DNA from: a virus
IMG/VR virus record: IMGVR_UViG_3300022752_000106
Location: 1-50,638 of that record
Reading direction: 5' to 3' (one strand)
DNA: 50,638 nucleotides
Of the stretch, positions 1 through 50,638 are shown in pieces (positions within the stretch are counted from its first letter, which is position 1; each line of letters starts with the position of its first letter). The translations under genes were made by a program, and so were the position numbers. Below the pieces are notes generated by a model. It did no database searches and was not told the origin of the DNA. It worked only from the letters and a program-made list of their open reading frames with translations.

Positions 1-272
1 GTTTTAGTTAATTCTTTTTCTGTTTTTACAATTTCATTATTTAATGAATCTATAACTTTTTGTTGTTTACCTAAATCAATAGTTAATGTATCTTGTATAT
101 TTTTTAACCTATCAATTTCTTTCTGTAATTCTTCTATTTTTTGTTTATATTTGCTATAGTCGGGGGTTGGGGAAGGATGGATTTTAACATATATCAAAAA
201 TAACAACAATAGTAAAAGTATCCCACCTATGATTAGATGGGATAACTTTAATTGATATGTTTTATCTTTCAT
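1..272 (-). CDS. membrane-anchored coiled-coil protein, 3' end cut by window (possible inner-membrane spanin)
   Basis: The gene starts at 272 and runs off the left edge; about 90 residues are visible. Residues about 12-29 form one strongly hydrophobic segment (LIIGGILLLLLLFLIYV), followed by a Pro-rich turn and then a long charged heptad-like stretch (KQKIEELQKEIDRLK). A short cytoplasmic N-terminus, one membrane span and a periplasmic coiled coil is the build of phage Rz-type i-spanins, but also of many small phage membrane proteins. It begins 2 nt after the stop of the preceding gene, so it is probably co-transcribed. The missing C-terminus prevents a firm call. Confidence 0.6.
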   Translation of the reverse strand, partial: MKDKTYQLKLSHLIIGGILLLLLLFLIYVKIHPSPTPDYSKYKQKIEELQKEIDRLKNIQDTLTIDLGKQQKVIDSLNNEIVKTEKELTK

Positions 273-273
273 T

Positions 274-1188
274 TTATCCGATTATACCTTTTAGCATACT
301 ATCTAAATCTAATCCTTTAGCTTTAAAAAGTCTTTTTACATCTGTAGATTGATATGCTTTGCGTAAAAGTGTTCTATCATCAGGTTTTTCTTCACCATCT
401 TCAATTCTTTTTATTTTAGCTGTAATACCTTTTAATGCTGTTTCAAATTGGGTTTCTTCTTCTGGGGATAATTTTTTAGAGTAGGCTATTTTACCTAGTT
501 CTTTTGCAGTTGGATCACTACCTATATTTTGTGTTGCTTCTTTATCTTCACTATCTACATCTGAATATGACACATCATCAAACCCATCATCGCCTTTTGT
601 GCGAGTAGCTACTCTTGTTTTAGGTTCACCTGCTGGGCTTTCTTTTTTATCTGTAGAAGATGGCTTTTCTGGTTTGTTTGGGTTAGATGGTCTTCCTTGT
701 GGTTTATCTGTTACTTTTTTCTTGGTTACTCCTGTTACAGATTCACCTTTTTCTAAAACACCTACATCAACTAATGCACCTATTAAAGGGTTAATTTCTT
801 GTTGTCTAACACCCATTTCATCAGAAATATCTCGAATACGAGTTTTTAATCCTTTTGAAGTTCTATTATCTAAAATTTCTAAAGCTTTAGATAATTTTTG
901 TTCACCTTTTTTAGTTGAATCTTTGATTTTGGATTGAATTCTTTCTTTTTCTTTTGGATTAGCTATTACTATATTCCAAGCCATTTCATTTAATTGATCT
1001 TCTTCAAGTTCCACAGTACCTCCAGATTGTAATTCCTTTTCAGCATCCATTTTACCAGTGGAACTTAAAGTACTATATGATGGGTCTTTTTTCAAATTTG
1101 GAATAGCTTTTTTTCCTGCATATGATGTTTCACCTAAAGCAGCTGAAATTTCTTCACGTATAATTTCAAGTAAACGGGATGTTTTCAT
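274..1188 (-). CDS. 304-aa protein with capsid-targeting-like N-terminal helix, function unknown
   Basis: Residues 1-20 (MKTSRLLEIIREEISAALGE) are an amphipathic helix with the same build as the N-termini of about ten other proteins here, resembling the T4 capsid-targeting sequence. Residues about 95-150 read like a small winged-helix region (SDEMGVRQQEINPLIGALVD), followed by a long Lys/Ser/Pro/Thr-rich linker (about 155-215) and a helical charged C-terminus. The ATATTTATA motif lies 14 nt upstream of the start, so late expression is likely. No family was recognised. A virion or head-packaged protein is an inference from the tag and the promoter only. Confidence 0.75.
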   Translation of the reverse strand: MKTSRLLEIIREEISAALGETSYAGKKAIPNLKKDPSYSTLSSTGKMDAEKELQSGGTVELEEDQLNEMAWNIVIANPKEKERIQSKIKDSTKKGEQKLSKALEILDNRTSKGLKTRIRDISDEMGVRQQEINPLIGALVDVGVLEKGESVTGVTKKKVTDKPQGRPSNPNKPEKPSSTDKKESPAGEPKTRVATRTKGDDGFDDVSYSDVDSEDKEATQNIGSDPTAKELGKIAYSKKLSPEEETQFETALKGITAKIKRIEDGEEKPDDRTLLRKAYQSTDVKRLFKAKGLDLDSMLKGIIG

Positions 1189-1202
1189 TATTTAATTTTA
1201 TT

Positions 1203-1211
1203 TATAAATAT
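1203..1211 (-). promoter_or_regulatory. late-type promoter motif ATATTTATA
   Basis: Minus-strand ATATTTATA, 14 nt before the start at 1188. Overlapping bases also give TATAAATA on the same strand, the T4 late consensus, so either reading works here. Confidence 0.5.
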
Positions 1212-1741
1212 TAGAAACCTATTACTTGTTTAATTTTCTGTATTCTTTCCTCAGTACTACCCGATAATTCAGTGTAGTTTTTAAGTTTATTTCTATGTTT
1301 GATGATTAGCTTTTGTATTTCTTTATCAATTTCATTTCTATAATCAACATCTACAACACGTACTCCATTGTCTTCAAGTTCAACACCTTCAGGTAAAACA
1401 TAGAATACATAATCATACTCGCGAAGCAAATGTGATACAACATCATTAAAATCATCTGCTATAAAATACGGAATCGATTTAGCTAAACGTGTAAACGCCA
1501 TAACATCAATTACAGTTCTATCTGTAATCATATTTTCAAACATAAGTTCACTAGCACGTTCAGCCATAAACACTATTTGACCTTTTAATGTTGAATCTAT
1601 GTTTAATGGTATGCCTAAATCACGTAAATATTTTGAACGTTCTGTTTTAAATTCATACCCTGCAAATTCAGGTAATTCTTTTAATGCATTAACTAATGTT
1701 GTTTTACCAACTGAAATTGTTCCACAAAAACCTATTTTCAT
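1211..1741 (-). CDS. P-loop kinase, NadR/AAA_28-like (nicotinamide riboside or nucleoside kinase type)
   Basis: The 176-aa protein opens with MKIGFCGTISVGKTTL, a Walker A P-loop at residues 7-14. The early 'E-x-S/T-x-YLRDLG' region and a mid-protein DRT (about residue 74) match the layout of the AAA_28/NadR C-terminal kinase family, which phosphorylates nicotinamide riboside or related nucleosides. Length fits a single kinase domain. It lies between a tagged 304-aa gene and an FAD dehydrogenase, 6 nt from the latter, so the two are probably one unit. The P-loop is plain; the substrate is not readable, and a deoxynucleotide kinase is possible. Confidence 0.7.
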   Translation of the reverse strand: MKIGFCGTISVGKTTLVNALKELPEFAGYEFKTERSKYLRDLGIPLNIDSTLKGQIVFMAERASELMFENMITDRTVIDVMAFTRLAKSIPYFIADDFNDVVSHLLREYDYVFYVLPEGVELEDNGVRVVDVDYRNEIDKEIQKLIIKHRNKLKNYTELSGSTEERIQKIKQVIGF

Positions 1742-1747
1742 AACTTT

Positions 1748-3052
1748 TTATTTAATTAAATTTTCTGCTACATAAATTGCTTGTGCACCTGATACTGTAA
1801 TACCTCTTGCACTTAAAGCATCACCTACAAAATGTACGTTAGGATACTTTGTTAAACTAAGATCTTTATAGTTTACTAACGGTTCAGGTGACAAATATTT
1901 TACTTCAGGAATATAGATCCCCCAATCATCTCCAAGTGTAGGAAATACTTTTTTCATATCTTCAATAAAATCTTCTATATATTGAAAATAACCACCCATT
2001 ATTTCTCTTACTCCATCTAAAAATTCAATTTGGTAAGATGTTACTTTAGTTCCTTCAGATGTAGTTGATGGAATACGAGATGGACTATAATATAAACCAG
2101 TTCCATTTGATTGTAATTTATTTACTACATCACGTGACCAAGTAAATGGATCTTCAATACCATTAATTTCCATCAAGATACCAAAGTTAGTCATGTTATT
2201 TCTATATGCTTCGTCTTTCTTAGCATGTCCATTATAACTGTGATCACCATATGTTTCTTCTACAGCAACATAAGCTGCGTTATTGTTTGTACAAAATGAA
2301 CGCAATGATACTCCTTCATCATCAAATTTTCTATATAACTTAAAGTCATATGAAATGTCAATTAGTTTTTGGAAGTGTTTTTGTGGTGCTTCAAATCGAA
2401 CACCAATTTGAACTGATTTAGGTTCATCTGGAAGTTGGTATTTGTTTGCTAGTTGTTGGGCAAAGTCAATACCTGATTTGCCTACTGCAAATATGAGTTC
2501 ATCATATTCAACTGTTAAACCGGAAACTTTATCTAATGTTTGATAAAATAAAGTACTATTGTTAAAGTTAATCCAATCAACTTTTTCTTCCCATAAGAAT
2601 TTAACACCTTTCTCAACCAAATAATCGTACCAATTTTTAGCAATTTCAGATAAATAATCTGTTCCTACATGCCATACAGGGAATAAACGTAAACCGAAAT
2701 ATGGTTTAATAAATTCAGGTTCCTCTTGTGGATTAGAACATTGAACTTCCTCTGGTTTAGGGTGAAAACGTTTAAAATTGGTAATTACCTGGTTCATTAA
2801 TTCTATTGCTTTATCCTCACCACAATATTTAGATAACTGTCCTCCAATTGCAGTATGGTAAGTTAATTTGCCATCACTCCATCCTCCAGCACCTAAAAAT
2901 CCTGTCATTACTTCTTCAGGTTTACGTTTGTATGGATCTTTACCCATATCAATTATAGTGATAAGGTTTCCAGGATAACCATTATCTACTAATTTTGTTG
3001 CAGCATTCACACCTGCTACTCCAGCTCCTACTATTACAATTTTTTTATCCAT
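1748..3052 (-). CDS. FAD-dependent dehydrogenase, COG2509-like
   Basis: A dinucleotide-binding motif (KKIVIVGAGVAGVNAA, GxGxxG at residues 9-14) begins right at the N-terminus. The segment GAGGWSDGKL (about 55-64) and the C-terminal GDALSARGITVSGAQ (about 408-422) match the 'FSDGKL' and 'GD-x-RGI-x-A' signatures of the uncharacterised COG2509 FAD dehydrogenases. At 434 aa it is near full length and looks intact. A start nine codons upstream (3079) is open, but it overlaps the neighbouring gene by 46 nt, so the start at 3052 next to the Rossmann strand is preferred. Such an enzyme is unusual in a phage; its substrate is unknown. Confidence 0.75.
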   Translation of the reverse strand: MDKKIVIVGAGVAGVNAATKLVDNGYPGNLITIIDMGKDPYKRKPEEVMTGFLGAGGWSDGKLTYHTAIGGQLSKYCGEDKAIELMNQVITNFKRFHPKPEEVQCSNPQEEPEFIKPYFGLRLFPVWHVGTDYLSEIAKNWYDYLVEKGVKFLWEEKVDWINFNNSTLFYQTLDKVSGLTVEYDELIFAVGKSGIDFAQQLANKYQLPDEPKSVQIGVRFEAPQKHFQKLIDISYDFKLYRKFDDEGVSLRSFCTNNNAAYVAVEETYGDHSYNGHAKKDEAYRNNMTNFGILMEINGIEDPFTWSRDVVNKLQSNGTGLYYSPSRIPSTTSEGTKVTSYQIEFLDGVREIMGGYFQYIEDFIEDMKKVFPTLGDDWGIYIPEVKYLSPEPLVNYKDLSLTKYPNVHFVGDALSARGITVSGAQAIYVAENLIK

Positions 3053-3510
3053 TCTGGTTTGTTGTTTAATTTTTTCCAATCTAATTTTTTAATTGCTACT
3101 TTATCGTTAATATAAAAATTTTTATATGCTTCTACAACATTTTCCAATTTAAATTCATCAGGCATACACATTGGGGGATCCATAAATCCATTATCAGGAA
3201 TGTTAGGTTCGTTGTCTTGAAGCCATTCAAGTACATCTTTTGTTTTATGTTTTTTACCATATCGTTTTTCAAATTCGTCACATATTTCTAATCCATGTTT
3301 AACTAGCCATCTATAATGTTGTATTGATTCTCTTACCCATTTTGTTGAAGGGTGATTTGTATGAGATTGTTTGTATGGTGCTGTTGAACCGTTTACCCAA
3401 TGAGCAACACAACACATTTGTGCACATTCAATTTGCATTTTTCTAATATGATCATCTGCTAATTCACGAGCAGCAATAATCGGATCTTCATTAATGTAAA
3501 ATATATTCAT
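3034..3510 (-). CDS. conserved phage protein of the MNIFYxxEDP family (possible Pyr_excise-like)
   Basis: The 158-aa product starts MNIFYINEDPIIAARELADD and contains a His/Cys/Trp-rich core (KMQIECAQMCCVAHWVNG, then KQSHTNHPSTKWVRES). This pattern recurs in a widespread phage and marine-bacterial family of unknown activity that I associate, loosely, with the pyrimidine-dimer glycosylase-like Pyr_excise fold. The reading frame is open 15 codons further upstream, but that part runs through the terminator region, so the internal ATG at 3510 is chosen. It overlaps the FAD dehydrogenase start by 19 nt. A DNA-repair role is only a suggestion. Confidence 0.65.
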   Translation of the reverse strand: MNIFYINEDPIIAARELADDHIRKMQIECAQMCCVAHWVNGSTAPYKQSHTNHPSTKWVRESIQHYRWLVKHGLEICDEFEKRYGKKHKTKDVLEWLQDNEPNIPDNGFMDPPMCMPDEFKLENVVEAYKNFYINDKVAIKKLDWKKLNNKPEWIKKL

Positions 3511-3543
3511 AACTTTTATTACTTTAAATATACAAAAAAAAGA

Positions 3544-3565
3544 AGCCCAATCCAAAGATTGGGCT
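3544..3565 (-). terminator. rho-independent terminator
   Basis: A perfect 9-bp stem AGCCCAATC / GATTGGGCT with a 4-nt loop. On the minus strand the stem is followed by a run of T, so it ends the transcript coming from the 3.6-5.9 kb genes; T-rich sequence on the other side would allow function in both directions. It lies just before the gene starting at 3510. Confidence 0.8.
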
Positions 3566-3594
3566 ATAATTTTTATATTTTTTTATTAAATTTA

Positions 3595-4026
3595 TTAATC
3601 TAACCCAGATGTTCTACCAGCGGATGTTTCACGATCTATCCAAGACTGTTTACCTTGGATGTAGTTTTCTTTAGCTTTTTCAAAATTTTTATCATTAATT
3701 TTAATTTTATTATACCATGTTTCTGATGGGTCTAAAGTTACAGGAGCATTTAGTATGTTAACTCCAAGTTTGTTGATTAAATTTTTTTTATATGATTCAA
3801 AACGATTGTCAAAAGATTTATTATTTAAATCAAGTTTAAGCATTGAATCTTGTAGTTGAGGTAAATGAATATCTAATCGGCTATTAATACCTTTCATTTG
3901 AGAAGGAGAAGCTACTAAAGCTAAATTATCCTTATTTAGATTTTTAAGTGGGATTACTTGACGTGTTTCACTTAACACTTTTTTAATTTCTTCTCTAATA
4001 AGTTCTTTTAGATTAAATTTTTTCAC
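3595..4026 (-). CDS. 143-aa protein with capsid-targeting-like N-terminal helix, unknown
   Basis: Residues 1-20 (MKKFNLKELIREEIKKVLSE) repeat the shared tag with LIRE at 9-12. The rest is Lys/Asn-rich, mostly helical, and ends WIDRETSAGRTSGLD. No catalytic motif or family was recognised. It is the last gene before the terminator at 3544-3565 and its start overlaps the next gene's stop by 4 nt (ATGA arrangement), so it belongs to the operon coming from 5.9 kb. Confidence 0.7.
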   Translation of the reverse strand: MKKFNLKELIREEIKKVLSETRQVIPLKNLNKDNLALVASPSQMKGINSRLDIHLPQLQDSMLKLDLNNKSFDNRFESYKKNLINKLGVNILNAPVTLDPSETWYNKIKINDKNFEKAKENYIQGKQSWIDRETSAGRTSGLD

Positions 4027-4283
4027 GATTTATGTATTTTTAGTTTTAATGTTCCTGTTCCTTTTATCACACGATGCCACTCGTGTCTTGGTATAAATAT
4101 ACGTTCTTTTAGGGAGGTAGGCAAGCAATTATCAAGTTGAAGTTTCCAATCTGTATCTTCTAAAATTTCAACTGTTCTATCTTCATTATCACGATGCCAT
4201 AAAAGTTCAATTGGGTCTATATTTTCGTTAAACTCACGAATAATATATTTGTCTGTAACTTCTATGTCTTTATAAGGTTTCAT
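4023..4283 (-). CDS. small cupin-like phage protein
   Basis: The 86-aa protein has WHRDNEDRTVEILE at about residues 29-42 and IFIPRHEWHRVIKGTG near 63-78, a His/Asp then His pair set in short beta strands as in a minimal cupin barrel. Similar 'WHRD...IPxxxxHRxIKG' proteins occur in T4-like marine phages with no known activity. Its first 12 codons are duplicated at 4846-4884, upstream of the inserted-looking kinase gene. A metal-binding role is likely from the motif; a substrate cannot be named. Confidence 0.65.
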   Translation of the reverse strand: MKPYKDIEVTDKYIIREFNENIDPIELLWHRDNEDRTVEILEDTDWKLQLDNCLPTSLKERIFIPRHEWHRVIKGTGTLKLKIHKS

Positions 4284-4285
4284 TT
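4247..4285. repeat. direct repeat, copy A (5' end of the cupin gene)
   Basis: 39 bp covering the start and first 12 codons of the cupin-like gene; 37 of 39 bases match copy B at 4846-4884. The two copies exactly bracket the protein-kinase-like gene. Confidence 0.8.
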
Positions 4286-4847
4286 ATCCCATTCTATCAA
4301 ATGAAGCATCAAATATTTTTATTTTACCATTATTATCAACTCCTACATTAGGTAACCAAATATCTATTGGTTTGTTTCCAAATACTTTTTTTAATCTAGT
4401 ACAAAAATCTAAACATTTTTTTAATGTGTTATACACATCCATTCTATTTGATTCCTTTGCTTTTTGAAGAATTTGATTAAATGTTTCTAGATCATTTGGG
4501 TTTTGATTAGAGATCATCCTGTATATGTTACTAAGATAATCTTGTTCTCTCCATAGGTTTGTAGTTTCTAAAAAGTCATAAACATTCATTAATTCTTTAC
4601 CAGGAGAATCAAGCTTATCCATGATAACATAATCTTTTGTTAATTTATAGATGCGGGGGAATATATCTGGGTGTTGGTTGAATAAAGTATAGATTTCAAT
4701 CTCATCTTGGGAGAATCCTTTTGGGTTGGTAGACTTTTTGATTATTTTATTTTTTCCAATATTATAAACATTTCCTTGATTTCCATACCCTATTCTTTTT
4801 TTAGGTTGGATTTGGATTTCTCTTAATATGTCTACAAGTTTAATCAT
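4284..4847 (-). CDS. protein-kinase-like protein with capsid-targeting-like N-terminus
   Basis: After a tag (MIKLVDILREIQ) come a glycine loop GYGNQGNVY (residues 20-28), a candidate VAIK-type lysine in KNKIIKKS (about 32-39), a hinge-like YVIMDKL (about 72-78), a catalytic-loop-like DIWLPNVGVD (about 161-170) and KIFDASF in the place of DFG (about 176-182). This is the order of a eukaryotic-like kinase fold, compressed to 187 aa and ending just after the DFG position, so it lacks the usual C-lobe. Activity is uncertain: the HRD histidine is not evident. The gene is bracketed by a 39-bp direct repeat, suggesting insertion into the cupin gene. Confidence 0.65.
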   Translation of the reverse strand: MIKLVDILREIQIQPKKRIGYGNQGNVYNIGKNKIIKKSTNPKGFSQDEIEIYTLFNQHPDIFPRIYKLTKDYVIMDKLDSPGKELMNVYDFLETTNLWREQDYLSNIYRMISNQNPNDLETFNQILQKAKESNRMDVYNTLKKCLDFCTRLKKVFGNKPIDIWLPNVGVDNNGKIKIFDASFDRMG

Positions 4848-4884
4848 TTGTCTGTAACTTCTATGTCTGTATAGGGTTTCATTT
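4846..4884. repeat. direct repeat, copy B
   Basis: 39 bp matching copy A at 4247-4285 with two substitutions. It lies between the 78-aa gene and the kinase-like gene. Confidence 0.8.
4847..4882 (-). pseudogene. fragment of the cupin gene start (12 codons)
   Basis: ATG at 4882 opens MKPYTDIEVTDK, which matches the first 12 residues of the cupin-like protein except for one change (K5 to T). Its stop is the TGA formed where the kinase-like gene begins (ATGA overlap), and its own ATG overlaps the stop of the 78-aa gene in the same way. It is best read as the scar left when the kinase-like gene entered the cupin gene; it may now act only as a translation-coupling leader. Confidence 0.65.
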
Positions 4885-5115
4885 TCTTTTATCTACCCAC
4901 CAAATACAAATATATTCTGTTGGTCCAGCAGGAATTTTACCATCACCATTCCAATCAATATAATATTGACCTTCACACAATTGTGTTTTTTTATTCCATT
5001 TAGCACAGTTAGCACACATAGCACCACCATTTGGAACAGATTTTGCAGGTTGAAAACCACTAGGAAACTGTAGTTTTGGTTGGCTTGCTTCTTTAAGTAT
5101 GTCTATTAGTTTCAT
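4879..5115 (-). CDS. 78-aa four-cysteine protein with capsid-targeting-like N-terminus
   Basis: The tag MKLIDILKEA is very close to the T4 capsid-targeting consensus. Four cysteines at 34, 37, 47 and 70 (CANC, QLCEG, YICIWW) look like one metal site, zinc or iron-sulfur. A 'YYIDWNGDGKIPAGP' loop lies between the third and fourth. The layout recalls very small HiPIP- or zinc-ribbon-like folds, but the family was not recognised. Its start overlaps the next gene by 4 nt (ATGA). Confidence 0.7.
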   Translation of the reverse strand: MKLIDILKEASQPKLQFPSGFQPAKSVPNGGAMCANCAKWNKKTQLCEGQYYIDWNGDGKIPAGPTEYICIWWVDKRK

Positions 5116-5729
5116 TTTGTTTTACCCCATTTAGTACCTTTACCAGGTGTTTTACATTGAGATGCTGTTGGGCGACATGCTGGATATTTGGAGCGTTTTT
5201 CTCCTTCTTCACGTCCACATGCTTTATATCCTGTTATTTTACCATCTTTTCTGATTGGTGCATTACAGTCAACCCATCCACCTTTTTTACCAGGTGTTCC
5301 TTTACGTGCAAACCATTTGTGTAAAGATTCGTCTTCCTGGATAATTTCTAAAATAACTTCTTTTAAACCTTTCCAAATGGTTCCTTGACGGCATTTTACA
5401 ACAGCACCAGATTTGTAAGCAGATGGTTTATCGTATTTGCGATCTGCAATACGAAGGCATCTGTCACGTTTTTTCTTTTCTTCTTGAATATTTTCTTTAG
5501 TTTTAATAAATGTTAGTATTTTAATAATATCATTTAATTTTTTTAGAAAAATTTCAAATTCTTGTGGGTTGTTCTTAATATATTCAGCCCCCAAATCAAT
5601 AAAACCATTTATAGAATAATCAACTATAAGTGTATATTCTCGATAAAGATTAGGTTTTATATCTTTTATATCTAGTAAAAGAGTATCTATTTTATCTTGT
5701 AAAGGTTTTATTTGATCAAAATTGCTCAT
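5112..5729 (-). CDS. 205-aa structural-type protein with two basic phage modules (DUF5872-like C-terminus)
   Basis: Residues 1-80 are a helical, coiled-coil-like region. About 85-120 hold RCLRIADRKYDKPSAYKS followed by VVKCRQGTIWK, and about 135-205 hold SLHKWFARKGTPGKKGGWVD, CNAPIRKDGKITGYKACGRE and a basic Cys/Pro/Gly tail. Both modules are familiar from marine T4-like phage proteins; the second looks like DUF5872. The C-terminus is strongly basic, consistent with nucleic acid contact inside the head, though that is inferred. The start overlaps the 52-aa tagged gene by 14 nt. Confidence 0.65.
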   Translation of the reverse strand: MSNFDQIKPLQDKIDTLLLDIKDIKPNLYREYTLIVDYSINGFIDLGAEYIKNNPQEFEIFLKKLNDIIKILTFIKTKENIQEEKKKRDRCLRIADRKYDKPSAYKSGAVVKCRQGTIWKGLKEVILEIIQEDESLHKWFARKGTPGKKGGWVDCNAPIRKDGKITGYKACGREEGEKRSKYPACRPTASQCKTPGKGTKWGKTK

Positions 5730-5874
5730 CTTCTATATTGAAGTCTTTTTTCATTTTCTCTATCAAATTTGAAAGATTCTGGTTGATTTTAGAGGCTTTT
5801 TTGTTTTTCTCCTCTAAAAGTTTTTGTTGAATAATTTCTTCTTTGATAAGTTGCTTTAATTCAGATTTTTTCAT
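5716..5874 (-). CDS. 52-aa helical peptide with capsid-targeting-like N-terminus
   Basis: ATG at 5874 opens MKKSELKQLIKEEI, the shared tag with LIKE at 9-12, and the rest is one charged helix ending NIEDEQF. It is the shortest tagged protein: little more than the tag plus a coiled coil. It may be a stand-alone piece of the downstream gene's N-terminus, because the two overlap by 14 nt in different frames. The GIY-YIG gene ends 2 nt upstream of it. Confidence 0.65.
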   Translation of the reverse strand: MKKSELKQLIKEEIIQQKLLEEKNKKASKINQNLSNLIEKMKKDFNIEDEQF

Positions 5875-5876
5875 GA

Positions 5877-6662
5877 TTATACATATTTCCAAAGATAACC
5901 AGATGATGATTTTTTATTACCTTTACAACATTGACATATATTTTCATTCCACCCATTTACAGCACGAGCAGCTTCTGTTATACTATTATATTGAGTGATA
6001 TAGTTTCCTTGTTTATCATATTGAGCTACTGGTTTGCTTAGGTTTTTTATATGTTGTATTGATTTGGATTTTCCTTTTAAAGCTTTACTGATTTTATCTC
6101 CTGTATTGAGTTTTTGTCCTTTAGGGCCATGGGTATTTTTTAGTATGTATTCTATTTCATTGATTTGTAATTGTATTGGGTAATTTGGGGTATGATTTTT
6201 CCAAATAAAATTTGCTGATTTTTTGCTTTTACCTATTAAACATTGGCGAATACTTTCATTACTTACTGTAAGGTTTAAAGTAGTTAGTGCTTCATTTATA
6301 TTATCCCACTCATTAATAAATTTTCCTGTTAAATCATATTGAAGAATTTTTTTACCTTTATTTTTGTTAGGGCTAATTCTTCCTTTATGAGCTTGAGAAA
6401 TTAAAGGATTTTCATATCCTCCAATATTACCACATCCACCATTATTTTTATTTTCTAATTTAAAACCCCATTGTTTAAATAGTAAAATATAAAATTCTTC
6501 CCAGTACCTCCATTCTTTTGTTGGAATTTCGTCTATAACTTCTAAAATTACATCTTTCCCTAGTCTATTTTTATGGTGATATTTTCTATCTTTTTCAGAT
6601 ATAGTTTTTCCAATATAAAATGGGACATTGTTTCCTCTATGTAGATAATATATTTTTGTCAT
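5877..6662 (-). CDS. free-standing GIY-YIG homing endonuclease with two NUMOD1-type repeats
   Basis: The N-terminus (MTKIYYLHRGNNVPFYIGKT) has the paired YYL and YIGK motifs of the GIY-YIG nuclease fold, with R and E positions further on (about 55-90). Residues about 95-160 (KKILQYDLTGKFINEWDNI ... IRQCLIGKSKKSANFIWKNH) and about 208-261 (KPVAQYDKQGNYITQYNSI ... GYLWKYV) are two NUMOD1-like DNA-binding repeats. This is the typical build of phage homing endonucleases. It sits between two tagged genes; no intron or intein boundary was seen, so it looks free-standing. Confidence 0.85.
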   Translation of the reverse strand: MTKIYYLHRGNNVPFYIGKTISEKDRKYHHKNRLGKDVILEVIDEIPTKEWRYWEEFYILLFKQWGFKLENKNNGGCGNIGGYENPLISQAHKGRISPNKNKGKKILQYDLTGKFINEWDNINEALTTLNLTVSNESIRQCLIGKSKKSANFIWKNHTPNYPIQLQINEIEYILKNTHGPKGQKLNTGDKISKALKGKSKSIQHIKNLSKPVAQYDKQGNYITQYNSITEAARAVNGWNENICQCCKGNKKSSSGYLWKYV

Positions 6663-6724
6663 ATTATATGTTTATTATACATATGACAAAATTAAGGCTT
6701 TTTACGGGAATTTAGAAAGTTTTT

Positions 6725-7405
6725 TCACCAAAAACCGCTAAAAGAACCTTTTAATCCTAAAAGTTTGGAAAATCTGGGGAGTCTACATGACCAGTATCGC
6801 GCGCTTGTTTTTGGTTCTCCCGTGCCACATTTATGACGTTTTGCAAATGCACGACGTGCTTCTGGGTTATTTATTTTAGCTGATAGGCCTGTAGTGTCTC
6901 CAAAAGATACTTTTTTAATTCCGCCTCCAGGTTTTCTAACGTAAACATAGAATTTTTTAGACCCACCGCGTTTTGGTTTTCCAATTGGTGGGTTTTTCTT
7001 TTTACCTTCAGCTTCTTCAAGTTCCTCATTTTCAAGTAAAAGTAGATCTAAAGGTACTTTAACACCTTCATATAAACCATAGTTACCTAAATCAGTTTCT
7101 TCTAAAATTTCTTTATCATCATCATTTACATGAATAATTTCACGTAAATACAAAGCACGAGCTTCTGCCCATAAATTAAGGAAAGATTCAGAACCATATC
7201 GGAACGTGTTTTCAGTAAGTGGCAATTTATTTACCACGTGATATCGCAAATTTTCCGATAATATTTCCCTTGGAGCTATATTTTCGTTTAAGATAACACC
7301 CGGGTTACCTACGTTTTCACAAGTGTTACAACCACAGCTACATTTTTCTTCTGTAACATGGTGATATACTTCTTGGATAAGTTGTTTGAGGCGAGTCTTG
7401 TTCAT
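6725..7405 (-). CDS. 226-aa virion-type protein with capsid-targeting-like N-terminus
   Basis: The N-terminus MNKTRLKQLIQEVYHHVTEE is the shared tag, followed at about 22-30 by CSCGCNTC, a tight cysteine cluster. Residues about 40-135 are acidic and helical. The C-terminal 75 residues (KKFYVYVRKPGGGIKKVSFG, NNPEARRAFAKRHKCGTGEP, YWSCRLPRF) form a basic module seen on several T4-like marine phage proteins, often near head genes. A partial late-type motif (AATATTTATTA) lies a few nt upstream of the start. The molecular role is unknown. Confidence 0.65.
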   Translation of the reverse strand: MNKTRLKQLIQEVYHHVTEEKCSCGCNTCENVGNPGVILNENIAPREILSENLRYHVVNKLPLTENTFRYGSESFLNLWAEARALYLREIIHVNDDDKEILEETDLGNYGLYEGVKVPLDLLLLENEELEEAEGKKKNPPIGKPKRGGSKKFYVYVRKPGGGIKKVSFGDTTGLSAKINNPEARRAFAKRHKCGTGEPKTSARYWSCRLPRFSKLLGLKGSFSGFW

Positions 7406-7416
7406 ACTAATAAATA

Positions 7417-8652
7417 TTATTTAGTCTTACTAATTCTCAATGATAAGGGAAGTAATTTTCCTTGAGTATTTCTAATAGCTACTAAATATTGAGACGGACC
7501 AAACGTTGGACTATCTGTATCTATTTTTAAAGCTAGTATTTTTGTAGTTGGTCCTGGGTATTTAACTTCTACATTGGTTATTTTACCAATAGCATTATAC
7601 GCATCTTCAGCAGATAAAATAGGAACTACTTTTACTTCTCCGGGTTTAGTTTCTCTAACATAGTAGTAACCATAACCTATAGAGGAGGCTAATAGTTTAA
7701 TAAACTTATCATTATCTATTTTTGTAGATGACCAATTATCTGATTCTCCTTCTTTGGTAATATATGAATTTAAACCATCAGCTAAACGTTGAGGGTCAAT
7801 ATTAAACATATCAAATAAAAGATCAATACTAGGAGAAACACCTTTTTTAGATGGATCATATATTACTTTATCACCTTCAGGAACAATAAAAGCAACATTA
7901 GGCCCACTATAAAGACCACTTCCTGCTTTATTTTTTAAAGAGATATAATATAAATTTCCACCATATTTGATAGTCATATCGGATATAGTAGAACCTATAT
8001 CTTTAGGTCCTTCTAAAGATAAACTACGTTTTGTATCTGTGGCACCGGCAAATGATATATCGTCTGCTGAGAGTTTAGTGTTATCTATTTTTAAAGTAGA
8101 ATATAGTGTTTTTAAATCATCTGAAAGGGTAGAGTTAGGTTCTCCAGCAGATGATTTGGCTTTTGCTACGAAATCTTGTTCGTATTTTTCTCCAGCATTA
8201 CCACCACCACTCAAAATAATTCTAACAGGGCCAAATTTTTCAGAATCAAATTCGTACATATCAAATTTGCCTGATGGATTAGGTCCTGATTTAGGGCCAT
8301 GGATAGTAAATTCATCAGCACCTAATATATTTTTAAATAGGGATTTTGTTTTTTCAGGATCAACCTTATTAGGATTTCCTAAACGATTTGCATCACTTTG
8401 AGGTTTAAAACCATAAGATGCATCAACATTATCTAAAAAATAAGCAACTGCCTTTTTAGTATTAGATGATATTTCTTTATCTGTAGCTTCAAATATCAAA
8501 ATTTCTTCAGTTAAAATGGAAAAACTAAACGGGATATCAAGTTTTTTTAATTCATTTTCTAAAAGTAAAATATCCTGATTATTTTTCATATCAGGATATC
8601 CTTTAGGAAACTTATAAGCTATACTATATAAAAATTGTTCTAAAACGTCCAT
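7417..8652 (-). CDS. 411-aa phage protein with possible PD-(D/E)XK-like core
   Basis: Around residues 190-245, TDTKRSLSL, SDMTIKYGGNLYYISLKNKA and GLYSGPNVAF give an acidic residue followed by strand-xSLKxK, the spacing expected of a PD-(D/E)XK nuclease core. Related marine T4-like phage proteins share the 'SD(M/I)xIK...(I/L)SLK' signature. The gene overlaps the next one upstream by 1 nt and is followed after 11 nt by the tagged 226-aa gene, within a virion-type block. A nuclease activity is possible but not established; a structural role is the alternative. Confidence 0.55.
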   Translation of the reverse strand: MDVLEQFLYSIAYKFPKGYPDMKNNQDILLLENELKKLDIPFSFSILTEEILIFEATDKEISSNTKKAVAYFLDNVDASYGFKPQSDANRLGNPNKVDPEKTKSLFKNILGADEFTIHGPKSGPNPSGKFDMYEFDSEKFGPVRIILSGGGNAGEKYEQDFVAKAKSSAGEPNSTLSDDLKTLYSTLKIDNTKLSADDISFAGATDTKRSLSLEGPKDIGSTISDMTIKYGGNLYYISLKNKAGSGLYSGPNVAFIVPEGDKVIYDPSKKGVSPSIDLLFDMFNIDPQRLADGLNSYITKEGESDNWSSTKIDNDKFIKLLASSIGYGYYYVRETKPGEVKVVPILSAEDAYNAIGKITNVEVKYPGPTTKILALKIDTDSPTFGPSQYLVAIRNTQGKLLPLSLRISKTK

Positions 8653-9119
8653 TATGCTTCAGGTGTTTCTGCTGGTGGGGTTTCTTCTGCTGGAGGTGTT
8701 GGTTCAGCTCCTGGAAGTTCTGTTTCAATTCCTCCACCTTCTGTTCCAGCTTCTTCTTTTGAACCATAACGTAAAATATTTGCTATAGATTGTGCTGCTC
8801 TTTCTTCTTCAGGTAAATTTAATAAATAGTATTTTTTACCTTCTACTTGAGCAATCCAACTGCGTTTGCCGTAAATCAAATAAAAATTTTGATTGTTTTT
8901 TAAATTTATTCTAAATGTAGTAGGACGTGGTGCAACCCAATCAATAGATTCTAAAAAGTTATCATACTCAAGAGTAAGTAAATCAACAATAACCTTTTTA
9001 AGCTCAGGAAATTTAGTTAACTCATCATACTCAATAGCTTCTTCAGGAGTAATTGTTGTAGCTGAGTAGATTTGTTTAGCTAAACCTTTGATTCTATTTT
9101 TTAGTTGGTCGCGAGTCAT
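8652..9119 (-). CDS. 155-aa conserved phage protein with Pro/Glu-rich tail
   Basis: Residues 1-115 form a compact helical and beta domain (MTRDQLKNRIKGLAKQIYSA; FRINLKNNQNFYLIYGKRSW), and residues about 118-155 are a disordered Pro/Glu/Thr tail (PPAEETPPAETPEA). The stop overlaps the start of the 411-aa gene by 1 nt and its own start abuts the 251-aa gene, so it is translated within one operon. No family was recognised; its place among scaffold-like proteins suggests a virion-assembly role. Confidence 0.6.
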   Translation of the reverse strand: MTRDQLKNRIKGLAKQIYSATTITPEEAIEYDELTKFPELKKVIVDLLTLEYDNFLESIDWVAPRPTTFRINLKNNQNFYLIYGKRSWIAQVEGKKYYLLNLPEEERAAQSIANILRYGSKEEAGTEGGGIETELPGAEPTPPAEETPPAETPEA

Positions 9120-9874
9120 TATTTTCCTTTAAGTTTAGCTAAAATAGCTTCTTTAATTTTAGCTTTTGATCTTGCAATAGCGTACATTTCAGGATCATCT
9201 TTTTCAAATCCTGATTTTTTAAGGCCTTTAACTATTTTTTCCTCTTTTTTATTAAGTTTGCCTTCATCAATAGCACCTTCTTCAGAAGCTACATCTACCA
9301 TAGCATCAACTTCTGGTTCTTTAAGTTCAAATTCAAGATAATGTTTTGCAGAAGATATTAAATTGTTAGCAGAAGTAATTTTTGCCTGCCACCAAGCAGG
9401 AAAATCTACTTTTTGAGGACCTTCAAATTTATCAACCATTTTATAAAGTTCCATAGCATATTTTCCAATTTGATAAAGCTCAGCTTTAATCATGTGGGGT
9501 TCATCATCTATATGACCTATGCTAATATCTTCGTCTAATTCACCTTGTTTTTTTAAAATGGATTTTTGTAACGCATCAGGTAAATTTTTACGTTTATCGT
9601 TAAATTTATCATCATATTTTGAAGTAAATGCTGTTGACTTTTTCTTTTCAGTTAAAGCATCAATAACCATTTCTCTTAATCTATTATTTTCCATTGTTGC
9701 ATCAGGTTGTAGTTCTTTAGCTTTTTTTTTCTTCTGGTTAGCAACTGCGATGCTATAAGCATATAGCTCACCGTCGGCACCTTTTTCATTGTTAAGTTTT
9801 TCTAAACGACTACCAATGATAGACTTAAAGTTCTTCATTATTTCTTGAGAATCTTGAGAATTAAAGTCTTCCAT
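9119..9874 (-). CDS. 251-aa conserved T4-like marine phage protein (head-region family)
   Basis: The central part (DEPHMIKAELYQIGKYAMEL, then VDFPAWWQAKITSANNLISS, then AKHYLEFELKEPEVDAMVD) is a signature I associate with a family conserved in T4-like marine phages near head and prohead genes, without known function. N- and C-terminal ends are Lys/Glu-rich and helical. It sits 12 nt downstream of the histone-like gene. Confidence 0.6.
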   Translation of the reverse strand: MEDFNSQDSQEIMKNFKSIIGSRLEKLNNEKGADGELYAYSIAVANQKKKKAKELQPDATMENNRLREMVIDALTEKKKSTAFTSKYDDKFNDKRKNLPDALQKSILKKQGELDEDISIGHIDDEPHMIKAELYQIGKYAMELYKMVDKFEGPQKVDFPAWWQAKITSANNLISSAKHYLEFELKEPEVDAMVDVASEEGAIDEGKLNKKEEKIVKGLKKSGFEKDDPEMYAIARSKAKIKEAILAKLKGK

Positions 9875-9886
9875 ATAAGTTATTTT

Positions 9887-10057
9887 TTAAACTTTGTCTT
9901 CTGCAGTTGAAGTCTTTTTAAATTCAGCTGCAAGTTTTTTAATGTTATTAGCTGCACTGCGTGCACGTCCACGAGCTGCTTTTGATGTTTTAGCATGCTC
10001 AGTTTCCATAATAACAATTTGTTCTTTAATTGCGTCTAAAAGTTCTGTTGTGTTCAT
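9887..10057 (-). CDS. histone H1-like (Hc1-type) DNA-binding protein
   Basis: ATG at 10057 opens a 56-aa protein MNTTELLDAIKEQIVIMETE followed by KTSKAARGRARSAANNIKKL and a Lys-rich end. The 'K(T/A)xKAAxxRAR(K/S)xxxxxxKLxKEFxK' arrangement and the length match the small Hc1-type histone H1-like proteins common in Bacteroidota. TATAAATA lies about 10 nt upstream, suggesting late expression. A chromatin-like or genome-packaging role is probable; host mimicry is possible. Confidence 0.75.
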   Translation of the reverse strand: MNTTELLDAIKEQIVIMETEHAKTSKAARGRARSAANNIKKLAAEFKKTSTAEDKV

Positions 10058-10067
10058 AAATTTTATT

Positions 10068-10075
10068 ATTTATAG
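10068..10075 (-). promoter_or_regulatory. TATAAATA motif before the histone-like gene
   Basis: Minus-strand TATAAATA, matching the T4 late consensus, about 10 nt before the start at 10057. Unlike most late-type motifs in this window it reads TATAAATA rather than ATATTTATA. The position may be off by one or two bases. Confidence 0.4.
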
Positions 10076-10086
10076 ATTATTAAATA

Positions 10087-10620
10087 TTAGTCTTCTCCAC
10101 TCCCAATATATTCGCTAACGAAAAATTTAAGCGTGTTTCCAACTTGTGTTTCAAGTTTTTCATTGTTCATTCCTTTAGCAATTTTAAAAGCTTTCATCAA
10201 AGCATCCATTAAATCACCTTCAGTACCTTCCATATCAGCAGCTACGTCTTCTAAACTACCTCCAGCAGCAGGTGTTTCTTCAGCAGGTACTTCTTCATCA
10301 GCAGGTATTTCTTCAGTTGTATCAGTTACTTCAACGTCTTCAACATCTTCATCTTTTTTCTTTTTAGCTTCTTCAAGTTCATCACTTGTAGGTTCATCTT
10401 CTAAACCTTGCATATGAGGAAAGTATCCTAATTCATCTCCATCACCATAATCATCATCTGGGTCTGGGTCATAGTCGTCAGGGTCACTAAGCTCAGCGAT
10501 GACCATTTCACGAATTTTATTTCTTAATAATTCATTTTCATTAAGTGTTTTAAATGAAGGATTTAAATTTTCAAGAGCTTTACTTTCCTTTAAAAATTTT
10601 TTTAAGTCAAAATTGTCCAT
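10087..10620 (-). CDS. acidic scaffold-like protein with capsid-targeting-like N-terminus
   Basis: The 177-aa protein starts MDNFDLKKFLKESKALENL (tag with FLKE at 9-12) and has LLRNKIREMVIAEL at about 30-43. The centre is very acidic (DPDDYDPDPDDDYGDGDE, then Glu/Pro-rich), and the C-terminus is a helix (DLMDALMKAFKIAKGMNNEK). An N-terminal helix, an acidic core and a C-terminal helix are typical of prohead core or scaffold proteins, and the tag fits capsid delivery. An ATATTTATA motif lies 20 nt upstream. Assignment as a core protein is inference. Confidence 0.6.
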   Translation of the reverse strand: MDNFDLKKFLKESKALENLNPSFKTLNENELLRNKIREMVIAELSDPDDYDPDPDDDYGDGDELGYFPHMQGLEDEPTSDELEEAKKKKDEDVEDVEVTDTTEEIPADEEVPAEETPAAGGSLEDVAADMEGTEGDLMDALMKAFKIAKGMNNEKLETQVGNTLKFFVSEYIGSGED

Positions 10621-10621
10621 T

Positions 10622-11257
10622 TTATTTTTTGTTATTTGTGTATAAATATTCAGAAAGTAATGTTCCTATCGCTCCTACTTTTTGTCTTATAAAAGACCAT
10701 TCATCTCTTACCATATGATGTGATTCTTTATAAGATACACCTAATACACCTATTAAATGGCTATCTAAACTATACACTCCAAGCATACAAATAGATTTTG
10801 TACCAAATTGGGTAGTTAAATATTCTAAACCAATAGTATCTTCTATCACGCTGATATCATCTATTGATATTTCATCATCGTTGTATATTTTTGAAAGTAC
10901 TCTAGGAAATAAAGATACTGGGATATTTTGAAAGGTATGTTGAATTGGAGGTGTATTTGGGGATGTTTTTTCATAGAAAAAGGAAAATTTCTGAATTGAT
11001 TTTCCTGTAGGATAAAAATGACCTCCATTATGAAATTGAGCTAACCATACTCTATCACATTTCAATTCATTCATTATTACTTCTAATTGCCCATCTATTA
11101 AAGTAGAAGTTTCAAGAGCTTCATGCATTGGAGTTTTTTTATTAGGTTTTTCCATCTTAAGTTTAACCCAATTAACTATAATAGGACCAATTACTGCGGT
11201 AATTAAAGCTACTAGTATTGTTAAAACAATATAAGATATACTAACAGTTGTTATCAT
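10622..11257 (-). CDS. membrane-anchored GAF-like protein
   Basis: Residues about 5-31 are one hydrophobic span (ISYIVLTILVALITAVIGPI). The rest of the 211-aa protein (CDRVWLAQFHNGGHFYPTGK, FSFFYEKTSPN, SICMLGVYSLDSHLIGVLGV) reads as a GAF-like sensor fold: a ligand pocket with 'FHNGG' and paired beta strands. It would sit in the host inner membrane with the domain in the cytoplasm. It overlaps the next gene by 4 nt. The ligand is unknown. Confidence 0.55.
   Translation of the reverse strand: MITTVSISYIVLTILVALITAVIGPIIVNWVKLKMEKPNKKTPMHEALETSTLIDGQLEVIMNELKCDRVWLAQFHNGGHFYPTGKSIQKFSFFYEKTSPNTPPIQHTFQNIPVSLFPRVLSKIYNDDEISIDDISVIEDTIGLEYLTTQFGTKSICMLGVYSLDSHLIGVLGVSYKESHHMVRDEWSFIRQKVGAIGTLLSEYLYTNNKK
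10641..10649 (-). promoter_or_regulatory. late-type promoter motif ATATTTATA
   Basis: Minus-strand ATATTTATA, 20 nt before the scaffold-like gene that starts at 10620, within the 3' end of the GAF-like gene. Confidence 0.45.
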
Positions 11258-11826
11258 TTTTTAAGGGAATTTAAATATTCTATTACTTCATTTAAAGATT
11301 GTTGAGCACGTTCTTTATCTATTCCACCAACCCATTTTTGTACTTCACCGTGTTCTGAAATAAAGCTATTAGCTTTATTATTTAGAATATTTTCAAACCA
11401 ACTTTTATATTCTTCTATTTGCTGATCAATTTCAGCATTATGTGTTTTAATTCTATAGTCTTCCCATGTACCAAAAATTTTCATTTGGGTTTCTGTGGTT
11501 GCTCTACAGTCTAAACATTCGTTATATGCTTTAAAATAAAAAGGATCTAATTGTTTGTCCATTACTTGTTTGCATTTTGGACAAAATAAAGGAACTGCTG
11601 CTTTTTTAAAACTATCAAGTTTAGTAACATTTTCTTTTATACCATTTCGAATAGTCCAAGTTTTACCTCGTTCTTCCCAAACGTCACCTTCTTTATGATC
11701 TTCTTGGGTTTCACCTGTATAACCAATTCCCATTGTAGAACGATCACCGTATTTACCTTTAACAAGGTTACGAAGACGTTCTACATCTTTTTTTTGGAAT
11801 TCTTTTTTTAAAACATTATTCGCCAT
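11254..11826 (-). CDS. 190-aa zinc-ribbon phage protein
   Basis: Residues about 84-110 have CPKCK ... CLDC, a four-cysteine zinc ribbon. Before it is KEGDVWEERGKTWTIRNGIK, a signature known from T4-like marine phage proteins of unknown role. The C-terminal third is helical. The start overlaps the 747-aa gene by 11 nt and the stop overlaps the GAF-like gene. A structural or nucleic-acid-binding role is possible. Confidence 0.6.
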   Translation of the reverse strand: MANNVLKKEFQKKDVERLRNLVKGKYGDRSTMGIGYTGETQEDHKEGDVWEERGKTWTIRNGIKENVTKLDSFKKAAVPLFCPKCKQVMDKQLDPFYFKAYNECLDCRATTETQMKIFGTWEDYRIKTHNAEIDQQIEEYKSWFENILNNKANSFISEHGEVQKWVGGIDKERAQQSLNEVIEYLNSLKK

Positions 11827-14059
11827 TAATTTTGAATTTTTTTAAAATTGATAGTGTTTTAGTTGTATCTTTATGCAATATAGCTATACCCCCACTTGCT
11901 TTCCAAGCAGAAATATTTTTAAACATATCATCTATAAGTATGTGATTTGGGGCAGCAAATGTAGCTTTTTGAACAGCAGGTACAAAGATTTCTTTTCCTA
12001 CATTAGTTAAATTTTTTGCAATCCACATTTTTTTACCTTGAATTGCTTGGTTTAATTCAGGATTAAGTCGTTGATCAGAAGGTAAATTTAAATCTACTGC
12101 AGGTGCTGAAAGAATATTTGGGGTATAGGGAGAAATAGCTTTCCATAATTCTCTTCCTCCAGGTTGCCATTCTAAATTTGCCCAATAATCTTTTTCTTGC
12201 AAACCTTTTTCTTTTAATTTAGTTCTAAATAAATTCCAAAAAAAACTAGATCCTTGGGTATTAGCTTCTGCTGTTGACATGTCTGTTAATTGTTCATAAC
12301 CTAAATCAAAATTACATAATACGCCATCCATGTCACAATATATAGTGTATTTAGAATCAATATTTTCATTAAGTGATTGCATTGATTTTACACGTTCAAG
12401 TAATTTTTCGTCAAAATTAACTCCATGTCTATTTTTAAATTCTTTTACTAACTTGTCAGTAGGTAAACCTTTGTTTGTTAATAAAATATAAGCCCCTAAA
12501 TCAGCATCCATTTCGTCATCTTCAGAATATGGTCCTGTATGTCCTAAAAGCAAATGCGCTATTTCATGGGCTTCAACAAATTTTAAATCATTAAAATTCA
12601 AGTCTGAATCTACAAAAGTTTCACCATCAATGATTATTGTTTTATCTTTTGGGTAATAAAAACCATACCCATATTCGTCAAATAGTGGTTCTAAATTTGG
12701 ATAGTTTTCGTTTTCTTTAAAAACAACTAAAATATTTACGTCTGGTTTAAATGTGCTAGGATATGATAATTCATTGGTATTATCTTCTTCTAATAGTTTT
12801 TCTTTAAATTGAGATGGAAGTGATTTACCTTTAGTTATTGCTCCTAAAAAAGTTGTACCTGAAATTCCTAAAACAGGTAAAGTACTCATTTTAGCAATGT
12901 CTATTGTGTTACGTTTTAATTTGACTTTTTCTTCAGGGGTAAGAGAATTTTTATCTCTTAAATATTTTTTAAGTAATGGTCCAAATCCTTTTAAATCTTT
13001 TTTTTGAGATTTAAGAGCATCAAAAAAAGCTGTTGATTTTTCTTTTATTTTATCTAAAATATTTTCATTTAATTTTTGATCCCCAGTAATTGAATCTGTC
13101 CATCCTCTAAACATCATATTACCTTTTTCATATGCTTCTCTTTCTATTTCAGGTAAATTACCTTCTTCATTTGTATTTTGAGTTGTAATATTACCTAAAC
13201 GATTTTCACAATTTTGCATATGATGAATCATTTCATGCGCATATGAACGCATAACATCTTTTGGATGGCGATCCATTGTATAAAGTACTATAATACGGTT
13301 ATTCGGGTCGTAATATGCTGTTTTACCGAAGAAGTCTCTAGCATTTTCAATATCATCATTTACAAATTTTACTTTAGGTAAAGGACGAATATTCATGCCT
13401 TTATTTAACATAAATTTAGTAAGTGATTTGATTAATTTAGGGTAATCATGTTCACTTGGTTCAGCATATTTTACTTCATCAAGTGGTGTTTCAGCTAAAA
13501 TAGACCAAATTTTATCTTTTTCTTCTTGTGAAAGTTGAGTTGGAAGATAAGATTGGAATCTTTCTTTTTCACCACCAATTAAAGCCGCACGTGTATTTGT
13601 ACCACTAACTCTATCATCACCTTGTTCAGATTTAACTACTATTGTTTTAAAGTTAGGATATTTTCCTTCTAAACTATCAAAACGTTTTAAATCACCTAAA
13701 TCCATTTCACCTCGAATACCTACTACTGGGTAGAAAAATGTATCTGGGTTGTTTTTAATCATAGAAGCAACATCCGAAATAGGGGATGAATTTTCTGCTA
13801 TTTTAATTTCAACGTTAGATGGTAAGTATTTTTTGTAAATATCCCATATTTCTTTACTTTCCTCTTTAGAAACACCATCTCGGTTTTTATGACCAATTAA
13901 AACGATTACTTTTTCAAAATTAGGGTTTTTTGCTACTTCATCAACCAATGCAAAATGACCTACTGTAGGTGGTTTAAATCCACCAGGAATAAGAGCAATA
14001 CCTTTTTGCCCTTCTGCCTCTAATATAGGTTGTATAAGTACTTTAACGAATGAATTCAT
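11816..14059 (-). CDS. four-domain fusion: nucleotidyltransferase, two metallopeptidase-like domains, HAD phosphatase
   Basis: The 747-aa protein starts MNSFVKVLIQPILEAE (tag-like). About 20-170: cytidylyltransferase-type fold with GGFKPPTVGHFALVDE (HxGH-like GHFA) and SGTNTRAALIGG, as in NMN adenylyltransferase-like proteins. About 200-310: YAHEMIHHMQN, an HExxH zinc site. About 440-545: VEAHEIAHLLLGHTG plus an acidic downstream segment, an ImmA/IrrE-type HExxH site. About 570-745: YCDMDGVLCNF and HILIDDMFKN, the DxDG and DD motifs of HAD 5'(3')-deoxyribonucleotidase types. All key motifs look intact. It overlaps the zeta-like gene by 17 nt. Individual motifs are clear; the joint role is not. 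Confidence 0.75.
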   Translation of the reverse strand: MNSFVKVLIQPILEAEGQKGIALIPGGFKPPTVGHFALVDEVAKNPNFEKVIVLIGHKNRDGVSKEESKEIWDIYKKYLPSNVEIKIAENSSPISDVASMIKNNPDTFFYPVVGIRGEMDLGDLKRFDSLEGKYPNFKTIVVKSEQGDDRVSGTNTRAALIGGEKERFQSYLPTQLSQEEKDKIWSILAETPLDEVKYAEPSEHDYPKLIKSLTKFMLNKGMNIRPLPKVKFVNDDIENARDFFGKTAYYDPNNRIIVLYTMDRHPKDVMRSYAHEMIHHMQNCENRLGNITTQNTNEEGNLPEIEREAYEKGNMMFRGWTDSITGDQKLNENILDKIKEKSTAFFDALKSQKKDLKGFGPLLKKYLRDKNSLTPEEKVKLKRNTIDIAKMSTLPVLGISGTTFLGAITKGKSLPSQFKEKLLEEDNTNELSYPSTFKPDVNILVVFKENENYPNLEPLFDEYGYGFYYPKDKTIIIDGETFVDSDLNFNDLKFVEAHEIAHLLLGHTGPYSEDDEMDADLGAYILLTNKGLPTDKLVKEFKNRHGVNFDEKLLERVKSMQSLNENIDSKYTIYCDMDGVLCNFDLGYEQLTDMSTAEANTQGSSFFWNLFRTKLKEKGLQEKDYWANLEWQPGGRELWKAISPYTPNILSAPAVDLNLPSDQRLNPELNQAIQGKKMWIAKNLTNVGKEIFVPAVQKATFAAPNHILIDDMFKNISAWKASGGIAILHKDTTKTLSILKKFKINGE

Positions 14060-14792
14060 TTACTTTATTTTTTGCTACATCTAACGTATCAAATTCACGT
14101 TCTATGTCTAAAAGAGATTGTATTTCTTGATTTGTTTTTTCTTTATCTGCTTTTGATTTAGCTGCTTCCTCAGGTGTTTTAGGTTTTCCTACAGGCATAG
14201 GAAATGCTTTAGTTATTGATTGTGTATCAAATGTAGGATCAGCATTTTCAGGATCATTGTTAATAACAACTATATTATTCCCAAATGCTTGTTTGTAAAC
14301 ATCAATATTTTTTACTACACCTTCCCAACTTTTTAACACAGCACTTGTAGGTAAACTTCTACCGCGTTCAGCATTACGTTTTAAAGAAGTCATAGGTGAT
14401 ACATAAAGTAAAATCATAAATGTATTATACCCCATTGTTTCTAAATCTACTTTTTTTTTAAGTAAAGGATTTGAAGCTGCTCCTGTACCATCAATTATAA
14501 TATTTTCTAAAGATGCAAGTGCTTTAGCTTCTTTTTCTTTAGTTATTATTCTAGCTTTACCCATTAATTTAGCAGCTGAGGATAGTTCTTCAGGGGTCAT
14601 TGAAGTAAAATCTTCTTTTCCAATAGAATTTTTAAGCAATTTTTCATAGATATCATCTACGTTTATAATTTTAAAATTTTGAAGATTTAATTGATTAAGT
14701 ATAGTTGTTTTACCGGATCCAGCAGGACCTGCCATAAAAATAGCTTTAGGGTTTGTTTGGACCTCTTTTAATAATTGAATCAGACTTATCAT
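14043..14792 (-). CDS. zeta-toxin-like P-loop kinase with capsid-targeting-like N-terminus
   Basis: Tag MISLIQLLKEVQ, then KAIFMAGPAGSGKTTILNQL with the Walker A at residues 22-30. INVDDIYEKLL (about 43-53), IIIDGTGA (about 97-104) and MILLYVSPMTSLKRNAERGR (about 120-140) follow the order seen in zeta-toxin and related AAA_33 kinases, which phosphorylate small substrates such as UDP-N-acetylglucosamine in the zeta case. The C-terminus is a Lys/Glu-rich helix. Its stop overlaps the 747-aa gene. A toxin function is not shown; a polynucleotide-kinase-like role is the alternative. Confidence 0.65.
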   Translation of the reverse strand: MISLIQLLKEVQTNPKAIFMAGPAGSGKTTILNQLNLQNFKIINVDDIYEKLLKNSIGKEDFTSMTPEELSSAAKLMGKARIITKEKEAKALASLENIIIDGTGAASNPLLKKKVDLETMGYNTFMILLYVSPMTSLKRNAERGRSLPTSAVLKSWEGVVKNIDVYKQAFGNNIVVINNDPENADPTFDTQSITKAFPMPVGKPKTPEEAAKSKADKEKTNQEIQSLLDIEREFDTLDVAKNKVNEFIR

Positions 14793-14803
14793 ACTTATAC
14801 GTA

Positions 14804-15577
14804 TTATAGTTCTCGCTTAGCTATTGTTCTAAATTCAGTAAATGTTGGTGAATGTGTTGGATTTTCTAAGTCAAATAAACGTTTTACTGTTTTAAAAATA
14901 TCAATATTTTCTTCAAATGTACGGGATGATTCAACTACTTCCCACCCTTTACCTTGTATTTTACCAGCAGAAGCTTTACGTTTTGAAGATTTAAGCCATA
15001 AAATACCATAACGATCTATTTTTTTTCCAAAACATTCTTCATAACATTGACCATAAACTGCTGTTTGTAATTCATATGTTGTTTGAATTTGGTTAGATGT
15101 TTTTAAATCTAATAACCATAATTCACCATTAATTTCAACAATCAAATCGCACGTACCTGCTACTTTAAGTTCATCTGAAAATAAATGTACTTCGGTTTCA
15201 ATTAAGGTTGGTTTATATAATTCCCAAAATTCAACAAAACGTAAAAACATTTGCCAAACATCAGGATTATATATTGGACGACCTCTATCATCTAAAAATT
15301 TTAATTCTTCCCCATTCAAATAAGCTTCACATAATTCGTGTACTTGAGTACCTTCTTCAGCTGCTTTTCTAACAATATAATCTGCTGAAAAACCTACTTG
15401 TTTTAGCCAATTTTCAAAATGTTTTCCTTTTGGGTAATAACCTAAAACATATGTTACTGAGGGGAAATATTTTCCATTTCTTCTGTAATAACGAGAATCG
15501 GGTAATGTTATTTGGGTTGCGTCGTCAGATATTTCAAGGATGCGGTCATAGGATTTTTTAATGTTCCTTTTTTTCAT
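14804..15577 (-). CDS. PD-(D/E)XK exonuclease, RecB/Cas4-like
   Basis: The 257-aa protein shows the ordered RecB-family motifs: EGTQVHELCEAYLNGEEL (about 95-112), VAGTCDLIVEINGELW with the catalytic Asp (about 160-175), LLDLKTSNQ with the DxK pair, and TTYELQTAVYGQCYEE with the QxxxY motif. The set looks intact. It overlaps the primase gene by 4 nt (ATGA), so the two are translated together and probably act in replication or recombination. Confidence 0.8.
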   Translation of the reverse strand: MKKRNIKKSYDRILEISDDATQITLPDSRYYRRNGKYFPSVTYVLGYYPKGKHFENWLKQVGFSADYIVRKAAEEGTQVHELCEAYLNGEELKFLDDRGRPIYNPDVWQMFLRFVEFWELYKPTLIETEVHLFSDELKVAGTCDLIVEINGELWLLDLKTSNQIQTTYELQTAVYGQCYEECFGKKIDRYGILWLKSSKRKASAGKIQGKGWEVVESSRTFEENIDIFKTVKRLFDLENPTHSPTFTEFRTIAKREL

Positions 15578-16503
15578 ATTATAGATAATTTTTTTTCCAT
15601 CAATTTATATTGTGTTAATGGAAAAACTGTTTGTACTAATTTAGTGAAGTTTTCAAAACCCATGTCACTAGGATCTTTTCCTTGGAGTTCTACCAAATAA
15701 ACTTCCTTACCAATGTCTAAAAGCTGTTCACAAAAGCCAAGGGCTTTTGAAATAGCATCATTGTCTAGAGCAATATATATTTTTTGTACTTTAGAAGTAA
15801 CTATTTTTTTCATTAAATTTGATTGAATGTTTTTACCAAATAATGGTACAACATTACGTTTTATAGCCATTGCATCAAATGGGCCTTCACATAATATAAT
15901 AGGTAAATCCCAGTTAATAAACAATTCAAACGGTATAATATCGCGAGACGTTTCAGGGTTACGGTATTTAATGTAAGGATTTTTTTCAAATGATCTCGCG
16001 GTAAAATAATTTAATTTACCGTTGCTATCATATGATGGAATAATAACCATATTTTTATATTGACCTAAATCACAATATCCTATATTGTATTTTAAAATAT
16101 CGTGTTTAGATACATTTCGTTTTTTAAGATATGCTAAAGCATGTTTTGCTACAATATCTTTATTGTTGATAAAGGTTTTAAATTCCTTTGGTAATTCAAG
16201 TAAAGTTTGTTTTATTTCTCCTATATCTTCTACAGAAACATTTTTTACAAGTTTACTTAGTTCCTGGAAATAAGAAGCATCAACTTGTATTTGTTTAAAT
16301 AAACTTTTAATAGTTTTACCTTTTTTACCACACACCCAACAAGCCCATTGATTTACTCCTTCTTTGTTTTCGGTAAAATTAACTTCTAGTTTTGGTTTAT
16401 GATGATGACAAAAGGGACAGGTATAGGATTGATTTCCTCTAGCGGTACGTTTTCCTGCTCCTAAAACAGAATTTACTAGATTAACTAATAATTCATTTAC
16501 CAT
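15574..16503 (-). CDS. DNA primase, zinc finger plus TOPRIM (gp61-like)
   Basis: CPFC at 29-32 and CWVCG at about 55-59 form the CHC2-type zinc finger, and ILCEGPFDAMAIKRN (about 205-219) with YIALDND (about 245-251) are the TOPRIM glutamate and DxD motifs that bind metal for primer synthesis. At 309 aa without a helicase domain it matches stand-alone T4 gp61-type primases, whose partner helicase would be elsewhere. It forms an operon with the RecB-like nuclease. Confidence 0.85.
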   Translation of the reverse strand: MVNELLVNLVNSVLGAGKRTARGNQSYTCPFCHHHKPKLEVNFTENKEGVNQWACWVCGKKGKTIKSLFKQIQVDASYFQELSKLVKNVSVEDIGEIKQTLLELPKEFKTFINNKDIVAKHALAYLKKRNVSKHDILKYNIGYCDLGQYKNMVIIPSYDSNGKLNYFTARSFEKNPYIKYRNPETSRDIIPFELFINWDLPIILCEGPFDAMAIKRNVVPLFGKNIQSNLMKKIVTSKVQKIYIALDNDAISKALGFCEQLLDIGKEVYLVELQGKDPSDMGFENFTKLVQTVFPLTQYKLMEKKLSII

Positions 16504-16526
16504 AAGTAAAAGATATAACCTATTTT

Positions 16527-16976
16527 TTAAATATCAAAGTCTTTTCTATAAAACTTGCCTAAAACATTATCATTAAAATATAGATCAGGTTCCTCTAACA
16601 CTCTATGCATAAATAAAGCTTGTGTTTCATAATATGTTAAAAGTTTTTTAGAAGAAGCTAACGTTAAAATCTCACGTTTAAAATTTTCTTTTGGTTCTGT
16701 TTTTAACAGTTCAAGCAATATTTTATTTGATCCCCAATATTTTTTCCAATCAGATTTTGTTACTACAATTTTAAAAGATGGTTTTCTACCAACTACACCT
16801 TCATATGATTCAATATCTTTTTTAGTTAATTTTACTTTTTTATTGTGATAAAGTACTTTTTTACCAATATAAGATTTATTAGTTAGAGTATGGGTTATTT
16901 TATAAATAAAACCATAAGTGTTGGTTGGAAATTGAGAAATATCCTCAATTTCTTGTTTGTTATAAATCCAATTCAT
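16527..16976 (-). CDS. GIY-YIG nuclease-like protein
   Basis: TYGFIYKITHTLTNKSYIGK (about 19-38) carries the paired Y-x-Y and YIGK motifs, and later SDWKKYWGSNKILLELLKTE and YYETQALFMHRVL match a phage-wide GIY-YIG-like family ('SDWKxYYGS'). At 149 aa it is a single domain without DNA-binding repeats. It overlaps the tail gene by 4 nt. Nuclease activity is likely from the family; a homing role is unproven. Confidence 0.75.
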   Translation of the reverse strand: MNWIYNKQEIEDISQFPTNTYGFIYKITHTLTNKSYIGKKVLYHNKKVKLTKKDIESYEGVVGRKPSFKIVVTKSDWKKYWGSNKILLELLKTEPKENFKREILTLASSKKLLTYYETQALFMHRVLEEPDLYFNDNVLGKFYRKDFDI

Positions 16977-17890
16977 GATAACATGTCTAAATTGACTAGT
17001 ATAGTTGTGTCTGTATCAGCTGAGGTAGGTAAAGGTTGGGCAAGTTTTCCTATAGCAATCAATTCATAATTATTATTATAAAGCCCTACTGTAGTTACAT
17101 ATGGTGAAAAATAAGAACCTGTTGCAAAATCATATAAAATTCCACTATTCATACTTCCAGAAACTGCTGAGGGGTTTTGGGTGAAGTTAAATTCATTTTC
17201 TCTTAAAGTACATTTATATTGTGTTTCATATATAGTAACTGTACTTGTAAATTGGATTGTTATATCTAGATTAATGATACTTGCTAAAAATGAATACGAA
17301 AGAGGAGAATTAGGACCAGTAAATATAATTAAACCATGTTCATAAATTATATCTCCATACTTTACAGAAGTATTTTTATTTATTAAATTTCCATTCCCAT
17401 CATCAAAAAATAAAATTGATAAATTATAAATATTTATTGTAACACTTCCCGGCTGAATATATTCCCCATATAAATTTGAAGGTATAGTAATTACACCAAT
17501 TTGTTCTCCGGATCCTGTAGGAAAATACCTACTTGCAGTTAAAGTTGTAGAAAGATAATTGTAGTAATTAGGTTCATATGCTGGTCCTGTTATGGTTCCG
17601 TCCATATTAAATGAAGCAGTGTTAGCAGGAGACCCATTGCTTCCTAAAATGTAATTTGAGTAGTAAAGTTCTTTAATTGAGCGATAAATTAAAATTTCAT
17701 CTTGAATATTTATATGTCCTGTAGGATAAGAACCTGAAATCCAAAGGGATGAAGTGATATTTGTTCCAAAATATCTATCAATTTCTACATTTGATCCAGT
17801 AAGTTCATTTCCTTGAAAAGTAAACGATTTGTTTACCTTAAAAGGAGATACTAAAACATCTGAAGTTGTAAATGGTTTGAATACGCTCAT
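16973..17890 (-). CDS. tail/baseplate-type structural protein, paralogue of the next gene
   Basis: The 305-aa protein is rich in Ser, Thr, Tyr, Asn and Gly with short beta strands, typical of virion surface proteins. Its C-terminus (ENEFNFTQNPSAVSGS, YVTTVGLYNNNYELIAIGKL, ending NLDMLS) aligns with the 337-aa neighbour's C-terminus, so the two arose by duplication or share a docking domain. It follows the baseplate genes in transcription order. No enzyme motif was seen. Confidence 0.65.
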   Translation of the reverse strand: MSVFKPFTTSDVLVSPFKVNKSFTFQGNELTGSNVEIDRYFGTNITSSLWISGSYPTGHINIQDEILIYRSIKELYYSNYILGSNGSPANTASFNMDGTITGPAYEPNYYNYLSTTLTASRYFPTGSGEQIGVITIPSNLYGEYIQPGSVTINIYNLSILFFDDGNGNLINKNTSVKYGDIIYEHGLIIFTGPNSPLSYSFLASIINLDITIQFTSTVTIYETQYKCTLRENEFNFTQNPSAVSGSMNSGILYDFATGSYFSPYVTTVGLYNNNYELIAIGKLAQPLPTSADTDTTILVNLDMLS

Positions 17891-17896
17891 TCATTC

Positions 17897-18910
17897 TTAG
17901 AAATCTAGTTTTACTCTAACAAGAGCTTCTTTTGTAAAGTCTTTTAACAATGGTCTTGACATTTTAGCTACTGCTAATAAATCATTACTATCATTATACA
18001 TTCCAATAGTAGTAATATAAACTTGTGGTTGGTTGATAAAATTACTATAAATTACTTCACCAGTTGAACCTGAAATAAATGATGGGTTTTCTGAGTAGTT
18101 AAATTCACTATTACGTGCTCTAACAAATACATAATCAGAAGTAACTGTTTCTTCAGAATTTAAAGCAAATGAAGCACCTAATGAAATAGCATTAAATAAT
18201 CTTTGATTGTTTAATCCATCTGAATTATTTGATCTACTTGGAGCAACTTGAATAGATTGTGAAAGTGCAGCTGGGTTTAACATTATAGTTCCTAAATCAG
18301 GGAATACTAGACCATATGAGCCTGAATTAGAAACATATCCACTATTTGCTACAGTTCCTGCTGTGCCGTTAGAACCGGAAATTAATTGGAATACTCTAGT
18401 AGATCCAAGAAATGTATTTACAAGAACATCTTGGGAATTATCTGTTAAATTAATAACACCACCAGATCCTGAAATTTGTAAATTTAAAGAACCAGGAAAT
18501 AATGATTGTTTATAGTTAGCACGTTCAATAGATAAAATCCAAAAATTATTAGTAGTATATGTGTTATTACCTACTCCAAAGATAAAACTAGAATTTTCAT
18601 CTTCTAAAATCATTGAACGATATTGTCCATAAATTGTTTTAGTATATGAATTTCCTGGAACAATTGGATTATACCATGTGCTACCACTTCCTAAAGCATC
18701 ACCATAAGCAATATCAAATTGTACCTGAGCTGTAGAAAGGTTTGAAGCTGTTTGATATATACTCAAATAATAATTTCCAGATGATCCGGCTGCTTGAACA
18801 GATGAAGTATAAAAAGAGTTTAATGTTGGAGTTCCTGTTGACCAAAGAGTAGATGTAATTGAATCACTGCTTACCAAAAAATCTTCAGGATCGAATCTTT
18901 TAAATGCCAT
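17897..18910 (-). CDS. tail/baseplate-type structural protein
   Basis: The 337-aa, Ser/Gly/Asn-rich protein starts MAFKRFDPEDFLVSSDSI, and its C-terminus (NSEFNYSENPSFISGS, YITTIGMYNDSNDLLAVAKM, ending RVKLDF) matches the 305-aa gene 6 nt downstream. The N-terminal two thirds differ more, suggesting a shared attachment domain and divergent exposed parts. Location between the giant tail protein and its paralogue supports a baseplate or fibre role. Confidence 0.65.
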   Translation of the reverse strand: MAFKRFDPEDFLVSSDSITSTLWSTGTPTLNSFYTSSVQAAGSSGNYYLSIYQTASNLSTAQVQFDIAYGDALGSGSTWYNPIVPGNSYTKTIYGQYRSMILEDENSSFIFGVGNNTYTTNNFWILSIERANYKQSLFPGSLNLQISGSGGVINLTDNSQDVLVNTFLGSTRVFQLISGSNGTAGTVANSGYVSNSGSYGLVFPDLGTIMLNPAALSQSIQVAPSRSNNSDGLNNQRLFNAISLGASFALNSEETVTSDYVFVRARNSEFNYSENPSFISGSTGEVIYSNFINQPQVYITTIGMYNDSNDLLAVAKMSRPLLKDFTKEALVRVKLDF

Positions 18911-18920
18911 TGTTTATATT

Positions 18921-19592
18921 TTAAACGTTTGTTTTATTAATTGTAACTGGAATGGTTAAACGAGCACCACTATCTAAACCTACAACTGTTAATGTAGCTG
19001 ATAATTGTGTATTTGAACCAAATAATGTATTAACTGTAGTTGCTCTTAAATTAATTTGAGAACCAATTACAGTTTGGGAAACATTTGTTCCAAGAGTTGT
19101 TGTTGATGTAACAGCAGCATTTGCTGAAGCAGCAGCAGCTGTATTAATTCCTACCCCTGTAAATGTACTCATTAAGCGAACATCTGAAATAGTAGCTGAG
19201 TATCCACTAGTTTCATATGCTTGAGCGTTTCCTAAATAATTTAATGTTTGAGGAGTAAGAGCTAATGATGCCCCTTGATTTAAGGTAATTGCAGAATATC
19301 CTAAATTAAGTACAGGTAATTTAGCTGTTCCACGAGGTAAAGTAGCTAATTTATACTTCATAATTTGTGTTTCAATAGGAAATGCCTCTAATAAAGGCAT
19401 ATTTTGAATAGCCTCACCATAAAATGAAGAACCTGAGGGGTGGGTTGGGTTGTATAAAGTGTAATCAATTTCATCATCTGCTAAAGCAAATTGTGTAATT
19501 CTAAACGAACCGTCATTTTTTGCTAAAAGCTCTCTACCTTTATTTGTTAAAATTGCGTCAACTGTTATGACTTGATTATTTAAATATCCCAT
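18921..19592 (-). CDS. structural protein (tail/baseplate), 223 aa
   Basis: MGYLNNQVITVDAILTNKGRELLAKNDGSF is followed by an acidic ADDEIDYTLYNPTHPSGSSF and a long Ala/Ser/Thr-rich beta-strand region. The 'VDAILTNKGRELLA ... ITxFALADDEIDY' opening is shared by structural proteins of T4-like marine phages and recalls the openings of some tail-fibre N-terminal domains. A late-type motif variant (ATATTTATTA) lies about 30 nt upstream. The exact position in the virion is unknown. Confidence 0.65.
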   Translation of the reverse strand: MGYLNNQVITVDAILTNKGRELLAKNDGSFRITQFALADDEIDYTLYNPTHPSGSSFYGEAIQNMPLLEAFPIETQIMKYKLATLPRGTAKLPVLNLGYSAITLNQGASLALTPQTLNYLGNAQAYETSGYSATISDVRLMSTFTGVGINTAAAASANAAVTSTTTLGTNVSQTVIGSQINLRATTVNTLFGSNTQLSATLTVVGLDSGARLTIPVTINKTNV

Positions 19593-19631
19593 GTTTTAGT
19601 ATTGTTATAGGTGTATTATATGTAATAAATA

Positions 19632-22600
19632 TTATGGTATCAACCCTTTCTGCGTAAGATCTAAAATAAATTGATCTACTGATTTATCTAGTTCAGGAAC
19701 TATATATTCTGGTCTAACAATATAAGGGCCACTTGAATTTACAGGTTTATACCCTTCTATCAAAATTAAAGTAGCATCATCAATATATCTTCTAATTAAA
19801 AAATGATCTAAATTAAATGCTGAAGAAGAAGCAGAAACTGGTAGATCATAGTTAAAATGCACTTCAATAGATCCTGTTTGGGTAATACGGCCTGATCCGC
19901 TGTCACTAGGGGCAAATATTTTTCCTACTTGATATACAAAATCTTCTCTGCCCTCAAACCTAAATTCATCAGCATATTTTATTGACCAAGGTAATACTAC
20001 AGGGTTAAAGCCAGAACCTGTTATATTTGTCATTTTAACATTAGGATCTCCATACAAATTTACTAAAGTTGAATTTGATGAAGTTATAACATTTGGATAA
20101 GTTGTTTTATTTGGCCACCCCCAAATTGAATTAACTCCAGAAGATGTTACAGGAGATGTATATGCTGGGTATTGAGATATTTTTAATTGATTGAATCCAT
20201 TAAGATCTAAGGAAGCGATTCCATTAGAATTAGTTCTAGTTAAATCTACATAAATTGAGATTAAATCTCCTTGAACAAATGTTCCGGCATTTAATGTTAT
20301 TGGTGTTGGAAAAGTATATGTAACTTGTGAAATATCATATTGATCATCTACTGTTACATTTGGAAATGTATTATGATATATAGGGGTAGAATTTTTATAG
20401 ACAAATAATGTAGGAGTAAACGTACATGACCCTTGATTTTGGGAGCTCCATTGAAATTTAATAGGTAAAAATACTTGAACATTTAAATCAACACCATCTT
20501 GTACAGCACCTAAAGAAATAGGATAAGAATTACTACTTAAATTTATTCCTGAAATTGTATTATTAAATAATATTTGAGTAGCGCCTGTAAATGAAAAGGT
20601 TTGATTATTATTTTTATTATATAAAGCGGTATAATTTCCTACTACTCCTACATTAGAAGCAATAGTATCTTCAAAACTCATAGTAGTATTCCAACTAGCA
20701 GGAGAATGTCCGTATTGAGTATATAAAATAGGTTCAATACGAGTACCACCTCTAATGATATTTCTATATTGTTGAGGATTTCCAGCTGCAACTGTTTTTG
20801 GTGATATAATTAATTTTTCACCTGATTCGAATGTTCCTTTATTATCATATAATGAATTTTTTGATGTATTAGGAATAACAACAGTTCCATCAGATTTAAT
20901 TAAATATAAAATATGTATTCCTGAGGCGTTCATCCTTTCAGGGGGCCATCCTCCAATCCAATCACAATAAGCAACCATAGTTTTTAAACTATCTACTGTT
21001 GGGATTTTACCATATGTTCCAACATCATTAGGACTCCAAACGTTTAATTGTTGAGAAGTTGATTTTACGCCATCATAACGTGGGTTAATAACACGTTTTG
21101 ATGTATAATTTGAATCTTGAACAGCTGCTTTAATTGCACTTCCACTAATTAATTGGATGAAATTAGTTGGAGTTAAAATCCCAGAATTATATGAAACTTC
21201 TTCATATATAGTACTTAAACGTTCATCTTCAATACTATTCATTATTGGATTGAAATTACTATAATAGTAATTTGGTTCTGTAACATATGGTTCAAAAATT
21301 ACAGATTCACAGTTTGAAGCACTTACTGCTCTACTTTGGGTAAGAAGTAAACTACCACTTGCAAATAAAGGAGAACCTATTCCTTTAGTAGCACTTAAAT
21401 AAATTTGATCCCCTTGTAATCCATAATATGAAGAAGAAATTGAATAAGGAAATCCAGCAGAAATATTAATAGATGCTAAAGTAGTAGTATTTCCTTGTCT
21501 TAAAAGATCTATTCTAAATTTACCAGTACCAGTACCTCCAATAGAAACAGATCCTGTTATTGATAAAGGGGTATTTGGGGTATTTCCTAAAGTATAAATC
21601 CCTGTAGTGCTATTAAAATATCCTAAAGTATTTCCAGATACACTACTGTATCCTGTAAATGTAGTAGGGACTGTAGTGGAAGAAGGGATAAATAATCCCG
21701 CATTAAAAGCAGAAACTGTGTAATCTAGTATTTGGTTTGGATACCAAGAGGATACATAAGAAATAGTTTGATTTAAATATTTTGCAGATTCTACTTTATA
21801 AAGATAATAATTAGATTGTTCATTTAATATAGTAACATTATATTGAATCCATACTTTATTTGAAAGTGGAGAAATTGGGGTGTTAATTAAGATAGAATCT
21901 AACTGTCCTAAAACAGTAGTGTTATTATCTCCATTACAATCAATTTTTGCAATTTTTAAATATTTATGAGAACCTACTATACTACCCAAAGTAGTTCCAA
22001 AAAATTGTTCAAAAAATAATATTTCACCATTTTGGGGTGAAGTAACATTATTTAAATAAAAACCTTCAAATATATTGCTTTCGTTAGATCCAGTACCATA
22101 GTAATATACTTGTTTATATGCAAAAGATTCATTTTGTAATGGGTATGGAGTATGTAAACTTTGAGTAGTTACTGTTAAAACAGATCCACTAAATTCACCA
22201 TTATAAAATTCATCTTGAGTACTATGTAATCTAAGTACTGATCCTGATATAGTAGGGATAGTTTCAAGCCAACTTTGGGTTAAAAAGTATATATTATTCG
22301 GTCCGGTGCCATTTGCTCCATAAGGAGAAGTTAAAACACTATTATATGGGTTAAATATTCCTGCAGGTCCTCCACTAAAATTTTCAACTGTTCCAAGTTG
22401 ATAATTGTTCCAACTTGGAGTTAAAGTTCCAGAAACTACAATATTTTGAAAAGTAAATGGAATATTGTTTTGAGAACCACTAGTAGTATATGCTATAGTT
22501 GAATAATTATCTACTTGTGGTTCAGGGTATCTATTTCTTTCAAGAATATGTTGTTTAATTACAATACCAGAAGCAAGACTTGTACGTGCAGGTACAAAAT

Positions 22601-25600
22601 CTTTTATCATTTTAAATAGCGAGTTATCAAAAAATTTAATTAAACGTATGTAATCATTTAAATCATAATTTTTAGTATATTTTTCAAAATATTCATTTCG
22701 TAAAGTATCTAATTCAGAATATGATAAAGCTGAGGAAGATCTAAATCTTGGATCACCTATATAATCTCCAATATTAAATGCTTTTAATTGGTCCATTATA
22801 TCCTCATCTATTTCATTTTGAGGGACAAATGCTACTTCAAGATAATTATTATTTGGAGTATAACTTTGACTAATTTCTACATTTTGAGCTAAAGATCTAA
22901 ATGCGGATAAAGTATCTCCTGAGGGGAGAGTATCATTTTCTAATCTAATTTTATTAGAAACTGCATTTTTAATACCTACTATGGGTTGAGTATAAAAGAA
23001 ATATTCTGTATTAGGAATAAATTTAGGTGGAAAATGAAAACTAAAATTATTTTCTCCTAATGTTGGGGGGAAGGAACTAGTTAAAGACCAAGATCCTGTT
23101 ACTTTAGGATGAATAGAAGTTGAACCCGTATATAATTCACCTCCTAAAGAAGCTCTAAACATTAATTCAGATGGAGGAGAATTATTTGGATCTGTATTGA
23201 TAGGATATGAAGCATATGTTCCTTCAGTTGAATGAGGATTCATAATATAATCAAAAAAAACATATTCATCTAATACAGATGAATAATATCTTATTTCTTG
23301 TAAAGATCCTGAAAATGGGGTATATGATTTAGATCCGTATACATTTCCTCGAGCAAAATATGATAGTATACTATTTTTCCAAGCATTATCATTTTCAATT
23401 ACTATAGAAGAAGAATAAAATCCGTATTTAACCCCATTATCTCCTCCTTCGTAAATTTTATTCCCAGCATGTAATTGAAAAATACCATGACCTTCATCTA
23501 AAGTCCTAGTTACCATTACTGGCCACCAACCCCCATCAAAAAATGGTAAATATACACTAGCAAATGAATTTGGATAATTTGTTATGTCTGGGTAGAATAT
23601 CAAATTTGCATATTGGTAATATGGATCAATTATTGAACCTGAATAAGAACCACTAGTATATCCTGATCCTGTATATTCTAATACTATAGTTGAAGTCAAG
23701 TCATTAAACCATAAGCTTTGAGAATATGGAATAGATCCTGTGGGTAACCCATTTGTTCTAAATCTAAATTGGAGTGTATTTGGAACATTATCAAAAGAAT
23801 TCCAATCAGTATTTACTGACCAGGATGATGAAATATAATTACTTCCTGTAGTATAAAAGGCATAATTGAAAGTATCTTGCCAATAGTCCCAATCGTTATA
23901 ATTTACTTTATCTTTACCTCCATATTCATTTATTCTTAACACAGTATCAGGAATACCATATGAAGCAATCAAGGTACGTAAACCAGGTAAAGTGCCTTTT
24001 GATTTAAGTAAATATGGTAAATTATGATAAATTCGTTTGTATAACGACTTATTTACATCATCTAACGGCATGTAATCGTTAGAAGCAGATATTAAAGTAT
24101 CAATATATTCAAATCCACTAGGTGTTGGAAGTGAACCTGTAATATTTGGAAATGGGAATAATCCACCTTCAGGAGTTAAACCTATAAATGCAGTATATAA
24201 ATCCTGGATAGAAAAGTTATTTTGATATAATTTAATTCCAAAGTCACGTATTGCATCTGCTACTATATCCTTTGAAATACCATACTCTAAACGGTTATCT
24301 GCACTATATTTTTCAGTAACATCTTTATAATAAATCCAAATATTATCATAAAATTGACCCATCATTTCTATAAATAATTCATACTGTTGGTTAGCTGAAT
24401 CATATCTTAAATATTCTGGGATTGAGTATAATAGGTTATTTTGATTGGTATTATCAAAAATAGATGCTGAAAGGTTTATCCCTCCATAATAAGGGGAAGT
24501 TTCATTTGAACTACCAAACCAACTTAATACTTGGGGGCTATTAATCGGATATAATTGATAAGAAGGTTGATTATTTAATTTAGGCCAAGCCCATGAACCA
24601 CTTGAATAATATAAATAATATTCATAACCATCAAAATTAGTTATTATATTGTTTATATATGATTCATATATTGCTATACTAGTATTCGGATTATTGTTTG
24701 TAGTATTATTTAATATTGCTATAGAAGATGAATATTCTTCAAGTAAACTTACTTTATAATAAAAATTTTCTAAACGGGTTTGAGCCGAACTAAAATGTAT
24801 AAAATTAGAAAAGTTTGTATAATCAACATTAATATCAATTTCTTTTTCCTCTAATAAACTACTTAATTGGTTGAATGAACTAGTTAAAGTGGTAGTAGTT
24901 AAAGTAGCATAATCTAAAGATATTGTTGAATTATTAACTTGATCTTTTAAATCTAAGTTAAAATTAGGTCCTTTAACATTGACTGTATCTGTAATAATAA
25001 TAGGAAGATCTTCAAATGCTACTTGATATGCTAACGGTTCATCTACAGATGTTACAATCCATAGTTGGGAATTTAAGTTAAATTGTTCTGGGAGTGATTC
25101 GTATAATTTAACTAATATTGAAATATTAGTGGGGTCAGTGTTATCTAACTGGATGTTGTTAGCTATTGCTAATTCATTTTCTCCAAAATTCAAATAAAAA
25201 TCTACAAAGTAAGGGCTATTTTCTCTTTGTTGAATAAAATTATTTGTTTGTTCAATTAAATCTAAATCTGTTAAAGAAGTACTATCTACTCTAAGTTCAG
25301 TTCTATCAGAAGATATTTCAGATATGTAAAGTTGTTGAAGTTCAGAACCTACTTGTTTATTAAAAAAGTTAAAATATGTAATATATTCCCCTTGATCAAA
25401 TCCATTATCTATAAGGACTTTTTCAGGATCAATTTCGATTTGGGAAATTGAATTATTTGATCCTGCAGATTGACCATTATTTAGGATAGTGTATTGCGAA
25501 AAATTATAATCTGAGGTTAAAATATTTTGATTTAAATCATATATAAATAATTCAATATAACTTCCTGTAGTTAAAAAGGTATTTATTTCAATAGTAGAAA

Positions 25601-25676
25601 TTAATGAAGTATCTTGCCCCTCATAACTTTGAAATAAAAAACTCTGTGCATCTATTTGCGTAATTTCTGCAGCCAT
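19632..25676 (-). CDS. giant baseplate/tail protein, 2014 aa, with tail-protein-I-like and LamG-like regions
   Basis: This is the largest gene in the window. About 395-580 (YLRYDSANQQYELFIEMMGQ, YKRIYHNLPYLLKSKGTLPG, LRTLIASYGIPDTVLRINEY) resembles the P2 gpI / gp7-type tail-wedge domain. About 600-800 (LQFRFRTNGLPTGS, GGWWPVMVTR, GSLQEIRYYSSVLDEY) looks like a LamG/concanavalin jelly-roll. The remaining 1200 residues are Ser/Thr/Asn/Tyr-rich beta repeats. Its stop is 39 nt from the next gene, and the start overlaps the 118-aa gene by 1 nt. Probably a baseplate wedge protein with glycan-binding parts; the division of roles is inferred. Confidence 0.75.
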   Translation of the reverse strand: MAAEITQIDAQSFLFQSYEGQDTSLISTIEINTFLTTGSYIELFIYDLNQNILTSDYNFSQYTILNNGQSAGSNNSISQIEIDPEKVLIDNGFDQGEYITYFNFFNKQVGSELQQLYISEISSDRTELRVDSTSLTDLDLIEQTNNFIQQRENSPYFVDFYLNFGENELAIANNIQLDNTDPTNISILVKLYESLPEQFNLNSQLWIVTSVDEPLAYQVAFEDLPIIITDTVNVKGPNFNLDLKDQVNNSTISLDYATLTTTTLTSSFNQLSSLLEEKEIDINVDYTNFSNFIHFSSAQTRLENFYYKVSLLEEYSSSIAILNNTTNNNPNTSIAIYESYINNIITNFDGYEYYLYYSSGSWAWPKLNNQPSYQLYPINSPQVLSWFGSSNETSPYYGGINLSASIFDNTNQNNLLYSIPEYLRYDSANQQYELFIEMMGQFYDNIWIYYKDVTEKYSADNRLEYGISKDIVADAIRDFGIKLYQNNFSIQDLYTAFIGLTPEGGLFPFPNITGSLPTPSGFEYIDTLISASNDYMPLDDVNKSLYKRIYHNLPYLLKSKGTLPGLRTLIASYGIPDTVLRINEYGGKDKVNYNDWDYWQDTFNYAFYTTGSNYISSSWSVNTDWNSFDNVPNTLQFRFRTNGLPTGSIPYSQSLWFNDLTSTIVLEYTGSGYTSGSYSGSIIDPYYQYANLIFYPDITNYPNSFASVYLPFFDGGWWPVMVTRTLDEGHGIFQLHAGNKIYEGGDNGVKYGFYSSSIVIENDNAWKNSILSYFARGNVYGSKSYTPFSGSLQEIRYYSSVLDEYVFFDYIMNPHSTEGTYASYPINTDPNNSPPSELMFRASLGGELYTGSTSIHPKVTGSWSLTSSFPPTLGENNFSFHFPPKFIPNTEYFFYTQPIVGIKNAVSNKIRLENDTLPSGDTLSAFRSLAQNVEISQSYTPNNNYLEVAFVPQNEIDEDIMDQLKAFNIGDYIGDPRFRSSSALSYSELDTLRNEYFEKYTKNYDLNDYIRLIKFFDNSLFKMIKDFVPARTSLASGIVIKQHILERNRYPEPQVDNYSTIAYTTSGSQNNIPFTFQNIVVSGTLTPSWNNYQLGTVENFSGGPAGIFNPYNSVLTSPYGANGTGPNNIYFLTQSWLETIPTISGSVLRLHSTQDEFYNGEFSGSVLTVTTQSLHTPYPLQNESFAYKQVYYYGTGSNESNIFEGFYLNNVTSPQNGEILFFEQFFGTTLGSIVGSHKYLKIAKIDCNGDNNTTVLGQLDSILINTPISPLSNKVWIQYNVTILNEQSNYYLYKVESAKYLNQTISYVSSWYPNQILDYTVSAFNAGLFIPSSTTVPTTFTGYSSVSGNTLGYFNSTTGIYTLGNTPNTPLSITGSVSIGGTGTGKFRIDLLRQGNTTTLASINISAGFPYSISSSYYGLQGDQIYLSATKGIGSPLFASGSLLLTQSRAVSASNCESVIFEPYVTEPNYYYSNFNPIMNSIEDERLSTIYEEVSYNSGILTPTNFIQLISGSAIKAAVQDSNYTSKRVINPRYDGVKSTSQQLNVWSPNDVGTYGKIPTVDSLKTMVAYCDWIGGWPPERMNASGIHILYLIKSDGTVVIPNTSKNSLYDNKGTFESGEKLIISPKTVAAGNPQQYRNIIRGGTRIEPILYTQYGHSPASWNTTMSFEDTIASNVGVVGNYTALYNKNNNQTFSFTGATQILFNNTISGINLSSNSYPISLGAVQDGVDLNVQVFLPIKFQWSSQNQGSCTFTPTLFVYKNSTPIYHNTFPNVTVDDQYDISQVTYTFPTPITLNAGTFVQGDLISIYVDLTRTNSNGIASLDLNGFNQLKISQYPAYTSPVTSSGVNSIWGWPNKTTYPNVITSSNSTLVNLYGDPNVKMTNITGSGFNPVVLPWSIKYADEFRFEGREDFVYQVGKIFAPSDSGSGRITQTGSIEVHFNYDLPVSASSSAFNLDHFLIRRYIDDATLILIEGYKPVNSSGPYIVRPEYIVPELDKSVDQFILDLTQKGLIP

Positions 25677-26032
25677 TATTGAGTAAGTGTTGTTCCTGTT
25701 TGTAATTCTATAACTTGTTTTTGAGCATCAAGTAAATCAGTTCTTAATTGAGCAATTTCATTTTGTAATGCTACTATTTCATCTTGATTAGCTTCAAAAC
25801 CTATATATTCACTACTTTTTTTAATCAAATATTCGTGAGAATTTGTAGTCCCTAATTCAGGTATTTGATAAAATAATTCGTTATACATAGCAAAAAATTC
25901 ATCTACAGTTGGTTGTTGATTAATTTGTTCTTGAATAGTTTGAACACCTAACTGTTTAAAAGACGTATCTATTACTTTAGTATATTGTCTTTTATCATAT
26001 ACCTGTTTATTTAAATTTACACTTTCACTCAT
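25676..26032 (-). CDS. 118-aa coiled-coil protein of the baseplate operon
   Basis: The N-terminal half (MSESVNLNKQVYDKRQYTKV, then FEQ-type helices) is helical, and residues 85-112 (NQDEIVALQNEIAQLRTDLL) are a clear heptad coiled coil ending with a Thr/Gln tail. Stop-to-start contacts with both neighbours (1-nt and 4-nt overlaps) place it in the tail operon. Perhaps a trimeric or dimeric adaptor between its two large neighbours; no family recognised. Confidence 0.65.
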   Translation of the reverse strand: MSESVNLNKQVYDKRQYTKVIDTSFKQLGVQTIQEQINQQPTVDEFFAMYNELFYQIPELGTTNSHEYLIKKSSEYIGFEANQDEIVALQNEIAQLRTDLLDAQKQVIELQTGTTLTQ

Positions 26033-27231
26033 CCATTTATAACTTTAAAGTAATAATTATCATCAAAAATTATAGTGGAACCTTTAATATTAGTTTTAAT
26101 TAAAATTGAATAATATCTTTCTGGTTCAAGTCCACTCATATAAACATCAAAATAATTTCCATTTACATCAGAACTAATTTGAGTATAATTGTCATCAAAG
26201 TTAACAATATATTCGTTAGTATCCAAGTCTTTTATTGCATAATACGAAGAAGTTGGTAAATAATTTAAATTAGTAAATAATGATGATGTTTGGTATATTC
26301 TAGGTGGGTATAATGGACTTACATTTATGTAAAATCTATTTTTACTAGTAGGATAAAATACACCTGGATTTTCAGATAAAGACATTTTTAGATCAACTGT
26401 ATTGACAATACTACCAGTAGCAGATCCTGTTAATACTGTTGAGTAATCTCTCCATCTAAATTCTAAACATGGAGGATAAATAGTATTTGTATCAACACTA
26501 TAAAATTTAAAAATAGGTTGAATATATTGACTATTATTAAATTCCTGAGAACCTGTTAATTTAATTATAAATCCATAATTTGGGATCACATTATTAACCC
26601 AATTATTAACAATATTACTAACATTAGCCTCAATATCTTTAACATCACGTAAACCAAAAGATGAACTTGCTGATCCTGTATATGTAGATGAATTTATTAC
26701 ATAAAAAGGAACTACATAACTAGCAGTAACATAGGATGTTGCTAAAGCATCATAAAACCAATTCCCCCCTCCAACACCACCATAAATATTACTAAACGAA
26801 CTAGTATATAAAATAGCTCCGGACGATCCTGAATAATATCCTGAAATATTCCAAGGTCCTGAACCGTTATAATTTGAGTAAGTCCAAGAGGCACCATCTG
26901 TTTCTTTTGGGTTATCTAAATAGTATCCGGTACCATTATTCCAAGATTGGGCTAAAGGATGAATTAATAATGAAGTATTTTGGTTTAATCCTTGAGCTTC
27001 AGCTATAAAATTTTTAAGATATATAGAATAAGGATTACTATTAATTTTATTATTAATAATATCTTGAATTTCTGTTTGATCAAATTTAACTAAATATCTA
27101 GCTACTTGAGGAGATCCATCTAAACCTAATTTGTTAGATACTTCTAATATAGCATCTAACCCTGTGTTCATTGTTGGGTATGCAGAATATAGAGTAGTAT
27201 CTTGAGTTGGAAATATCTTATAAACAGCCAT
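26029..27231 (-). CDS. 400-aa tail structural protein with DNRLRE-like region
   Basis: The opening MAVYKIFPTQDTTLYSAYPT with 'LxVxN...RYLVKFD' strands, and the later YGFIIKLTGSQEFNNSQYIQ and YPPCLEFRWRDY, recall the DNRLRE jelly-roll found in surface-associated proteins. The C-terminus has fibronectin-like strands (YYSILIKTNIKGSTIIFDDN). It overlaps the coiled-coil gene by 4 nt and has an ATATTTATA motif 13 nt upstream. A baseplate-periphery or fibre role is likely. Confidence 0.6.
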   Translation of the reverse strand: MAVYKIFPTQDTTLYSAYPTMNTGLDAILEVSNKLGLDGSPQVARYLVKFDQTEIQDIINNKINSNPYSIYLKNFIAEAQGLNQNTSLLIHPLAQSWNNGTGYYLDNPKETDGASWTYSNYNGSGPWNISGYYSGSSGAILYTSSFSNIYGGVGGGNWFYDALATSYVTASYVVPFYVINSSTYTGSASSSFGLRDVKDIEANVSNIVNNWVNNVIPNYGFIIKLTGSQEFNNSQYIQPIFKFYSVDTNTIYPPCLEFRWRDYSTVLTGSATGSIVNTVDLKMSLSENPGVFYPTSKNRFYINVSPLYPPRIYQTSSLFTNLNYLPTSSYYAIKDLDTNEYIVNFDDNYTQISSDVNGNYFDVYMSGLEPERYYSILIKTNIKGSTIIFDDNYYFKVING

Positions 27232-27244
27232 TAGGGTATTTTAT

Positions 27245-27253
27245 TATAAATAT
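27245..27253 (-). promoter_or_regulatory. late-type promoter motif ATATTTATA
   Basis: Minus-strand ATATTTATA, 13 nt before the start at 27231, in the 26-nt gap after the gp6-like gene. Confidence 0.5.
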
Positions 27254-27257
27254 AGAA

Positions 27258-29102
27258 TTATAAAGGAACTACTTTACCTTTAATATCAGTATTTGGATAT
27301 CTTATTTCAAATATACTTGGATCTAATGAAGGGTAAATTACTTGGTTTTGAGTAGCAGATGAAATATCATAAGCATATTGAGAATAACCTGAAGTTGTTC
27401 CTGCTTTGTTTGATATAGTGATAGATTTAACTGTTTGAACACCTTTAATTTTATCTAATAAAATATAAAGATCTCTAATCAAAATAGGTTGATTAATTTG
27501 CCATTTATCTAAAATAAAATAATTTTGTAAGGCAGAAATACATGCTAATAATGTTTCATTATTATTATATTCTGGAAGTACTATAATCTCAAAATTAATT
27601 CCTATATTAATAATAAAAGCATCTCTTATTTCAATATAATCTCCAATCATCCTATATTGAGACATATATGTTCTTAAATTAGTTTTTAATGATTCAGTAG
27701 CATAATCTAATTGATTACTACTATTTAAAGATAAAACATATAAATTTAATGTTTCAATAGTTGAAACTTGATTATCTGTTAATTTAGGTTGTTCAATATA
27801 TGCTTTAGAAATAGCACCATAATCAGAAGGCATACTTAAAGCTCTAATTAAATAGTCATCTGCTGTAACTGAACGTTTTTGAGATGCTACAAGTGCTAAA
27901 GTATTTTGACGAATTTCTTCTAATGTATCTCCTCCTTTTCCTCCAGCAGCAGCTGTATTATTATTAGAAGAAATTGAAGAAAAAATATAGTTAGCCATTG
28001 TAGGATTTAAATTAACTGTATTAAATGTGGTATTTGAAGTGTTAATTTTAGTTAAAGTATTAATATTAACATTTGAATTAACTCCACCTCCTGTAAGATA
28101 TCTAACTGTTAAAGTAGTATTAGAAGGAGCAATACCATATGTTCCTGTATATAAAAAATTAACAGGAGAATATGCTGTGGTTAATTTATTTTGTTGAAAT
28201 GGTAATCCAATACCTACATTATCAGCGTTAGGAGTAATTTCTTCTGTTATGTCATTAGGAGCTCCAGCTCCAAATTGTAATTGAATTAAATTAGAAGATA
28301 TAATTCTTGTAGCAAAACGTCTTGCTACTTTTCTTAATCTTAAAAGATAAGGAGTATCTCCATTAACATTAGGATCATTTAAATTAGTATTTTTTATAGT
28401 ATCTAAAACCATTTCTTGCCCTAAATGATCTACTTCATACCATTTATTACCATCAGAATCTACTACATCTAAAATTTTTAAAAAATTATTAGCAGAAATT
28501 TCAATAGTAGAAAATTGAACAGGATCAGTAAATGCAAATGTTTGGATATTAATAGTAGATGATATAGCTTTTCTACTTTTCTTTAAAAGAAAATATTGGG
28601 GAATATTACCTGCAATTTGATATATTGAGATTTCAGTTGGATCTTGTGAACTAGAAACTGAAAAGTCTATTTTATCTTGAATAAGAAATTCATTGTTATT
28701 AATTGAATTTACAGTAGTATTTTCATTTATTATTAATGCATAATCATAATCAGGGACGTAATTTCCTCCAACTAATTTAGAAGGAAGTTGTTGATATATA
28801 TCTATAACAACTTGTGCAGCAGTAGATAATTTTGGTTTATATCCAAACATATACGCTAATTCAAATACATTATTTGTTTGTTGAGCATATTGAACAAATG
28901 TTTCTTGAAATTGGTTATCCAAATAAAAACTTAAAACATCCCCCACATATGCAGATTGTTCTATAAAAAGCATTCCAGGAGAAGCTGGGGTAAAATCGTT
29001 ATAGGTATTAGGGAAATAGGTTTGAGTAAATTCTATTAATCGTTGTCTAAGATTAGAAAAATCTCGATTTATATATTTTATGTCTTTATTTGTATTAGCC
29101 AT
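27258..29102 (-). CDS. 6: baseplate wedge protein, gp6-like
   Basis: The 614-aa protein begins with INRDFSNLRQRLIEFTQTYF and contains FTPASPGMLFIEQSAYVGDV followed by LSFYLDNQFQETFVQYAQ, the hallmark N-terminal signature of T4 gp6-type baseplate wedge proteins. The C-terminal half (TADDYLIRALSMPSDYGAIS, then QPILIRDLYILLDKIKGVQT) matches the baseplate-J-like fold of this family. It is next to the gp25-like gene, as in other contractile-tailed phages, and 2 nt away. It should form the inner wedge ring of the baseplate. Confidence 0.85.
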   Translation of the reverse strand: MANTNKDIKYINRDFSNLRQRLIEFTQTYFPNTYNDFTPASPGMLFIEQSAYVGDVLSFYLDNQFQETFVQYAQQTNNVFELAYMFGYKPKLSTAAQVVIDIYQQLPSKLVGGNYVPDYDYALIINENTTVNSINNNEFLIQDKIDFSVSSSQDPTEISIYQIAGNIPQYFLLKKSRKAISSTINIQTFAFTDPVQFSTIEISANNFLKILDVVDSDGNKWYEVDHLGQEMVLDTIKNTNLNDPNVNGDTPYLLRLRKVARRFATRIISSNLIQLQFGAGAPNDITEEITPNADNVGIGLPFQQNKLTTAYSPVNFLYTGTYGIAPSNTTLTVRYLTGGGVNSNVNINTLTKINTSNTTFNTVNLNPTMANYIFSSISSNNNTAAAGGKGGDTLEEIRQNTLALVASQKRSVTADDYLIRALSMPSDYGAISKAYIEQPKLTDNQVSTIETLNLYVLSLNSSNQLDYATESLKTNLRTYMSQYRMIGDYIEIRDAFIINIGINFEIIVLPEYNNNETLLACISALQNYFILDKWQINQPILIRDLYILLDKIKGVQTVKSITISNKAGTTSGYSQYAYDISSATQNQVIYPSLDPSIFEIRYPNTDIKGKVVPL

Positions 29103-29104
29103 TG

Positions 29105-29509
29105 TTAAAATTCAAATGTAATGTTATCAGATATACCAGTATTAAGAACGGTGTATGTTAAAGAAATAGTTATTTGGTTTGTATCAGGTTGACCTGTAAC
29201 TACTAAATCATTAACTATAATGTTAGGAAAATATAAAGATATTTTATTATTTATATCTTCTCTTAAAAAATTTAAATTATCAGCATTTATTTGTTCAAAT
29301 ATAAAAGATTTTAACCCTCCCCCAAATAATGGGTTCATAAATCTTTCTCCAGAATTTGTTAAAAAAAAATTGATTAGATTATTTTTTACTGCATCTTTAG
29401 TTTGATAATTAGATATAAAAACAGCAGGACCACTAAAAGGAAGATTTACCCCAACCGCAACACTTGGTTGAAAATCTATAGGAGCTATCTGTTGGGGGCT
29501 AAATGGCAT
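29105..29509 (-). CDS. 25: baseplate wedge protein, gp25-like
   Basis: At 134 aa it has the length of T4 gp25. KDAVKNNLINFFLTNSGERF (about 37-56) followed by MNPLFGGGLKSFIFEQIN matches the 'xSIxxxLLxxxGxRxxxPxFG' core of the GPW/gp25 family, and a C-terminal 'ITISLTYTVLNTG' strand completes it. gp25 helps fix the baseplate wedge and sheath start. It touches the 111-aa gene by 1 nt. Confidence 0.88.
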   Translation of the reverse strand: MPFSPQQIAPIDFQPSVAVGVNLPFSGPAVFISNYQTKDAVKNNLINFFLTNSGERFMNPLFGGGLKSFIFEQINADNLNFLREDINNKISLYFPNIIVNDLVVTGQPDTNQITISLTYTVLNTGISDNITFEF

Positions 29510-29844
29510 TATTTACTATTCAATAAATTCATAATTTGATCCATTCCTACTTCACCAGTACCTAAATTTCCATTTACAGGGTCACTTACTTGTGGCCTAA
29601 ATGGTACTTGAGCATCACGTGAAGTAAAACTTAAAGCAGTTTCATTCATAACATCCATATATGCCTGCCTTGCATTCATTGTAGGAGGGGTAAATGTTGG
29701 TTTTGGTGTATCTATTGCTTGAATAGATTCTTTTACAATAGTTTTTGGGGCACGAACTGCTTCTAAAAGAATATCTCTTAATTCTTCTTGGATTACTTCC
29801 CTTACAGCTTCTTTAATTAATTTTTTTAATATGTCAGTTTTCAT
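29509..29844 (-). CDS. 111-aa baseplate-operon protein with tag-like N-terminal helix
   Basis: Residues 1-30 (MKTDILKKLIKEAVREVIQE then ELRDILLEAV) are one long amphipathic helix of the shared tag type (LIKE at 9-12). The middle is Pro/Thr-rich, and the C-terminus (GTGEVGMDQIMNLLNSK) is a short motif I have seen ending small phage virion proteins. It lies among baseplate genes, so the tag is not limited to one operon. A late-type motif lies 5 nt upstream of the start, very close for a promoter. Confidence 0.65.
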   Translation of the reverse strand: MKTDILKKLIKEAVREVIQEELRDILLEAVRAPKTIVKESIQAIDTPKPTFTPPTMNARQAYMDVMNETALSFTSRDAQVPFRPQVSDPVNGNLGTGEVGMDQIMNLLNSK

Positions 29845-29849
29845 ATGTT

Positions 29850-29858
29850 TATAAATAT
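29850..29858 (-). promoter_or_regulatory. late-type motif ATATTTATA
   Basis: Minus-strand ATATTTATA, 5 nt before the start at 29844. If used as a promoter, the transcript would be leaderless or nearly so. Confidence 0.4.
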
Positions 29859-29862
29859 AGGA

Positions 29863-31176
29863 TTAATCGGCTTTTAAATCGTTTTGTTGAATATAAAATA
29901 CTAATTCATCAATTAATATTTGGTCAATTGAGCTAAATGACCATTCTCCTTTTAACATTACTACATTTTGTTTATTTGTAGCTATAGCTCGTCTACGTTT
30001 TAAAGGTTTATCAGTTACTTCTGTTTCAACCCCCATTGTAAATCCATTTACATCTACAACTACTGGGGATAATTGTTGAGATTGAACATTAGTTAAGGCA
30101 GTAAGTTCTATTGAAATTTGAGATTGATTAGTAGTTGGGTAACAATATTGAGTAAGAATATCTAAAATTTTTAAAAGAGAAAGAACTTGAGTTAATACAC
30201 TTTTTAATAAAGTTAAAATAGCTAATGTTGTTGTGTTTATAAAAAGTAATTTAGATACTAAATTATCTAAAAATTTTAAAGTATCTTGAACACCTGTAAT
30301 TACATTTAAAGGAATTCCTACACCTCCTATTGCTACTGGGGTAGGTAATTGGCGAAGGATTTTAATGGTTGGAGAAGCAATTCCTAAAATTTCTTCAGAT
30401 TTAGCTAATACATCTGTTGTATTATTAATTACAGTAAGTGTATTATTTATTTTTTTTACTAATTTATTTTTAGTAGCTATTAACCGGTCTATTTCAGCTT
30501 GAGGAGGACAAGTTATTAAGTCCTTTATTTCTTCAAAAGCTGATTTAGGGTCGATTTCATATTTTTTAATTAACTCTTCTATTTTACTTATTCCATAAGT
30601 TGCAATTAGGGTAAGTAATAAAGGGACAATTATACTCTTTAAATCATTTATACTTTTATTTAACTTTTTTTGAATTTTAAAATCTACAGTTACGTCTTTT
30701 GTATTATATTCTTCTACAACATCATCAGGAAATCTAAATAGTTTTTGAATTTCTTTTTGTAAATTTGATTGAAGAGGGTTTAATGTGATTATTCCTAAAT
30801 CAGGTTTAAGAGTTCCATCTGATTTATATGGGGTAGTAGTATATGGACCGTATTTGCGAAGTTTAAAATTTAATGGGAATTTAGTAGGGTCAAATCCTGT
30901 ATCTGTTAAATCGGGGTGTTTTATAGAAAATTCTCCTTTATTATTAGTAGTATCTCTTTTTAAAAGTTTATTTGTAACTACAACACCAGGTAATGGTTGA
31001 TTAGTAATAGAATCTACAACAATCCCCTTAACAGATTTAAGTTTAATTTTTTTAGGAAGTTCTGGGAGGGAACCAGTTGGAGGGGTTGATGGTAAAGAAA
31101 TTCCAACTAAAGATAATACCTTTTGTAAATCAATTTCTACTTCTATAGAACTAGTATTTTGTGTATCTATAGCCAT
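29863..31176 (-). CDS. 437-aa baseplate/tail protein with carboxypeptidase-regulatory-like domain
   Basis: Residues about 45-85 (VKGIVVDSITNQPLPGVVVT then TTNNKGEFSI) are a CarboxypepD_reg-type beta sandwich, a fold very common in Bacteroidota surface proteins. Long helical segments follow (KSIIVPLLLTLIATYGISKI, ALL-type hydrophobic runs at about 320-345), possibly coiled-coil rather than membrane. The C-terminus (RRRAIATNKQNVVMLKGEWS) is basic. Between gp25-like and spike-like genes, a baseplate hub or tape-related role is likely but unproven. Confidence 0.6.
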   Translation of the reverse strand: MAIDTQNTSSIEVEIDLQKVLSLVGISLPSTPPTGSLPELPKKIKLKSVKGIVVDSITNQPLPGVVVTNKLLKRDTTNNKGEFSIKHPDLTDTGFDPTKFPLNFKLRKYGPYTTTPYKSDGTLKPDLGIITLNPLQSNLQKEIQKLFRFPDDVVEEYNTKDVTVDFKIQKKLNKSINDLKSIIVPLLLTLIATYGISKIEELIKKYEIDPKSAFEEIKDLITCPPQAEIDRLIATKNKLVKKINNTLTVINNTTDVLAKSEEILGIASPTIKILRQLPTPVAIGGVGIPLNVITGVQDTLKFLDNLVSKLLFINTTTLAILTLLKSVLTQVLSLLKILDILTQYCYPTTNQSQISIELTALTNVQSQQLSPVVVDVNGFTMGVETEVTDKPLKRRRAIATNKQNVVMLKGEWSFSSIDQILIDELVFYIQQNDLKAD

Positions 31177-32420
31177 TACTGTACTTTAGTTGTTTGAGAT
31201 TTAAGACTATTATTATTTAATTGAGTTATTAGGGAATCTAAACATATAAGAGCATTTCCGGCTATAGCGTTATATGAAGTTACTAATACTCCTCCAGGAT
31301 AATCTCGTTGAACTTCTAAAACTTGAGCTAATTCTTTAACAGCAAAAGTTAAATCTCTTAAAAAATCTACAGCATTATCTCCTAATAAAACTGGTTGGGT
31401 AGCATTTTTAGATCCTAATTTAATATCATTTGAACTAATATAATGAGAAGAAGCATCTACATTTACACTTCCATTTGAAGATATACCAACAGATTTTTCT
31501 CCACTAATTAAAACACTATCTGTTTTAGCATTTAAAACTATCCTATCTGAATTTAAAATTATTTGAGGGTTAGAAAATTGGGATGGGGTTGTGGGGGATG
31601 TAGTGTAAGAAATAAAATTTTCGTTTGCTATACTAAATGGAATTTTTTGATACGAGGTTAAATAAATAGATGATAAATCACTACTTATATTCTCTGTTAT
31701 AGGTTCAGCCCCAAAATTACTTAAATTAGGGTCTTGACCATTTCTTATTAGAGTAATAGGATCTCCATTATTTCCTGAAGTTGACCAGAGGTTATTCCAA
31801 TTTCCCTTTATTTTACAGGTACTGCCAAATCTTAAACTATTACCCCATCTACCTTCATAAATTATATCACCAGCAAAAGGTAATAAAGGATGAATATTTT
31901 CCTTTTCATTAAATGTATTTCTTTCAGGATTAGATAAAGAATTAAAATCTAAAGAAGAAAGATTATTATCTTGAATATTATATGCTCCATTTTCTACTTG
32001 AGAGTAATTTAACTGTTGAGATTTTGGAAGAGGATTAATTAAAGGAGAAGGTTGAGAATTAATATTAGGAGAAACAGCACCATAAAATGAAATAGGACCT
32101 TCATAAACAAATTGTCCACCAACATTATTAGCAGATATCACATATTTAACTTTAACATATTCATTTACTAATGGAAACGACTTTCTATAAGGATCAGAAG
32201 GACGAATATCAGTAAATATTTGCCCTGTTAAAATACCTTTACTATTAATTTTTTCTCCAGTAACAGCTCCTATTTTTGTATATCCTATAGAAGGATTTAA
32301 ATTTATATCTTTTACCTGTACTATAAATTCTTCTATGCCTTTTTTAAAAGATTTTTGACCTTGACTTTTATTAATTAAAGCCTTATTAGTCATTGCTCTA
32401 AACCCAAATTTATGCGACAT
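31176..32420 (-). CDS. baseplate hub/spike protein (gp5/VgrG-like)
   Basis: Early beta strands (YVKVKYVISANNVGGQFVYE) read as an OB-like fold. GDIIYEGRWGNSLRFGST (about 180-197) is a signature shared by phage hub and spike proteins. The later strand series (NPQIILNSDRIVLNAKTDSV, LISGEKSVGISSNGSVNVDA) is the repetitive beta-helix of a puncturing spike. The C-terminal helix (FLRDLTFAVKELAQVLEVQ) suits trimer contact. No lysozyme domain was seen, unlike T4 gp5. It touches both neighbours by 1 nt. Confidence 0.75.
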   Translation of the reverse strand: MSHKFGFRAMTNKALINKSQGQKSFKKGIEEFIVQVKDINLNPSIGYTKIGAVTGEKINSKGILTGQIFTDIRPSDPYRKSFPLVNEYVKVKYVISANNVGGQFVYEGPISFYGAVSPNINSQPSPLINPLPKSQQLNYSQVENGAYNIQDNNLSSLDFNSLSNPERNTFNEKENIHPLLPFAGDIIYEGRWGNSLRFGSTCKIKGNWNNLWSTSGNNGDPITLIRNGQDPNLSNFGAEPITENISSDLSSIYLTSYQKIPFSIANENFISYTTSPTTPSQFSNPQIILNSDRIVLNAKTDSVLISGEKSVGISSNGSVNVDASSHYISSNDIKLGSKNATQPVLLGDNAVDFLRDLTFAVKELAQVLEVQRDYPGGVLVTSYNAIAGNALICLDSLITQLNNNSLKSQTTKVQ

Positions 32421-32758
32421 TAATCTTTTGAATTAAATTTTTTAACTTCATTTAATAATTGTGCTTTTTCTTCTTCAGTCATTCCAAATCCTTCGTCTTC
32501 TGGTTTACCTGTAGCTAATGCACGTTGAATAATGGTAGCCATTTTAATTAGTTGTTCATCATTTTTAATCCCTAGTTCCATATATTCTTTAATTAAAGGA
32601 ACAATTAAAGTAGCATCACCAATATCATTAATAAGTGGTTTTAATTCACCTATTAAAGCTGTAATTTGTTGTTCTTTTTTCTTTTGGTTGTCGTAAATTT
32701 CTTTAAGAATATCTGAAAATTTTTTCTTTCCAAATATATTTGATTCTAAATTTCCCAT
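32420..32758 (-). CDS. 112-aa helical protein of the baseplate operon
   Basis: Nearly all helix, with Lys/Glu-rich ends (FSDILKEIYDNQKKKEQQIT, GMTEEEKAQLLNEVKKFNSK). No motif was recognised. It opens the tail operon: an ATATTTATA motif lies 13 nt upstream and the stop overlaps the spike gene by 1 nt. It may be an assembly chaperone or a small hub subunit; this is a guess from size and position. Confidence 0.6.
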   Translation of the reverse strand: MGNLESNIFGKKKFSDILKEIYDNQKKKEQQITALIGELKPLINDIGDATLIVPLIKEYMELGIKNDEQLIKMATIIQRALATGKPEDEGFGMTEEEKAQLLNEVKKFNSKD

Positions 32759-32771
32759 ATGTATTGTTTTT

Positions 32772-32780
32772 TATAAATAT
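32772..32780 (-). promoter_or_regulatory. late-type promoter motif ATATTTATA
   Basis: Minus-strand ATATTTATA in the gap after the late sigma gene, 13 nt before the start at 32758; placed to drive the whole tail operon. Confidence 0.55.
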
Positions 32781-32786
32781 AAACAA

Positions 32787-33494
32787 TTACGAAAATTGGA
32801 ATTTTATATAACCGTGTTCTAAATAAAATAAATAATTTTTCTTAAATATATTATGTAAAACACCTGCTATTTTAGTAATTTTAGGAGTTTTAGCATCTGG
32901 AATCATTTCATGAATGTAAATGTAAAGTGCTTTTTTATTAAATACATCTATATTGTCACGCTTTCTAAATAGTTCTAAAATAGCATCTGCAATTTTTGTA
33001 TCATATTCTTTAGGAAAAATTTCATATAAATTAAAACTTACAAATTCAACCCATTTATCCATAAAATAAGATAAACGATCATCTGAATTATTAGATTCTA
33101 TAGTATATGAATGTGTATCGTCTTTTAAAAGTTCATCAGTTGATACTTTACTAACCTTACTTTTATAATTTTTTTCGTTATATAAGATACACCAACGTTT
33201 TACAATCGTACCAAAATACGAGTATGCTTTAGCTCCATTTTGGGGGTTAAATAGATGAATCTTAGAAAGTAAAAACACGATTATTTCATGTTGTAAATGT
33301 TCTAAATTTTCTACCTCAGTATGGTAAAATTTAAAGGTATGGATTATATTCTGAGTTAATTTAAAAAAGGCATAATGAATTTTTTCTTCATATATTTTGC
33401 TTTTTAAAACAGAATCAATCGTATTATTGTATAGTACGATTGCATCTTCAGTTTCCTGAGTAAAATAATTTTTACTTGCAGGTTTTTTAGCCAT
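32787..33494 (-). CDS. 55: late transcription sigma factor, T4 gp55-like
   Basis: The product (235 aa from the MAKKPASK start) has a sigma region 2-like core: LQHEIIVFLLSKIHLFNPQN then GAKAYSYFGTIVKRWCILYN, matching the 'ExxQxxxxxLxxFdpxkgxkAYxYfxxxxxr' pattern of T4 gp55 proteins. It lacks region 4, as gp55 does, and would need a sliding-clamp-linked coactivator to act. A start 10 codons upstream (33524) is open but overlaps the preceding gene by 29 nt, so the ATG at 33494, right after that gene's stop, is preferred. It lies just upstream of the tail operon. Confidence 0.8.
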   Translation of the reverse strand: MAKKPASKNYFTQETEDAIVLYNNTIDSVLKSKIYEEKIHYAFFKLTQNIIHTFKFYHTEVENLEHLQHEIIVFLLSKIHLFNPQNGAKAYSYFGTIVKRWCILYNEKNYKSKVSKVSTDELLKDDTHSYTIESNNSDDRLSYFMDKWVEFVSFNLYEIFPKEYDTKIADAILELFRKRDNIDVFNKKALYIYIHEMIPDAKTPKITKIAGVLHNIFKKNYLFYLEHGYIKFQFS

Positions 33495-33495
33495 T

Positions 33496-33783
33496 TTAGC
33501 TGAATTTTCTAAGATTAAATTCATTTAGTATTTCTTGGATTTTTAAGATTGATTGAAATATAATCCCAACCTCATCATCTTTTTCAAATACACCTCCACG
33601 ATCTAATTCTCTTAATTTCTTATCAGAAATTTCAATTGTACGAGATAAACGATCTAAATAAACTAAATATCCGGCTACAATATCTTCTTGTTTTTCATTT
33701 TTTCTAAGAAGATTAAAAGTCGTGAATCCTAGAACCACGACTAAAACTGCTAATACACAGCAAATAATTGTTAAAGCTATCAT
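33496..33783 (-). CDS. small membrane-anchored protein
   Basis: The first 24 residues (MIALTIICCVLAVLVVVLGF) form one membrane span, followed by LLRKNEK and a cytoplasmic helical part with ELDRGGVFEKDDEVGIIFQS. Proteins of this build with the 'FExDDEVG' motif often sit next to the late sigma gene in T4-like marine phages. Its start overlaps the HD gene by 4 nt. Role unknown. Confidence 0.65.
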   Translation of the reverse strand: MIALTIICCVLAVLVVVLGFTTFNLLRKNEKQEDIVAGYLVYLDRLSRTIEISDKKLRELDRGGVFEKDDEVGIIFQSILKIQEILNEFNLRKFS

Positions 33784-34574
33784 AAATTATCTAACATATT
33801 TTTTAAACCATCACTTTTAAATGAACTTAAAGCTTTAGTTTTGGTTGATGTCTTTTTTGACATGTTGGGTTTATTCCCTAATGTAAAATTTTCTTTTTTA
33901 TTATCCAAGGATTTTTTATCTTCTTTTAATTTAGGTAACCATTCACGTTCAAATTCAATACGTGCTGCCATTAAATCTGCTTGGTGTAAAATATAAGGAA
34001 GTGAAGTACGTGGTTTTTGTTCTGGCATAAAAGTAGCAAGATATTTTTTATTTGCTTCATCATATAAACCATCATGTGTTTGAATGGCAACCATTTCATT
34101 AAATGTATACTGGATACCATGTGATTGAAGCATAAATAATCCTCTATCAGGGACTGAAGCAAACGGAACTTTAGTATTAAACATATAATCTTCTCCTAAT
34201 TTATCTTTTCTCCATTGATCAGTTTGGGGAATATATGATTCTTGTTCTTCATCACCCATTTTACCTAAATCATGATTTAGGGCTGAAAATACAAGTTCTT
34301 CAATTGTAAAAGTAGACATATCACATCCTTCATCTTCCCACAATTGAGCCTGTTTAAGTGCGCATCGAATAACGCGTAAAACATGTTCTACATATCCTCC
34401 TGGGAATGCATTATGGTATTCTTTTTTATGCGCAGCAGGCATTAACATTAAACGTTCGGAATATTGTTCATAGAATGCTAATAATTTTTCTTTACGAGGT
34501 TCGGAAATATAATCATTAATATATTCCATTAATTCATTCCAATTATCTTGGATTTGTTCGGCGGTAAGGTTCAT
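33780..34574 (-). CDS. HD-domain phosphohydrolase
   Basis: The 264-aa protein contains AFPGGYVEHVLRVIRCALKQ (first His, about 50-66) and FSALNHDLGKMGDEEQ with the HD pair (about 93-105), then QTHDGLYDEANKKY and HQADLMAARIEFE completing the H...HD...D metal set. The first His is followed closely by the expected helix, so the site looks whole. The Lys-rich tail (about 225-264) is disordered. HD proteins act on nucleotides or second messengers; the substrate is not readable. Confidence 0.8.
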   Translation of the reverse strand: MNLTAEQIQDNWNELMEYINDYISEPRKEKLLAFYEQYSERLMLMPAAHKKEYHNAFPGGYVEHVLRVIRCALKQAQLWEDEGCDMSTFTIEELVFSALNHDLGKMGDEEQESYIPQTDQWRKDKLGEDYMFNTKVPFASVPDRGLFMLQSHGIQYTFNEMVAIQTHDGLYDEANKKYLATFMPEQKPRTSLPYILHQADLMAARIEFEREWLPKLKEDKKSLDNKKENFTLGNKPNMSKKTSTKTKALSSFKSDGLKNMLDNL

Positions 34575-34591
34575 AACTTTTATTTATTTAA

Positions 34592-34759
34592 TTAATTTTC
34601 ACGTTCAATGATTGCTTGAGTATCTTCTTGAAGTTCAAAAAGTTCTTTTAAAATTTCACGAGCGGCTTCTACGTTTCGTTCGTTTAAAGCGTTTCTCATT
34701 CGTTTTAATTTTCCTTCAATAGACTCTAAGCGTCTCAATACTAATTCTTTATTTTTCAT
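34592..34759 (-). CDS. 55-aa coiled-coil protein
   Basis: ATG at 34759 opens MKNKELVLRRLESIEGKLKR, continuing as one charged amphipathic helix ending TQAIIEREN. Short helical proteins of this type ('xxLRRLExIEGKLKRL') occur in many T4-like marine phages with no known role. It is separated from the HD gene by 17 nt. Confidence 0.65.
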   Translation of the reverse strand: MKNKELVLRRLESIEGKLKRMRNALNERNVEAAREILKELFELQEDTQAIIEREN

Positions 34760-34833
34760 TTTATTTTATTTACTTATTTTTTATAACCATTTATTTCAAT
34801 AATAATATTAAAATATAAATAAAGGTAATAACT

Positions 34834-35304
34834 TTATTTTAAATAGTCACGGATTTTTTGTTCTTTTAGATTTTTCTCTACTAATAGTAGAATTTTTTGT
34901 AAATGAGCACATTTTTCATACTCTTCTGTGCTGACAAAGTAATGTATAGAAAGATTTATAGCAACTAAAAATTCTTCAGTTGAATATTTTTTTAAATCTT
35001 CTCTCCAAATTTTACTTTTAAATTTAAACCCTTCAATCCAAAAATAAGCCCTAGTAAACATCATAAATTCCCCAGCATCATCAATCCCATTTACATCTAA
35101 AGAAGGGTCAGATTTTGAAAAAAAACTTAAAACTTGTTTTTTAAATGCTTGACCATTCATGATTAGTTTATAAAACATACCCAATTTAAAATAGGGAGTT
35201 TCTTTATAAGCATTTAATTCTTCTTTCATTTTTTTTATTTCCTCACGATTTTTATTATCCTCAGGAAATCCAAATAATGCAAATATGCCATTTAAACTCA
35301 TCAC
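34834..35304 (-). CDS. 156-aa helical phage protein, unknown
   Basis: It starts MMSLNGIFALFGFPEDNKNR and continues with a helix-rich body (FMMFTRAYFWIEGFKFKSKI, EEFLVAINLSIHYFVSTEEY). The end is KNLKEQKIRDYLK. No domain was recognised. A late-type motif (ATATTTATA) lies 57 nt upstream. It lies within a run of small genes between the sigma factor and the repeat block. Confidence 0.55.
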   Translation of the reverse strand: MMSLNGIFALFGFPEDNKNREEIKKMKEELNAYKETPYFKLGMFYKLIMNGQAFKKQVLSFFSKSDPSLDVNGIDDAGEFMMFTRAYFWIEGFKFKSKIWREDLKKYSTEEFLVAINLSIHYFVSTEEYEKCAHLQKILLLVEKNLKEQKIRDYLK

Positions 35305-35361
35305 TCTATATGTATATATTATTCTAAATTAAAACTCACGTATAAAATCATTAATTTTACA

Positions 35362-35370
35362 TATAAATAT
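35362..35370 (-). promoter_or_regulatory. late-type promoter motif ATATTTATA
   Basis: Minus-strand ATATTTATA directly after the stop of the T5orf172-type gene, 57 nt before the start at 35304. Confidence 0.4.
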
Positions 35371-35820
35371 TTAATCAAACTGTTCTCCAATTTTTTTAAT
35401 AACTTGTTTAGCTTCATCTAAAGAAACATAAAAAAACTCTCTTTCACCCCTAACACGTTTTTGTTTTAAATATTTGTGTACTTCTTTTTCAATACGCTCC
35501 CCATTAAAACAACTATACGAATATACAACATCAAAGGGCATAGGAACACCAGTTGATTTACTTAATTGAACAGCTCGTTCTTCAGGGTCATTTTTTGTAT
35601 AACCTATTTTTAACATTTCAGGCATTGAAGGATTAACCATTACATAAACATATTGATCACCTTTTTTACCATCAACACTTTGTCTTAAACGTCCCGTATA
35701 ATATTCAATAACATCCCATTCACCATCTTGTTTGATTGAATAATATTTTGGTTGAGGGGCTAAAGGTGTTCTACAATATGGAACATAGTTTTTAGCTTTT
35801 TCAATTGTTAAACGTTCCAT
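35371..35820 (-). CDS. T5orf172-type GIY-YIG domain protein
   Basis: YVYVMVNPSMPEMLKIGYTK (about 52-71), then DPEERAVQLSKSTGVPMPFD and IEKEVHKYLKQKRVRGEREF with EFFYVSLDEAKQVI, are the ordered motifs of the T5orf172 (Mug113) branch of the GIY-YIG superfamily. The full domain is present. These are found in many phages as possible DNA-cleaving accessory proteins; the target is unknown. It follows the 80-aa gene by 2 nt. Confidence 0.8.
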   Translation of the reverse strand: MERLTIEKAKNYVPYCRTPLAPQPKYYSIKQDGEWDVIEYYTGRLRQSVDGKKGDQYVYVMVNPSMPEMLKIGYTKNDPEERAVQLSKSTGVPMPFDVVYSYSCFNGERIEKEVHKYLKQKRVRGEREFFYVSLDEAKQVIKKIGEQFD

Positions 35821-35822
35821 AA

Positions 35823-36065
35823 TTAAAACCTAGCTTGAGCATTTGAACCTTTATACCATGGAAGTCCTTCTCTGTTTTTTAAAGCTTCTTTCCATTGAGC
35901 TTCTGTCATCTTAATTCCATTAAGATAATACTCTCGTTTACGTTTATTACCTTGAGGAATTAAAGCTGGTCCTTCCCAATTGTGAAGCTTACCATCAAAA
36001 GTATGCATGATAGTTCCGTCTGCAGTTCTAATTTTTCTACTTGGTTGATATTTTGGATTTTCCAT
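35823..36065 (-). CDS. 80-aa phage protein with a MORN-like motif
   Basis: The middle (TADGTIMHTFDGKLHNWEGP then REYYLNGIKMTEAQWKEAL) has the 'DGxxHxxxGPA...EYYxNGxxxxExxW' pattern seen in short MORN-like phage and bacterial proteins. No activity is known for these. It sits 2 nt upstream of the T5orf172-type gene and may be translated with it. Confidence 0.65.
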   Translation of the reverse strand: MENPKYQPSRKIRTADGTIMHTFDGKLHNWEGPALIPQGNKRKREYYLNGIKMTEAQWKEALKNREGLPWYKGSNAQARF

Positions 36066-36069
36066 TTTT

Positions 36070-36219
36070 TTATCTATTTAAATAAGCTGTCATTGCTACT
36101 TCACCAATTAAACATCCTGCTACAAATGCAAATCCAAATAATCCTGTAAAACTGAATGCTACATACAATCCAACGATTGTTAGAATTTTAATTTCTTTGT
36201 TTTCTACTTTACTTAACAT
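36070..36219 (-). CDS. 49-aa membrane protein
   Basis: ATG at 36219 opens MLSKVENKEIKILTIVGLYV; the rest is hydrophobic with one or two spans (FSFTGLFGFAFVAGCLIGEV) and ends TAYLNR. A degenerate promoter-like element (TTCGTATACTT) lies about 30 nt upstream at 36247-36257. Function unknown; holin-like or host-membrane roles are open. Confidence 0.6.
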   Translation of the reverse strand: MLSKVENKEIKILTIVGLYVAFSFTGLFGFAFVAGCLIGEVAMTAYLNR

Positions 36220-36285
36220 AACCTTAATTTTTATTTGTTTATACTGTAAGTATACGAATAAAAAATTAGGGAGCCAAGGATTTTT

Positions 36286-36567
36286 TTATTGGTAGAAAAT
36301 TACAGGTGCACTTCCTGCTCCTAAACTTGCAGATGTAATAGTTAATGGAAGAAAAACTCCTGCGGGTAAAGTAAATGAAACACCTGTTGCTTCAATAATA
36401 TTATTTGTAGCACCACGATCAACACCATACTTAAAGGCAGTGATAAGAGATCCAGTAGGATTATTAATAGAACCTGTTCCTAGACTTTGGATTCCTGAAA
36501 AAGATCCTGTAATAGAGTTTCCTGCGGTTAAAAGTGCACCTCCAAAATTTACTGGTATGTTTGCCAT
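36286..36567 (-). CDS. 93-aa Gly/Ser/Thr-rich protein, probably virion-associated
   Basis: The composition (ITGSFSGIQSLGTGSINNPT, then beta strands to FYQ) is that of virion structural proteins, and an ATATTTATA motif lies 18 nt upstream. No domain was recognised. It stands apart from the tail block among small genes. Confidence 0.6.
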   Translation of the reverse strand: MANIPVNFGGALLTAGNSITGSFSGIQSLGTGSINNPTGSLITAFKYGVDRGATNNIIEATGVSFTLPAGVFLPLTITSASLGAGSAPVIFYQ

Positions 36568-36573
36568 TTTATT

Positions 36574-36690
36574 TTAATTTTTGTTTATAAATATGTTAAA
36601 AAAACTAATTGTGCCACAAATAATAACTGCAATATAACCAATTGTAAAATGAACTGGAATCATCAATAAATTTTTTATAATGTTTTTCAT
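36574..36690 (-). CDS. 38-aa hydrophobic peptide
   Basis: ATG at 36690 opens MKNIIKNLLMIPVHFTIGYI and continues to AVIICGTISFFNIFINKN. It is one membrane span with a basic N-terminus. Its coding part overlaps the late-type motif of the next gene. Conserved status unknown, so the call is tentative. Confidence 0.45.
   Translation of the reverse strand: MKNIIKNLLMIPVHFTIGYIAVIICGTISFFNIFINKN
36586..36594 (-). promoter_or_regulatory. late-type promoter motif ATATTTATA
   Basis: Minus-strand ATATTTATA, 18 nt before the start at 36567. Confidence 0.5.
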
Positions 36691-36704
36691 AGTGGTTTTT
36701 TAAT

Positions 36705-36953
36705 TTAGAAATCATACAATTTACATTCAAAATTATTTTCGTCTAGCATATTGTTTATAAGTTTAATATGGTTATTTTGTTTGCTTTTTATATTAAACTT
36801 TACGTAAACTACATACTCATCTGGGATTAATAGATCCCAATCTGCAGGCTGCAACTTAATAGACTTATTGTAATTTTTATCAATAAATTCTATTCCCCTT
36901 TCGATTTCCTTCACACTTGGGCCGATCATTCCAAACCTATATTCACTCTTCAT
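36705..36953 (-). CDS. 82-aa hypothetical protein
   Basis: MKSEYRFGMIGPSVKEIERG, then a helix and strand pattern (QPADWDLLIPDEYVVYVKFN) and a Lys/Asn-rich end. No family recognised. A TATAAATA sequence ends 4 nt before its start; it is 1 nt from the stop of the 155-aa gene, suggesting co-translation. Confidence 0.55.
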   Translation of the reverse strand: MKSEYRFGMIGPSVKEIERGIEFIDKNYNKSIKLQPADWDLLIPDEYVVYVKFNIKSKQNNHIKLINNMLDENNFECKLYDF

Positions 36954-36954
36954 G

Positions 36955-37422
36955 TTATTTATATTTGCGTTTTAAAATTAAATCATAGTAATCTATTAAA
37001 TTTTCTCCATCCTTATTATATAGGGTATACTTCAATGGAAACTCCGATCTACATTTAGCAATTCTTTCTTTTCTAATACCTGTTGTGTTATATGTATAAT
37101 ATAACCAAGTTTCCCAATAATGATCTTGTTCTGGGGCTCGAAAGATAACTGCTATCTGTTTTCCAAAGAAAACAAATGACCAAACGGGAGCCCATTCAAA
37201 ACGATAATCGGTTGAATCCCATTTAGTTTTCCACCCTAATCCAACAAAATCAAATCCTATTTTTTTAGGTATAAATTTTAGATATCCTGGTTTATCTGGG
37301 TCTTTAATAGTTTTTCGTGGAAGAAAATAGGGAGTACCAATAACAACTTTACCAAAATACCATTTTAATTTTGGTCGTTTGAATGGTGAACAAAATGCTT
37401 TTAAATAATCAAAATTTTTCAT
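36955..37422 (-). CDS. 155-aa conserved phage protein, unknown
   Basis: Trp/Tyr/Phe-rich beta strands dominate (LKWYFGKVVIGTPYFLPRKT, FDFVGLGWKTKWDSTDYRFE, WSFVFFGKQIAVIF, HYWETWLYYTYNTTG). Similar aromatic-rich proteins with 'xxGLGWKTKWxxxxYRFEWxP' are known from many phages of diverse hosts without a role. The start lies 3 nt after the stop of the 58-aa gene. Confidence 0.65.
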   Translation of the reverse strand: MKNFDYLKAFCSPFKRPKLKWYFGKVVIGTPYFLPRKTIKDPDKPGYLKFIPKKIGFDFVGLGWKTKWDSTDYRFEWAPVWSFVFFGKQIAVIFRAPEQDHYWETWLYYTYNTTGIRKERIAKCRSEFPLKYTLYNKDGENLIDYYDLILKRKYK

Positions 37423-37425
37423 CTT

Positions 37426-37602
37426 TTAATCTTTTTTTGATTCTTCTTTTAAACCTATTAATAAACCTTTTTTATACGCAATATAATCTTCCTCGTATTT
37501 ACTTGGCCAAGCAATTAAATAAGTATTTCTTTCACTTTTTGGGTAAGTATAGAAATCTTTTTTTAATTTTTTTTTGGTTTTTCTTGGTAGTCTAAATTTC
37601 AT
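37426..37602 (-). CDS. 58-aa basic phage protein
   Basis: ATG at 37602 opens MKFRLPRKTKKKLKKDFYTY, followed by NTYLIAWPSKYEEDYIAYKK and a Lys-rich end. An upstream ATG (37653) is open but lies in the AT-rich leader (AATATATATGTATATTAC), so the internal start is preferred. It is the last leftward gene before the repeat block, and pairs with the 155-aa gene. Confidence 0.6.
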   Translation of the reverse strand: MKFRLPRKTKKKLKKDFYTYPKSERNTYLIAWPSKYEEDYIAYKKGLLIGLKEESKKD

Positions 37603-37800
37603 TGTAAATCTGTTTACGTCTTGTAATATACATATATATTTTGTCGACGCCAAGTATTTTTTAAAGAAGAAGGATTTGATTTTTAATATTTTTTATAAAA
37701 ATGGCCGATTTGGAAATTTGGGTTTTACTTTGGGGGATATATAAAGATATATGAGGTCGATGGTGTTAGGTTTTAAAGAGAAGAGATTTACTCTAAGTCC
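37603..37800. other. gene-free AT-rich spacer next to the repeat block
   Basis: The stretch next to the 58-aa gene holds a TATA-rich promoter-like region (about 37620-37645). Nothing else was recognised up to 37800; TTTGGGGGATATATAAAG near 37731 is the only odd composition. Confidence 0.5.
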
Positions 37801-37859
37801 ATGTCCTTCACCACCCCGCCATATATTGACCCCAACGCGCGTGGTACCCAGTACGTGAT

Positions 37860-39022
37860 ACTATATGCATACCATATATATACCGCCGTACGCCACCAGA
37901 CCCCCCTACAGGGTCATAGGGTCACAGGGTCACAAGGTCTCAAATCCACAGAACCGCAAGGTCACCAGATCACTGGGTCACTGGGTCATTGAGTCACTGG
38001 ATCACCAGAGTCACATGGTCACTGGGTTATCCAGGTCACTGGGATCATTGAGTCACCATCATCATATCTCCCCAATGTACCATTGTTAGGGTAACCAGGT
38101 ACCAGGGTTACCCAACTACCAGGGTTGCCAGGGTCACAGGGTACCCAGGTTACCAGGGTCACAGGTCACGGGTCACAGGGTACCCAAGCATCCAATCACC
38201 CAGATAACCAGGGTCACATGGTAACCAGGTACCCAGATTACCCAACCATCCAAGCATCCAGATTCTCAGGTTACGGGTTACCCAAGTAGCCAAGCATCCA
38301 GGTAACCAGGTAACCAAACACCAGGGTTACCATATCACCAGGGTCACCAGGTATCCAGGTACCCAAGTACCAGGATCACAGGGTTACTAGGGTAACCAAG
38401 TAGCCAAGCACCCGGGTCATAGGATCACCATATCACCAGATTACCAGGGTTACCCAACTACCAGGGTCACCAGGTAACCAGGTACCAGGGTCAACCAGGT
38501 TACCCAACTACCCAACCACCCAAATACCAGGGTACCAGGGTAACCAAGTATCCAGGTATCCAAGCATCCAGGTAACCAGGTACCAGGATTACCCCAAGCA
38601 TCCAGGTAACCAGGTACCCAAACACCAGGGTTACCCAAGTACCAGGTTACCCAACCATCCAACCACCCAGATCGCGGGTCACAGGATAACCAGGTATCCA
38701 GGTTACCAGGGTCACCCAACTACCAGGGTTACCATATCACCAGGGTCACCAGGTATCCAAGTACCCAGGTTACCATGGTTACCCAAGTACCAGGGTCACC
38801 AGGTAACCAGGTACCAGGGTCACGGGTCACCAGGGTTACCCAACTACCCAACCACCCAAGTATCCAGGTTCTCAGGTCATGGGTTACCCAACTAGCCAAA
38901 CACCAGGGTCACATGGTAACCAGATACCCAAGTACCAGGGTCACGGGTTACCAGGGTACCCAACTACCCAAGTATCCAGGTAACCAGGTTCTCAGATCAT
39001 TGGGTAACCAGGTAACCATGGT
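37860..39022. repeat. dense degenerate short repeats built on GGTNACC / CCAGGTA
   Basis: About 1.15 kb, GC-richer than all flanking DNA. The plus strand is a mosaic of 7-10 bp words: CCAGGTAACC, CCAGGTACC, CCAGGGTTACCC, CCAGGGTCACC and CCAAGCATCC. By hand I count about 36 copies of the palindrome GGTNACC and about a dozen of GGTACC, where chance predicts fewer than one. The left part (37900-38060) is dominated by GGGTCAC / GAGTCACTGG words, the rest by GGTAACC and GGTTACC. Spacing is not uniform, and open frames only reflect the repeats. Candidate roles: replication origin, packaging or recombination site, or a protein-binding array. Confidence 0.9.
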
Positions 39023-39023
39023 C

Positions 39024-39194
39024 TCACCACTTTGGATTATTGGTTTTTGATTTTACCAGCTCACCGTTCTCAAAATAATAGAACTCCAGCTTACCGTCTT
39101 CACGCTTTACGGTCACGTTGGCTTGGTCGGTTAAGCACCCATCAATATTTAGAATGCGTGTTTGGTTTAATCGGATAAATGTGTATGTGCTCAT
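39024..39194 (-). CDS. 56-aa early protein, first gene right of the repeat block
   Basis: ATG at 39194 opens MSTYTFIRLNQTRILNIDGC, then beta strands (VTVKREDGKLEFYYFENGEL) ending NPKW. The C-terminus overlaps the edge of the repeat block. No TTCGTATATT box is upstream, unlike most neighbours; a hairpin and TATAAT-like element (39217-39262) lies there. Function unknown. Confidence 0.6.
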   Translation of the reverse strand: MSTYTFIRLNQTRILNIDGCLTDQANVTVKREDGKLEFYYFENGELVKSKTNNPKW

Positions 39195-39221
39195 GTGTGT
39201 CTTTGTTTTACGCACCCCGAA

Positions 39222-39239
39222 AGCCCGATTGCTCGGGCT
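39222..39239 (-). terminator. hairpin between early genes
   Basis: Stem AGCCCGA / TCGGGCT, loop of 4, downstream of the gene at 39277-39534. The surrounding 46 bp are almost repeated at 39846-39902. No clear T-run follows on the minus strand, so a transcript-processing or cassette role is also possible. Confidence 0.55.
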
Positions 39240-39276
39240 ACAGGGCGTATAATTAAAAGATAAAATTGTTGCTTAT

Positions 39277-39534
39277 TTAAAAATCTTGGTCACATACCTC
39301 ATCATGTAAGTCAAGCATGTACTGGCGCTCCATCATCTCCTGCTTATAGGTCTTGGTCTTAAATACCTCAAATGGAGCAATTGGGTTATCGCTCTTGACT
39401 CTAACATAGTACTCATCCCATACCGCTCTAGCGTTATCAACCTCAATCAATATATGGCTTGGTTCTAGGTTTAGGGAGTATGTCTTAATTACTTTACCAC
39501 TTAAATCACTCACTGTAAAATCAACTTTAATCAT
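39277..39534 (-). CDS. 85-aa early protein, unknown
   Basis: ATG at 39534 opens MIKVDFTVSDLSGKVIKTYS; the rest alternates strands and helices and ends DLHDEVCDQDF. A TTG start three codons upstream would also be open, but the ATG sits at the usual distance (24 nt) from the promoter box. No family recognised. Confidence 0.6.
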   Translation of the reverse strand: MIKVDFTVSDLSGKVIKTYSLNLEPSHILIEVDNARAVWDEYYVRVKSDNPIAPFEVFKTKTYKQEMMERQYMLDLHDEVCDQDF

Positions 39535-39558
39535 GTTTCTCAATTTATTTATACACTC

Positions 39559-39568
39559 AATATACGAA
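39559..39568 (-). promoter_or_regulatory. early-type promoter box TTCGTATATT
   Basis: 24 nt before the start at 39534; AGTGTATAA follows the box as in most copies. Confidence 0.6.
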
Positions 39569-39575
39569 CCTTACT

Positions 39576-39773
39576 TTACTTTTGGGTTTCTCTAATTGCT
39601 ACTAACAACCCAACTAAAACCAATAAACTCAATACCACCATCGCAAGTGTTACATTCAATGCAAACAATGCTACTACCAATGCCGCTGCTGAGAACATAT
39701 TAAAATCACCCCCCTTAAATAATATCGTTCCTAAAACATTCACTCCCAAAATAATTGCAATCGCTAACATCAT
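39576..39773 (-). CDS. 65-aa membrane protein
   Basis: Two hydrophobic segments (MMLAIAIILGVNVLGTILF, then FSAAALVVALFALNVTLAMV through VVLSLLVLVGLLVAIRE) and a short polar loop (KGGDFNM). Typical small early phage membrane protein; role unknown. Confidence 0.6.
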   Translation of the reverse strand: MMLAIAIILGVNVLGTILFKGGDFNMFSAAALVVALFALNVTLAMVVLSLLVLVGLLVAIRETQK

Positions 39774-39815
39774 AACCTTTAATTTTTAAATTTATCTTAT
39801 CTTATTTATACACCC

Positions 39816-39825
39816 AATATACGAA
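39816..39825 (-). promoter_or_regulatory. early-type promoter box TTCGTATATT
   Basis: 42 nt before the start at 39773, one of the longer spacings; GGGTGTATAA follows the box. Confidence 0.55.
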
Positions 39826-39859
39826 CCCATCTACCCAACCCATATTCCCAGACCCCAAA

Positions 39860-39877
39860 AGCCCGATTACTCGGGCT
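39860..39877 (-). terminator. hairpin between early genes
   Basis: Stem AGCCCGA / TCGGGCT, loop TTAC in plus orientation, between the AT-hook-like gene's stop and the promoter of the 65-aa gene; near-copy of the element at 39222-39239. Confidence 0.55.
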
Positions 39878-39904
39878 CACAGGTCGTATAATTAAAAAGA
39901 TAAC

Positions 39905-40237
39905 TTATCCGGCTATCTCATCGCCTTTAACTTGAACTGGTCTTCCACGCTTAACAGCTCCACCATTTAACTCAGCCTTAGCCTTCAACTCAGCTAATCG
40001 TAACTGCCTAGCACTATTTGGATTTACAGGACGTCCTTGACCTATACCTAATGCTTTATTTGCTGCTTGCATTTTCAAACGGAACTGACGTTCTGAATTC
40101 ACATTTACAGGGCGTCCACGTTTCAACTCACCATTTGCTTTTTTAGCCGCTAATTCTGCTAAGCGGATTTGTCTTGCACTATTAACATTAACTGGACGAC
40201 CTAATTGCTTTACTTCACTTGTTTCTACTTTTTTCAT
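39905..40237 (-). CDS. AT-hook-like repeat protein, 110 aa
   Basis: Four GRPV motifs (LGRPVNVNSARQIRLAEL, RGRPVNVNSERQFRLKMQ, QGRPVNPNSARQLRLAEL, RGRPVQVKG) at about residues 13, 41, 68 and 97 give a period of about 28 residues. GRP in a basic setting is the AT-hook core, which binds the minor groove of AT-rich DNA; each hook is followed by an Asn-Ser-x-Arg-Gln helix. A paralogue lies at 41732-42055. A nucleoid- or host-DNA-binding role is likely; the 'NSxRQ' extension is not standard. Confidence 0.7.
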   Translation of the reverse strand: MKKVETSEVKQLGRPVNVNSARQIRLAELAAKKANGELKRGRPVNVNSERQFRLKMQAANKALGIGQGRPVNPNSARQLRLAELKAKAELNGGAVKRGRPVQVKGDEIAG

Positions 40238-40267
40238 AACTTTATTTCTTTTTATTTTTATACACTC

Positions 40268-40277
40268 AATATACGAA
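40268..40277 (-). promoter_or_regulatory. early-type promoter box TTCGTATATT
   Basis: 30 nt before the AT-hook-like gene start at 40237; AGTGTATAAA follows. Confidence 0.6.
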
Positions 40278-40300
40278 CTATCTATTTACCTACTTATTCC

Positions 40301-40432
40301 TTAAACACTAAAATAACAAGTAGTCCCAATAGTAATACAATTATACACTATTAAACTAATTACTCCAATTACAAAACCAATTACTAAAATTTCTACTAAA
40401 TTACTTTTTACTAAACTTAAACTTTTTTTCAT
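40301..40432 (-). CDS. 43-aa membrane peptide
   Basis: ATG at 40432 opens MKKSLSLVKSNLVEILVIGF and a single span (VIGVISLIVY) leads to a Cys-containing end (NCITIGTTCYFSV). The stop TAA is followed directly by GGAATAA, the recurring end signature of this region. Confidence 0.55.
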   Translation of the reverse strand: MKKSLSLVKSNLVEILVIGFVIGVISLIVYNCITIGTTCYFSV

Positions 40433-40459
40433 AACTTTATTTTTTTTAATTATACACTC

Positions 40460-40469
40460 AATATACGAA
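40460..40469 (-). promoter_or_regulatory. early-type promoter box TTCGTATATT
   Basis: 27 nt before the start at 40432; GAGTGTATAAT follows, with a perfect TATAAT. Confidence 0.6.
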
Positions 40470-40495
40470 ATTTAATTTAACTTACTTATTCCTTT

Positions 40496-40576
40496 TTACT
40501 CATTAATTTTAATTTTTCTAATTTCTAAAATCAATAATACAATACCTAAAATAATAAAACCACCAAATATTAACAT
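40496..40576 (-). CDS. 26-aa membrane peptide
   Basis: ATG at 40576 opens MLIFGGFIILGIVLLILEIR and ends KIKINE. It is one membrane span plus a basic tail. It is short, but has its own promoter box at the normal distance and the AAAGGAATAAG signature after its stop, which supports it as a gene. Confidence 0.5.
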   Translation of the reverse strand: MLIFGGFIILGIVLLILEIRKIKINE

Positions 40577-40603
40577 AACTTATCTTTTTTTAATTATACA
40601 CTA

Positions 40604-40613
40604 AATATACAAA
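40604..40613 (-). promoter_or_regulatory. early-type promoter box, variant TTTGTATATT
   Basis: 27 nt before the 26-codon gene at 40576; TAGTGTATAAT follows. Confidence 0.5.
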
Positions 40614-40620
40614 AGTAACT

Positions 40621-40866
40621 TTAAATAGTTACTTCCTCAATTTCATATTCAAAAGTATCATATAATTTATCCTTTATATCTTCTAAACTAAATAAATTTA
40701 AATATTCATCTTTTTCTAAATCAGTATTACAATTATCCCAATCTATTTCATAATGTTTTTCCACTATAAATTTCTTACTTTCTTCTAAAGAATTAAACAC
40801 TTTAACTTTAACATCTCTTATTTTATAAGAGGAAGAATCTAAATCATAAATTTTAACTACAAACAT
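40621..40866 (-). CDS. 81-aa acidic early protein
   Basis: MFVVKIYDLDSSSYKIRDVK starts an alternating strand/helix protein with many Asp and Glu (DWDNCNTDLEKDEYLNLFSL). No family recognised. Acidic small early proteins often bind host enzymes, but nothing here proves that. Confidence 0.6.
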   Translation of the reverse strand: MFVVKIYDLDSSSYKIRDVKVKVFNSLEESKKFIVEKHYEIDWDNCNTDLEKDEYLNLFSLEDIKDKLYDTFEYEIEEVTI

Positions 40867-40892
40867 ATTTTTATTTTTTTAATTATACACTA

Positions 40893-40902
40893 AATATACA
40901 AA
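40893..40902 (-). promoter_or_regulatory. early-type promoter box, variant TTTGTATATT
   Basis: 26 nt before the start at 40866; TAGTGTATAAT follows. Confidence 0.5.
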
Positions 40903-40998
40903 CTATTTTTTATTAACTTTATTCCCTGATTTCATAATTAATTTCATTATTAACACTACATTTAATAATAAACTAAAATAAATTAAATCACCTATCAT
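40903..40998 (-). CDS. 31-aa membrane peptide
   Basis: ATG at 40998 opens MIGDLIYFSLLLNVVLIMKL and ends GNKVNKK: one span and a basic tail. A degraded promoter box lies upstream, inside the 3' end of the next gene (about 41018-41035), so transcription may be weak or read-through. Confidence 0.45.
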   Translation of the reverse strand: MIGDLIYFSLLLNVVLIMKLIMKSGNKVNKK

Positions 40999-41013
40999 AT
41001 TTTTATTTTTTAA

Positions 41014-41208
41014 TTATACATTTAATTTACTAAAACCTTTTATTATATCTACTTCCTTATCATCTAATCTAATAAACTTAAACTCAGTTTCCCCTTCAAA
41101 TACAACACTCCAATTTTTATCATCACCACCTTTTTTTCTAATTATACAACTTACTTTTTTACAAAATTTAATTTCAATTAAACTAATAACATTTTTTAAA
41201 TCAATCAT
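41014..41208 (-). CDS. 64-aa early protein
   Basis: MIDLKNVISLIEIKFCKKVS leads to beta strands (NWSVVFEGETEFKFIRLDDK). It has two cysteines and a basic centre (CIIRKKGGDDK). No family recognised. Its last codons overlap the degenerate promoter of the 31-aa gene. Confidence 0.55.
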   Translation of the reverse strand: MIDLKNVISLIEIKFCKKVSCIIRKKGGDDKNWSVVFEGETEFKFIRLDDKEVDIIKGFSKLNV

Positions 41209-41233
41209 TTTATTTCTTTTTAATTATACCATC

Positions 41234-41243
41234 AATATACAAA
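41234..41243 (-). promoter_or_regulatory. early-type promoter box, variant TTTGTATATT
   Basis: 25 nt before the start at 41208; GATGGTATAAT follows. Confidence 0.5.
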
Positions 41244-41266
41244 TTTCTTTTTAATTAAGTTATTCC

Positions 41267-41395
41267 TTAATTTAATCTAATTATACTATCTTCAAATCTA
41301 AACACTTCAGGTTTAAAGTAAAATTGTACAGTATTCATTTCCTGGATTAATAAAAATGCTCTTAATAACAATTCTTTTCTTTCTTTTTCACTCAT
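41267..41395 (-). CDS. 42-aa helical early protein
   Basis: ATG at 41395 opens MSEKERKELLLRAFLLIQEM, then NTVQFYFKPEVFRFEDSIIR and LN. The stop is part of TTAAGGAATAA. Not recognised. Confidence 0.55.
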   Translation of the reverse strand: MSEKERKELLLRAFLLIQEMNTVQFYFKPEVFRFEDSIIRLN

Positions 41396-41416
41396 TTTAT
41401 TTTCTTTTTATATCAT

Positions 41417-41426
41417 CAATATACGA
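41417..41426 (-). promoter_or_regulatory. early-type promoter box TTCGTATATT
   Basis: 21 nt before the start at 41395; the second element is degenerate (GATGATATAA). Confidence 0.55.
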
Positions 41427-41438
41427 AGGAGAAATGTA

Positions 41439-41648
41439 TTAAAACATTCCTCCACTTATTACAAATCTATATCTATACTGAATTTTATAACCATCTTCAC
41501 TATAAACTTCTTCACATACTTTTTCTCTTTCACACCATTCTAAATCATTATAATAAGTCCATCCATCAGGACCCGTCCCATGTATTCTAATTTGTAAATT
41601 CTTATTTTCTACTTTTTCTAACTCTTCAATCAATTCTTTTACTGTCAT
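41439..41648 (-). CDS. 69-aa early protein
   Basis: MTVKELIEELEKVENKNLQI then RIHGTGPDGWTYYNDLEWCE and C-terminal strands (KIQYRYRFVISGGMF). The 'MTVKELIEELEKx(D/N)(K/P)' opening followed by beta strands is common to small phage proteins sometimes grouped as immunity-like or unknown. Role open. Confidence 0.6.
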   Translation of the reverse strand: MTVKELIEELEKVENKNLQIRIHGTGPDGWTYYNDLEWCEREKVCEEVYSEDGYKIQYRYRFVISGGMF

Positions 41649-41673
41649 TTTCTATCTTTTTAATTATACAATC

Positions 41674-41683
41674 AATATACGAA
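41674..41683 (-). promoter_or_regulatory. early-type promoter box TTCGTATATT fused to a hairpin
   Basis: 25 nt before the start at 41648; TTGTATAATT follows. The box directly joins the hairpin at 41683-41704. Confidence 0.6.
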
Positions 41684-41704
41684 AGCCTCTTTAATAAGAG
41701 GCTT
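41683..41704 (-). terminator. hairpin directly upstream of a promoter box (stem-loop/promoter cassette)
   Basis: Stem AAGCCTCTT / AAGAGGCTT, loop of 4. On the minus strand it ends the gene at 41732 and the promoter of the next gene begins at its last base. Confidence 0.7.
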
Positions 41705-41731
41705 CCTTTGATGATGATTATTATTTTATTC

Positions 41732-42055
41732 CTAAGCAGCTATTTCATTATTATCTTTTTTAGGTCGTCCTCTTTTAACTAAACCTAACTTTCTCTTACT
41801 CTCTAACTCTTTTAGTCTTTTCTGTCTTTCACTATTTTCATTTACAGGACGTCCTTTTTTCAACTCTCCATTTTTTCTTTTATTTTCTAACTCACTAATC
41901 CTCTTTTGTCTTTCACTATTTTCATTTACAGGTCGTCCTCTTTTTAACAATCCTAACTCTCTTTTACTCTCTAATTCTTTAATCCTTTGTTGTCTTACAC
42001 TGTTTTCATTTACAGGACGTCCTAATTTTTTTACTTCATTTTTCATAACTTTCAT
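41732..42055 (-). CDS. AT-hook-like repeat protein, 107 aa (paralogue)
   Basis: Four GRPV/GRPK motifs again (LGRPVNENSVRQQRIKELES, RGRPVNENSERQKRISELEN, KGRPVNENSERQKRLKELES, RGRPKKDNNEI) with a period near 28 residues, aligning fully with the 39905-40237 product; the units within this copy are more alike than those of the paralogue. The protein is very basic (pI clearly high from Lys/Arg content). It should bind AT-rich DNA. Duplicated early DNA-binding proteins may coat phage DNA or disturb the host nucleoid. Confidence 0.7.
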   Translation of the reverse strand: MKVMKNEVKKLGRPVNENSVRQQRIKELESKRELGLLKRGRPVNENSERQKRISELENKRKNGELKKGRPVNENSERQKRLKELESKRKLGLVKRGRPKKDNNEIAA

Positions 42056-42083
42056 TTTTTTATTTCTTTTTAATTATACAATC

Positions 42084-42093
42084 AATATACGAA
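42084..42093 (-). promoter_or_regulatory. early-type promoter box TTCGTATATT
   Basis: 28 nt before the AT-hook-like gene start at 42055; TTGTATAATT follows. Confidence 0.6.
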
Positions 42094-42109
42094 TTTTGTT
42101 TTATAATTT

Positions 42110-42325
42110 TTATTCCTTAGGTAATTTACTTACTAAAGTCACAAACACAGTATCACAATCAATATCACTATTCATTTCAGTAAGTGTGATTTCAAAATCA
42201 GTATTCTGAATTAAACTATTCACTTGATTAATAATGTTTTTCATTTTTACTTTATAGTCTTCAATATTATCATTTATATCAATATCAAACAACGTTTCAT
42301 TAACTAATTCATTTACATTTTTCAT
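42110..42325 (-). CDS. 71-aa acidic early protein
   Basis: MKNVNELVNETLFDIDINDN, then helix and strands with Asp-rich stretches and the end VSKLPKE, whose last codons form AAGGAATAA with the stop. Not recognised. Confidence 0.55.
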   Translation of the reverse strand: MKNVNELVNETLFDIDINDNIEDYKVKMKNIINQVNSLIQNTDFEITLTEMNSDIDCDTVFVTLVSKLPKE

Positions 42326-42350
42326 TTTTTATCTTTTTAATTATACAATC

Positions 42351-42360
42351 AATATACGAA
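42351..42360 (-). promoter_or_regulatory. early-type promoter box TTCGTATATT
   Basis: 25 nt before the start at 42325; TTGTATAATT follows. It touches the stop of the next gene (42361). Confidence 0.6.
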
Positions 42361-42480
42361 TTAATCTTCAATAAACTTATTCCTATGTTTATCTTTTCTA
42401 GTATACTTTTTTCTATTCCTGTATATGTTAGGACGTGTTGCTTGATTTATCTCTTCCTGAGTAACAATTATTGTTTTCAT
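42361..42480 (-). CDS. 39-aa basic early protein
   Basis: ATG at 42480 opens MKTIIVTQEEINQATRPNIY, followed by RNRKKYTRKDKHRNKFIED. Longer starts (42498 and 42594) are open, but the box TTCGTATATT at 42503-42512 would fall inside or too close to them, so 42480 is chosen. The Arg/Lys-rich C-terminus suggests nucleic acid binding. Confidence 0.5.
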   Translation of the reverse strand: MKTIIVTQEEINQATRPNIYRNRKKYTRKDKHRNKFIED

Positions 42481-42502
42481 TTCATTTTCTTTTTTCATTT
42501 TC

Positions 42503-42512
42503 AATATACGAA
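42503..42512 (-). promoter_or_regulatory. early-type promoter box TTCGTATATT
   Basis: 22 nt before the start at 42480; no second TATAA element follows. Confidence 0.5.
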
Positions 42513-42514
42513 AA

Positions 42515-43152
42515 ATGTTTGATGAAAAATATTCCTTAAGCAGTATGATAGCCTGCAATTTCCTTGCAAGCTTTTTTTGTTGATTTCCTGACAATGAACA
42601 TCCGTGACGATTTCCGTGTTTTGTAGGTCCTGGGGATACTTTTGTGCCCTTAACGCTGTTGCTATCCGTTACCCGTTTCCATGACGAAGAACATCATTTT
42701 GTTCCCGTATACATATGTGAAAGATATGAAAGGTAATTCAGGTTTCCAACTATTTTTTACTATTTTTTACCCCCCTTTCCCCCGTTTTTCACGTAGGGGG
42801 ACGGGGGGTTCACGTTTTTTGTATATACTTTTGGAAAGGTTTAAAAAAGACGTGGACGATGAAGGGGGGGGTTAGACACACCGTTTTTTCACACCCTCCA
42901 TTGTAAAACACACTTGTCACATACTATATGATAATTTTCGTTTTGTTGATGATTATCATTGATGATTTGCATTCCCTATGTTGATGTTCATTCCACACAT
43001 GGGTTCAACATTGACGATTCCTATTTGCGATTATCTGTTGGTGATGTTCATTTTTGACGAATTCCATTGACAATGTTCGTTCGCGTTTTTTACACGTTGA
43101 TTTTCGTTTTTTTGATGATGATCATTGACGATATTCATTGGTGATTTCCATT
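42515..43152. other. gene-free block with G/C runs, hairpin and degenerate GATGATT/TTCATT words
   Basis: About 640 bp with no believable gene. 42751-42770 holds two copies of TATTTTTTAC; 42770-42808 holds C6TTTC5 facing G5ACG6, a long GC hairpin; 42863-42871 holds a run of G. From about 42950 to 43150 the plus strand repeats words such as TTGATGATTATCATTGATG, GATGTTCATT, TTGACGATT and GATGATCATTGACGA in varied form, giving local inverted repeats (ATGATTATCAT). It is the second unusual non-coding block and may be an origin or regulatory site. Confidence 0.7.
42770..42808. other. long GC hairpin C6-TTT-C5 / G5-AC-G6
   Basis: An 11-bp G:C stem with a small internal mismatch and a 12-nt loop (GTTTTTCACGTA), in a genome otherwise near 30% GC. 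It could also form G-quadruplex-type structures on one strand. Confidence 0.7.
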
Positions 43153-43308
43153 TTAATATCCAATCAATTCATTCAGGTATTCTCCTGTCAATTTTCCATT
43201 TCGTGTTATTTCATAATTCGGATCCATTCCTACTTGTTCCACATAGTATATTAATTTTTCTATTGAACTGAACTCCTCTACAAAATAATCACAATCTAAA
43301 CTATACAT
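43153..43308 (-). CDS. 51-aa early protein
   Basis: ATG at 43308 opens MYSLDCDYFVEEFSSIEKLI, then YYVEQVGMDPNYEITRNGKL and TGEYLNELIGY. The strand-helix-strand pattern ('xYExxxNGKxTGEyLxELI') recalls small phage proteins of unknown role. Confidence 0.6.
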   Translation of the reverse strand: MYSLDCDYFVEEFSSIEKLIYYVEQVGMDPNYEITRNGKLTGEYLNELIGY

Positions 43309-43335
43309 CTTTTTCTTTCTTTTTATTATACACTG

Positions 43336-43345
43336 AATATACGAT
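43336..43345 (-). promoter_or_regulatory. early-type promoter box, variant ATCGTATATT
   Basis: 27 nt before the start at 43308; CAGTGTATAAT follows. Confidence 0.5.
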
Positions 43346-43361
43346 CTCTATTTTATGTTTT

Positions 43362-43583
43362 TTAGTCCTCTTTTGGTAAAGAAACATTATCAACAAATTC
43401 ACATACTTCATCAAATAATGCTGCGTCATCAATTGAATATCCTGATTTGCTTCGTAATTCACAATCTATAAGTTTACCTGAATCGTTTAACCATTCTTTA
43501 TAGATTAGTACTCCTTCTGTTGGGTGTTGAAGGATAAAAACATTTTCTGTTACTTGTTGTGATGTTTGATTTAAAATTTCCAT
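43362..43583 (-). CDS. 73-aa early protein
   Basis: MEILNQTSQQVTENVFILQH, strands VLIYKEWLNDSGKLIDCELR, and an acidic helix ending DNVSLPKED. The end is GAGGAC + TAA, a variant of the recurring stop signature. Not recognised. Confidence 0.55.
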   Translation of the reverse strand: MEILNQTSQQVTENVFILQHPTEGVLIYKEWLNDSGKLIDCELRSKSGYSIDDAALFDEVCEFVDNVSLPKED

Positions 43584-43609
43584 TTTTTCTTTTTTTTATT
43601 TATACATTT

Positions 43610-43619
43610 AATATACGAA
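43610..43619 (-). promoter_or_regulatory. early-type promoter box TTCGTATATT
   Basis: 26 nt before the start at 43583; AAATGTATAA follows. Confidence 0.6.
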
Positions 43620-43644
43620 ATCTTTTTTATATCTCTTATTCCTT

Positions 43645-43941
43645 TTATCTACTTTTTACTGATTCAATTACTGATGTACCTGAGTTAATCATTGCTATAA
43701 CTTCATCCCACCCTTCTTCATCTGCGGCCCATTCAATTTCATGTTTTTCATTTTTCATTTGCCAATTTGATACTGCATATCCCATTCCATCTAATTTAAA
43801 ATCTCCATTATCATTTTTTCTAAATCTTAAATGTCCAACATTATCACACATACATGATACTGTTTTGAATATTACTTCTCTTGCTCCTCCTTTAATAGCT
43901 AGTTTTGGTTGGTTTCTTCTTAATTCTACATACTTACTCAT
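43645..43941 (-). CDS. 98-aa early protein
   Basis: MSKYVELRRNQPKLAIKGGA, then VIFKTVSCMCDNVGHLRFRK with a CxC pair, DGDFKLD-like strands and an acidic WAADEEGWDEVIAMINSGTS end. No family recognised. Confidence 0.55.
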   Translation of the reverse strand: MSKYVELRRNQPKLAIKGGAREVIFKTVSCMCDNVGHLRFRKNDNGDFKLDGMGYAVSNWQMKNEKHEIEWAADEEGWDEVIAMINSGTSVIESVKSR

Positions 43942-43969
43942 AACCTTTATTTTTTTAATTTATACATTT

Positions 43970-43979
43970 AATATACGAA
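43970..43979 (-). promoter_or_regulatory. early-type promoter box TTCGTATATT
   Basis: 28 nt before the start at 43941; AAATGTATAA follows. Confidence 0.6.
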
Positions 43980-43995
43980 AGATATTTTAATAAAC

Positions 43996-44214
43996 TTAGT
44001 CCTCTATTTCAATCCATTCTTTGAAAAGAAAACTAACAGAACCATTCCCAAATTGAACTTGAATAATATCATCATCAACATTATCATCCACAATGTCTAC
44101 CTCAAATACTTCACCTTGTAATACTTTCTCCTCTTCCATTATTGGTTCTTCATCAAGATCAAATCCAATACAACACTCAATAAATCGTTCTTCTAAAAAT
44201 TTAATTTTACTCAT
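43996..44214 (-). CDS. 72-aa highly acidic early protein
   Basis: MSKIKFLEERFIECCIGFDL, then long Asp/Glu/Val stretches (EVDIVDDNVDDDIIQVQFGN) and FKEWIEIED. Strong net negative charge, reminiscent of DNA-mimic or enzyme-inhibitor early proteins, but no specific similarity was seen. The end is GAGGAC + TAA. Confidence 0.55.
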   Translation of the reverse strand: MSKIKFLEERFIECCIGFDLDEEPIMEEEKVLQGEVFEVDIVDDNVDDDIIQVQFGNGSVSFLFKEWIEIED

Positions 44215-44235
44215 GTCTTTTTTTTAATTTATTGT

Positions 44236-44245
44236 AATATACGAA
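44236..44245 (-). promoter_or_regulatory. early-type promoter box TTCGTATATT fused to a hairpin
   Basis: 21 nt before the start at 44214; joined directly to the hairpin at 44245-44266. No second TATAA element follows. Confidence 0.55.
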
Positions 44246-44266
44246 AGCCCTCTTAATTGAGGGCTT
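44245..44266 (-). terminator. hairpin directly upstream of a promoter box
   Basis: Stem AAGCCCTC / GAGGGCTT, loop TTAATT; located just after the stop of the gene at 44272. Confidence 0.7.
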
Positions 44267-44271
44267 CCTTT

Positions 44272-44607
44272 TTAAATTTTATCTTTAAACATCAATATCA
44301 ATTTATCTTCAAGTCCTGAATCTCTTAGGTTTTTTTCTTCTTCATCAATCAACTTATCTAAATCAATACCTAAATCTTTTAATTGTGATTTGAATTGTTT
44401 ATATCTTTCATAGCTTGAATCAACATCAATTCCTAAAAACTTAATATCTTTAACATCAATACCTATTTCTAAATCAGCACTAACACTACCATCTTTACAT
44501 TCATAAATGAATGCTTGGTGGTGTAATGTCATTTCAATTGCATCATTGTTTCCTAATTTTACTTCTGTTTCGAATCCAACCATTAATGTTTTGCTTGTAA
44601 TTTTCAT
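44272..44607 (-). CDS. 111-aa early protein
   Basis: Beta-strand N-terminus (TLMVGFETEVKLGNNDAIEM, HHQAFIYECKDGSVSADLEI) and helical C-terminus (KQFKSQLKDLGIDLDKLIDE). The alternating strands might form a barrel; no family recognised. Confidence 0.55.
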   Translation of the reverse strand: MKITSKTLMVGFETEVKLGNNDAIEMTLHHQAFIYECKDGSVSADLEIGIDVKDIKFLGIDVDSSYERYKQFKSQLKDLGIDLDKLIDEEEKNLRDSGLEDKLILMFKDKI

Positions 44608-44655
44608 AACTTTTTCTTTTTTTTAATTTAATTTATTTTCTCTTTTCTTACTTTC

Positions 44656-44665
44656 AATATACGAA
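44656..44665 (-). promoter_or_regulatory. early-type promoter box TTCGTATATT
   Basis: 48 nt before the start at 44607, the longest spacing in the series; no clear second element. Confidence 0.5.
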
Positions 44666-44688
44666 ATCTTTTTTATATCTTTTATTCC

Positions 44689-44922
44689 TTAATTTGCTCT
44701 TATTACTAAATTTAAAGGTATATCAAAACCATCCGGATCAATAACAGGTACAAATTCATTTTCATCTTCATCAAACACATATTCAATATCTAACCAATCT
44801 GTAACATCACAATCTTCAACATTCATTACTAATTTTGCTTGTGTTCCACAATCTGAGAGTATAATACCATAACCACAACAATTTGAATAGGTATAATAAC
44901 CGTGAATTTTTTCTTTTAACAT
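44689..44922 (-). CDS. 77-aa acidic early protein
   Basis: MLKEKIHGYYTYSNCCGYGI, then ILSDCGTQAKLVMNVEDCDV and DEDENEFVPVIDPDGFDIPL. Four cysteines (CC, C, C) may bind a metal. Not recognised. Confidence 0.55.
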   Translation of the reverse strand: MLKEKIHGYYTYSNCCGYGIILSDCGTQAKLVMNVEDCDVTDWLDIEYVFDEDENEFVPVIDPDGFDIPLNLVIRAN

Positions 44923-44943
44923 ATTTTCTTTTTTATTTACTTC

Positions 44944-44953
44944 AATATACGAA
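44944..44953 (-). promoter_or_regulatory. early-type promoter box TTCGTATATT
   Basis: 21 nt before the start at 44922; no second element. Confidence 0.55.
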
Positions 44954-44969
44954 ATCTCTTTTATATCTT

Positions 44970-45125
44970 TTAGTCCTCTAATTCTTCAATAACACTTTTT
45001 ATTGTTCCTTGTAAATAACCAATAATATAAGCATATTCTTCACTTTTAGTAGTAAACATTTTATCAGTATCAATGATAGATTTTTTTAATAGTTCTACTA
45101 ATCTTTTTTTTTCTTTTTTTGTCAT
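44970..45125 (-). CDS. 51-aa helical early protein
   Basis: ATG at 45125 opens MTKKEKKRLVELLKKSIIDT, then MFTTKSEEYAYIIGYLQGTI and KSVIEELED. Its second half resembles the 46599-46832 product (IIGYLQGTIKSVIEEL against TVGFLQGSINGTISFL), so the two are probably paralogues. The end is GAGGAC + TAA. Confidence 0.6.
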   Translation of the reverse strand: MTKKEKKRLVELLKKSIIDTDKMFTTKSEEYAYIIGYLQGTIKSVIEELED

Positions 45126-45143
45126 ATCTTTTTATTTGAATGA

Positions 45144-45153
45144 AATATACGAA
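45144..45153 (-). promoter_or_regulatory. early-type promoter box TTCGTATATT
   Basis: 18 nt before the start at 45125; no second element. Confidence 0.55.
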
Positions 45154-45169
45154 ATCTTTTTTATATCTT

Positions 45170-45637
45170 TTATTCCTCTACTTTAATTGCAAAATATATT
45201 TTTACTCTCAAATGGTTTCCGTCACTTGCATTTCCAACAACAACACCATCAATCACTGAAAATGCATGACCTTTCTTGATGACGAGGTATTTTCCTTTAG
45301 GGTATTTTTCAATAAACATTGACAATGTTATGTTTGTTGGTTTACCACCATTCTTTTGATGTCTTGCTGAACCTGGATACATTAGGTTTTCTTTTGGTAT
45401 AACTGAATATGGAATACCTTTGATATTATCCATCCATGAACTAAGTTTCAATGCAGTATTGAATGTGCCTTTTCGTGGTTGTCTTTTTAATTTATCTGCT
45501 GCAAACTTATGTGCAACGTCATATTCTAATCCAAATGTTGAAGCGATTGCTCTAACTACACAATCGTTATTTTCACCTTTAGCAATTGCACTTTCGTTGT
45601 ATCCAACAATGTGATCTGCTGAACAAATACTTTTCAT
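45170..45637 (-). CDS. papain-like fold protein, possible cysteine peptidase
   Basis: The 155-aa product starts MKSICSADHIVGYNESA. GENNDCVVRAIASTFGLEYD (about 21-40) sets a cysteine at the head of a long helix, and YPKGKYLVIKKGHAFSVIDG (about 113-132) puts a histidine at a strand start, as in papain-like (C39/NlpC-type) proteins; NASDGNHLRV could supply the third residue. Such Cys...His proteins are seen in phages of varied hosts. The ATG at 45637 is preferred over one five codons upstream because of promoter spacing (23 nt). Activity is inferred from the motif order. Confidence 0.6.
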   Translation of the reverse strand: MKSICSADHIVGYNESAIAKGENNDCVVRAIASTFGLEYDVAHKFAADKLKRQPRKGTFNTALKLSSWMDNIKGIPYSVIPKENLMYPGSARHQKNGGKPTNITLSMFIEKYPKGKYLVIKKGHAFSVIDGVVVGNASDGNHLRVKIYFAIKVEE

Positions 45638-45660
45638 AACCTTTCTTTTCAATTTACTGA

Positions 45661-45670
45661 AATATACGAA
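45661..45670 (-). promoter_or_regulatory. early-type promoter box TTCGTATATT fused to a hairpin
   Basis: 23 nt before the start at 45637; joined to the hairpin at 45670-45691. Confidence 0.55.
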
Positions 45671-45691
45671 AGCCCTCTTGATTGAGGGCTT
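45670..45691 (-). terminator. hairpin directly upstream of a promoter box
   Basis: Stem AAGCCCTC / GAGGGCTT, loop TTGATT, between the stop at 45717 and the next promoter. Confidence 0.7.
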
Positions 45692-45716
45692 CCTTTATTA
45701 AATTTCTATTTTACTA

Positions 45717-46100
45717 TTACAATCCTAATCCTTCATTGATTGATTGTATTACTTCTGATTCACTCGGTCCACATTCATCATCTTCTTCAACAATAAATTC
45801 ATCTAAACATGCTGTAATATGATCCATTGTTTCACTAACGTTAATACTTGCATCATCTATTTCAATTACATTTCCATATGTAATGCTAAATGTAACATCA
45901 TCCTTATCAACTAAATCACTTGCATTATAGTCTAGGGTTCGTTCAATTCTATCTGCAATTTCCTCTGCTAATTCTTGAGTGAGTCCTGCTTTTGTTCCGG
46001 ATTCAATTTGATTTATCAATGCTATTACTTTATCAATATCAACTTGTGATGATAATACTTTTGCTGCTTCTAACTGTTTTACTAATTCTTCTTTTTTCAT
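45717..46100 (-). CDS. 127-aa acidic early protein
   Basis: MKKEELVKQLEAAKVLSSQV, helical through LTQELAEEIADRIERTLDYN, then strands FSITYGNVIEIDDASIN and an acidic end FIVEEDDECGPSESEVIQSI. No family recognised. Confidence 0.55.
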   Translation of the reverse strand: MKKEELVKQLEAAKVLSSQVDIDKVIALINQIESGTKAGLTQELAEEIADRIERTLDYNASDLVDKDDVTFSITYGNVIEIDDASINVSETMDHITACLDEFIVEEDDECGPSESEVIQSINEGLGL

Positions 46101-46131
46101 AACTTTTATTTTTTTCTTTTTTATTTACTTT

Positions 46132-46141
46132 AATATACGAA
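46132..46141 (-). promoter_or_regulatory. early-type promoter box TTCGTATATT
   Basis: 31 nt before the start at 46100. Beyond it, AGGGCTTCC remains of a hairpin right arm whose partner arm is gone, a decayed form of the stem-loop cassettes. Confidence 0.55.
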
Positions 46142-46165
46142 ATCTATTTTAATTAAGGGCTTCCT

Positions 46166-46585
46166 TTATCTATCTTCAGTTGAAAATCCTGCTGAATCTA
46201 CTTTAGGTCCATTATCGATTATCATTTCAACTTTAATTTCACCATCTACAAAACGACTCAATTGTACTGTTTCAATTTTATCATCTTTTTCACATTCTGT
46301 TTTCAATTCATTTAACTGTTCTTCATTTTCTAATGCACCACAAATATAACCAGGTGAATCATAAAATCGAATTCGATATGAACCGTATGGATTTTTTAGT
46401 TCTTTGATTTCAAAATCATCTTCAGTTAATTCATTTAGTTTTTTATCTCCATCAATAATAGTTGCTGAATAATGGTAACCACAACTATTACAATTCACGT
46501 ATTCTTCTCCTGTTTTGTAGTAGAAATCATTGTATGCTTCTTGTCCACAATTTGGACACTCAATATAATCAATTACGCTTCCCAT
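46166..46585 (-). CDS. 139-aa zinc-ribbon early protein
   Basis: CPNCGQEAYNDFYYKTGEEY then VNCNSCGYHYSATI (cysteines at about 10, 13, 32 and 35) is a compact zinc ribbon. Beta strands follow (GSYRIRFYDSPGYICGALEN). No promoter box precedes it; the gene upstream ends 13 nt away, so it is co-transcribed. Likely nucleic acid or RNA-polymerase contact, but not recognised. Confidence 0.65.
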   Translation of the reverse strand: MGSVIDYIECPNCGQEAYNDFYYKTGEEYVNCNSCGYHYSATIIDGDKKLNELTEDDFEIKELKNPYGSYRIRFYDSPGYICGALENEEQLNELKTECEKDDKIETVQLSRFVDGEIKVEMIIDNGPKVDSAGFSTEDR

Positions 46586-46598
46586 TTTATTTTATTTT

Positions 46599-46832
46599 TT
46601 AAATTCCTAAATCTTTTTTAACAAAGTCCTCATCTTCTAATCGTTCTATAATCGCTAATGCTTCTTCATTTGCTAATTGTTCTTTTAGAAACGAAATAGT
46701 ACCATTGATCGAACCCTGCAAGAAACCAACTGTTCGAGCTAAATGTATATCTGGGTTGTTGAACATTTCATCTGATTCTTTTACTACTTTTTGTAGTTCT
46801 TCTATTACTACTTCAATTATTGCATTTTTCAT
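46599..46832 (-). CDS. 77-aa helical early protein
   Basis: MKNAIIEVVIEELQKVVKES, then ARTVGFLQGSINGTISFLKE and EALAIIERLEDEDFVKKDLG. Partly similar to the 44970-45125 product. It leads a two-gene unit with the zinc-ribbon protein. Confidence 0.6.
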   Translation of the reverse strand: MKNAIIEVVIEELQKVVKESDEMFNNPDIHLARTVGFLQGSINGTISFLKEQLANEEALAIIERLEDEDFVKKDLGI

Positions 46833-46856
46833 ATTTTTTTCTTTTTAATTTATTGT

Positions 46857-46866
46857 AATATACGAA
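46857..46866 (-). promoter_or_regulatory. early-type promoter box TTCGTATATT
   Basis: 24 nt before the start at 46832; no second element. Confidence 0.55.
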
Positions 46867-46882
46867 ATTTCTTTTAATAAGC

Positions 46883-47257
46883 TTATTCCTCTAATTTTTC
46901 TTTTAATATCTCTACATTGCTAGAATAATATTCATTCACTAACCAAACACCATCTCTATTTAAACAATAGATATATTCTACTCCACTTTCCCAACCTAAT
47001 TCAAATAAATGTTCAACTTTTAAATAACTAGTTGAATGTAAATCTTCACCTCTATCACGACAATATGCTACTGTATCTTCAGTTGATTCTCCTAATGAAC
47101 TGATATCTCCTAGTTCAATTAGTTTTTGTAATTTTTCTTTATCGTAGTGGTTGAATAATGTTTTACCTACACCATCAACATAACCATCAAAATGACAGTA
47201 AATTGAATTTACTATACCTGATTCGTTTTCAATTGCTATTCTACTTCTTGTACTCAT
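46883..47257 (-). CDS. conserved phage protein, MSTRSxI family
   Basis: The 124-aa product starts MSTRSRIAIENESGIVNSIY and continues CHFDGYVDGVGKTLFNHYDK then LIELGDISSLGESTED. This 'MSTRSxIxIxNxxG...CHFDGYxxGVGxxL' pattern is widespread in unrelated phages and plasmids with unknown function. A longer frame (from 47356) is open but includes the promoter region, so the internal ATG is used. The end GAGGAATAA is the recurring stop signature. Confidence 0.75.
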   Translation of the reverse strand: MSTRSRIAIENESGIVNSIYCHFDGYVDGVGKTLFNHYDKEKLQKLIELGDISSLGESTEDTVAYCRDRGEDLHSTSYLKVEHLFELGWESGVEYIYCLNRDGVWLVNEYYSSNVEILKEKLEE

Positions 47258-47278
47258 ATTTTCTTTTTTTATACACTC

Positions 47279-47288
47279 AATATATGAA
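47279..47288 (-). promoter_or_regulatory. early-type promoter box, variant TTCATATATT
   Basis: About 21 nt before the start at 47257; GAGTGTATAA follows. Confidence 0.5.
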
Positions 47289-47300
47289 ATTTCTTTTAAA

Positions 47301-47513
47301 TTATCTATTCCTTTTAAATAATAATTTCTCAACAGCTTCCATAATTTGGGTTTCATATTCTCTCTTCATTACTTCCTTAGGATAACCTTCAGGTAAATCA
47401 TCTAAATTATCTAATTGCCAATCTAAAAATTGTTCAATATCAAAATAATCCCAATCATCACTGATTCCGAGTAAACAATCTGCTGCCCATTCTATTTTTT
47501 CTGCTTTTTTCAT
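47301..47513 (-). CDS. 70-aa acidic early protein
   Basis: MKKAEKIEWAADCLLGISDD then WDYFDIEQFLDWQLDNLDDL and a Lys/Glu helix (KREYETQIMEAVEKLL). The 10-codon extension upstream is A/T-rich leader, so 47513 is preferred. Not recognised. Confidence 0.6.
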   Translation of the reverse strand: MKKAEKIEWAADCLLGISDDWDYFDIEQFLDWQLDNLDDLPEGYPKEVMKREYETQIMEAVEKLLFKRNR

Positions 47514-47545
47514 AACTTTCTTTTTCTTTCTTTTTTTATACACTC

Positions 47546-47555
47546 AATATACGAA
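47546..47555 (-). promoter_or_regulatory. early-type promoter box TTCGTATATT
   Basis: 32 nt before the start at 47513; GAGTGTATAA follows. Confidence 0.6.
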
Positions 47556-47571
47556 ATTTTTTTTAATAAGC

Positions 47572-47856
47572 TTATTCCTCTGTTGTAAAAAGTTCAATAA
47601 TAAAATTATCATCACTTTCAATAGCAGTGTCTTCTAATGCTATAAACACTTCTCTCAGTGTAGTTGCTTCTTCAATTGATGATATTTTTTCTTTCCAATC
47701 TCGTTCAAATCGACGAAACGATTCTACTTCAAATTCGATATCATCCATATCACTTAGTTCCTTAATGTACTGGAGTGAATATCCATATGAACAATCAAAT
47801 TCAGTGTCCATCCACTCTAGCAATTGTTTTTTTCCTCTTTCAAAATTAAATTTCAT
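47572..47856 (-). CDS. 94-aa acidic early protein
   Basis: MKFNFERGKKQLLEWMDTEF, then LQYIKELSDMDDIEFEVESF and a helical, acidic end (EDTAIESDDNFIIELFTTEE) whose final codons form GAGGAATAA with the stop. It starts 4 nt inside the upstream gene's end, so it is translated with it. Confidence 0.6.
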   Translation of the reverse strand: MKFNFERGKKQLLEWMDTEFDCSYGYSLQYIKELSDMDDIEFEVESFRRFERDWKEKISSIEEATTLREVFIALEDTAIESDDNFIIELFTTEE

Positions 47857-48056
47857 AATCCTAAATCTTTACGTTCTTCAATTAAATACTCTACTTGTTC
47901 AATTGGCATTGTTAACATTAATTGTCTTAACATTTGCCAATCCATTCCTACTTCTTTTAAAATGTGTTGCATTGTTTCACCATCCACTTCTATATCTTTG
48001 AGTACATCAATTATTAATTTAACTCTTTGTGGATTTTCTTTCATTTTTTCTGTCAT
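47853..48056 (-). CDS. 67-aa helical early protein
   Basis: MTEKMKENPQRVKLIIDVLK, then VDGETMQHILKEVGMDWQML and RQLMLTMPIEQVEYLIEERK. Helix-turn-helix-like spacing is possible but not convincing. The start at 48056 follows the AAAAGTT leader; the longer frame overlaps the gene upstream. Confidence 0.55.
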   Translation of the reverse strand: MTEKMKENPQRVKLIIDVLKDIEVDGETMQHILKEVGMDWQMLRQLMLTMPIEQVEYLIEERKDLGL

Positions 48057-48061
48057 AACTT

Positions 48062-48292
48062 TTATTTTAATTGTGCTGTTTCCATTAACAAATTGATAAT
48101 AATTTCGCATGATTCTTTTACATTGTATCCATGATTTACATAAAATTCAATGATGTCATTTATATCATCACACATATTGATTTCATCTTTAATTCCATCT
48201 ATGTACATTTTTGGATCTTCATGTTGAACTTGTTCAATGAATTCAATTTCATTTTCAATAATTAATTCCTTCAATTCTCTTAATTTTATCAT
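48062..48292 (-). CDS. 76-aa acidic helical early protein
   Basis: MIKLRELKELIIENEIEFIE, then EDPKMYIDGIKDEINMCDDI and SCEIIINLLMETAQLK. It lies 5 nt before the 67-aa gene and 12 nt after the 92-aa gene in a run of four genes served by one promoter box at 48607. Not recognised. Confidence 0.6.
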   Translation of the reverse strand: MIKLRELKELIIENEIEFIEQVQHEDPKMYIDGIKDEINMCDDINDIIEFYVNHGYNVKESCEIIINLLMETAQLK

Positions 48293-48304
48293 AACTTTTA
48301 TTTT

Positions 48305-48583
48305 TTACCAATGATTACCATTATTTCTTGATGGGTTTTGAGCAAATGCTTCCTTACACATCTGTTCTACATTGCTATCTTTAAATGAACCCCATGGAAA
48401 TATACCTTCATATGTACCATATTGGTAACCTACCAAGTTTACCTTTACAATCTCTCTTAATACTTCCATTTCCTCATCAGTTTCAGCTATTTGTCTTGCT
48501 GATATTGTTCGTAATTGACCATATCTATCACAACCGCTTGTTCTGTAATGTTTAACTAATTTTTCTACTAACATTTCTTTCAT
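48305..48583 (-). CDS. 92-aa early protein
   Basis: MKEMLVEKLVKHYRTSGCDR, then YGQLRTISARQIAETDEEME and GTYEGIFPWGSFKDSNVEQM ending NPSRNNGNHW. First gene of a four-gene unit. No family recognised. Confidence 0.6.
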   Translation of the reverse strand: MKEMLVEKLVKHYRTSGCDRYGQLRTISARQIAETDEEMEVLREIVKVNLVGYQYGTYEGIFPWGSFKDSNVEQMCKEAFAQNPSRNNGNHW

Positions 48584-48606
48584 AACTTTCTCTTTTTCTT
48601 ACTTGA

Positions 48607-48616
48607 AATATACGAA
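48607..48616 (-). promoter_or_regulatory. early-type promoter box TTCGTATATT fused to a hairpin
   Basis: 23 nt before the start at 48583; joined directly to the hairpin at 48616-48637; serves four closely spaced genes. Confidence 0.6.
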
Positions 48617-48637
48617 AGCCCTCTTAATTGAGGGCTT
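48616..48637 (-). terminator. hairpin directly upstream of a promoter box
   Basis: Stem AAGCCCTC / GAGGGCTT, loop TTAATT, 6 nt after the stop of the 251-aa gene; the same stem as at 44245-44266. Confidence 0.7.
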
Positions 48638-48643
48638 CCTTTT

Positions 48644-49399
48644 TTATTGATTGTTAAACCTTTCTAACAATTCCTCTGTAGGAAGTTTATCAAGTTCAGC
48701 ATCAAACTTTTTGTATAAATGTTCTACGCCATTGTAAGTATCTAATTCAAATTGAACATAACTACCTGATTTGAATTTAACTTCAACTATTTTAAATGAA
48801 CCTTTATACTTAGTATAACCTTCTTTACTTGTCACTTCAGCATCTGGGTAGAGTTTTGTGTATTTTTCAATGGTGTTTTTTTCTAAATTTTCTTTTTGTT
48901 TAAATTCCTTGAATTGATTTGCTGCTTTTTCATTATGTAGTTTTAATTTTTCAAGTATTGTTTTTGGTTTATAGAAACGATATTGTTCTGTAATTGAACC
49001 ACATTGGATTTTATCTTTTTCTACATCAAACCAGAATTTGGCAGGTTTAAGTTTTTTATCTGTTTCCCATATGTAAAAATTCTGCCCCAACAAATATATT
49101 TGTGAATCACATTTTTCATATTCAATTTCAGTTTCAAATGCTGTATTGTTGTAGCTATAACCTAATGTTGTATTACGGGTTTCAACAGTTACTTTACAAC
49201 TTTGTTCAAAATGAACACCCTCAACAAAATCATTTTCAAGTAATAATTCTACAATTTGTTTGTGTCTGTTTTGAGCATACTCTGAACTTTTCTTTTGAGT
49301 TTTAATGTATTTATTTACTTGTTCTTGTTGTTCAGTTGTCAATAATATACCTGCAAATAAATCTAATTGAACGCCAATGTTTGATTTTCTTTTTTCCAT
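48644..49399 (-). CDS. 251-aa early protein, unknown
   Basis: The largest protein of the early cluster. MEKRKSNIGVQLDLFAGILL (the QLDLF may bind the host sliding clamp), then beta strands (CKVTVETRNTTLGYSYNNTA), a Lys/Glu helical zone (about 160-190) and a beta C-terminus (GSFKIVEVKFKSGSYVQFEL). The QLDLF motif at about residues 11-15 matches the beta-clamp consensus QL(S/D)LF exactly, which may point to a replication-related role; no domain was recognised. Confidence 0.6.
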   Translation of the reverse strand: MEKRKSNIGVQLDLFAGILLTTEQQEQVNKYIKTQKKSSEYAQNRHKQIVELLLENDFVEGVHFEQSCKVTVETRNTTLGYSYNNTAFETEIEYEKCDSQIYLLGQNFYIWETDKKLKPAKFWFDVEKDKIQCGSITEQYRFYKPKTILEKLKLHNEKAANQFKEFKQKENLEKNTIEKYTKLYPDAEVTSKEGYTKYKGSFKIVEVKFKSGSYVQFELDTYNGVEHLYKKFDAELDKLPTEELLERFNNQ

Positions 49400-49427
49400 A
49401 ACTTTTATTTTTTTAATTTATACACTT

Positions 49428-49437
49428 AATATACGAA
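49428..49437 (-). promoter_or_regulatory. early-type promoter box TTCGTATATT
   Basis: 28 nt before the start at 49399; AAGTGTATAA follows. Confidence 0.6.
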
Positions 49438-49460
49438 ATCTCTTTTACAATCTCTATTCC

Positions 49461-49865
49461 TTAGTTTATACTTGAATCCCAACTTGTTACTATAAAGTCT
49501 AATTGCAATCCTGTAATTTTTGTTTTACTTTCATTGCAAAATGCTTTAGCTTCAAAACCACCACAAGCATTTATAATTGCTACATCGTGATGAGTATCTT
49601 TAAAATCATCTAATCTACTTGCAGCAGCACCTCGCAATAAACGTTCTGCTTCTTCTCTTAAATCATAGATGGTAGGTGTTTCACCTTGCCATTTCCAATC
49701 TAAAGCATCCATAGCACGTTCTACTACATCAAAATCAAATTCATCCATGATATTTTTAATCATATATTCAAGATCCTTCACTACGGGTTTTGGCGGTTTA
49801 AGTGCTTTATTGATTAAGTCTCGTAGGTTTAGTAACTCATCTCTGTCTAAATTTTCTAAATTCAT
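49461..49865 (-). CDS. 134-aa conserved phage protein, unknown
   Basis: Helical N-terminus (LDRDELLNLRDLINKALKPP), then ERAMDALDWKWQGETPTIYD and a C-terminal GGFEAKAFCNESKTKITGLQ LDFIVTSWDS part. The 'LDWxW...PTIxDLxxEAxxLL' and 'GGFEA...LxLxFIV' motifs are familiar from many phages without a known function. Confidence 0.65.
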   Translation of the reverse strand: MNLENLDRDELLNLRDLINKALKPPKPVVKDLEYMIKNIMDEFDFDVVERAMDALDWKWQGETPTIYDLREEAERLLRGAAASRLDDFKDTHHDVAIINACGGFEAKAFCNESKTKITGLQLDFIVTSWDSSIN

Positions 49866-49882
49866 TTTCTTAATTTTATTGG

Positions 49883-49892
49883 AATATACGAA
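49883..49892 (-). promoter_or_regulatory. early-type promoter box TTCGTATATT
   Basis: 17 nt before the start at 49865, the shortest spacing; no second element. Confidence 0.5.
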
Positions 49893-49902
49893 AGATATTT
49901 TA

Positions 49903-50280
49903 TTAAGAATAGTCCTCTATTTTTTTAATTGATGAAAATGGAATTACACCTCTATATTCCACTGTATCTTCTTCATTATCTTGAACATTTTGATCTATGA
50001 ATAATTTATCTCCATCTAATTTACTAACATCAATTGTCAAAATTATAATTTGATCTAAATATGAATCAGGCACCATATCTGAAGATTCAGCATAACTTGC
50101 CGCTACATCAGGATCTTTTGCTAAATAAACATATCCTGAGATTGAATCTTCCCATGCTTTTTTACTTTTAGTAGTATCTAAACCATCTATTTTTATTTTT
50201 TTAAGTAATGGTTTATATGTTGCATGATACAAATATGGTTGATCTATTTTAATTGATTTAAGTATTTCTGTTAATTTCAT
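49903..50280 (-). CDS. ADP-ribosyltransferase-like protein with capsid-targeting-like N-terminus
   Basis: After the tag-like MKLTEILKSIK, PYLYHATYKPLLKKIKIDGL (about 15-34), GYVYLAKDPDVAASYAES (about 49-66) and VEYRGVIPFSSIKKIED (about 109-125) follow the order 'LYHxT...GL', 'xVYLxxxxxxAxxYA' and 'xExxGxIPxxxI' of small ART-fold proteins. The His of YHAT and the Glu near the end would be the NAD-contact and catalytic candidates. It lies among early genes but has an ATATTTATA motif and no TTCGTATATT box. Its target is unknown; other ART-fold activities such as 2'-phosphotransferase are possible. Confidence 0.6.
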   Translation of the reverse strand: MKLTEILKSIKIDQPYLYHATYKPLLKKIKIDGLDTTKSKKAWEDSISGYVYLAKDPDVAASYAESSDMVPDSYLDQIIILTIDVSKLDGDKLFIDQNVQDNEEDTVEYRGVIPFSSIKKIEDYS

Positions 50281-50283
50281 AGC

Positions 50284-50292
50284 TATAAATAT
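50284..50292 (-). promoter_or_regulatory. late-type motif ATATTTATA before the ART-like gene
   Basis: Minus-strand ATATTTATA, 3 nt before the start at 50280. It is the only such motif seen in front of a gene within the early cluster. Confidence 0.45.
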
Positions 50293-50296
50293 ATTT

Positions 50297-50575
50297 TTAT
50301 TCCTTACTTAAAGTAAACATCATTTCAGCTACCTCATCTGCTGTACAACGAGGCATTACATCACTATAACCATCTTTTAAAACAACCCATTTTCCATCTG
50401 AATATAACATCCATTCTTTATCTTTGTTCCATGCTGCTACTTCAGCTGTTGTTTTACCTTGATCTGAAAATGATGATTTTCCAAATATAACGCTAATAGT
50501 ACAGCCATTTCCAAATGTGATTTGGAAACCATCATGCCACATTTCTTCATCTACTACTGTTGCAAATTTTTTCAT
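50297..50575 (-). CDS. 92-aa conserved phage protein
   Basis: MKKFATVVDEEMWHDGFQIT then FGNGCTISVIFGKSSFSDQG, AEVAAWNKDKEWMLYSDGKW and VMPRCTADEVAEMMFTLSKE. The 'HDGFQixFxNGxTxSvxfG...AEVAAWxxxG-W' layout recurs in many phages; role unknown. The start overlaps the upstream gene's stop (ATGA). Confidence 0.7.
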   Translation of the reverse strand: MKKFATVVDEEMWHDGFQITFGNGCTISVIFGKSSFSDQGKTTAEVAAWNKDKEWMLYSDGKWVVLKDGYSDVMPRCTADEVAEMMFTLSKE

Positions 50576-50638
50576 TCGTCTTCAAATTTTGATGTTGCTA
50601 TAATTTTTTCATTTATCCATTCTATTTGTCCTGCGCTG
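50572..50638 (-). CDS. 3' end of a gene cut by the window edge
   Basis: The visible frame ends ...GQIEWINEKIIATSKFEDE with TGA at 50572-50574, overlapping the next start. Only about 21 residues are visible, too few to assign. Confidence 0.5.
   Translation of the reverse strand, partial: SAGQIEWINEKIIATSKFEDE

Follow-up and report, generated by a model that had tools for sequence, protein, structure and literature searches.

Phages carry large and fast-changing sets of accessory genes, and outside the T-even phages it is, to our knowledge, poorly known how such genes enter and leave chains of translation-coupled genes. The stretch of DNA analysed here, a 50.6-kb virus record (IMGVR_UViG_3300022752_000106, ~30% GC; hereafter the window), raises this question at a single locus, where the start of a cupin-fold gene is present twice and the two copies bracket a kinase-fold gene. 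Is this the trace of one accident in one genome, or of a way in which accessory genes are added more generally? The baseplate protein has 43% identity with its counterparts in Flavobacterium phage immuto and in a Microcystis phage, which makes a T4-like myovirus likely; judging from sequence similarity, the host may perhaps belong to the Bacteroidota.

Every gene around 4-7 kb of the window lies on the minus strand, to which all window coordinates of this locus refer. In reading order, a 226-aa gene is followed by a gene for a GIY-YIG/NUMOD endonuclease, a 58-aa tagged ORF and a 205-aa gene (these three at 5112-6662), and then by a 78-aa tagged gene (4879-5115; MKLIDILKEA), a 12-codon ORF (4844-4882; MKPYTDIEVTDK and a stop), a 187-aa kinase-fold accessory gene (4284-4847), the intact 86-aa cupin-fold gene (4023-4283) and a 143-aa tagged gene. 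The kinase-fold gene begins with the tag MIKLVDILREI, and the DNA encoding its first part (MIKLVDILRE, 4817-4847) is common to many genes of otherwise unrelated sequence. The cupin serves as the conserved anchor of the locus, and in phage immuto the homologue of the 226-aa gene and the cupin are compactly arranged. The 12-codon ORF is a truncated cupin start, and we use the term decoy for such extra, cut-off copies of the first 40-50 bases of the cupin that stand ahead of accessory genes in T4-like uncultured phages.

An earlier note on this DNA had pointed to two copies of the cupin start (39 nt, 12 codons) lying exactly on either side of the kinase-fold gene, and our comparison bears this out. 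Copy 1 (4846-4884) and copy 2 (4247-4285, which spans the ATG of the intact cupin and the codons behind it) lie 599 nt apart and are identical at 37 of 39 positions; when the 14-kb region was shuffled 200 times, the 39-mer reached 24/39 at its best position on average and 27/39 at most, and in a search of the window genome with the repeat this pair was the sole match. For both mismatches, each base variant is also found among real cupin alleles of relatives. The contacts between starts and stops are kept on both sides of the kinase-fold gene, as had likewise been proposed: the stop codon of the 78-aa gene and the decoy ATG overlap (AAATGA), the decoy TGA overlaps the kinase ATG (AAATGATTAAAC), and the kinase stop TAA abuts the ATG of the cupin (MKPYKDIEVTDKY...). 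The description of the kinase as inserted in the cupin gene needs correction, as the cupin is undisrupted and its intact copy follows. If the two copies recombined, the product would be the 78-aa gene coupled to a complete cupin of 86 codons.

The identities of both proteins hold at the level of the predicted fold. The cupin gene has at least 487 relatives in IMG/VR, and a search of bacterial genome contigs found none; its structure model (pLDDT 80) matched cupin-fold proteins in all of the top 50 PDB matches (E about 2e-3), in line with a double-stranded beta-helix. The model of the 187-aa protein (pLDDT 86) matched protein kinases and aminoglycoside phosphotransferases with TM-scores of only about 0.4, and this modest similarity points to a protein-kinase-like fold; a Gly, K37, D162 and D180 are invariant in the family, each at its expected position, the last three as the putative ATP lysine, catalytic Asp and metal-binding Asp. 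Pfam and PHROGs profile searches with the kinase returned nothing above cut-off, and homologues were found in four other loci (L011, L081, L158 and L083). In one of these (L083:4458-5200) the kinase relative has a broken start and the cupin an internal stop, either a decayed copy or a sequencing error. A foreign origin of the kinase was sought in its codon use and rejected: its GC content (0.275) and codon score (-0.43) both fall inside the range of its neighbours, and the comparison, suggested in the earlier note, gives no sign of recency.

Relatives show that the site exists both with and without the kinase. In L002 the kinase has no counterpart and the 78-aa gene is followed at once by the cupin, the two overlapping in ATGA as in the window, the very arrangement that the earlier note had proposed to look for; homology between L002 and the window ends 36 nt past the decoy ATG and restarts 2 nt ahead of the real cupin ATG. 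In L011, a kinase 68% identical to that of the window stands directly before the cupin without a decoy, and the same donor-like order is found in L083. As L002 lacks the kinase and L011 carries it before the cupin, its presence or absence is polymorphic. Empty-site pairs with the same left neighbour, this one included, give the same picture, with identities over the 200-nt flank of 189/203 for the window and L002, 199/203 for L019 and L021, and 191/202 for both L013/L003 and L087/L106; two further pairs (L091/L012 and L069/L115) are weaker. For L019 against L021, identity is 96% up to nucleotide 51 of the decoy and then 91% over 3.5 kb from the real ATG, and local alignments also break at the decoy end and restart at the real ATG in L087/L106, L013/L003 and window/L002. 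The relatives thus do not all carry one arrangement with deeply diverged repeats, the pattern named in the earlier note as counting against its reading. Altogether, the slot just before the cupin is occupied by 25 gene families across 86 loci.

Decoys are not confined to the window. We found 12 of them in ten contig groups, that is, in the window and in nine other IMG/VR contig groups: a scan of loci for extra cupin starts revealed decoys in L013, L019, L043 and L069 (three), and searches by pattern and with the kinase added those of L084/L086/L089 (one lineage), L087, L090, L091 and L158. Wherever the contig extends far enough, the decoy lies on the same strand as an intact cupin and upstream of it, within about 2 kb. 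The sample consists mostly of uncultured contigs, and after the first scan it was extended in favour of decoys: that unbiased scan had them in 4 of 80 loci, and the full set has them in 9 of 88 distinct loci. Among isolated phage genomes no decoy was found. With decoys in only 4 of the 80 unbiased loci and many genes adjoining the cupin start without one (e.g., L011, L020 and L008), a decoy is not required for gene gain. The genes behind the decoys differ, and include kinase-like, ParB-like, ADP-ribosyltransferase-like (weak Pfam matches to Tox-ART-HYD1) and cysteine-rich genes as well as one combining an N-terminal region with a NUDIX domain. The last is a 398-aa cassette gene with a tagged N-terminal region (L091:7830-9026, minus strand; NUDIX at Pfam E 2.7e-15), located beside a strongly divergent cupin. 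The claim that the kinase was gained by recombination therefore stands in a modified form: the empty site of L002 supports gain or loss via recombination, and the recurrence in nine other groups shows that this was not a private accident of the window.

The decoys also resemble each other in the junction with what follows them. In 9 of the 12 it reads ...ACAAATATATnTAAyGTGArTAAA: past codon 12 (TAYAYnTAAyGTGArTAAA) there are two more cupin codons and a stop that replaces ATT, then seven bases that are still cupin-like (yGTGArT), and then the start of the accessory gene. The L013 decoy has the end of this junction minus three bases. A degenerate 25-nt pattern of the junction had ten matches in 2.9 million viral contigs, and all of them were decoys. 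Independent scars would not be alike in this way. An assembly artefact from mixed strains would be conceivable in that the material, except for a few isolates, is metagenomic; against this, the same junction is present in contigs of many different samples, and the join between decoy and kinase in the window has four shared bases only, too few to mislead an assembler, so that we regard this explanation as highly improbable.

Two decoys have other junctions, namely that of the window and one of the three in L069, which represents a third type. The window junction (ACAAAT followed by GATTAAAC) corresponds to the common one minus the 24 nt between two AAAT tetramers, and the spacer is absent; a pattern search for this type in viral contigs revealed no other case. 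It is either a 24-nt deletion derivative of the common junction or an independent microhomology join, and because the window does not have the common junction, its place in the decoy lineage is tentative. The second of these possibilities could be a one-off illegitimate recombination, in which an incoming kinase-cupin fragment was joined by AAAT microhomology to codon 12 of the resident cupin start and a homologous crossover in the cupin restored the right side, leaving the repeat as a functionless scar and making the other decoys parallel scars. The uniqueness of the window junction, its position at an AAAT common to cupin codons 12-13 and the kinase start, the donor-like order in L011 and L083, the third junction type in L069, and the readiness with which T4 recombines at microhomologies of 6-10 bp (PMC9391042) all agree with such an event. 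It does not account for nine other decoys sharing one junction before different genes, and the window junction would also result if the common form lost 24 nt. We take the one-off event to be a serious possibility, yet lean against it.

Comparison of each decoy with its own cupin also bears on whether the left copy arose by duplication of the resident gene, as the earlier note had supposed. In L086 and L091 the decoys match their own cupin at 23/33 bases only, but another decoy at 33/33 and 32/33, respectively. These decoys are unlike their own cupin and match other decoys, and the decoy thus travels with the cassette, as far as such 33-nt comparisons with few informative sites can tell. Local duplication is therefore not the general origin of the left copy; in the window it is possible, because the two copies match at 31/33 bases over the compared stretch, a level reached by only 8% of real starts. 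The event had further been called recent. Any two cupin starts in the clade share on average 26/33 bases, so high identity is normal for this sequence and the 95% identity of the window copies cannot alone date the event.

The decoys could alternatively serve expression, as short upstream ORFs that couple the translation of the previous gene to that of the accessory gene. All 12 keep an open short frame with start/stop overlaps or short gaps retained, and differences between decoys are mostly at third codon positions, although recent copies of a coding sequence would show the same bias. The repeat also offers no hint of another role: folding of the repeat region of the window was no better than that of shuffles, with no stem-loop, and a scan for promoters and terminators within copy 1, limited to the sigma-70 consensus, found none, and structured RNA or a promoter was rejected as its role on these grounds. 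However, many tagged genes in the slot are coupled straight to the gene before them, with no decoy in between, and a coupling function leaves the choice of the cupin start unexplained; as the primary reason for the decoys we therefore consider it unlikely. Less probable still is homing, in which the GIY-YIG enzyme would cut the cupin start, repair would copy in the cassette, and the altered decoy would be a resistant site. In the window a GIY-YIG/NUMOD gene is indeed found 1 kb upstream, and L013 has one shortly after its cupin; yet of the 17 cupin loci (among 99) with a GIY-YIG homologue nearby, only these two are decoy loci, so there is no visible association, and the intact downstream cupin retains the presumed target.

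Weighing this evidence, we consider it probable that the site before the conserved cupin is a stacking site, built by recombination, for small N-terminally tagged accessory genes. We infer from the comparisons above that exchange occurs between phages, and its direction, as follows. A cassette would consist of a truncated cupin start, a stop, a short spacer and a tagged gene, read towards the intact cupin. With a copied cupin start at its front and the real cupin at its end, it could pass from a carrier to a co-infecting phage even if the two share nothing but the cupin. One crossover would take place between decoy and cupin start and a second in the body of the cupin, and the recipient's upstream gene would therefore be irrelevant. 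Repeated rounds would stack cassettes, recombination between two cupin starts would delete one cleanly, and the decoy stop together with the start/stop overlaps would keep the translation chain open. Stacking itself is seen in L069, where three decoys follow one another, and each is joined to the end of a different gene in the way expected of the real cupin. A mirror case is found in L067 (334-760), where a gene tagged 'RMQKLAG' stands after the cupin, between two 30-nt copies of the cupin 3' end. More tentatively, the truncated starts with their added stop may be thought of as portable homology arms by which accessory genes would become mobile between phages, which would make the site an integron-like, stackable array that needs no dedicated recombinase and relies only on homologous recombination at the start of a coding gene.

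The N-terminal tag appears to be a second portable block. Most cassette genes begin with MIKLxDILKE or with an LKQLIKEE-like sequence, and 29 body clusters are found behind MIKL-like tags. The 22 MIKL genes compared have unrelated bodies, and they share synonymous codons beyond what codon usage predicts at positions 2, 5, 7, 8 and 10, with no excess at positions 3, 4, 9 and 11; GAC accounts for 12 of 16 Asp codons against a usage of 17%, and ATA for all 18 Ile codons at position 7. Additionally, one ParB-like body is found behind two different tags (in L069 as opposed to L054, L090 and L158). Based on this sharing of synonymous codons and on the ParB-like body with both tags, tag DNA would be a block of its own, and bodies could be exchanged behind the same decoy. 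The tag ends near an (I/L)xE motif, and we liken it to what we take to be the consensus of the T4 capsid targeting signal; this resemblance, and the presence of a T4-type prohead protease and Gp23 in the related phage immuto, make it plausible that the tag directs proteins into the prohead for injection, like the internal proteins of T4. An effector role of the kinase is plausible from its company and its tag, and if packaged and injected it would modify host targets early in infection. A further tagged gene (MKLTEILKSIKIDQPYLYHATYKPLLKKI...) is located at 49903-50280 of the window and by eye resembles the ADP-ribosyltransferase-like cassette genes, with no Pfam match. A third tag type (MDNFDLRKYLAENKL) starts several successive genes in L056 (444-2177), with 85-95% DNA identity.

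Several known systems resemble parts of this arrangement. In an insertion with a long target duplication (Nobusato et al. 2000, as recounted in PMC2749054), a gene likewise lies between long direct copies of its target and relatives have a clean empty site. According to that account the copies are local, whereas several left copies here are foreign (L086, L091) and end in a common, modified way, so the cupin site is not a simple case of this kind. Segmental amplification and deletion at microhomologies in T4 (PMC9391042) offers plausible machinery of a plausible scale and fits the window junction, but it multiplies a phage's own genes within one genome and builds no portable cassettes.

The closest parallel is provided by the internal-protein loci of T-even phages, whose polymorphism Repoila et al. 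reportedly described in 1994 (cited in PMC12373910). The flanking repeat reported for them is an early promoter with an inverted repeat. In those loci, as here, accessory genes vary in number, order and identity at a fixed place (here 25 upstream families and zero to three decoy cassettes), unrelated bodies follow a conserved N-terminal leader, and flanking DNA is repeated, there thought to mediate shuffling. In T4, the capsid targeting signal is all that the internal proteins have in common, and they counter host defence and inhibit host restriction (PMC3012670, PMC12373910). The T-even proteins are packaged in the capsid; for the cassette proteins this is a prediction by analogy. The logic is close to that of the T-even loci. 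The difference lies in the flanking repeat, for which the cupin site uses the beginning of a coding gene, that of the conserved gene downstream, cut short and closed by an added stop. At the cupin site this history is legible, with empty sites, single insertions and a three-deep stack, and with the origin and direction of the repeat visible. If the proposed stacking is true, a conserved gene doubles as a landing pad, and truncated gene starts could be used as a search handle for active accessory-gene sites and candidate anti-defence genes in uncultured phages.

Short repeats also flank accessory genes in the PeSL (promoter/stem-loop) cassettes of T4-type phages, which mediate modular shuffling (Arbiol 2010 and Comeau 2014, as presented in PMC4503421). 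PeSLs are described there as regulatory and non-coding, with a promoter and a terminator stem-loop, and neither a stem-loop nor a consensus promoter was found in the cupin-site repeat. Elsewhere in the window, a GC-richer block at 38090-38990 contains degenerate CCAGGGT/TACCCAAG-type repeats and no clear gene. In L141 (1610-2329), an 88-nt intergenic repeat with a terminator-like stem-loop flanks a gene downstream of the cupin. Between 39000 and 50000 of the window there are at least ten intergenic copies of a PeSL-like, TATACACTCAATATACGAA-like element, with none at the cupin site, and at 44221-44279, 45646-45705 and 48603-48644 this element is joined to a stem-loop (GCCCTCttAATTgAGGGC).

Follow-up and report, generated by a model that had tools for sequence, protein, structure and literature searches.

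Hypervariable tandem repeats lying beside replication control sequences are known from vertebrate mitochondrial control regions, for which a pause-melting misalignment model has been put forward (PMC3599147). Intergenic repeats of a heptamer have been described in bacteria, with the units GGGAATC in Xanthomonas and GGGGA(T/C)T in Nostoc (PMC4692102). Here we describe a phage locus in which an array of a degenerate octamer is confined to one spacer, in one orientation, with a wording that changes from relative to relative. The collections and open-access literature searched yielded no description of a phage element whose octamer array is locked in position and orientation and changes its dialect, and blastn against annotated phages and plasmids did not retrieve any similar array. 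We lean towards reading the array as a hypervariable VNTR of an 8-nt unit, produced by slippage and exchange, dispensable, and lying beside a candidate control element.

Genomic context of the array

The window (the whole stretch of DNA analysed, 50,638 nt) is a linear 50.6-kb virus record from a metagenomic contig, and is part of a large phage with a contractile tail, as indicated by a baseplate wedge protein. The nearest cultured relative found was Flavobacterium phage immuto (vB_FspM_immuto, NC_055915): two proteins were compared and showed 43–52% identity, and the gene order T5orf172-phosphohydrolase-baseplate is common to both. Related contigs reach 166 kb (G001, probably complete, with a 127-bp end overlap) and 173.8 kb (G002).

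All genes near the array are oriented leftwards. Leftward of the array lie a conserved noncoding element (Table 1), followed by small genes, the genes for T5orf172 and phosphohydrolase, and those of the baseplate, while a block of small early-type genes lies rightward, "early" and "late" being labels assigned from the gene layout. This layout agrees with the sequence-only reading that preceded our analysis, which had placed the array between late and early gene blocks. The same reading had described an early region with one promoter per gene; indeed, 23 minus-strand copies of CGTATATT lie right of 39000, against one left of 37600, with a site before most genes. The array itself occupies the spacer that is bounded by the conserved element on one side and, on the other, by the stop codon of the 56-aa gene that closes the early block.

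Table 1. Coordinates of the features at the array locus (positions in the window)
Feature	Position	Strand	Remarks
Single-copy conserved noncoding DNA element	37603..37908	-	≈300 bp; candidate origin or late-control region
Promoter-like element end, TTGGCGTCGAC ... TATATATGTATATT	37620..37662	-	Putative, from sequence; reads towards late genes
Degenerate octamer minisatellite	37909..39022	+	CAGGGT polar on plus strand; dialect here GGTNACC/CCAGG
Left GGTCAC-rich array part	37909..38110	+	Homologous to arrays of L008, L052/L072, partly L064
56-aa gene, last of early block	39024..39194	-	Stop codon at array edge; no Pfam match
Early block	39559..49890	-	≈23 promoter-like sites AGGAATAA-N17-TTCGTATATT; most small genes preceded by one

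Several further features were observed rightward of the array. The early promoter-like sites and the promoter-like end of the conserved noncoding element have different upstream halves. A hairpin, AGCCCGA-N4-TCGGGCT, at 39205–39245, upstream of small early genes and with similar copies in related loci, is perhaps a terminator. Two paralogous proteins (39905–40237 and 41732–42055) carry KRGRPVNxNSxRQxRLxEL-like repeats with an AT-hook-like RGRP and have weak Pfam matches only; the gene at 41732–42055 sits on an 84-bp tandem repeat, and genes similar to this pair are also found in array-free relatives. GC skew is very strong at 40001–42000 (-0.55 to -0.62), and the early block is mosaic over 39040–46000, with patches of 95–98% identity beside stretches that are missing or 70–80% identical in relatives.

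Extent, composition and periodicity

The array is about 1.1 kb long, with a GC content of 52.6% in 38001–39000 compared with ≈29% elsewhere in the window, in accordance with the abrupt GC-rich repeat block in an AT-rich genome that had been noticed by eye. It had been given the span 37860–39022, which holds from 37909 onwards, the first 49 bases (37860–37908) being part of the conserved flanking element. Exact counts within 37860–39022 were 36 for GGTNACC and 11 for GGTACC, close to the hand counts of about 36 and about a dozen, and only 6 and 2 copies, respectively, were found in the rest of the window, so that these words are not spread evenly over it. For the whole window, 42 GGTNACC were observed against 4.35 ± 2.23 (maximum 13) in whole-window shuffles; the octamer array is real and beyond chance. 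The reported drift from GGGTCAC-type words on the left to GGTAACC/GGTTACC-type words on the right is visible in the sequence, and the plus strand is poor in T (17.5%), as had been noted.

Autocorrelation within the array reached 0.54 for a lag of 8 and 0.45 for a lag of 16, with ≈0.26 predicted from composition alone, and over 37908–38968 TRF returned many overlapping arrays with periods of 8, 16, 41, 49, 58 and 67, including higher-order duplications of 41–67 bp. The units are thus arranged head-to-tail with a constant short period, combined with larger composites, as in a VNTR or minisatellite; the unit is degenerate and its spacing varies between 7 and 9 nt. No open frame runs through the array: since the 8-nt period rotates the frame and the overlying ORFs are short and lie on both strands, the array looks noncoding.

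Presence, length and wording in relatives

Arrays were found at the same locus in about ten related contigs (L008, L012, L015/L040, L052, L055, L064, L067, L072/L002 and L149). Their length was 1117 bp in the window, 673 bp in L064, 633 bp in L067, 526 bp in L008, 451 bp in L072, 424 bp in L012 and 312 bp in L015; those of L052 and L055 run into contig ends, and L055 carries near-perfect 71-bp repeats. Among the 41 relatives readable beside the element (loci with more than 250 bp past it), about 9 carry 0.25–0.67 kb of array, 5 carry 40–120 bp and 27 have none (L004, L011, L029, L046 and others being array-free), the tally being of contigs and not of independent lineages, with the near-duplicates L015/L040 and L028/L029. 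The automatic count had been 7 long, 5 short and 30 without array among the 41 loci, its long and short counts spanning all 53 loci with the element; manual reading moved L008 and L064, both cut short by the gap rule, to the long class and added L120 to the short one, and L055, whose contig stops too early, was excluded. Unit number therefore differs between close relatives, as expected of a VNTR, from no array to 1.1 kb.

In all 12 related loci carrying them, dense array words adjoin the element in a single orientation, and no dense cluster was found elsewhere in the related loci scanned. Long array-free relatives have scattered words only (≈4–23 CAGGGT or AGGGTC per strand, with mild strand bias). 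One pattern match, in L003, was a chance 18-mer in an unrelated contig.

The wording of the repeat changes between arrays. The GGTNACC/CCAGG dialect of the window is replaced by GGTCTC/CATACCTC in L067 and L149, by GGGTCTCCAGG in L012 and by CCATCCATCCAGACC in L064, and GGTNACC has only 2–7 copies in the arrays of L012, L015, L064 and L067. On the contrary, CAGGGT (7–27 copies) and AGGGTC (9–17 copies) are the words most evenly common to the six arrays compared, with 0–1 copies in reverse orientation. GGTNACC is thus no more than a dialect of the window phage, and what all arrays have in common is the strand-polar pair CAGGGT and AGGGTC. This argues against a binding array centred on GGTNACC as a general feature, and against a target array for a methylase or restriction enzyme recognising GGTNACC, both of which had been proposed from the window. 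In a non-exhaustive search, neither a methylase nor a restriction enzyme connected with the array was noticed. The left 200 bp of the array are recognisably homologous among the window, L008 and L052/L072.

Turnover at the locus was directly visible in L004, which is 92–98% identical to the window over several kb on either side of the array and in which 37891–39040 is replaced by ≈26 bp of an unrelated spacer, of a type also present in L011, L029 and L035. L011 is 95% identical to the window in the right flank (39040–39570) and 75% in the left one, indicating that the array spot is also a mosaic boundary. In a tree of the element, arrays are scattered and have array-free sisters; with ≈300 bp as its basis and evident recombination, the tree does not tell how many gains and losses there were. 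The spacer replacement, the flank contrast and the scattered distribution together point to frequent gain, loss or exchange.

The conserved noncoding element

The adjoining element could be aligned among 31–35 relatives, with 66–96% identity to the window, many invariant blocks and a promoter-like end. A scan of 99 related loci detected it in 53, fragments making up many of the remainder, and it occurs in one copy in each of the three sequences searched (the window and two long relatives). A conserved RNA in the flank was rejected on account of a weak fold (a consensus energy of -2.9 kcal/mol for 31 sequences and a single-sequence z of -1.2), the lack of convincing covariation and an Rfam search that returned no family; the element thus probably acts as DNA. 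GC skew did not change sign at the element in either of two long relatives, and so lends no support to an origin there.

The array had also been suspected to be an origin, a packaging site or a recombination site. An obligatory site of this kind inside the array is unlikely, since close relatives have no array; if there is a control site of this sort, it may rather be the adjoining conserved element, which is probably an origin or a late-control region. A single-copy 300-bp noncoding DNA that may be the replication origin or the late switch of a large uncultured phage family merits attention more than the array itself.

Origin of the array and rival explanations

According to the VNTR reading, the array would derive from a short CCAGGGTCA-like seed that grows and shrinks by strand slippage, an expansion already suspected from the window and supported by the present results, and homologous exchange between the conserved flanks would swap array alleles. 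The instability would be located here because replication would start or pause, or recombination occur, at the adjoining element. The array itself would be dispensable, possibly with little or no function of its own. Two observations speak for more than a by-product: CAGGGT and AGGGTC keep strict polarity in arrays whose other words changed, so that selection for a binding or recombination site is possible, and the partial homology that the left part of the array shows between deeply separated lineages makes maintenance rather than neutral drift possible.

The main rival, owing to these polar shared words, is a functional binding array, which we regard as possible though rather unlikely. Oriented CCAGGGTC[A/T]C units would bind a phage or host protein working with the conserved element, as an iteron-like origin enhancer or by titration of a regulator, and the dialects would track the specificity of the protein. 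Besides the even presence of CAGGGT and AGGGTC in six arrays and the position of the array next to a conserved single-copy element, this explanation can draw on the PLE satellites of Vibrio cholerae, a precedent for origin iterons that change with their initiator (PMC8263062). However, polarity and shared words are undecisive, since head-to-tail arrays inherited from a common ancestor would show both; the unit is degenerate and irregularly spaced, a covarying gene was not found among the related contigs, which are fragments, and about two thirds of the readable relatives, including the near-identical L004, have no array. A binding array, if real, must therefore be accessory, and an iteron origin is not matched by the absence of the repeats from both G001 and G002. 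A more elaborate version, in which the oriented units form an accessory, dialect-switching binding or recombination array cooperating with a new type of phage origin or late-control element, and are lost and regrown in the course of an arms race against a factor, from the host or from a satellite, that recognises them, is in our opinion decidedly unlikely.

Growth driven by hairpins, with the GGTNACC palindromes folding in single-stranded DNA, appears improbable: 1000 nt of the window array fold well beyond dinucleotide shuffles (z of -10.2 and -8.6 for the two strands), but stretches of up to 400 nt show a small excess in the window (-1.6 and -2.6) and none in L008, L064 and L067. Moreover, sharing of reverse-complement words is at shuffle level in the window, L008, L067, L012 and L064 and clearly above it only in L072 and L015, and the palindromes belong to a local dialect and not to all arrays, so that hairpins as a general cause are unsupported across dialects. 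Known Chi sites are short fixed words. Chi-like octamers, read in one orientation by host RecBCD or AddAB and protecting phage DNA or steering recombination at the early/late boundary, would account for the octamer-sized word with strict polarity and for the mosaic breakpoint at the array; since the array words are degenerate, and long array-free relatives carry only few of them, with mild strand bias, we hold this to be very improbable. That the array is an assembly artefact or a chimera is hardly credible: the window is itself a linear contig from a metagenome, and some related contigs stop close to the locus, but the search in related phage contigs retrieved, from independent assemblies of several other metagenomes, arrays that adjoin the same element with the same orientation, several of which show recognisable homology. 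Contig ends were not clearly more numerous here than in neighbouring stretches (8 of 30 end within 350 bp, and neighbouring stretches lose contigs similarly), and a pile-up of ends was thus rejected as a sign of hidden arrays. The alleles from 0 to 1.1 kb constitute a natural series for studying the birth of tandem repeats in phage.

Comparison with known systems

In the 160-kb genome of immuto, neither a match to the element nor an array was detected. Short CCAGGTAACCAGGTAACC runs occur in unrelated bacteria (L126, L140 (Anaerophaga), L134, L138 (Anaerolineales), L133 and L143), those of L133, L134, L138 and L143 being apparently noncoding; they have the same octamer wording as the phage array, but consist of few units, do not reach 1 kb and belong to unrelated organisms, and are probably due to convergent slippage. 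Some of them adjoin other 7–8-nt repeats, such as ATCAATT.

Like the origins of PLE satellites, the phage locus has fast-evolving direct repeats in a noncoding region; the PLE origins, however, have three ≈30-bp repeats bound by RepA (PMC8263062), whereas the phage array is often absent and has no linked initiator. The heptamer arrays of Xanthomonas and Nostoc are also short-unit and intergenic, lie mostly between the same genes in relatives and vary much in length and sequence, but they are many per chromosome and quadruplex-forming, whereas the phage array is found at a single locus and has no such unit. Compared with the repeats of mitochondrial control regions, the array differs in belonging to a phage genome, in its highly degenerate 8-nt unit and in having beside it an origin or pause site that is only a candidate; both are hypervariable, fixed in place and adjacent to elements controlling replication or transcription, in the phage a candidate one.

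Follow-up and report, generated by a model that had tools for sequence, protein, structure and literature searches.

ADP-ribosyltransferases (ARTs) packaged in phage heads have precedents (PMC9503650, PMC5512222), and surveys of phage ARTs predicted that many are head-packaged, as judged by fusion or gene neighbourhood (PMC9503650). T4 Alt, which is packaged and injected, is an ART of the R-S-E type (PMC5512222), and the N-terminal peptide in T4 is an established capsid targeting sequence, or CTS (PMC9958956, PMC3012670). A different ART clade, H-Y-[EDQ], has His on strand 1, Tyr on strand 2 and Glu, Asp or Gln on strand 5 (PMC5512222, PMC9503650). A literature search found no published description of a family of standalone H-Y-E ARTs that carry a capsid-targeting-like peptide, and no virion proteome or promoter map of phages of the type of Flavobacterium phage immuto.

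The locus described here lies on a 50.6-kb virus fragment, which was analysed whole and is called the window below. Its likely genes are all on the minus strand. A late/structural region with baseplate genes occupies roughly the first 37 kb, and small genes are clustered in the early region, from 39.3 kb to the window end. The gp6-like protein of the window is 43% identical to that of immuto, and the gene order also agrees. The two regions are separated by about 1.1 kb (37900-39000) at 51-53% G+C in a genome of 30% G+C; this stretch is made of degenerate repeats of 8 bp and longer, rich in GGTNACC (CCAGGTAA, CCAGGGTCA), and has no match in Rfam. Two early genes, 39905-40237 and 41732-42055 (both on the minus strand), are paralogues built of repeated GRPVNxNSxRQ units, and each matches its own counterpart in the relatives G004 and G005.

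One gene of the small-gene cluster encodes a product that starts MKLTEILKSIKIDQPYLYHAT and ends EYRGVIPFSSIKKIEDYS. Its fold and triad, the spread of its family, the statistics of tag and motif, and synteny are best explained by a probable late-made, head-stored and injected effector, Alt-like but belonging to another ART family that has no name; catalysis, late expression, packaging and injection are the predicted parts of this reading. A T4-like phage, whose nearest cultured relative by synteny is immuto, would make the ART late in infection. The enzyme, small, NAD-dependent and of the H-Y-[EDQ] type, would be stored in the head via its N-terminal targeting peptide, and it would be injected with the DNA and modify a host molecule as the next infection begins. 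Features are listed in the table.

Table. Positions in the window of the ART gene, its parts, its neighbours and selected late genes
Feature	Position	Strand	Basis
ART-fold gene (predicted), standalone, 125 aa	49903..50280	-	open frame, 52 homologues aligned, AF2 model, PDB fold matches
H19 codon, strand 1 (16-22), first residue of presumed triad	50224..50226	-	52/53 sequences, remaining one a gap
Y52 codon, strand 2 (50-54), second residue of presumed triad	50125..50127	-	51/53 sequences
E108 codon, strand 106-110, third residue of presumed triad	49957..49959	-	51/53 sequences
Tag-like peptide MKLTEILKSI, codons 1-10	50251..50280	-	residues 1-8 pLDDT < 50; same place as homologue peptides
Late-type motif ATATTTATA, 3 nt before ART-gene ATG	50284..50292	-	enriched before late genes
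Upstream neighbour	50297..50575	-	homologue G004 72918-73199, 91% identity
Downstream neighbour, early-box gene	49461..49865	-	homologue G004 71278-71694, 82% identity
Early-type box TTCGTATATT of the downstream neighbour, nearest to ART gene	49883..49892	-	
Late gene with tag MKTSRLLEIIRE and upstream ATATTTATA	274..1188	-	
Late gene with tag MDNFDLKKFLKE and upstream ATATTTATA	10087..10620	-	
Late gene with tag MKTDILKKLIKE and upstream ATATTTATA, 5 nt before ATG	29509..29844	-	
Late-cluster DUF5872 gene, single	5112..5729	-	PF19197 E 2.6e-7
Late-cluster tagged gene MISLIQLLKEVQ..., Zeta-toxin-like P-loop kinase	14043..14792	-	PF06414 E 7.8e-11, synteny

AlphaFold2 on the single sequence gave a pLDDT of 46.8, and that model was set aside; the model used is based on the 53-sequence alignment and has a pLDDT of 85.2 and a pTM of 0.80, with only residues 1-8 below 50. 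A first-pass annotation of this DNA had claimed that the order of motifs fits a small ART fold, and had named structure prediction and comparison with ART folds as the check. The model and its H-Y-E triad agree with that claim: all 20 Foldseek matches in the PDB at E <= 1e-3 are ARTs, Tpt1/KptA coming first at E 2e-5. VIA-align Z scores are 12.6 for Tpt1 (8tg4), 10.1 for CC0527, 8.3 for DarT and 7.7 for Arr. By these comparisons the gene product is predicted to have an ADP-ribosyltransferase fold.

The presumed triad residues H19, Y52 and E108 are near-invariant in the family and stand in the model on the strands expected for the H-Y-[EDQ] clade; NAD-dependent activity is a prediction. Arr (PF12120), tried as a reference for the placement of the triad, gave no locus to align. 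The ART domains found in polyvalent proteins of phages (Iyer et al. 2017, PMC5512222; 2022, PMC9503650) have the same arrangement of His on strand 1, Tyr on strand 2 and an acid on strand 5, and some homologues in the present family are likewise fused in large multidomain proteins. Unlike those ARTs, this one has Glu instead of Asp, and the window gene is standalone, encoding a single domain where a polyvalent protein has several unrelated ones.

The best match, by fold and by sequence profile (E 6e-5), is the C-terminal NAD lobe of KptA/Tpt1, which favours an RNA 2'-phosphotransferase of that type, or some other ART acting on small molecules or nucleic acids, for RNA repair. This reading is improbable. 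A 2'-phosphotransferase is unlikely because the alignment takes in no more of Tpt1 than its C-terminal lobe (residues ~67-181 of a chain of ~180); the window protein is without the RNA-binding N-terminal lobe and differs in its conserved residues, and the family conserves H-Y-E, not the H-H-h of the RNA-repair clade (PMC9503650).

The family was gathered by two hand-built degenerate DNA patterns. A first tblastn search reached no further than Lak megaphages and one 484-kb phage, and related-locus searches with the window protein, a 3-row alignment or distant homologues found nothing. In all, 52 viral homologues were collected, 29-69% identical to the window protein, and with it they make an alignment of 53 sequences; L203 and L130 are 64-69% identical. 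Among the homologous frames, about 30 are long, fused or incomplete. The copy in Prevotella phage Lak-B1 (L004 2899-3399) is interrupted by a frame break close to its start, and that of Lak-B5 (L003) is intact. The same DNA pattern had 3 matches in 257 Gb of cellular genomes, with no clear member among them (best 13 bits). No model in Pfam, PHROGs or NCBIfam names this ART family. Some members have weak matches to KptA and one has a weak match to another ART domain, while PHROG 13493 (function unassigned) is matched by 12 of the 53 members at a best E of 4.6e-7 and by the window protein only at E 0.027. A match in Pantoea phage Phynn (E 0.07) was rejected; translated, it gives a long protein that is not an ART and whose gene lies next to DNA topoisomerase genes.

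Residues 1-14 of the window protein precede the ART domain. The N-termini of standalone homologues, directly before the domain, include MIKLIDILKE, MIKLLDLLKE, MIRLKDLLKE, MKRFSQFLKE, MKYIKIYEQFLNE and MEPLKTYSDFIAE. Two, L154 (which begins MEPLKTYSDFIAEG) and L283 (which begins MKYIKIYEQFLNEA), are close to the T4 capsid targeting sequence: L154 has LKTYSDFIAE where T4 IPIII has MKTYQEFIAE, the T4 ipII and ipIII starts being MKTYQEFIAEA. Like IPII and IPIII, most standalone homologues have an N-terminal peptide of about 10 residues ending in hydrophobic-x-E; unlike them, the cargo is an ART-fold enzyme, the final Glu has become Ser in the window copy, and packaging is a prediction. The window peptide ends ILKS, and it has an LTE at residues 3-5.

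Two hydrophobic residues, any residue and Glu stand before the domain in 17 of the 21 standalone members other than the window protein, against 10 of 33 unrelated YHxT proteins (Fisher P 6e-4); many of the unrelated proteins begin with the domain. Late-gene products of both the window and immuto begin with peptides of this type, and the tag-bearing proteins of immuto include gp93, gp92 and gp82. Low-stringency tag patterns also occur by chance: the window has 16 against 3.8 expected, and 7 of the 16 are in early-region genes. The tag and the upstream motif described below occur together with a Fisher P of 0.008 in G004 and 0.07 in the window, and not significantly in immuto, so strict coupling of the two is not claimed. 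The prohead protease of immuto is gp70, and its major capsid protein has, at about residue 59, KQIVSE|ANVTG, which resembles FLTE|A of T4 gp23. Since the window tag has LKS instead of LKE, cleavage by a prohead protease may fail, and it is mainly this Ser in place of Glu that calls for caution about packaging.

The motif ATATTTATA before the ART gene reads TATTTATA on the coding strand, the reverse complement of the T4 late -10 sequence TATAAATA. As a bare word it is over-represented only mildly: it occurs 10 times on the minus strand and once on the plus strand, with 5.5 expected in total, and 11 was reached in 2 of 100 shuffles. The signal lies in its placement. In the 30 nt preceding a start, ATATTTA occurs in 9 of 47 late-region genes of the window (0.63 expected), in 2 of 31 early-region genes, and in 30 of 232 genes of the 166-kb relative G004 (2.3 expected); TATTTAT is found in the same interval at 22 of 208 immuto genes (1.7 expected). 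A stricter form stands before the immuto terminase, tail sheath, tail tube and baseplate hub genes, by coordinates compared with the annotation. By this placement, the motif is a late-gene element in this phage group. Only 0.66% of minus-strand positions have it in the preceding 25 nt, and the start codon of the ART gene is closely preceded by a ATATTTAT-type motif, as in late genes of the group. Three ART homologues (L203, L248, L266) have the ATATTTAT core 4-7 nt before the ATG, and L245, from another, T4-like phage, has the exact T4 late motif TATAAATA 21 nt before its start; in several homologues the motif is absent before the start.

The gap between motif and ATG ranges from 1 to 30 nt across genes, so we infer no more than a possible -10 element. 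At the ART gene the motif is so near the ATG that a normal transcription start would fall at or inside the start codon, which sits poorly with the idea of an ordinary -10 element. ATATTTATA might instead be a feature of translation initiation or of A+T composition, not a promoter, and so say nothing on timing, as the 3-nt gap here and gaps of 1-5 nt at several other genes would suggest. We consider this somewhat unlikely in view of the excess at late genes over early-region genes, the orientation of the motif, which is specific, and the canonical TATAAATA at a normal distance in the homologue of a T4-like phage.

The locus can be set beside T4 Alt. Both have an ART fold (here predicted), a late-type upstream motif, a T4-like phage as host genome and a short N-terminal targeting-like peptide (MELITELFDE in alt, MKLTEILKS in the window). 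Unlike Alt, the window protein is five times smaller and has H-Y-E, not R-S-E. Comparison of the family alignment with T4 Alt by hhalign detected no sequence homology (probability 0.7%), and with neither homology nor the R-S-E active site the protein falls outside the Alt/VIP2 family. The first-pass annotation had described the N-terminus as tag-like and the gene as an analogue of Alt from a different ART family. The peptide is real and shared with homologues, though its last residue is S where the consensus has E; and the family does differ, while the LKS tag and the motif 3 nt from the ATG weaken the analogy.

Early genes of the window have their own box. Exact TTCGTATATT occurs 22 times on the minus strand and never on the plus strand, always within 39.56-49.89 kb (39559-49892), and with one mismatch allowed the count rises to 40 sites, where shuffled sequences average 9 and reach 40 in 0 of 100 shuffles. 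The box typically lies 20-60 nt upstream of the start codon, and nearly every early gene has one before it. GGAATA often stands before it in the window, and at immuto gene 128552 TTCGTATATT overlaps TATTTATA. The ART gene has no TTCGTATATT box before it, and none was seen before its upstream neighbour, from which it is separated by a 16-nt gap whose entire sequence is AAATATATTTATAGCT. The first-pass annotation had placed the gene inside the early cluster, with early boxes at its neighbours and a different, late-type motif of its own. These observations are borne out by the boxes nearby and by ATATTTATA, which is common to late genes and three homologues, though the gene stands at the upstream edge of the sampled part of the cluster, 358 nt from the contig end.

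No ART homologue was found in 41 close-relative contigs, including G004, and the gene is therefore accessory. G004 has the homologue of the upstream neighbour, then directly a TTCGTATATT box, two other genes and the homologue of the downstream neighbour, with no ART gene in the interval. Because the box directly follows the upstream-neighbour homologue, the site is early-type territory in G004 and G005; and because this junction has an early box and no ART, the window phage carries a late-type cassette between early genes. Such a cassette explains the mixture of boxes and motif that was first noticed. In the window the ART gene, with its own late-type motif, sits between early genes. The ART homologue of L203 lies among tagged late genes, between the counterparts of window 14804-15577 and 14043-14792 and directly upstream of the latter, and that of L130 also lies among tagged late genes, between the counterparts of 11816-14059 and 11254-11826.

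This context bears on two further explanations. The gene may encode an active ART that acts within the cell in which it is made, as T4 ModA/ModB do or in a defence, exclusion or toxin-type role, and that is not packaged, the tag being vestigial; the window tag without Glu (LKS) fits this, as does a place among early genes, perhaps with co-transcription from the upstream gene 16 nt away. We regard it as unlikely, given the late-type motif before the gene, the Glu-bearing tag in most standalone homologues and the late-cluster position in L130 and L203. That the family member is a catalytically dead or decaying relict is very improbable: its tag is altered and it is displaced relative to L130 and L203, but its frame is full-length, it keeps every near-invariant residue, and its identity to those two homologues is high, as given above.

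A packaged effector would also agree with the forms that the ART domain takes in relatives, where it may have two delivery formats, a tagged standalone protein or a module of a large late polyprotein. Some homologues are modules of proteins of 500-1200 residues, several with GVAE at domain borders. GVAE flanks the ART module at positions 49 and 168 in L229, 802 and 921 in L287, and 171 and 291 in L256; these sequences resemble prohead-protease sites and may bracket the modules as such. The large proteins with an ART module also hold GNAT, DUF5872 and nucleotidyltransferase domains, DUF5872 sharing a polyprotein with the ART family in L286 (E 1.9e-7) and L229 (E 6.3e-6, just under the cut-off).

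Late genes 14043-14792, 4284-4847, 4879-5115, 3595-4026 and 6725-7405 (all minus strand) have N-terminal tags of the same type. The tagged genes of the late cluster, including that of the Zeta-toxin-like kinase, are candidate injected effectors. A homing-endonuclease-like gene with NUMOD1 domains (5877-6662, minus strand) lies within this cluster. The 747-aa protein of 11816-14059 (minus strand) has a start suggestive of a nucleotidyltransferase (GGFKPPTVGHF) and a HAD-like end (CDMDGVLCNFD), and has no match in Pfam at E 0.01; its immuto counterpart is annotated NadR, and the NT5C gene of immuto is separate. The tagged proteins of L266 11751-12347 (MIRLIDLLREAKQVGILYHYT...) and L098 8407-8925 (MIKLLDILNESKQVGPLYHWT...), both on the minus strand, are possibly a second tagged ART-like family; neither matches the Pfam ART models.

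More tentatively, and with slightly less than even confidence, a short head-export code (two hydrophobics, x, Glu) together with late expression could load an interchangeable arsenal of enzymes, with cargo swapping between tagged genes and polyproteins cut by the protease at GVAE. The arsenal would include this ART, the Zeta-like kinase, DUF5872 and nucleotidyltransferase-type proteins. If this is so, injected effectors would be readable directly from sequence.

If the window gene does encode a head-delivered effector, head-delivered ADP-ribosylation would have arisen among T4-like phages in at least two ART families, and one such family would be nameless in current databases. The short tag would then be a sequence rule that predicts injected effectors among the hypothetical late genes of these aquatic phages.
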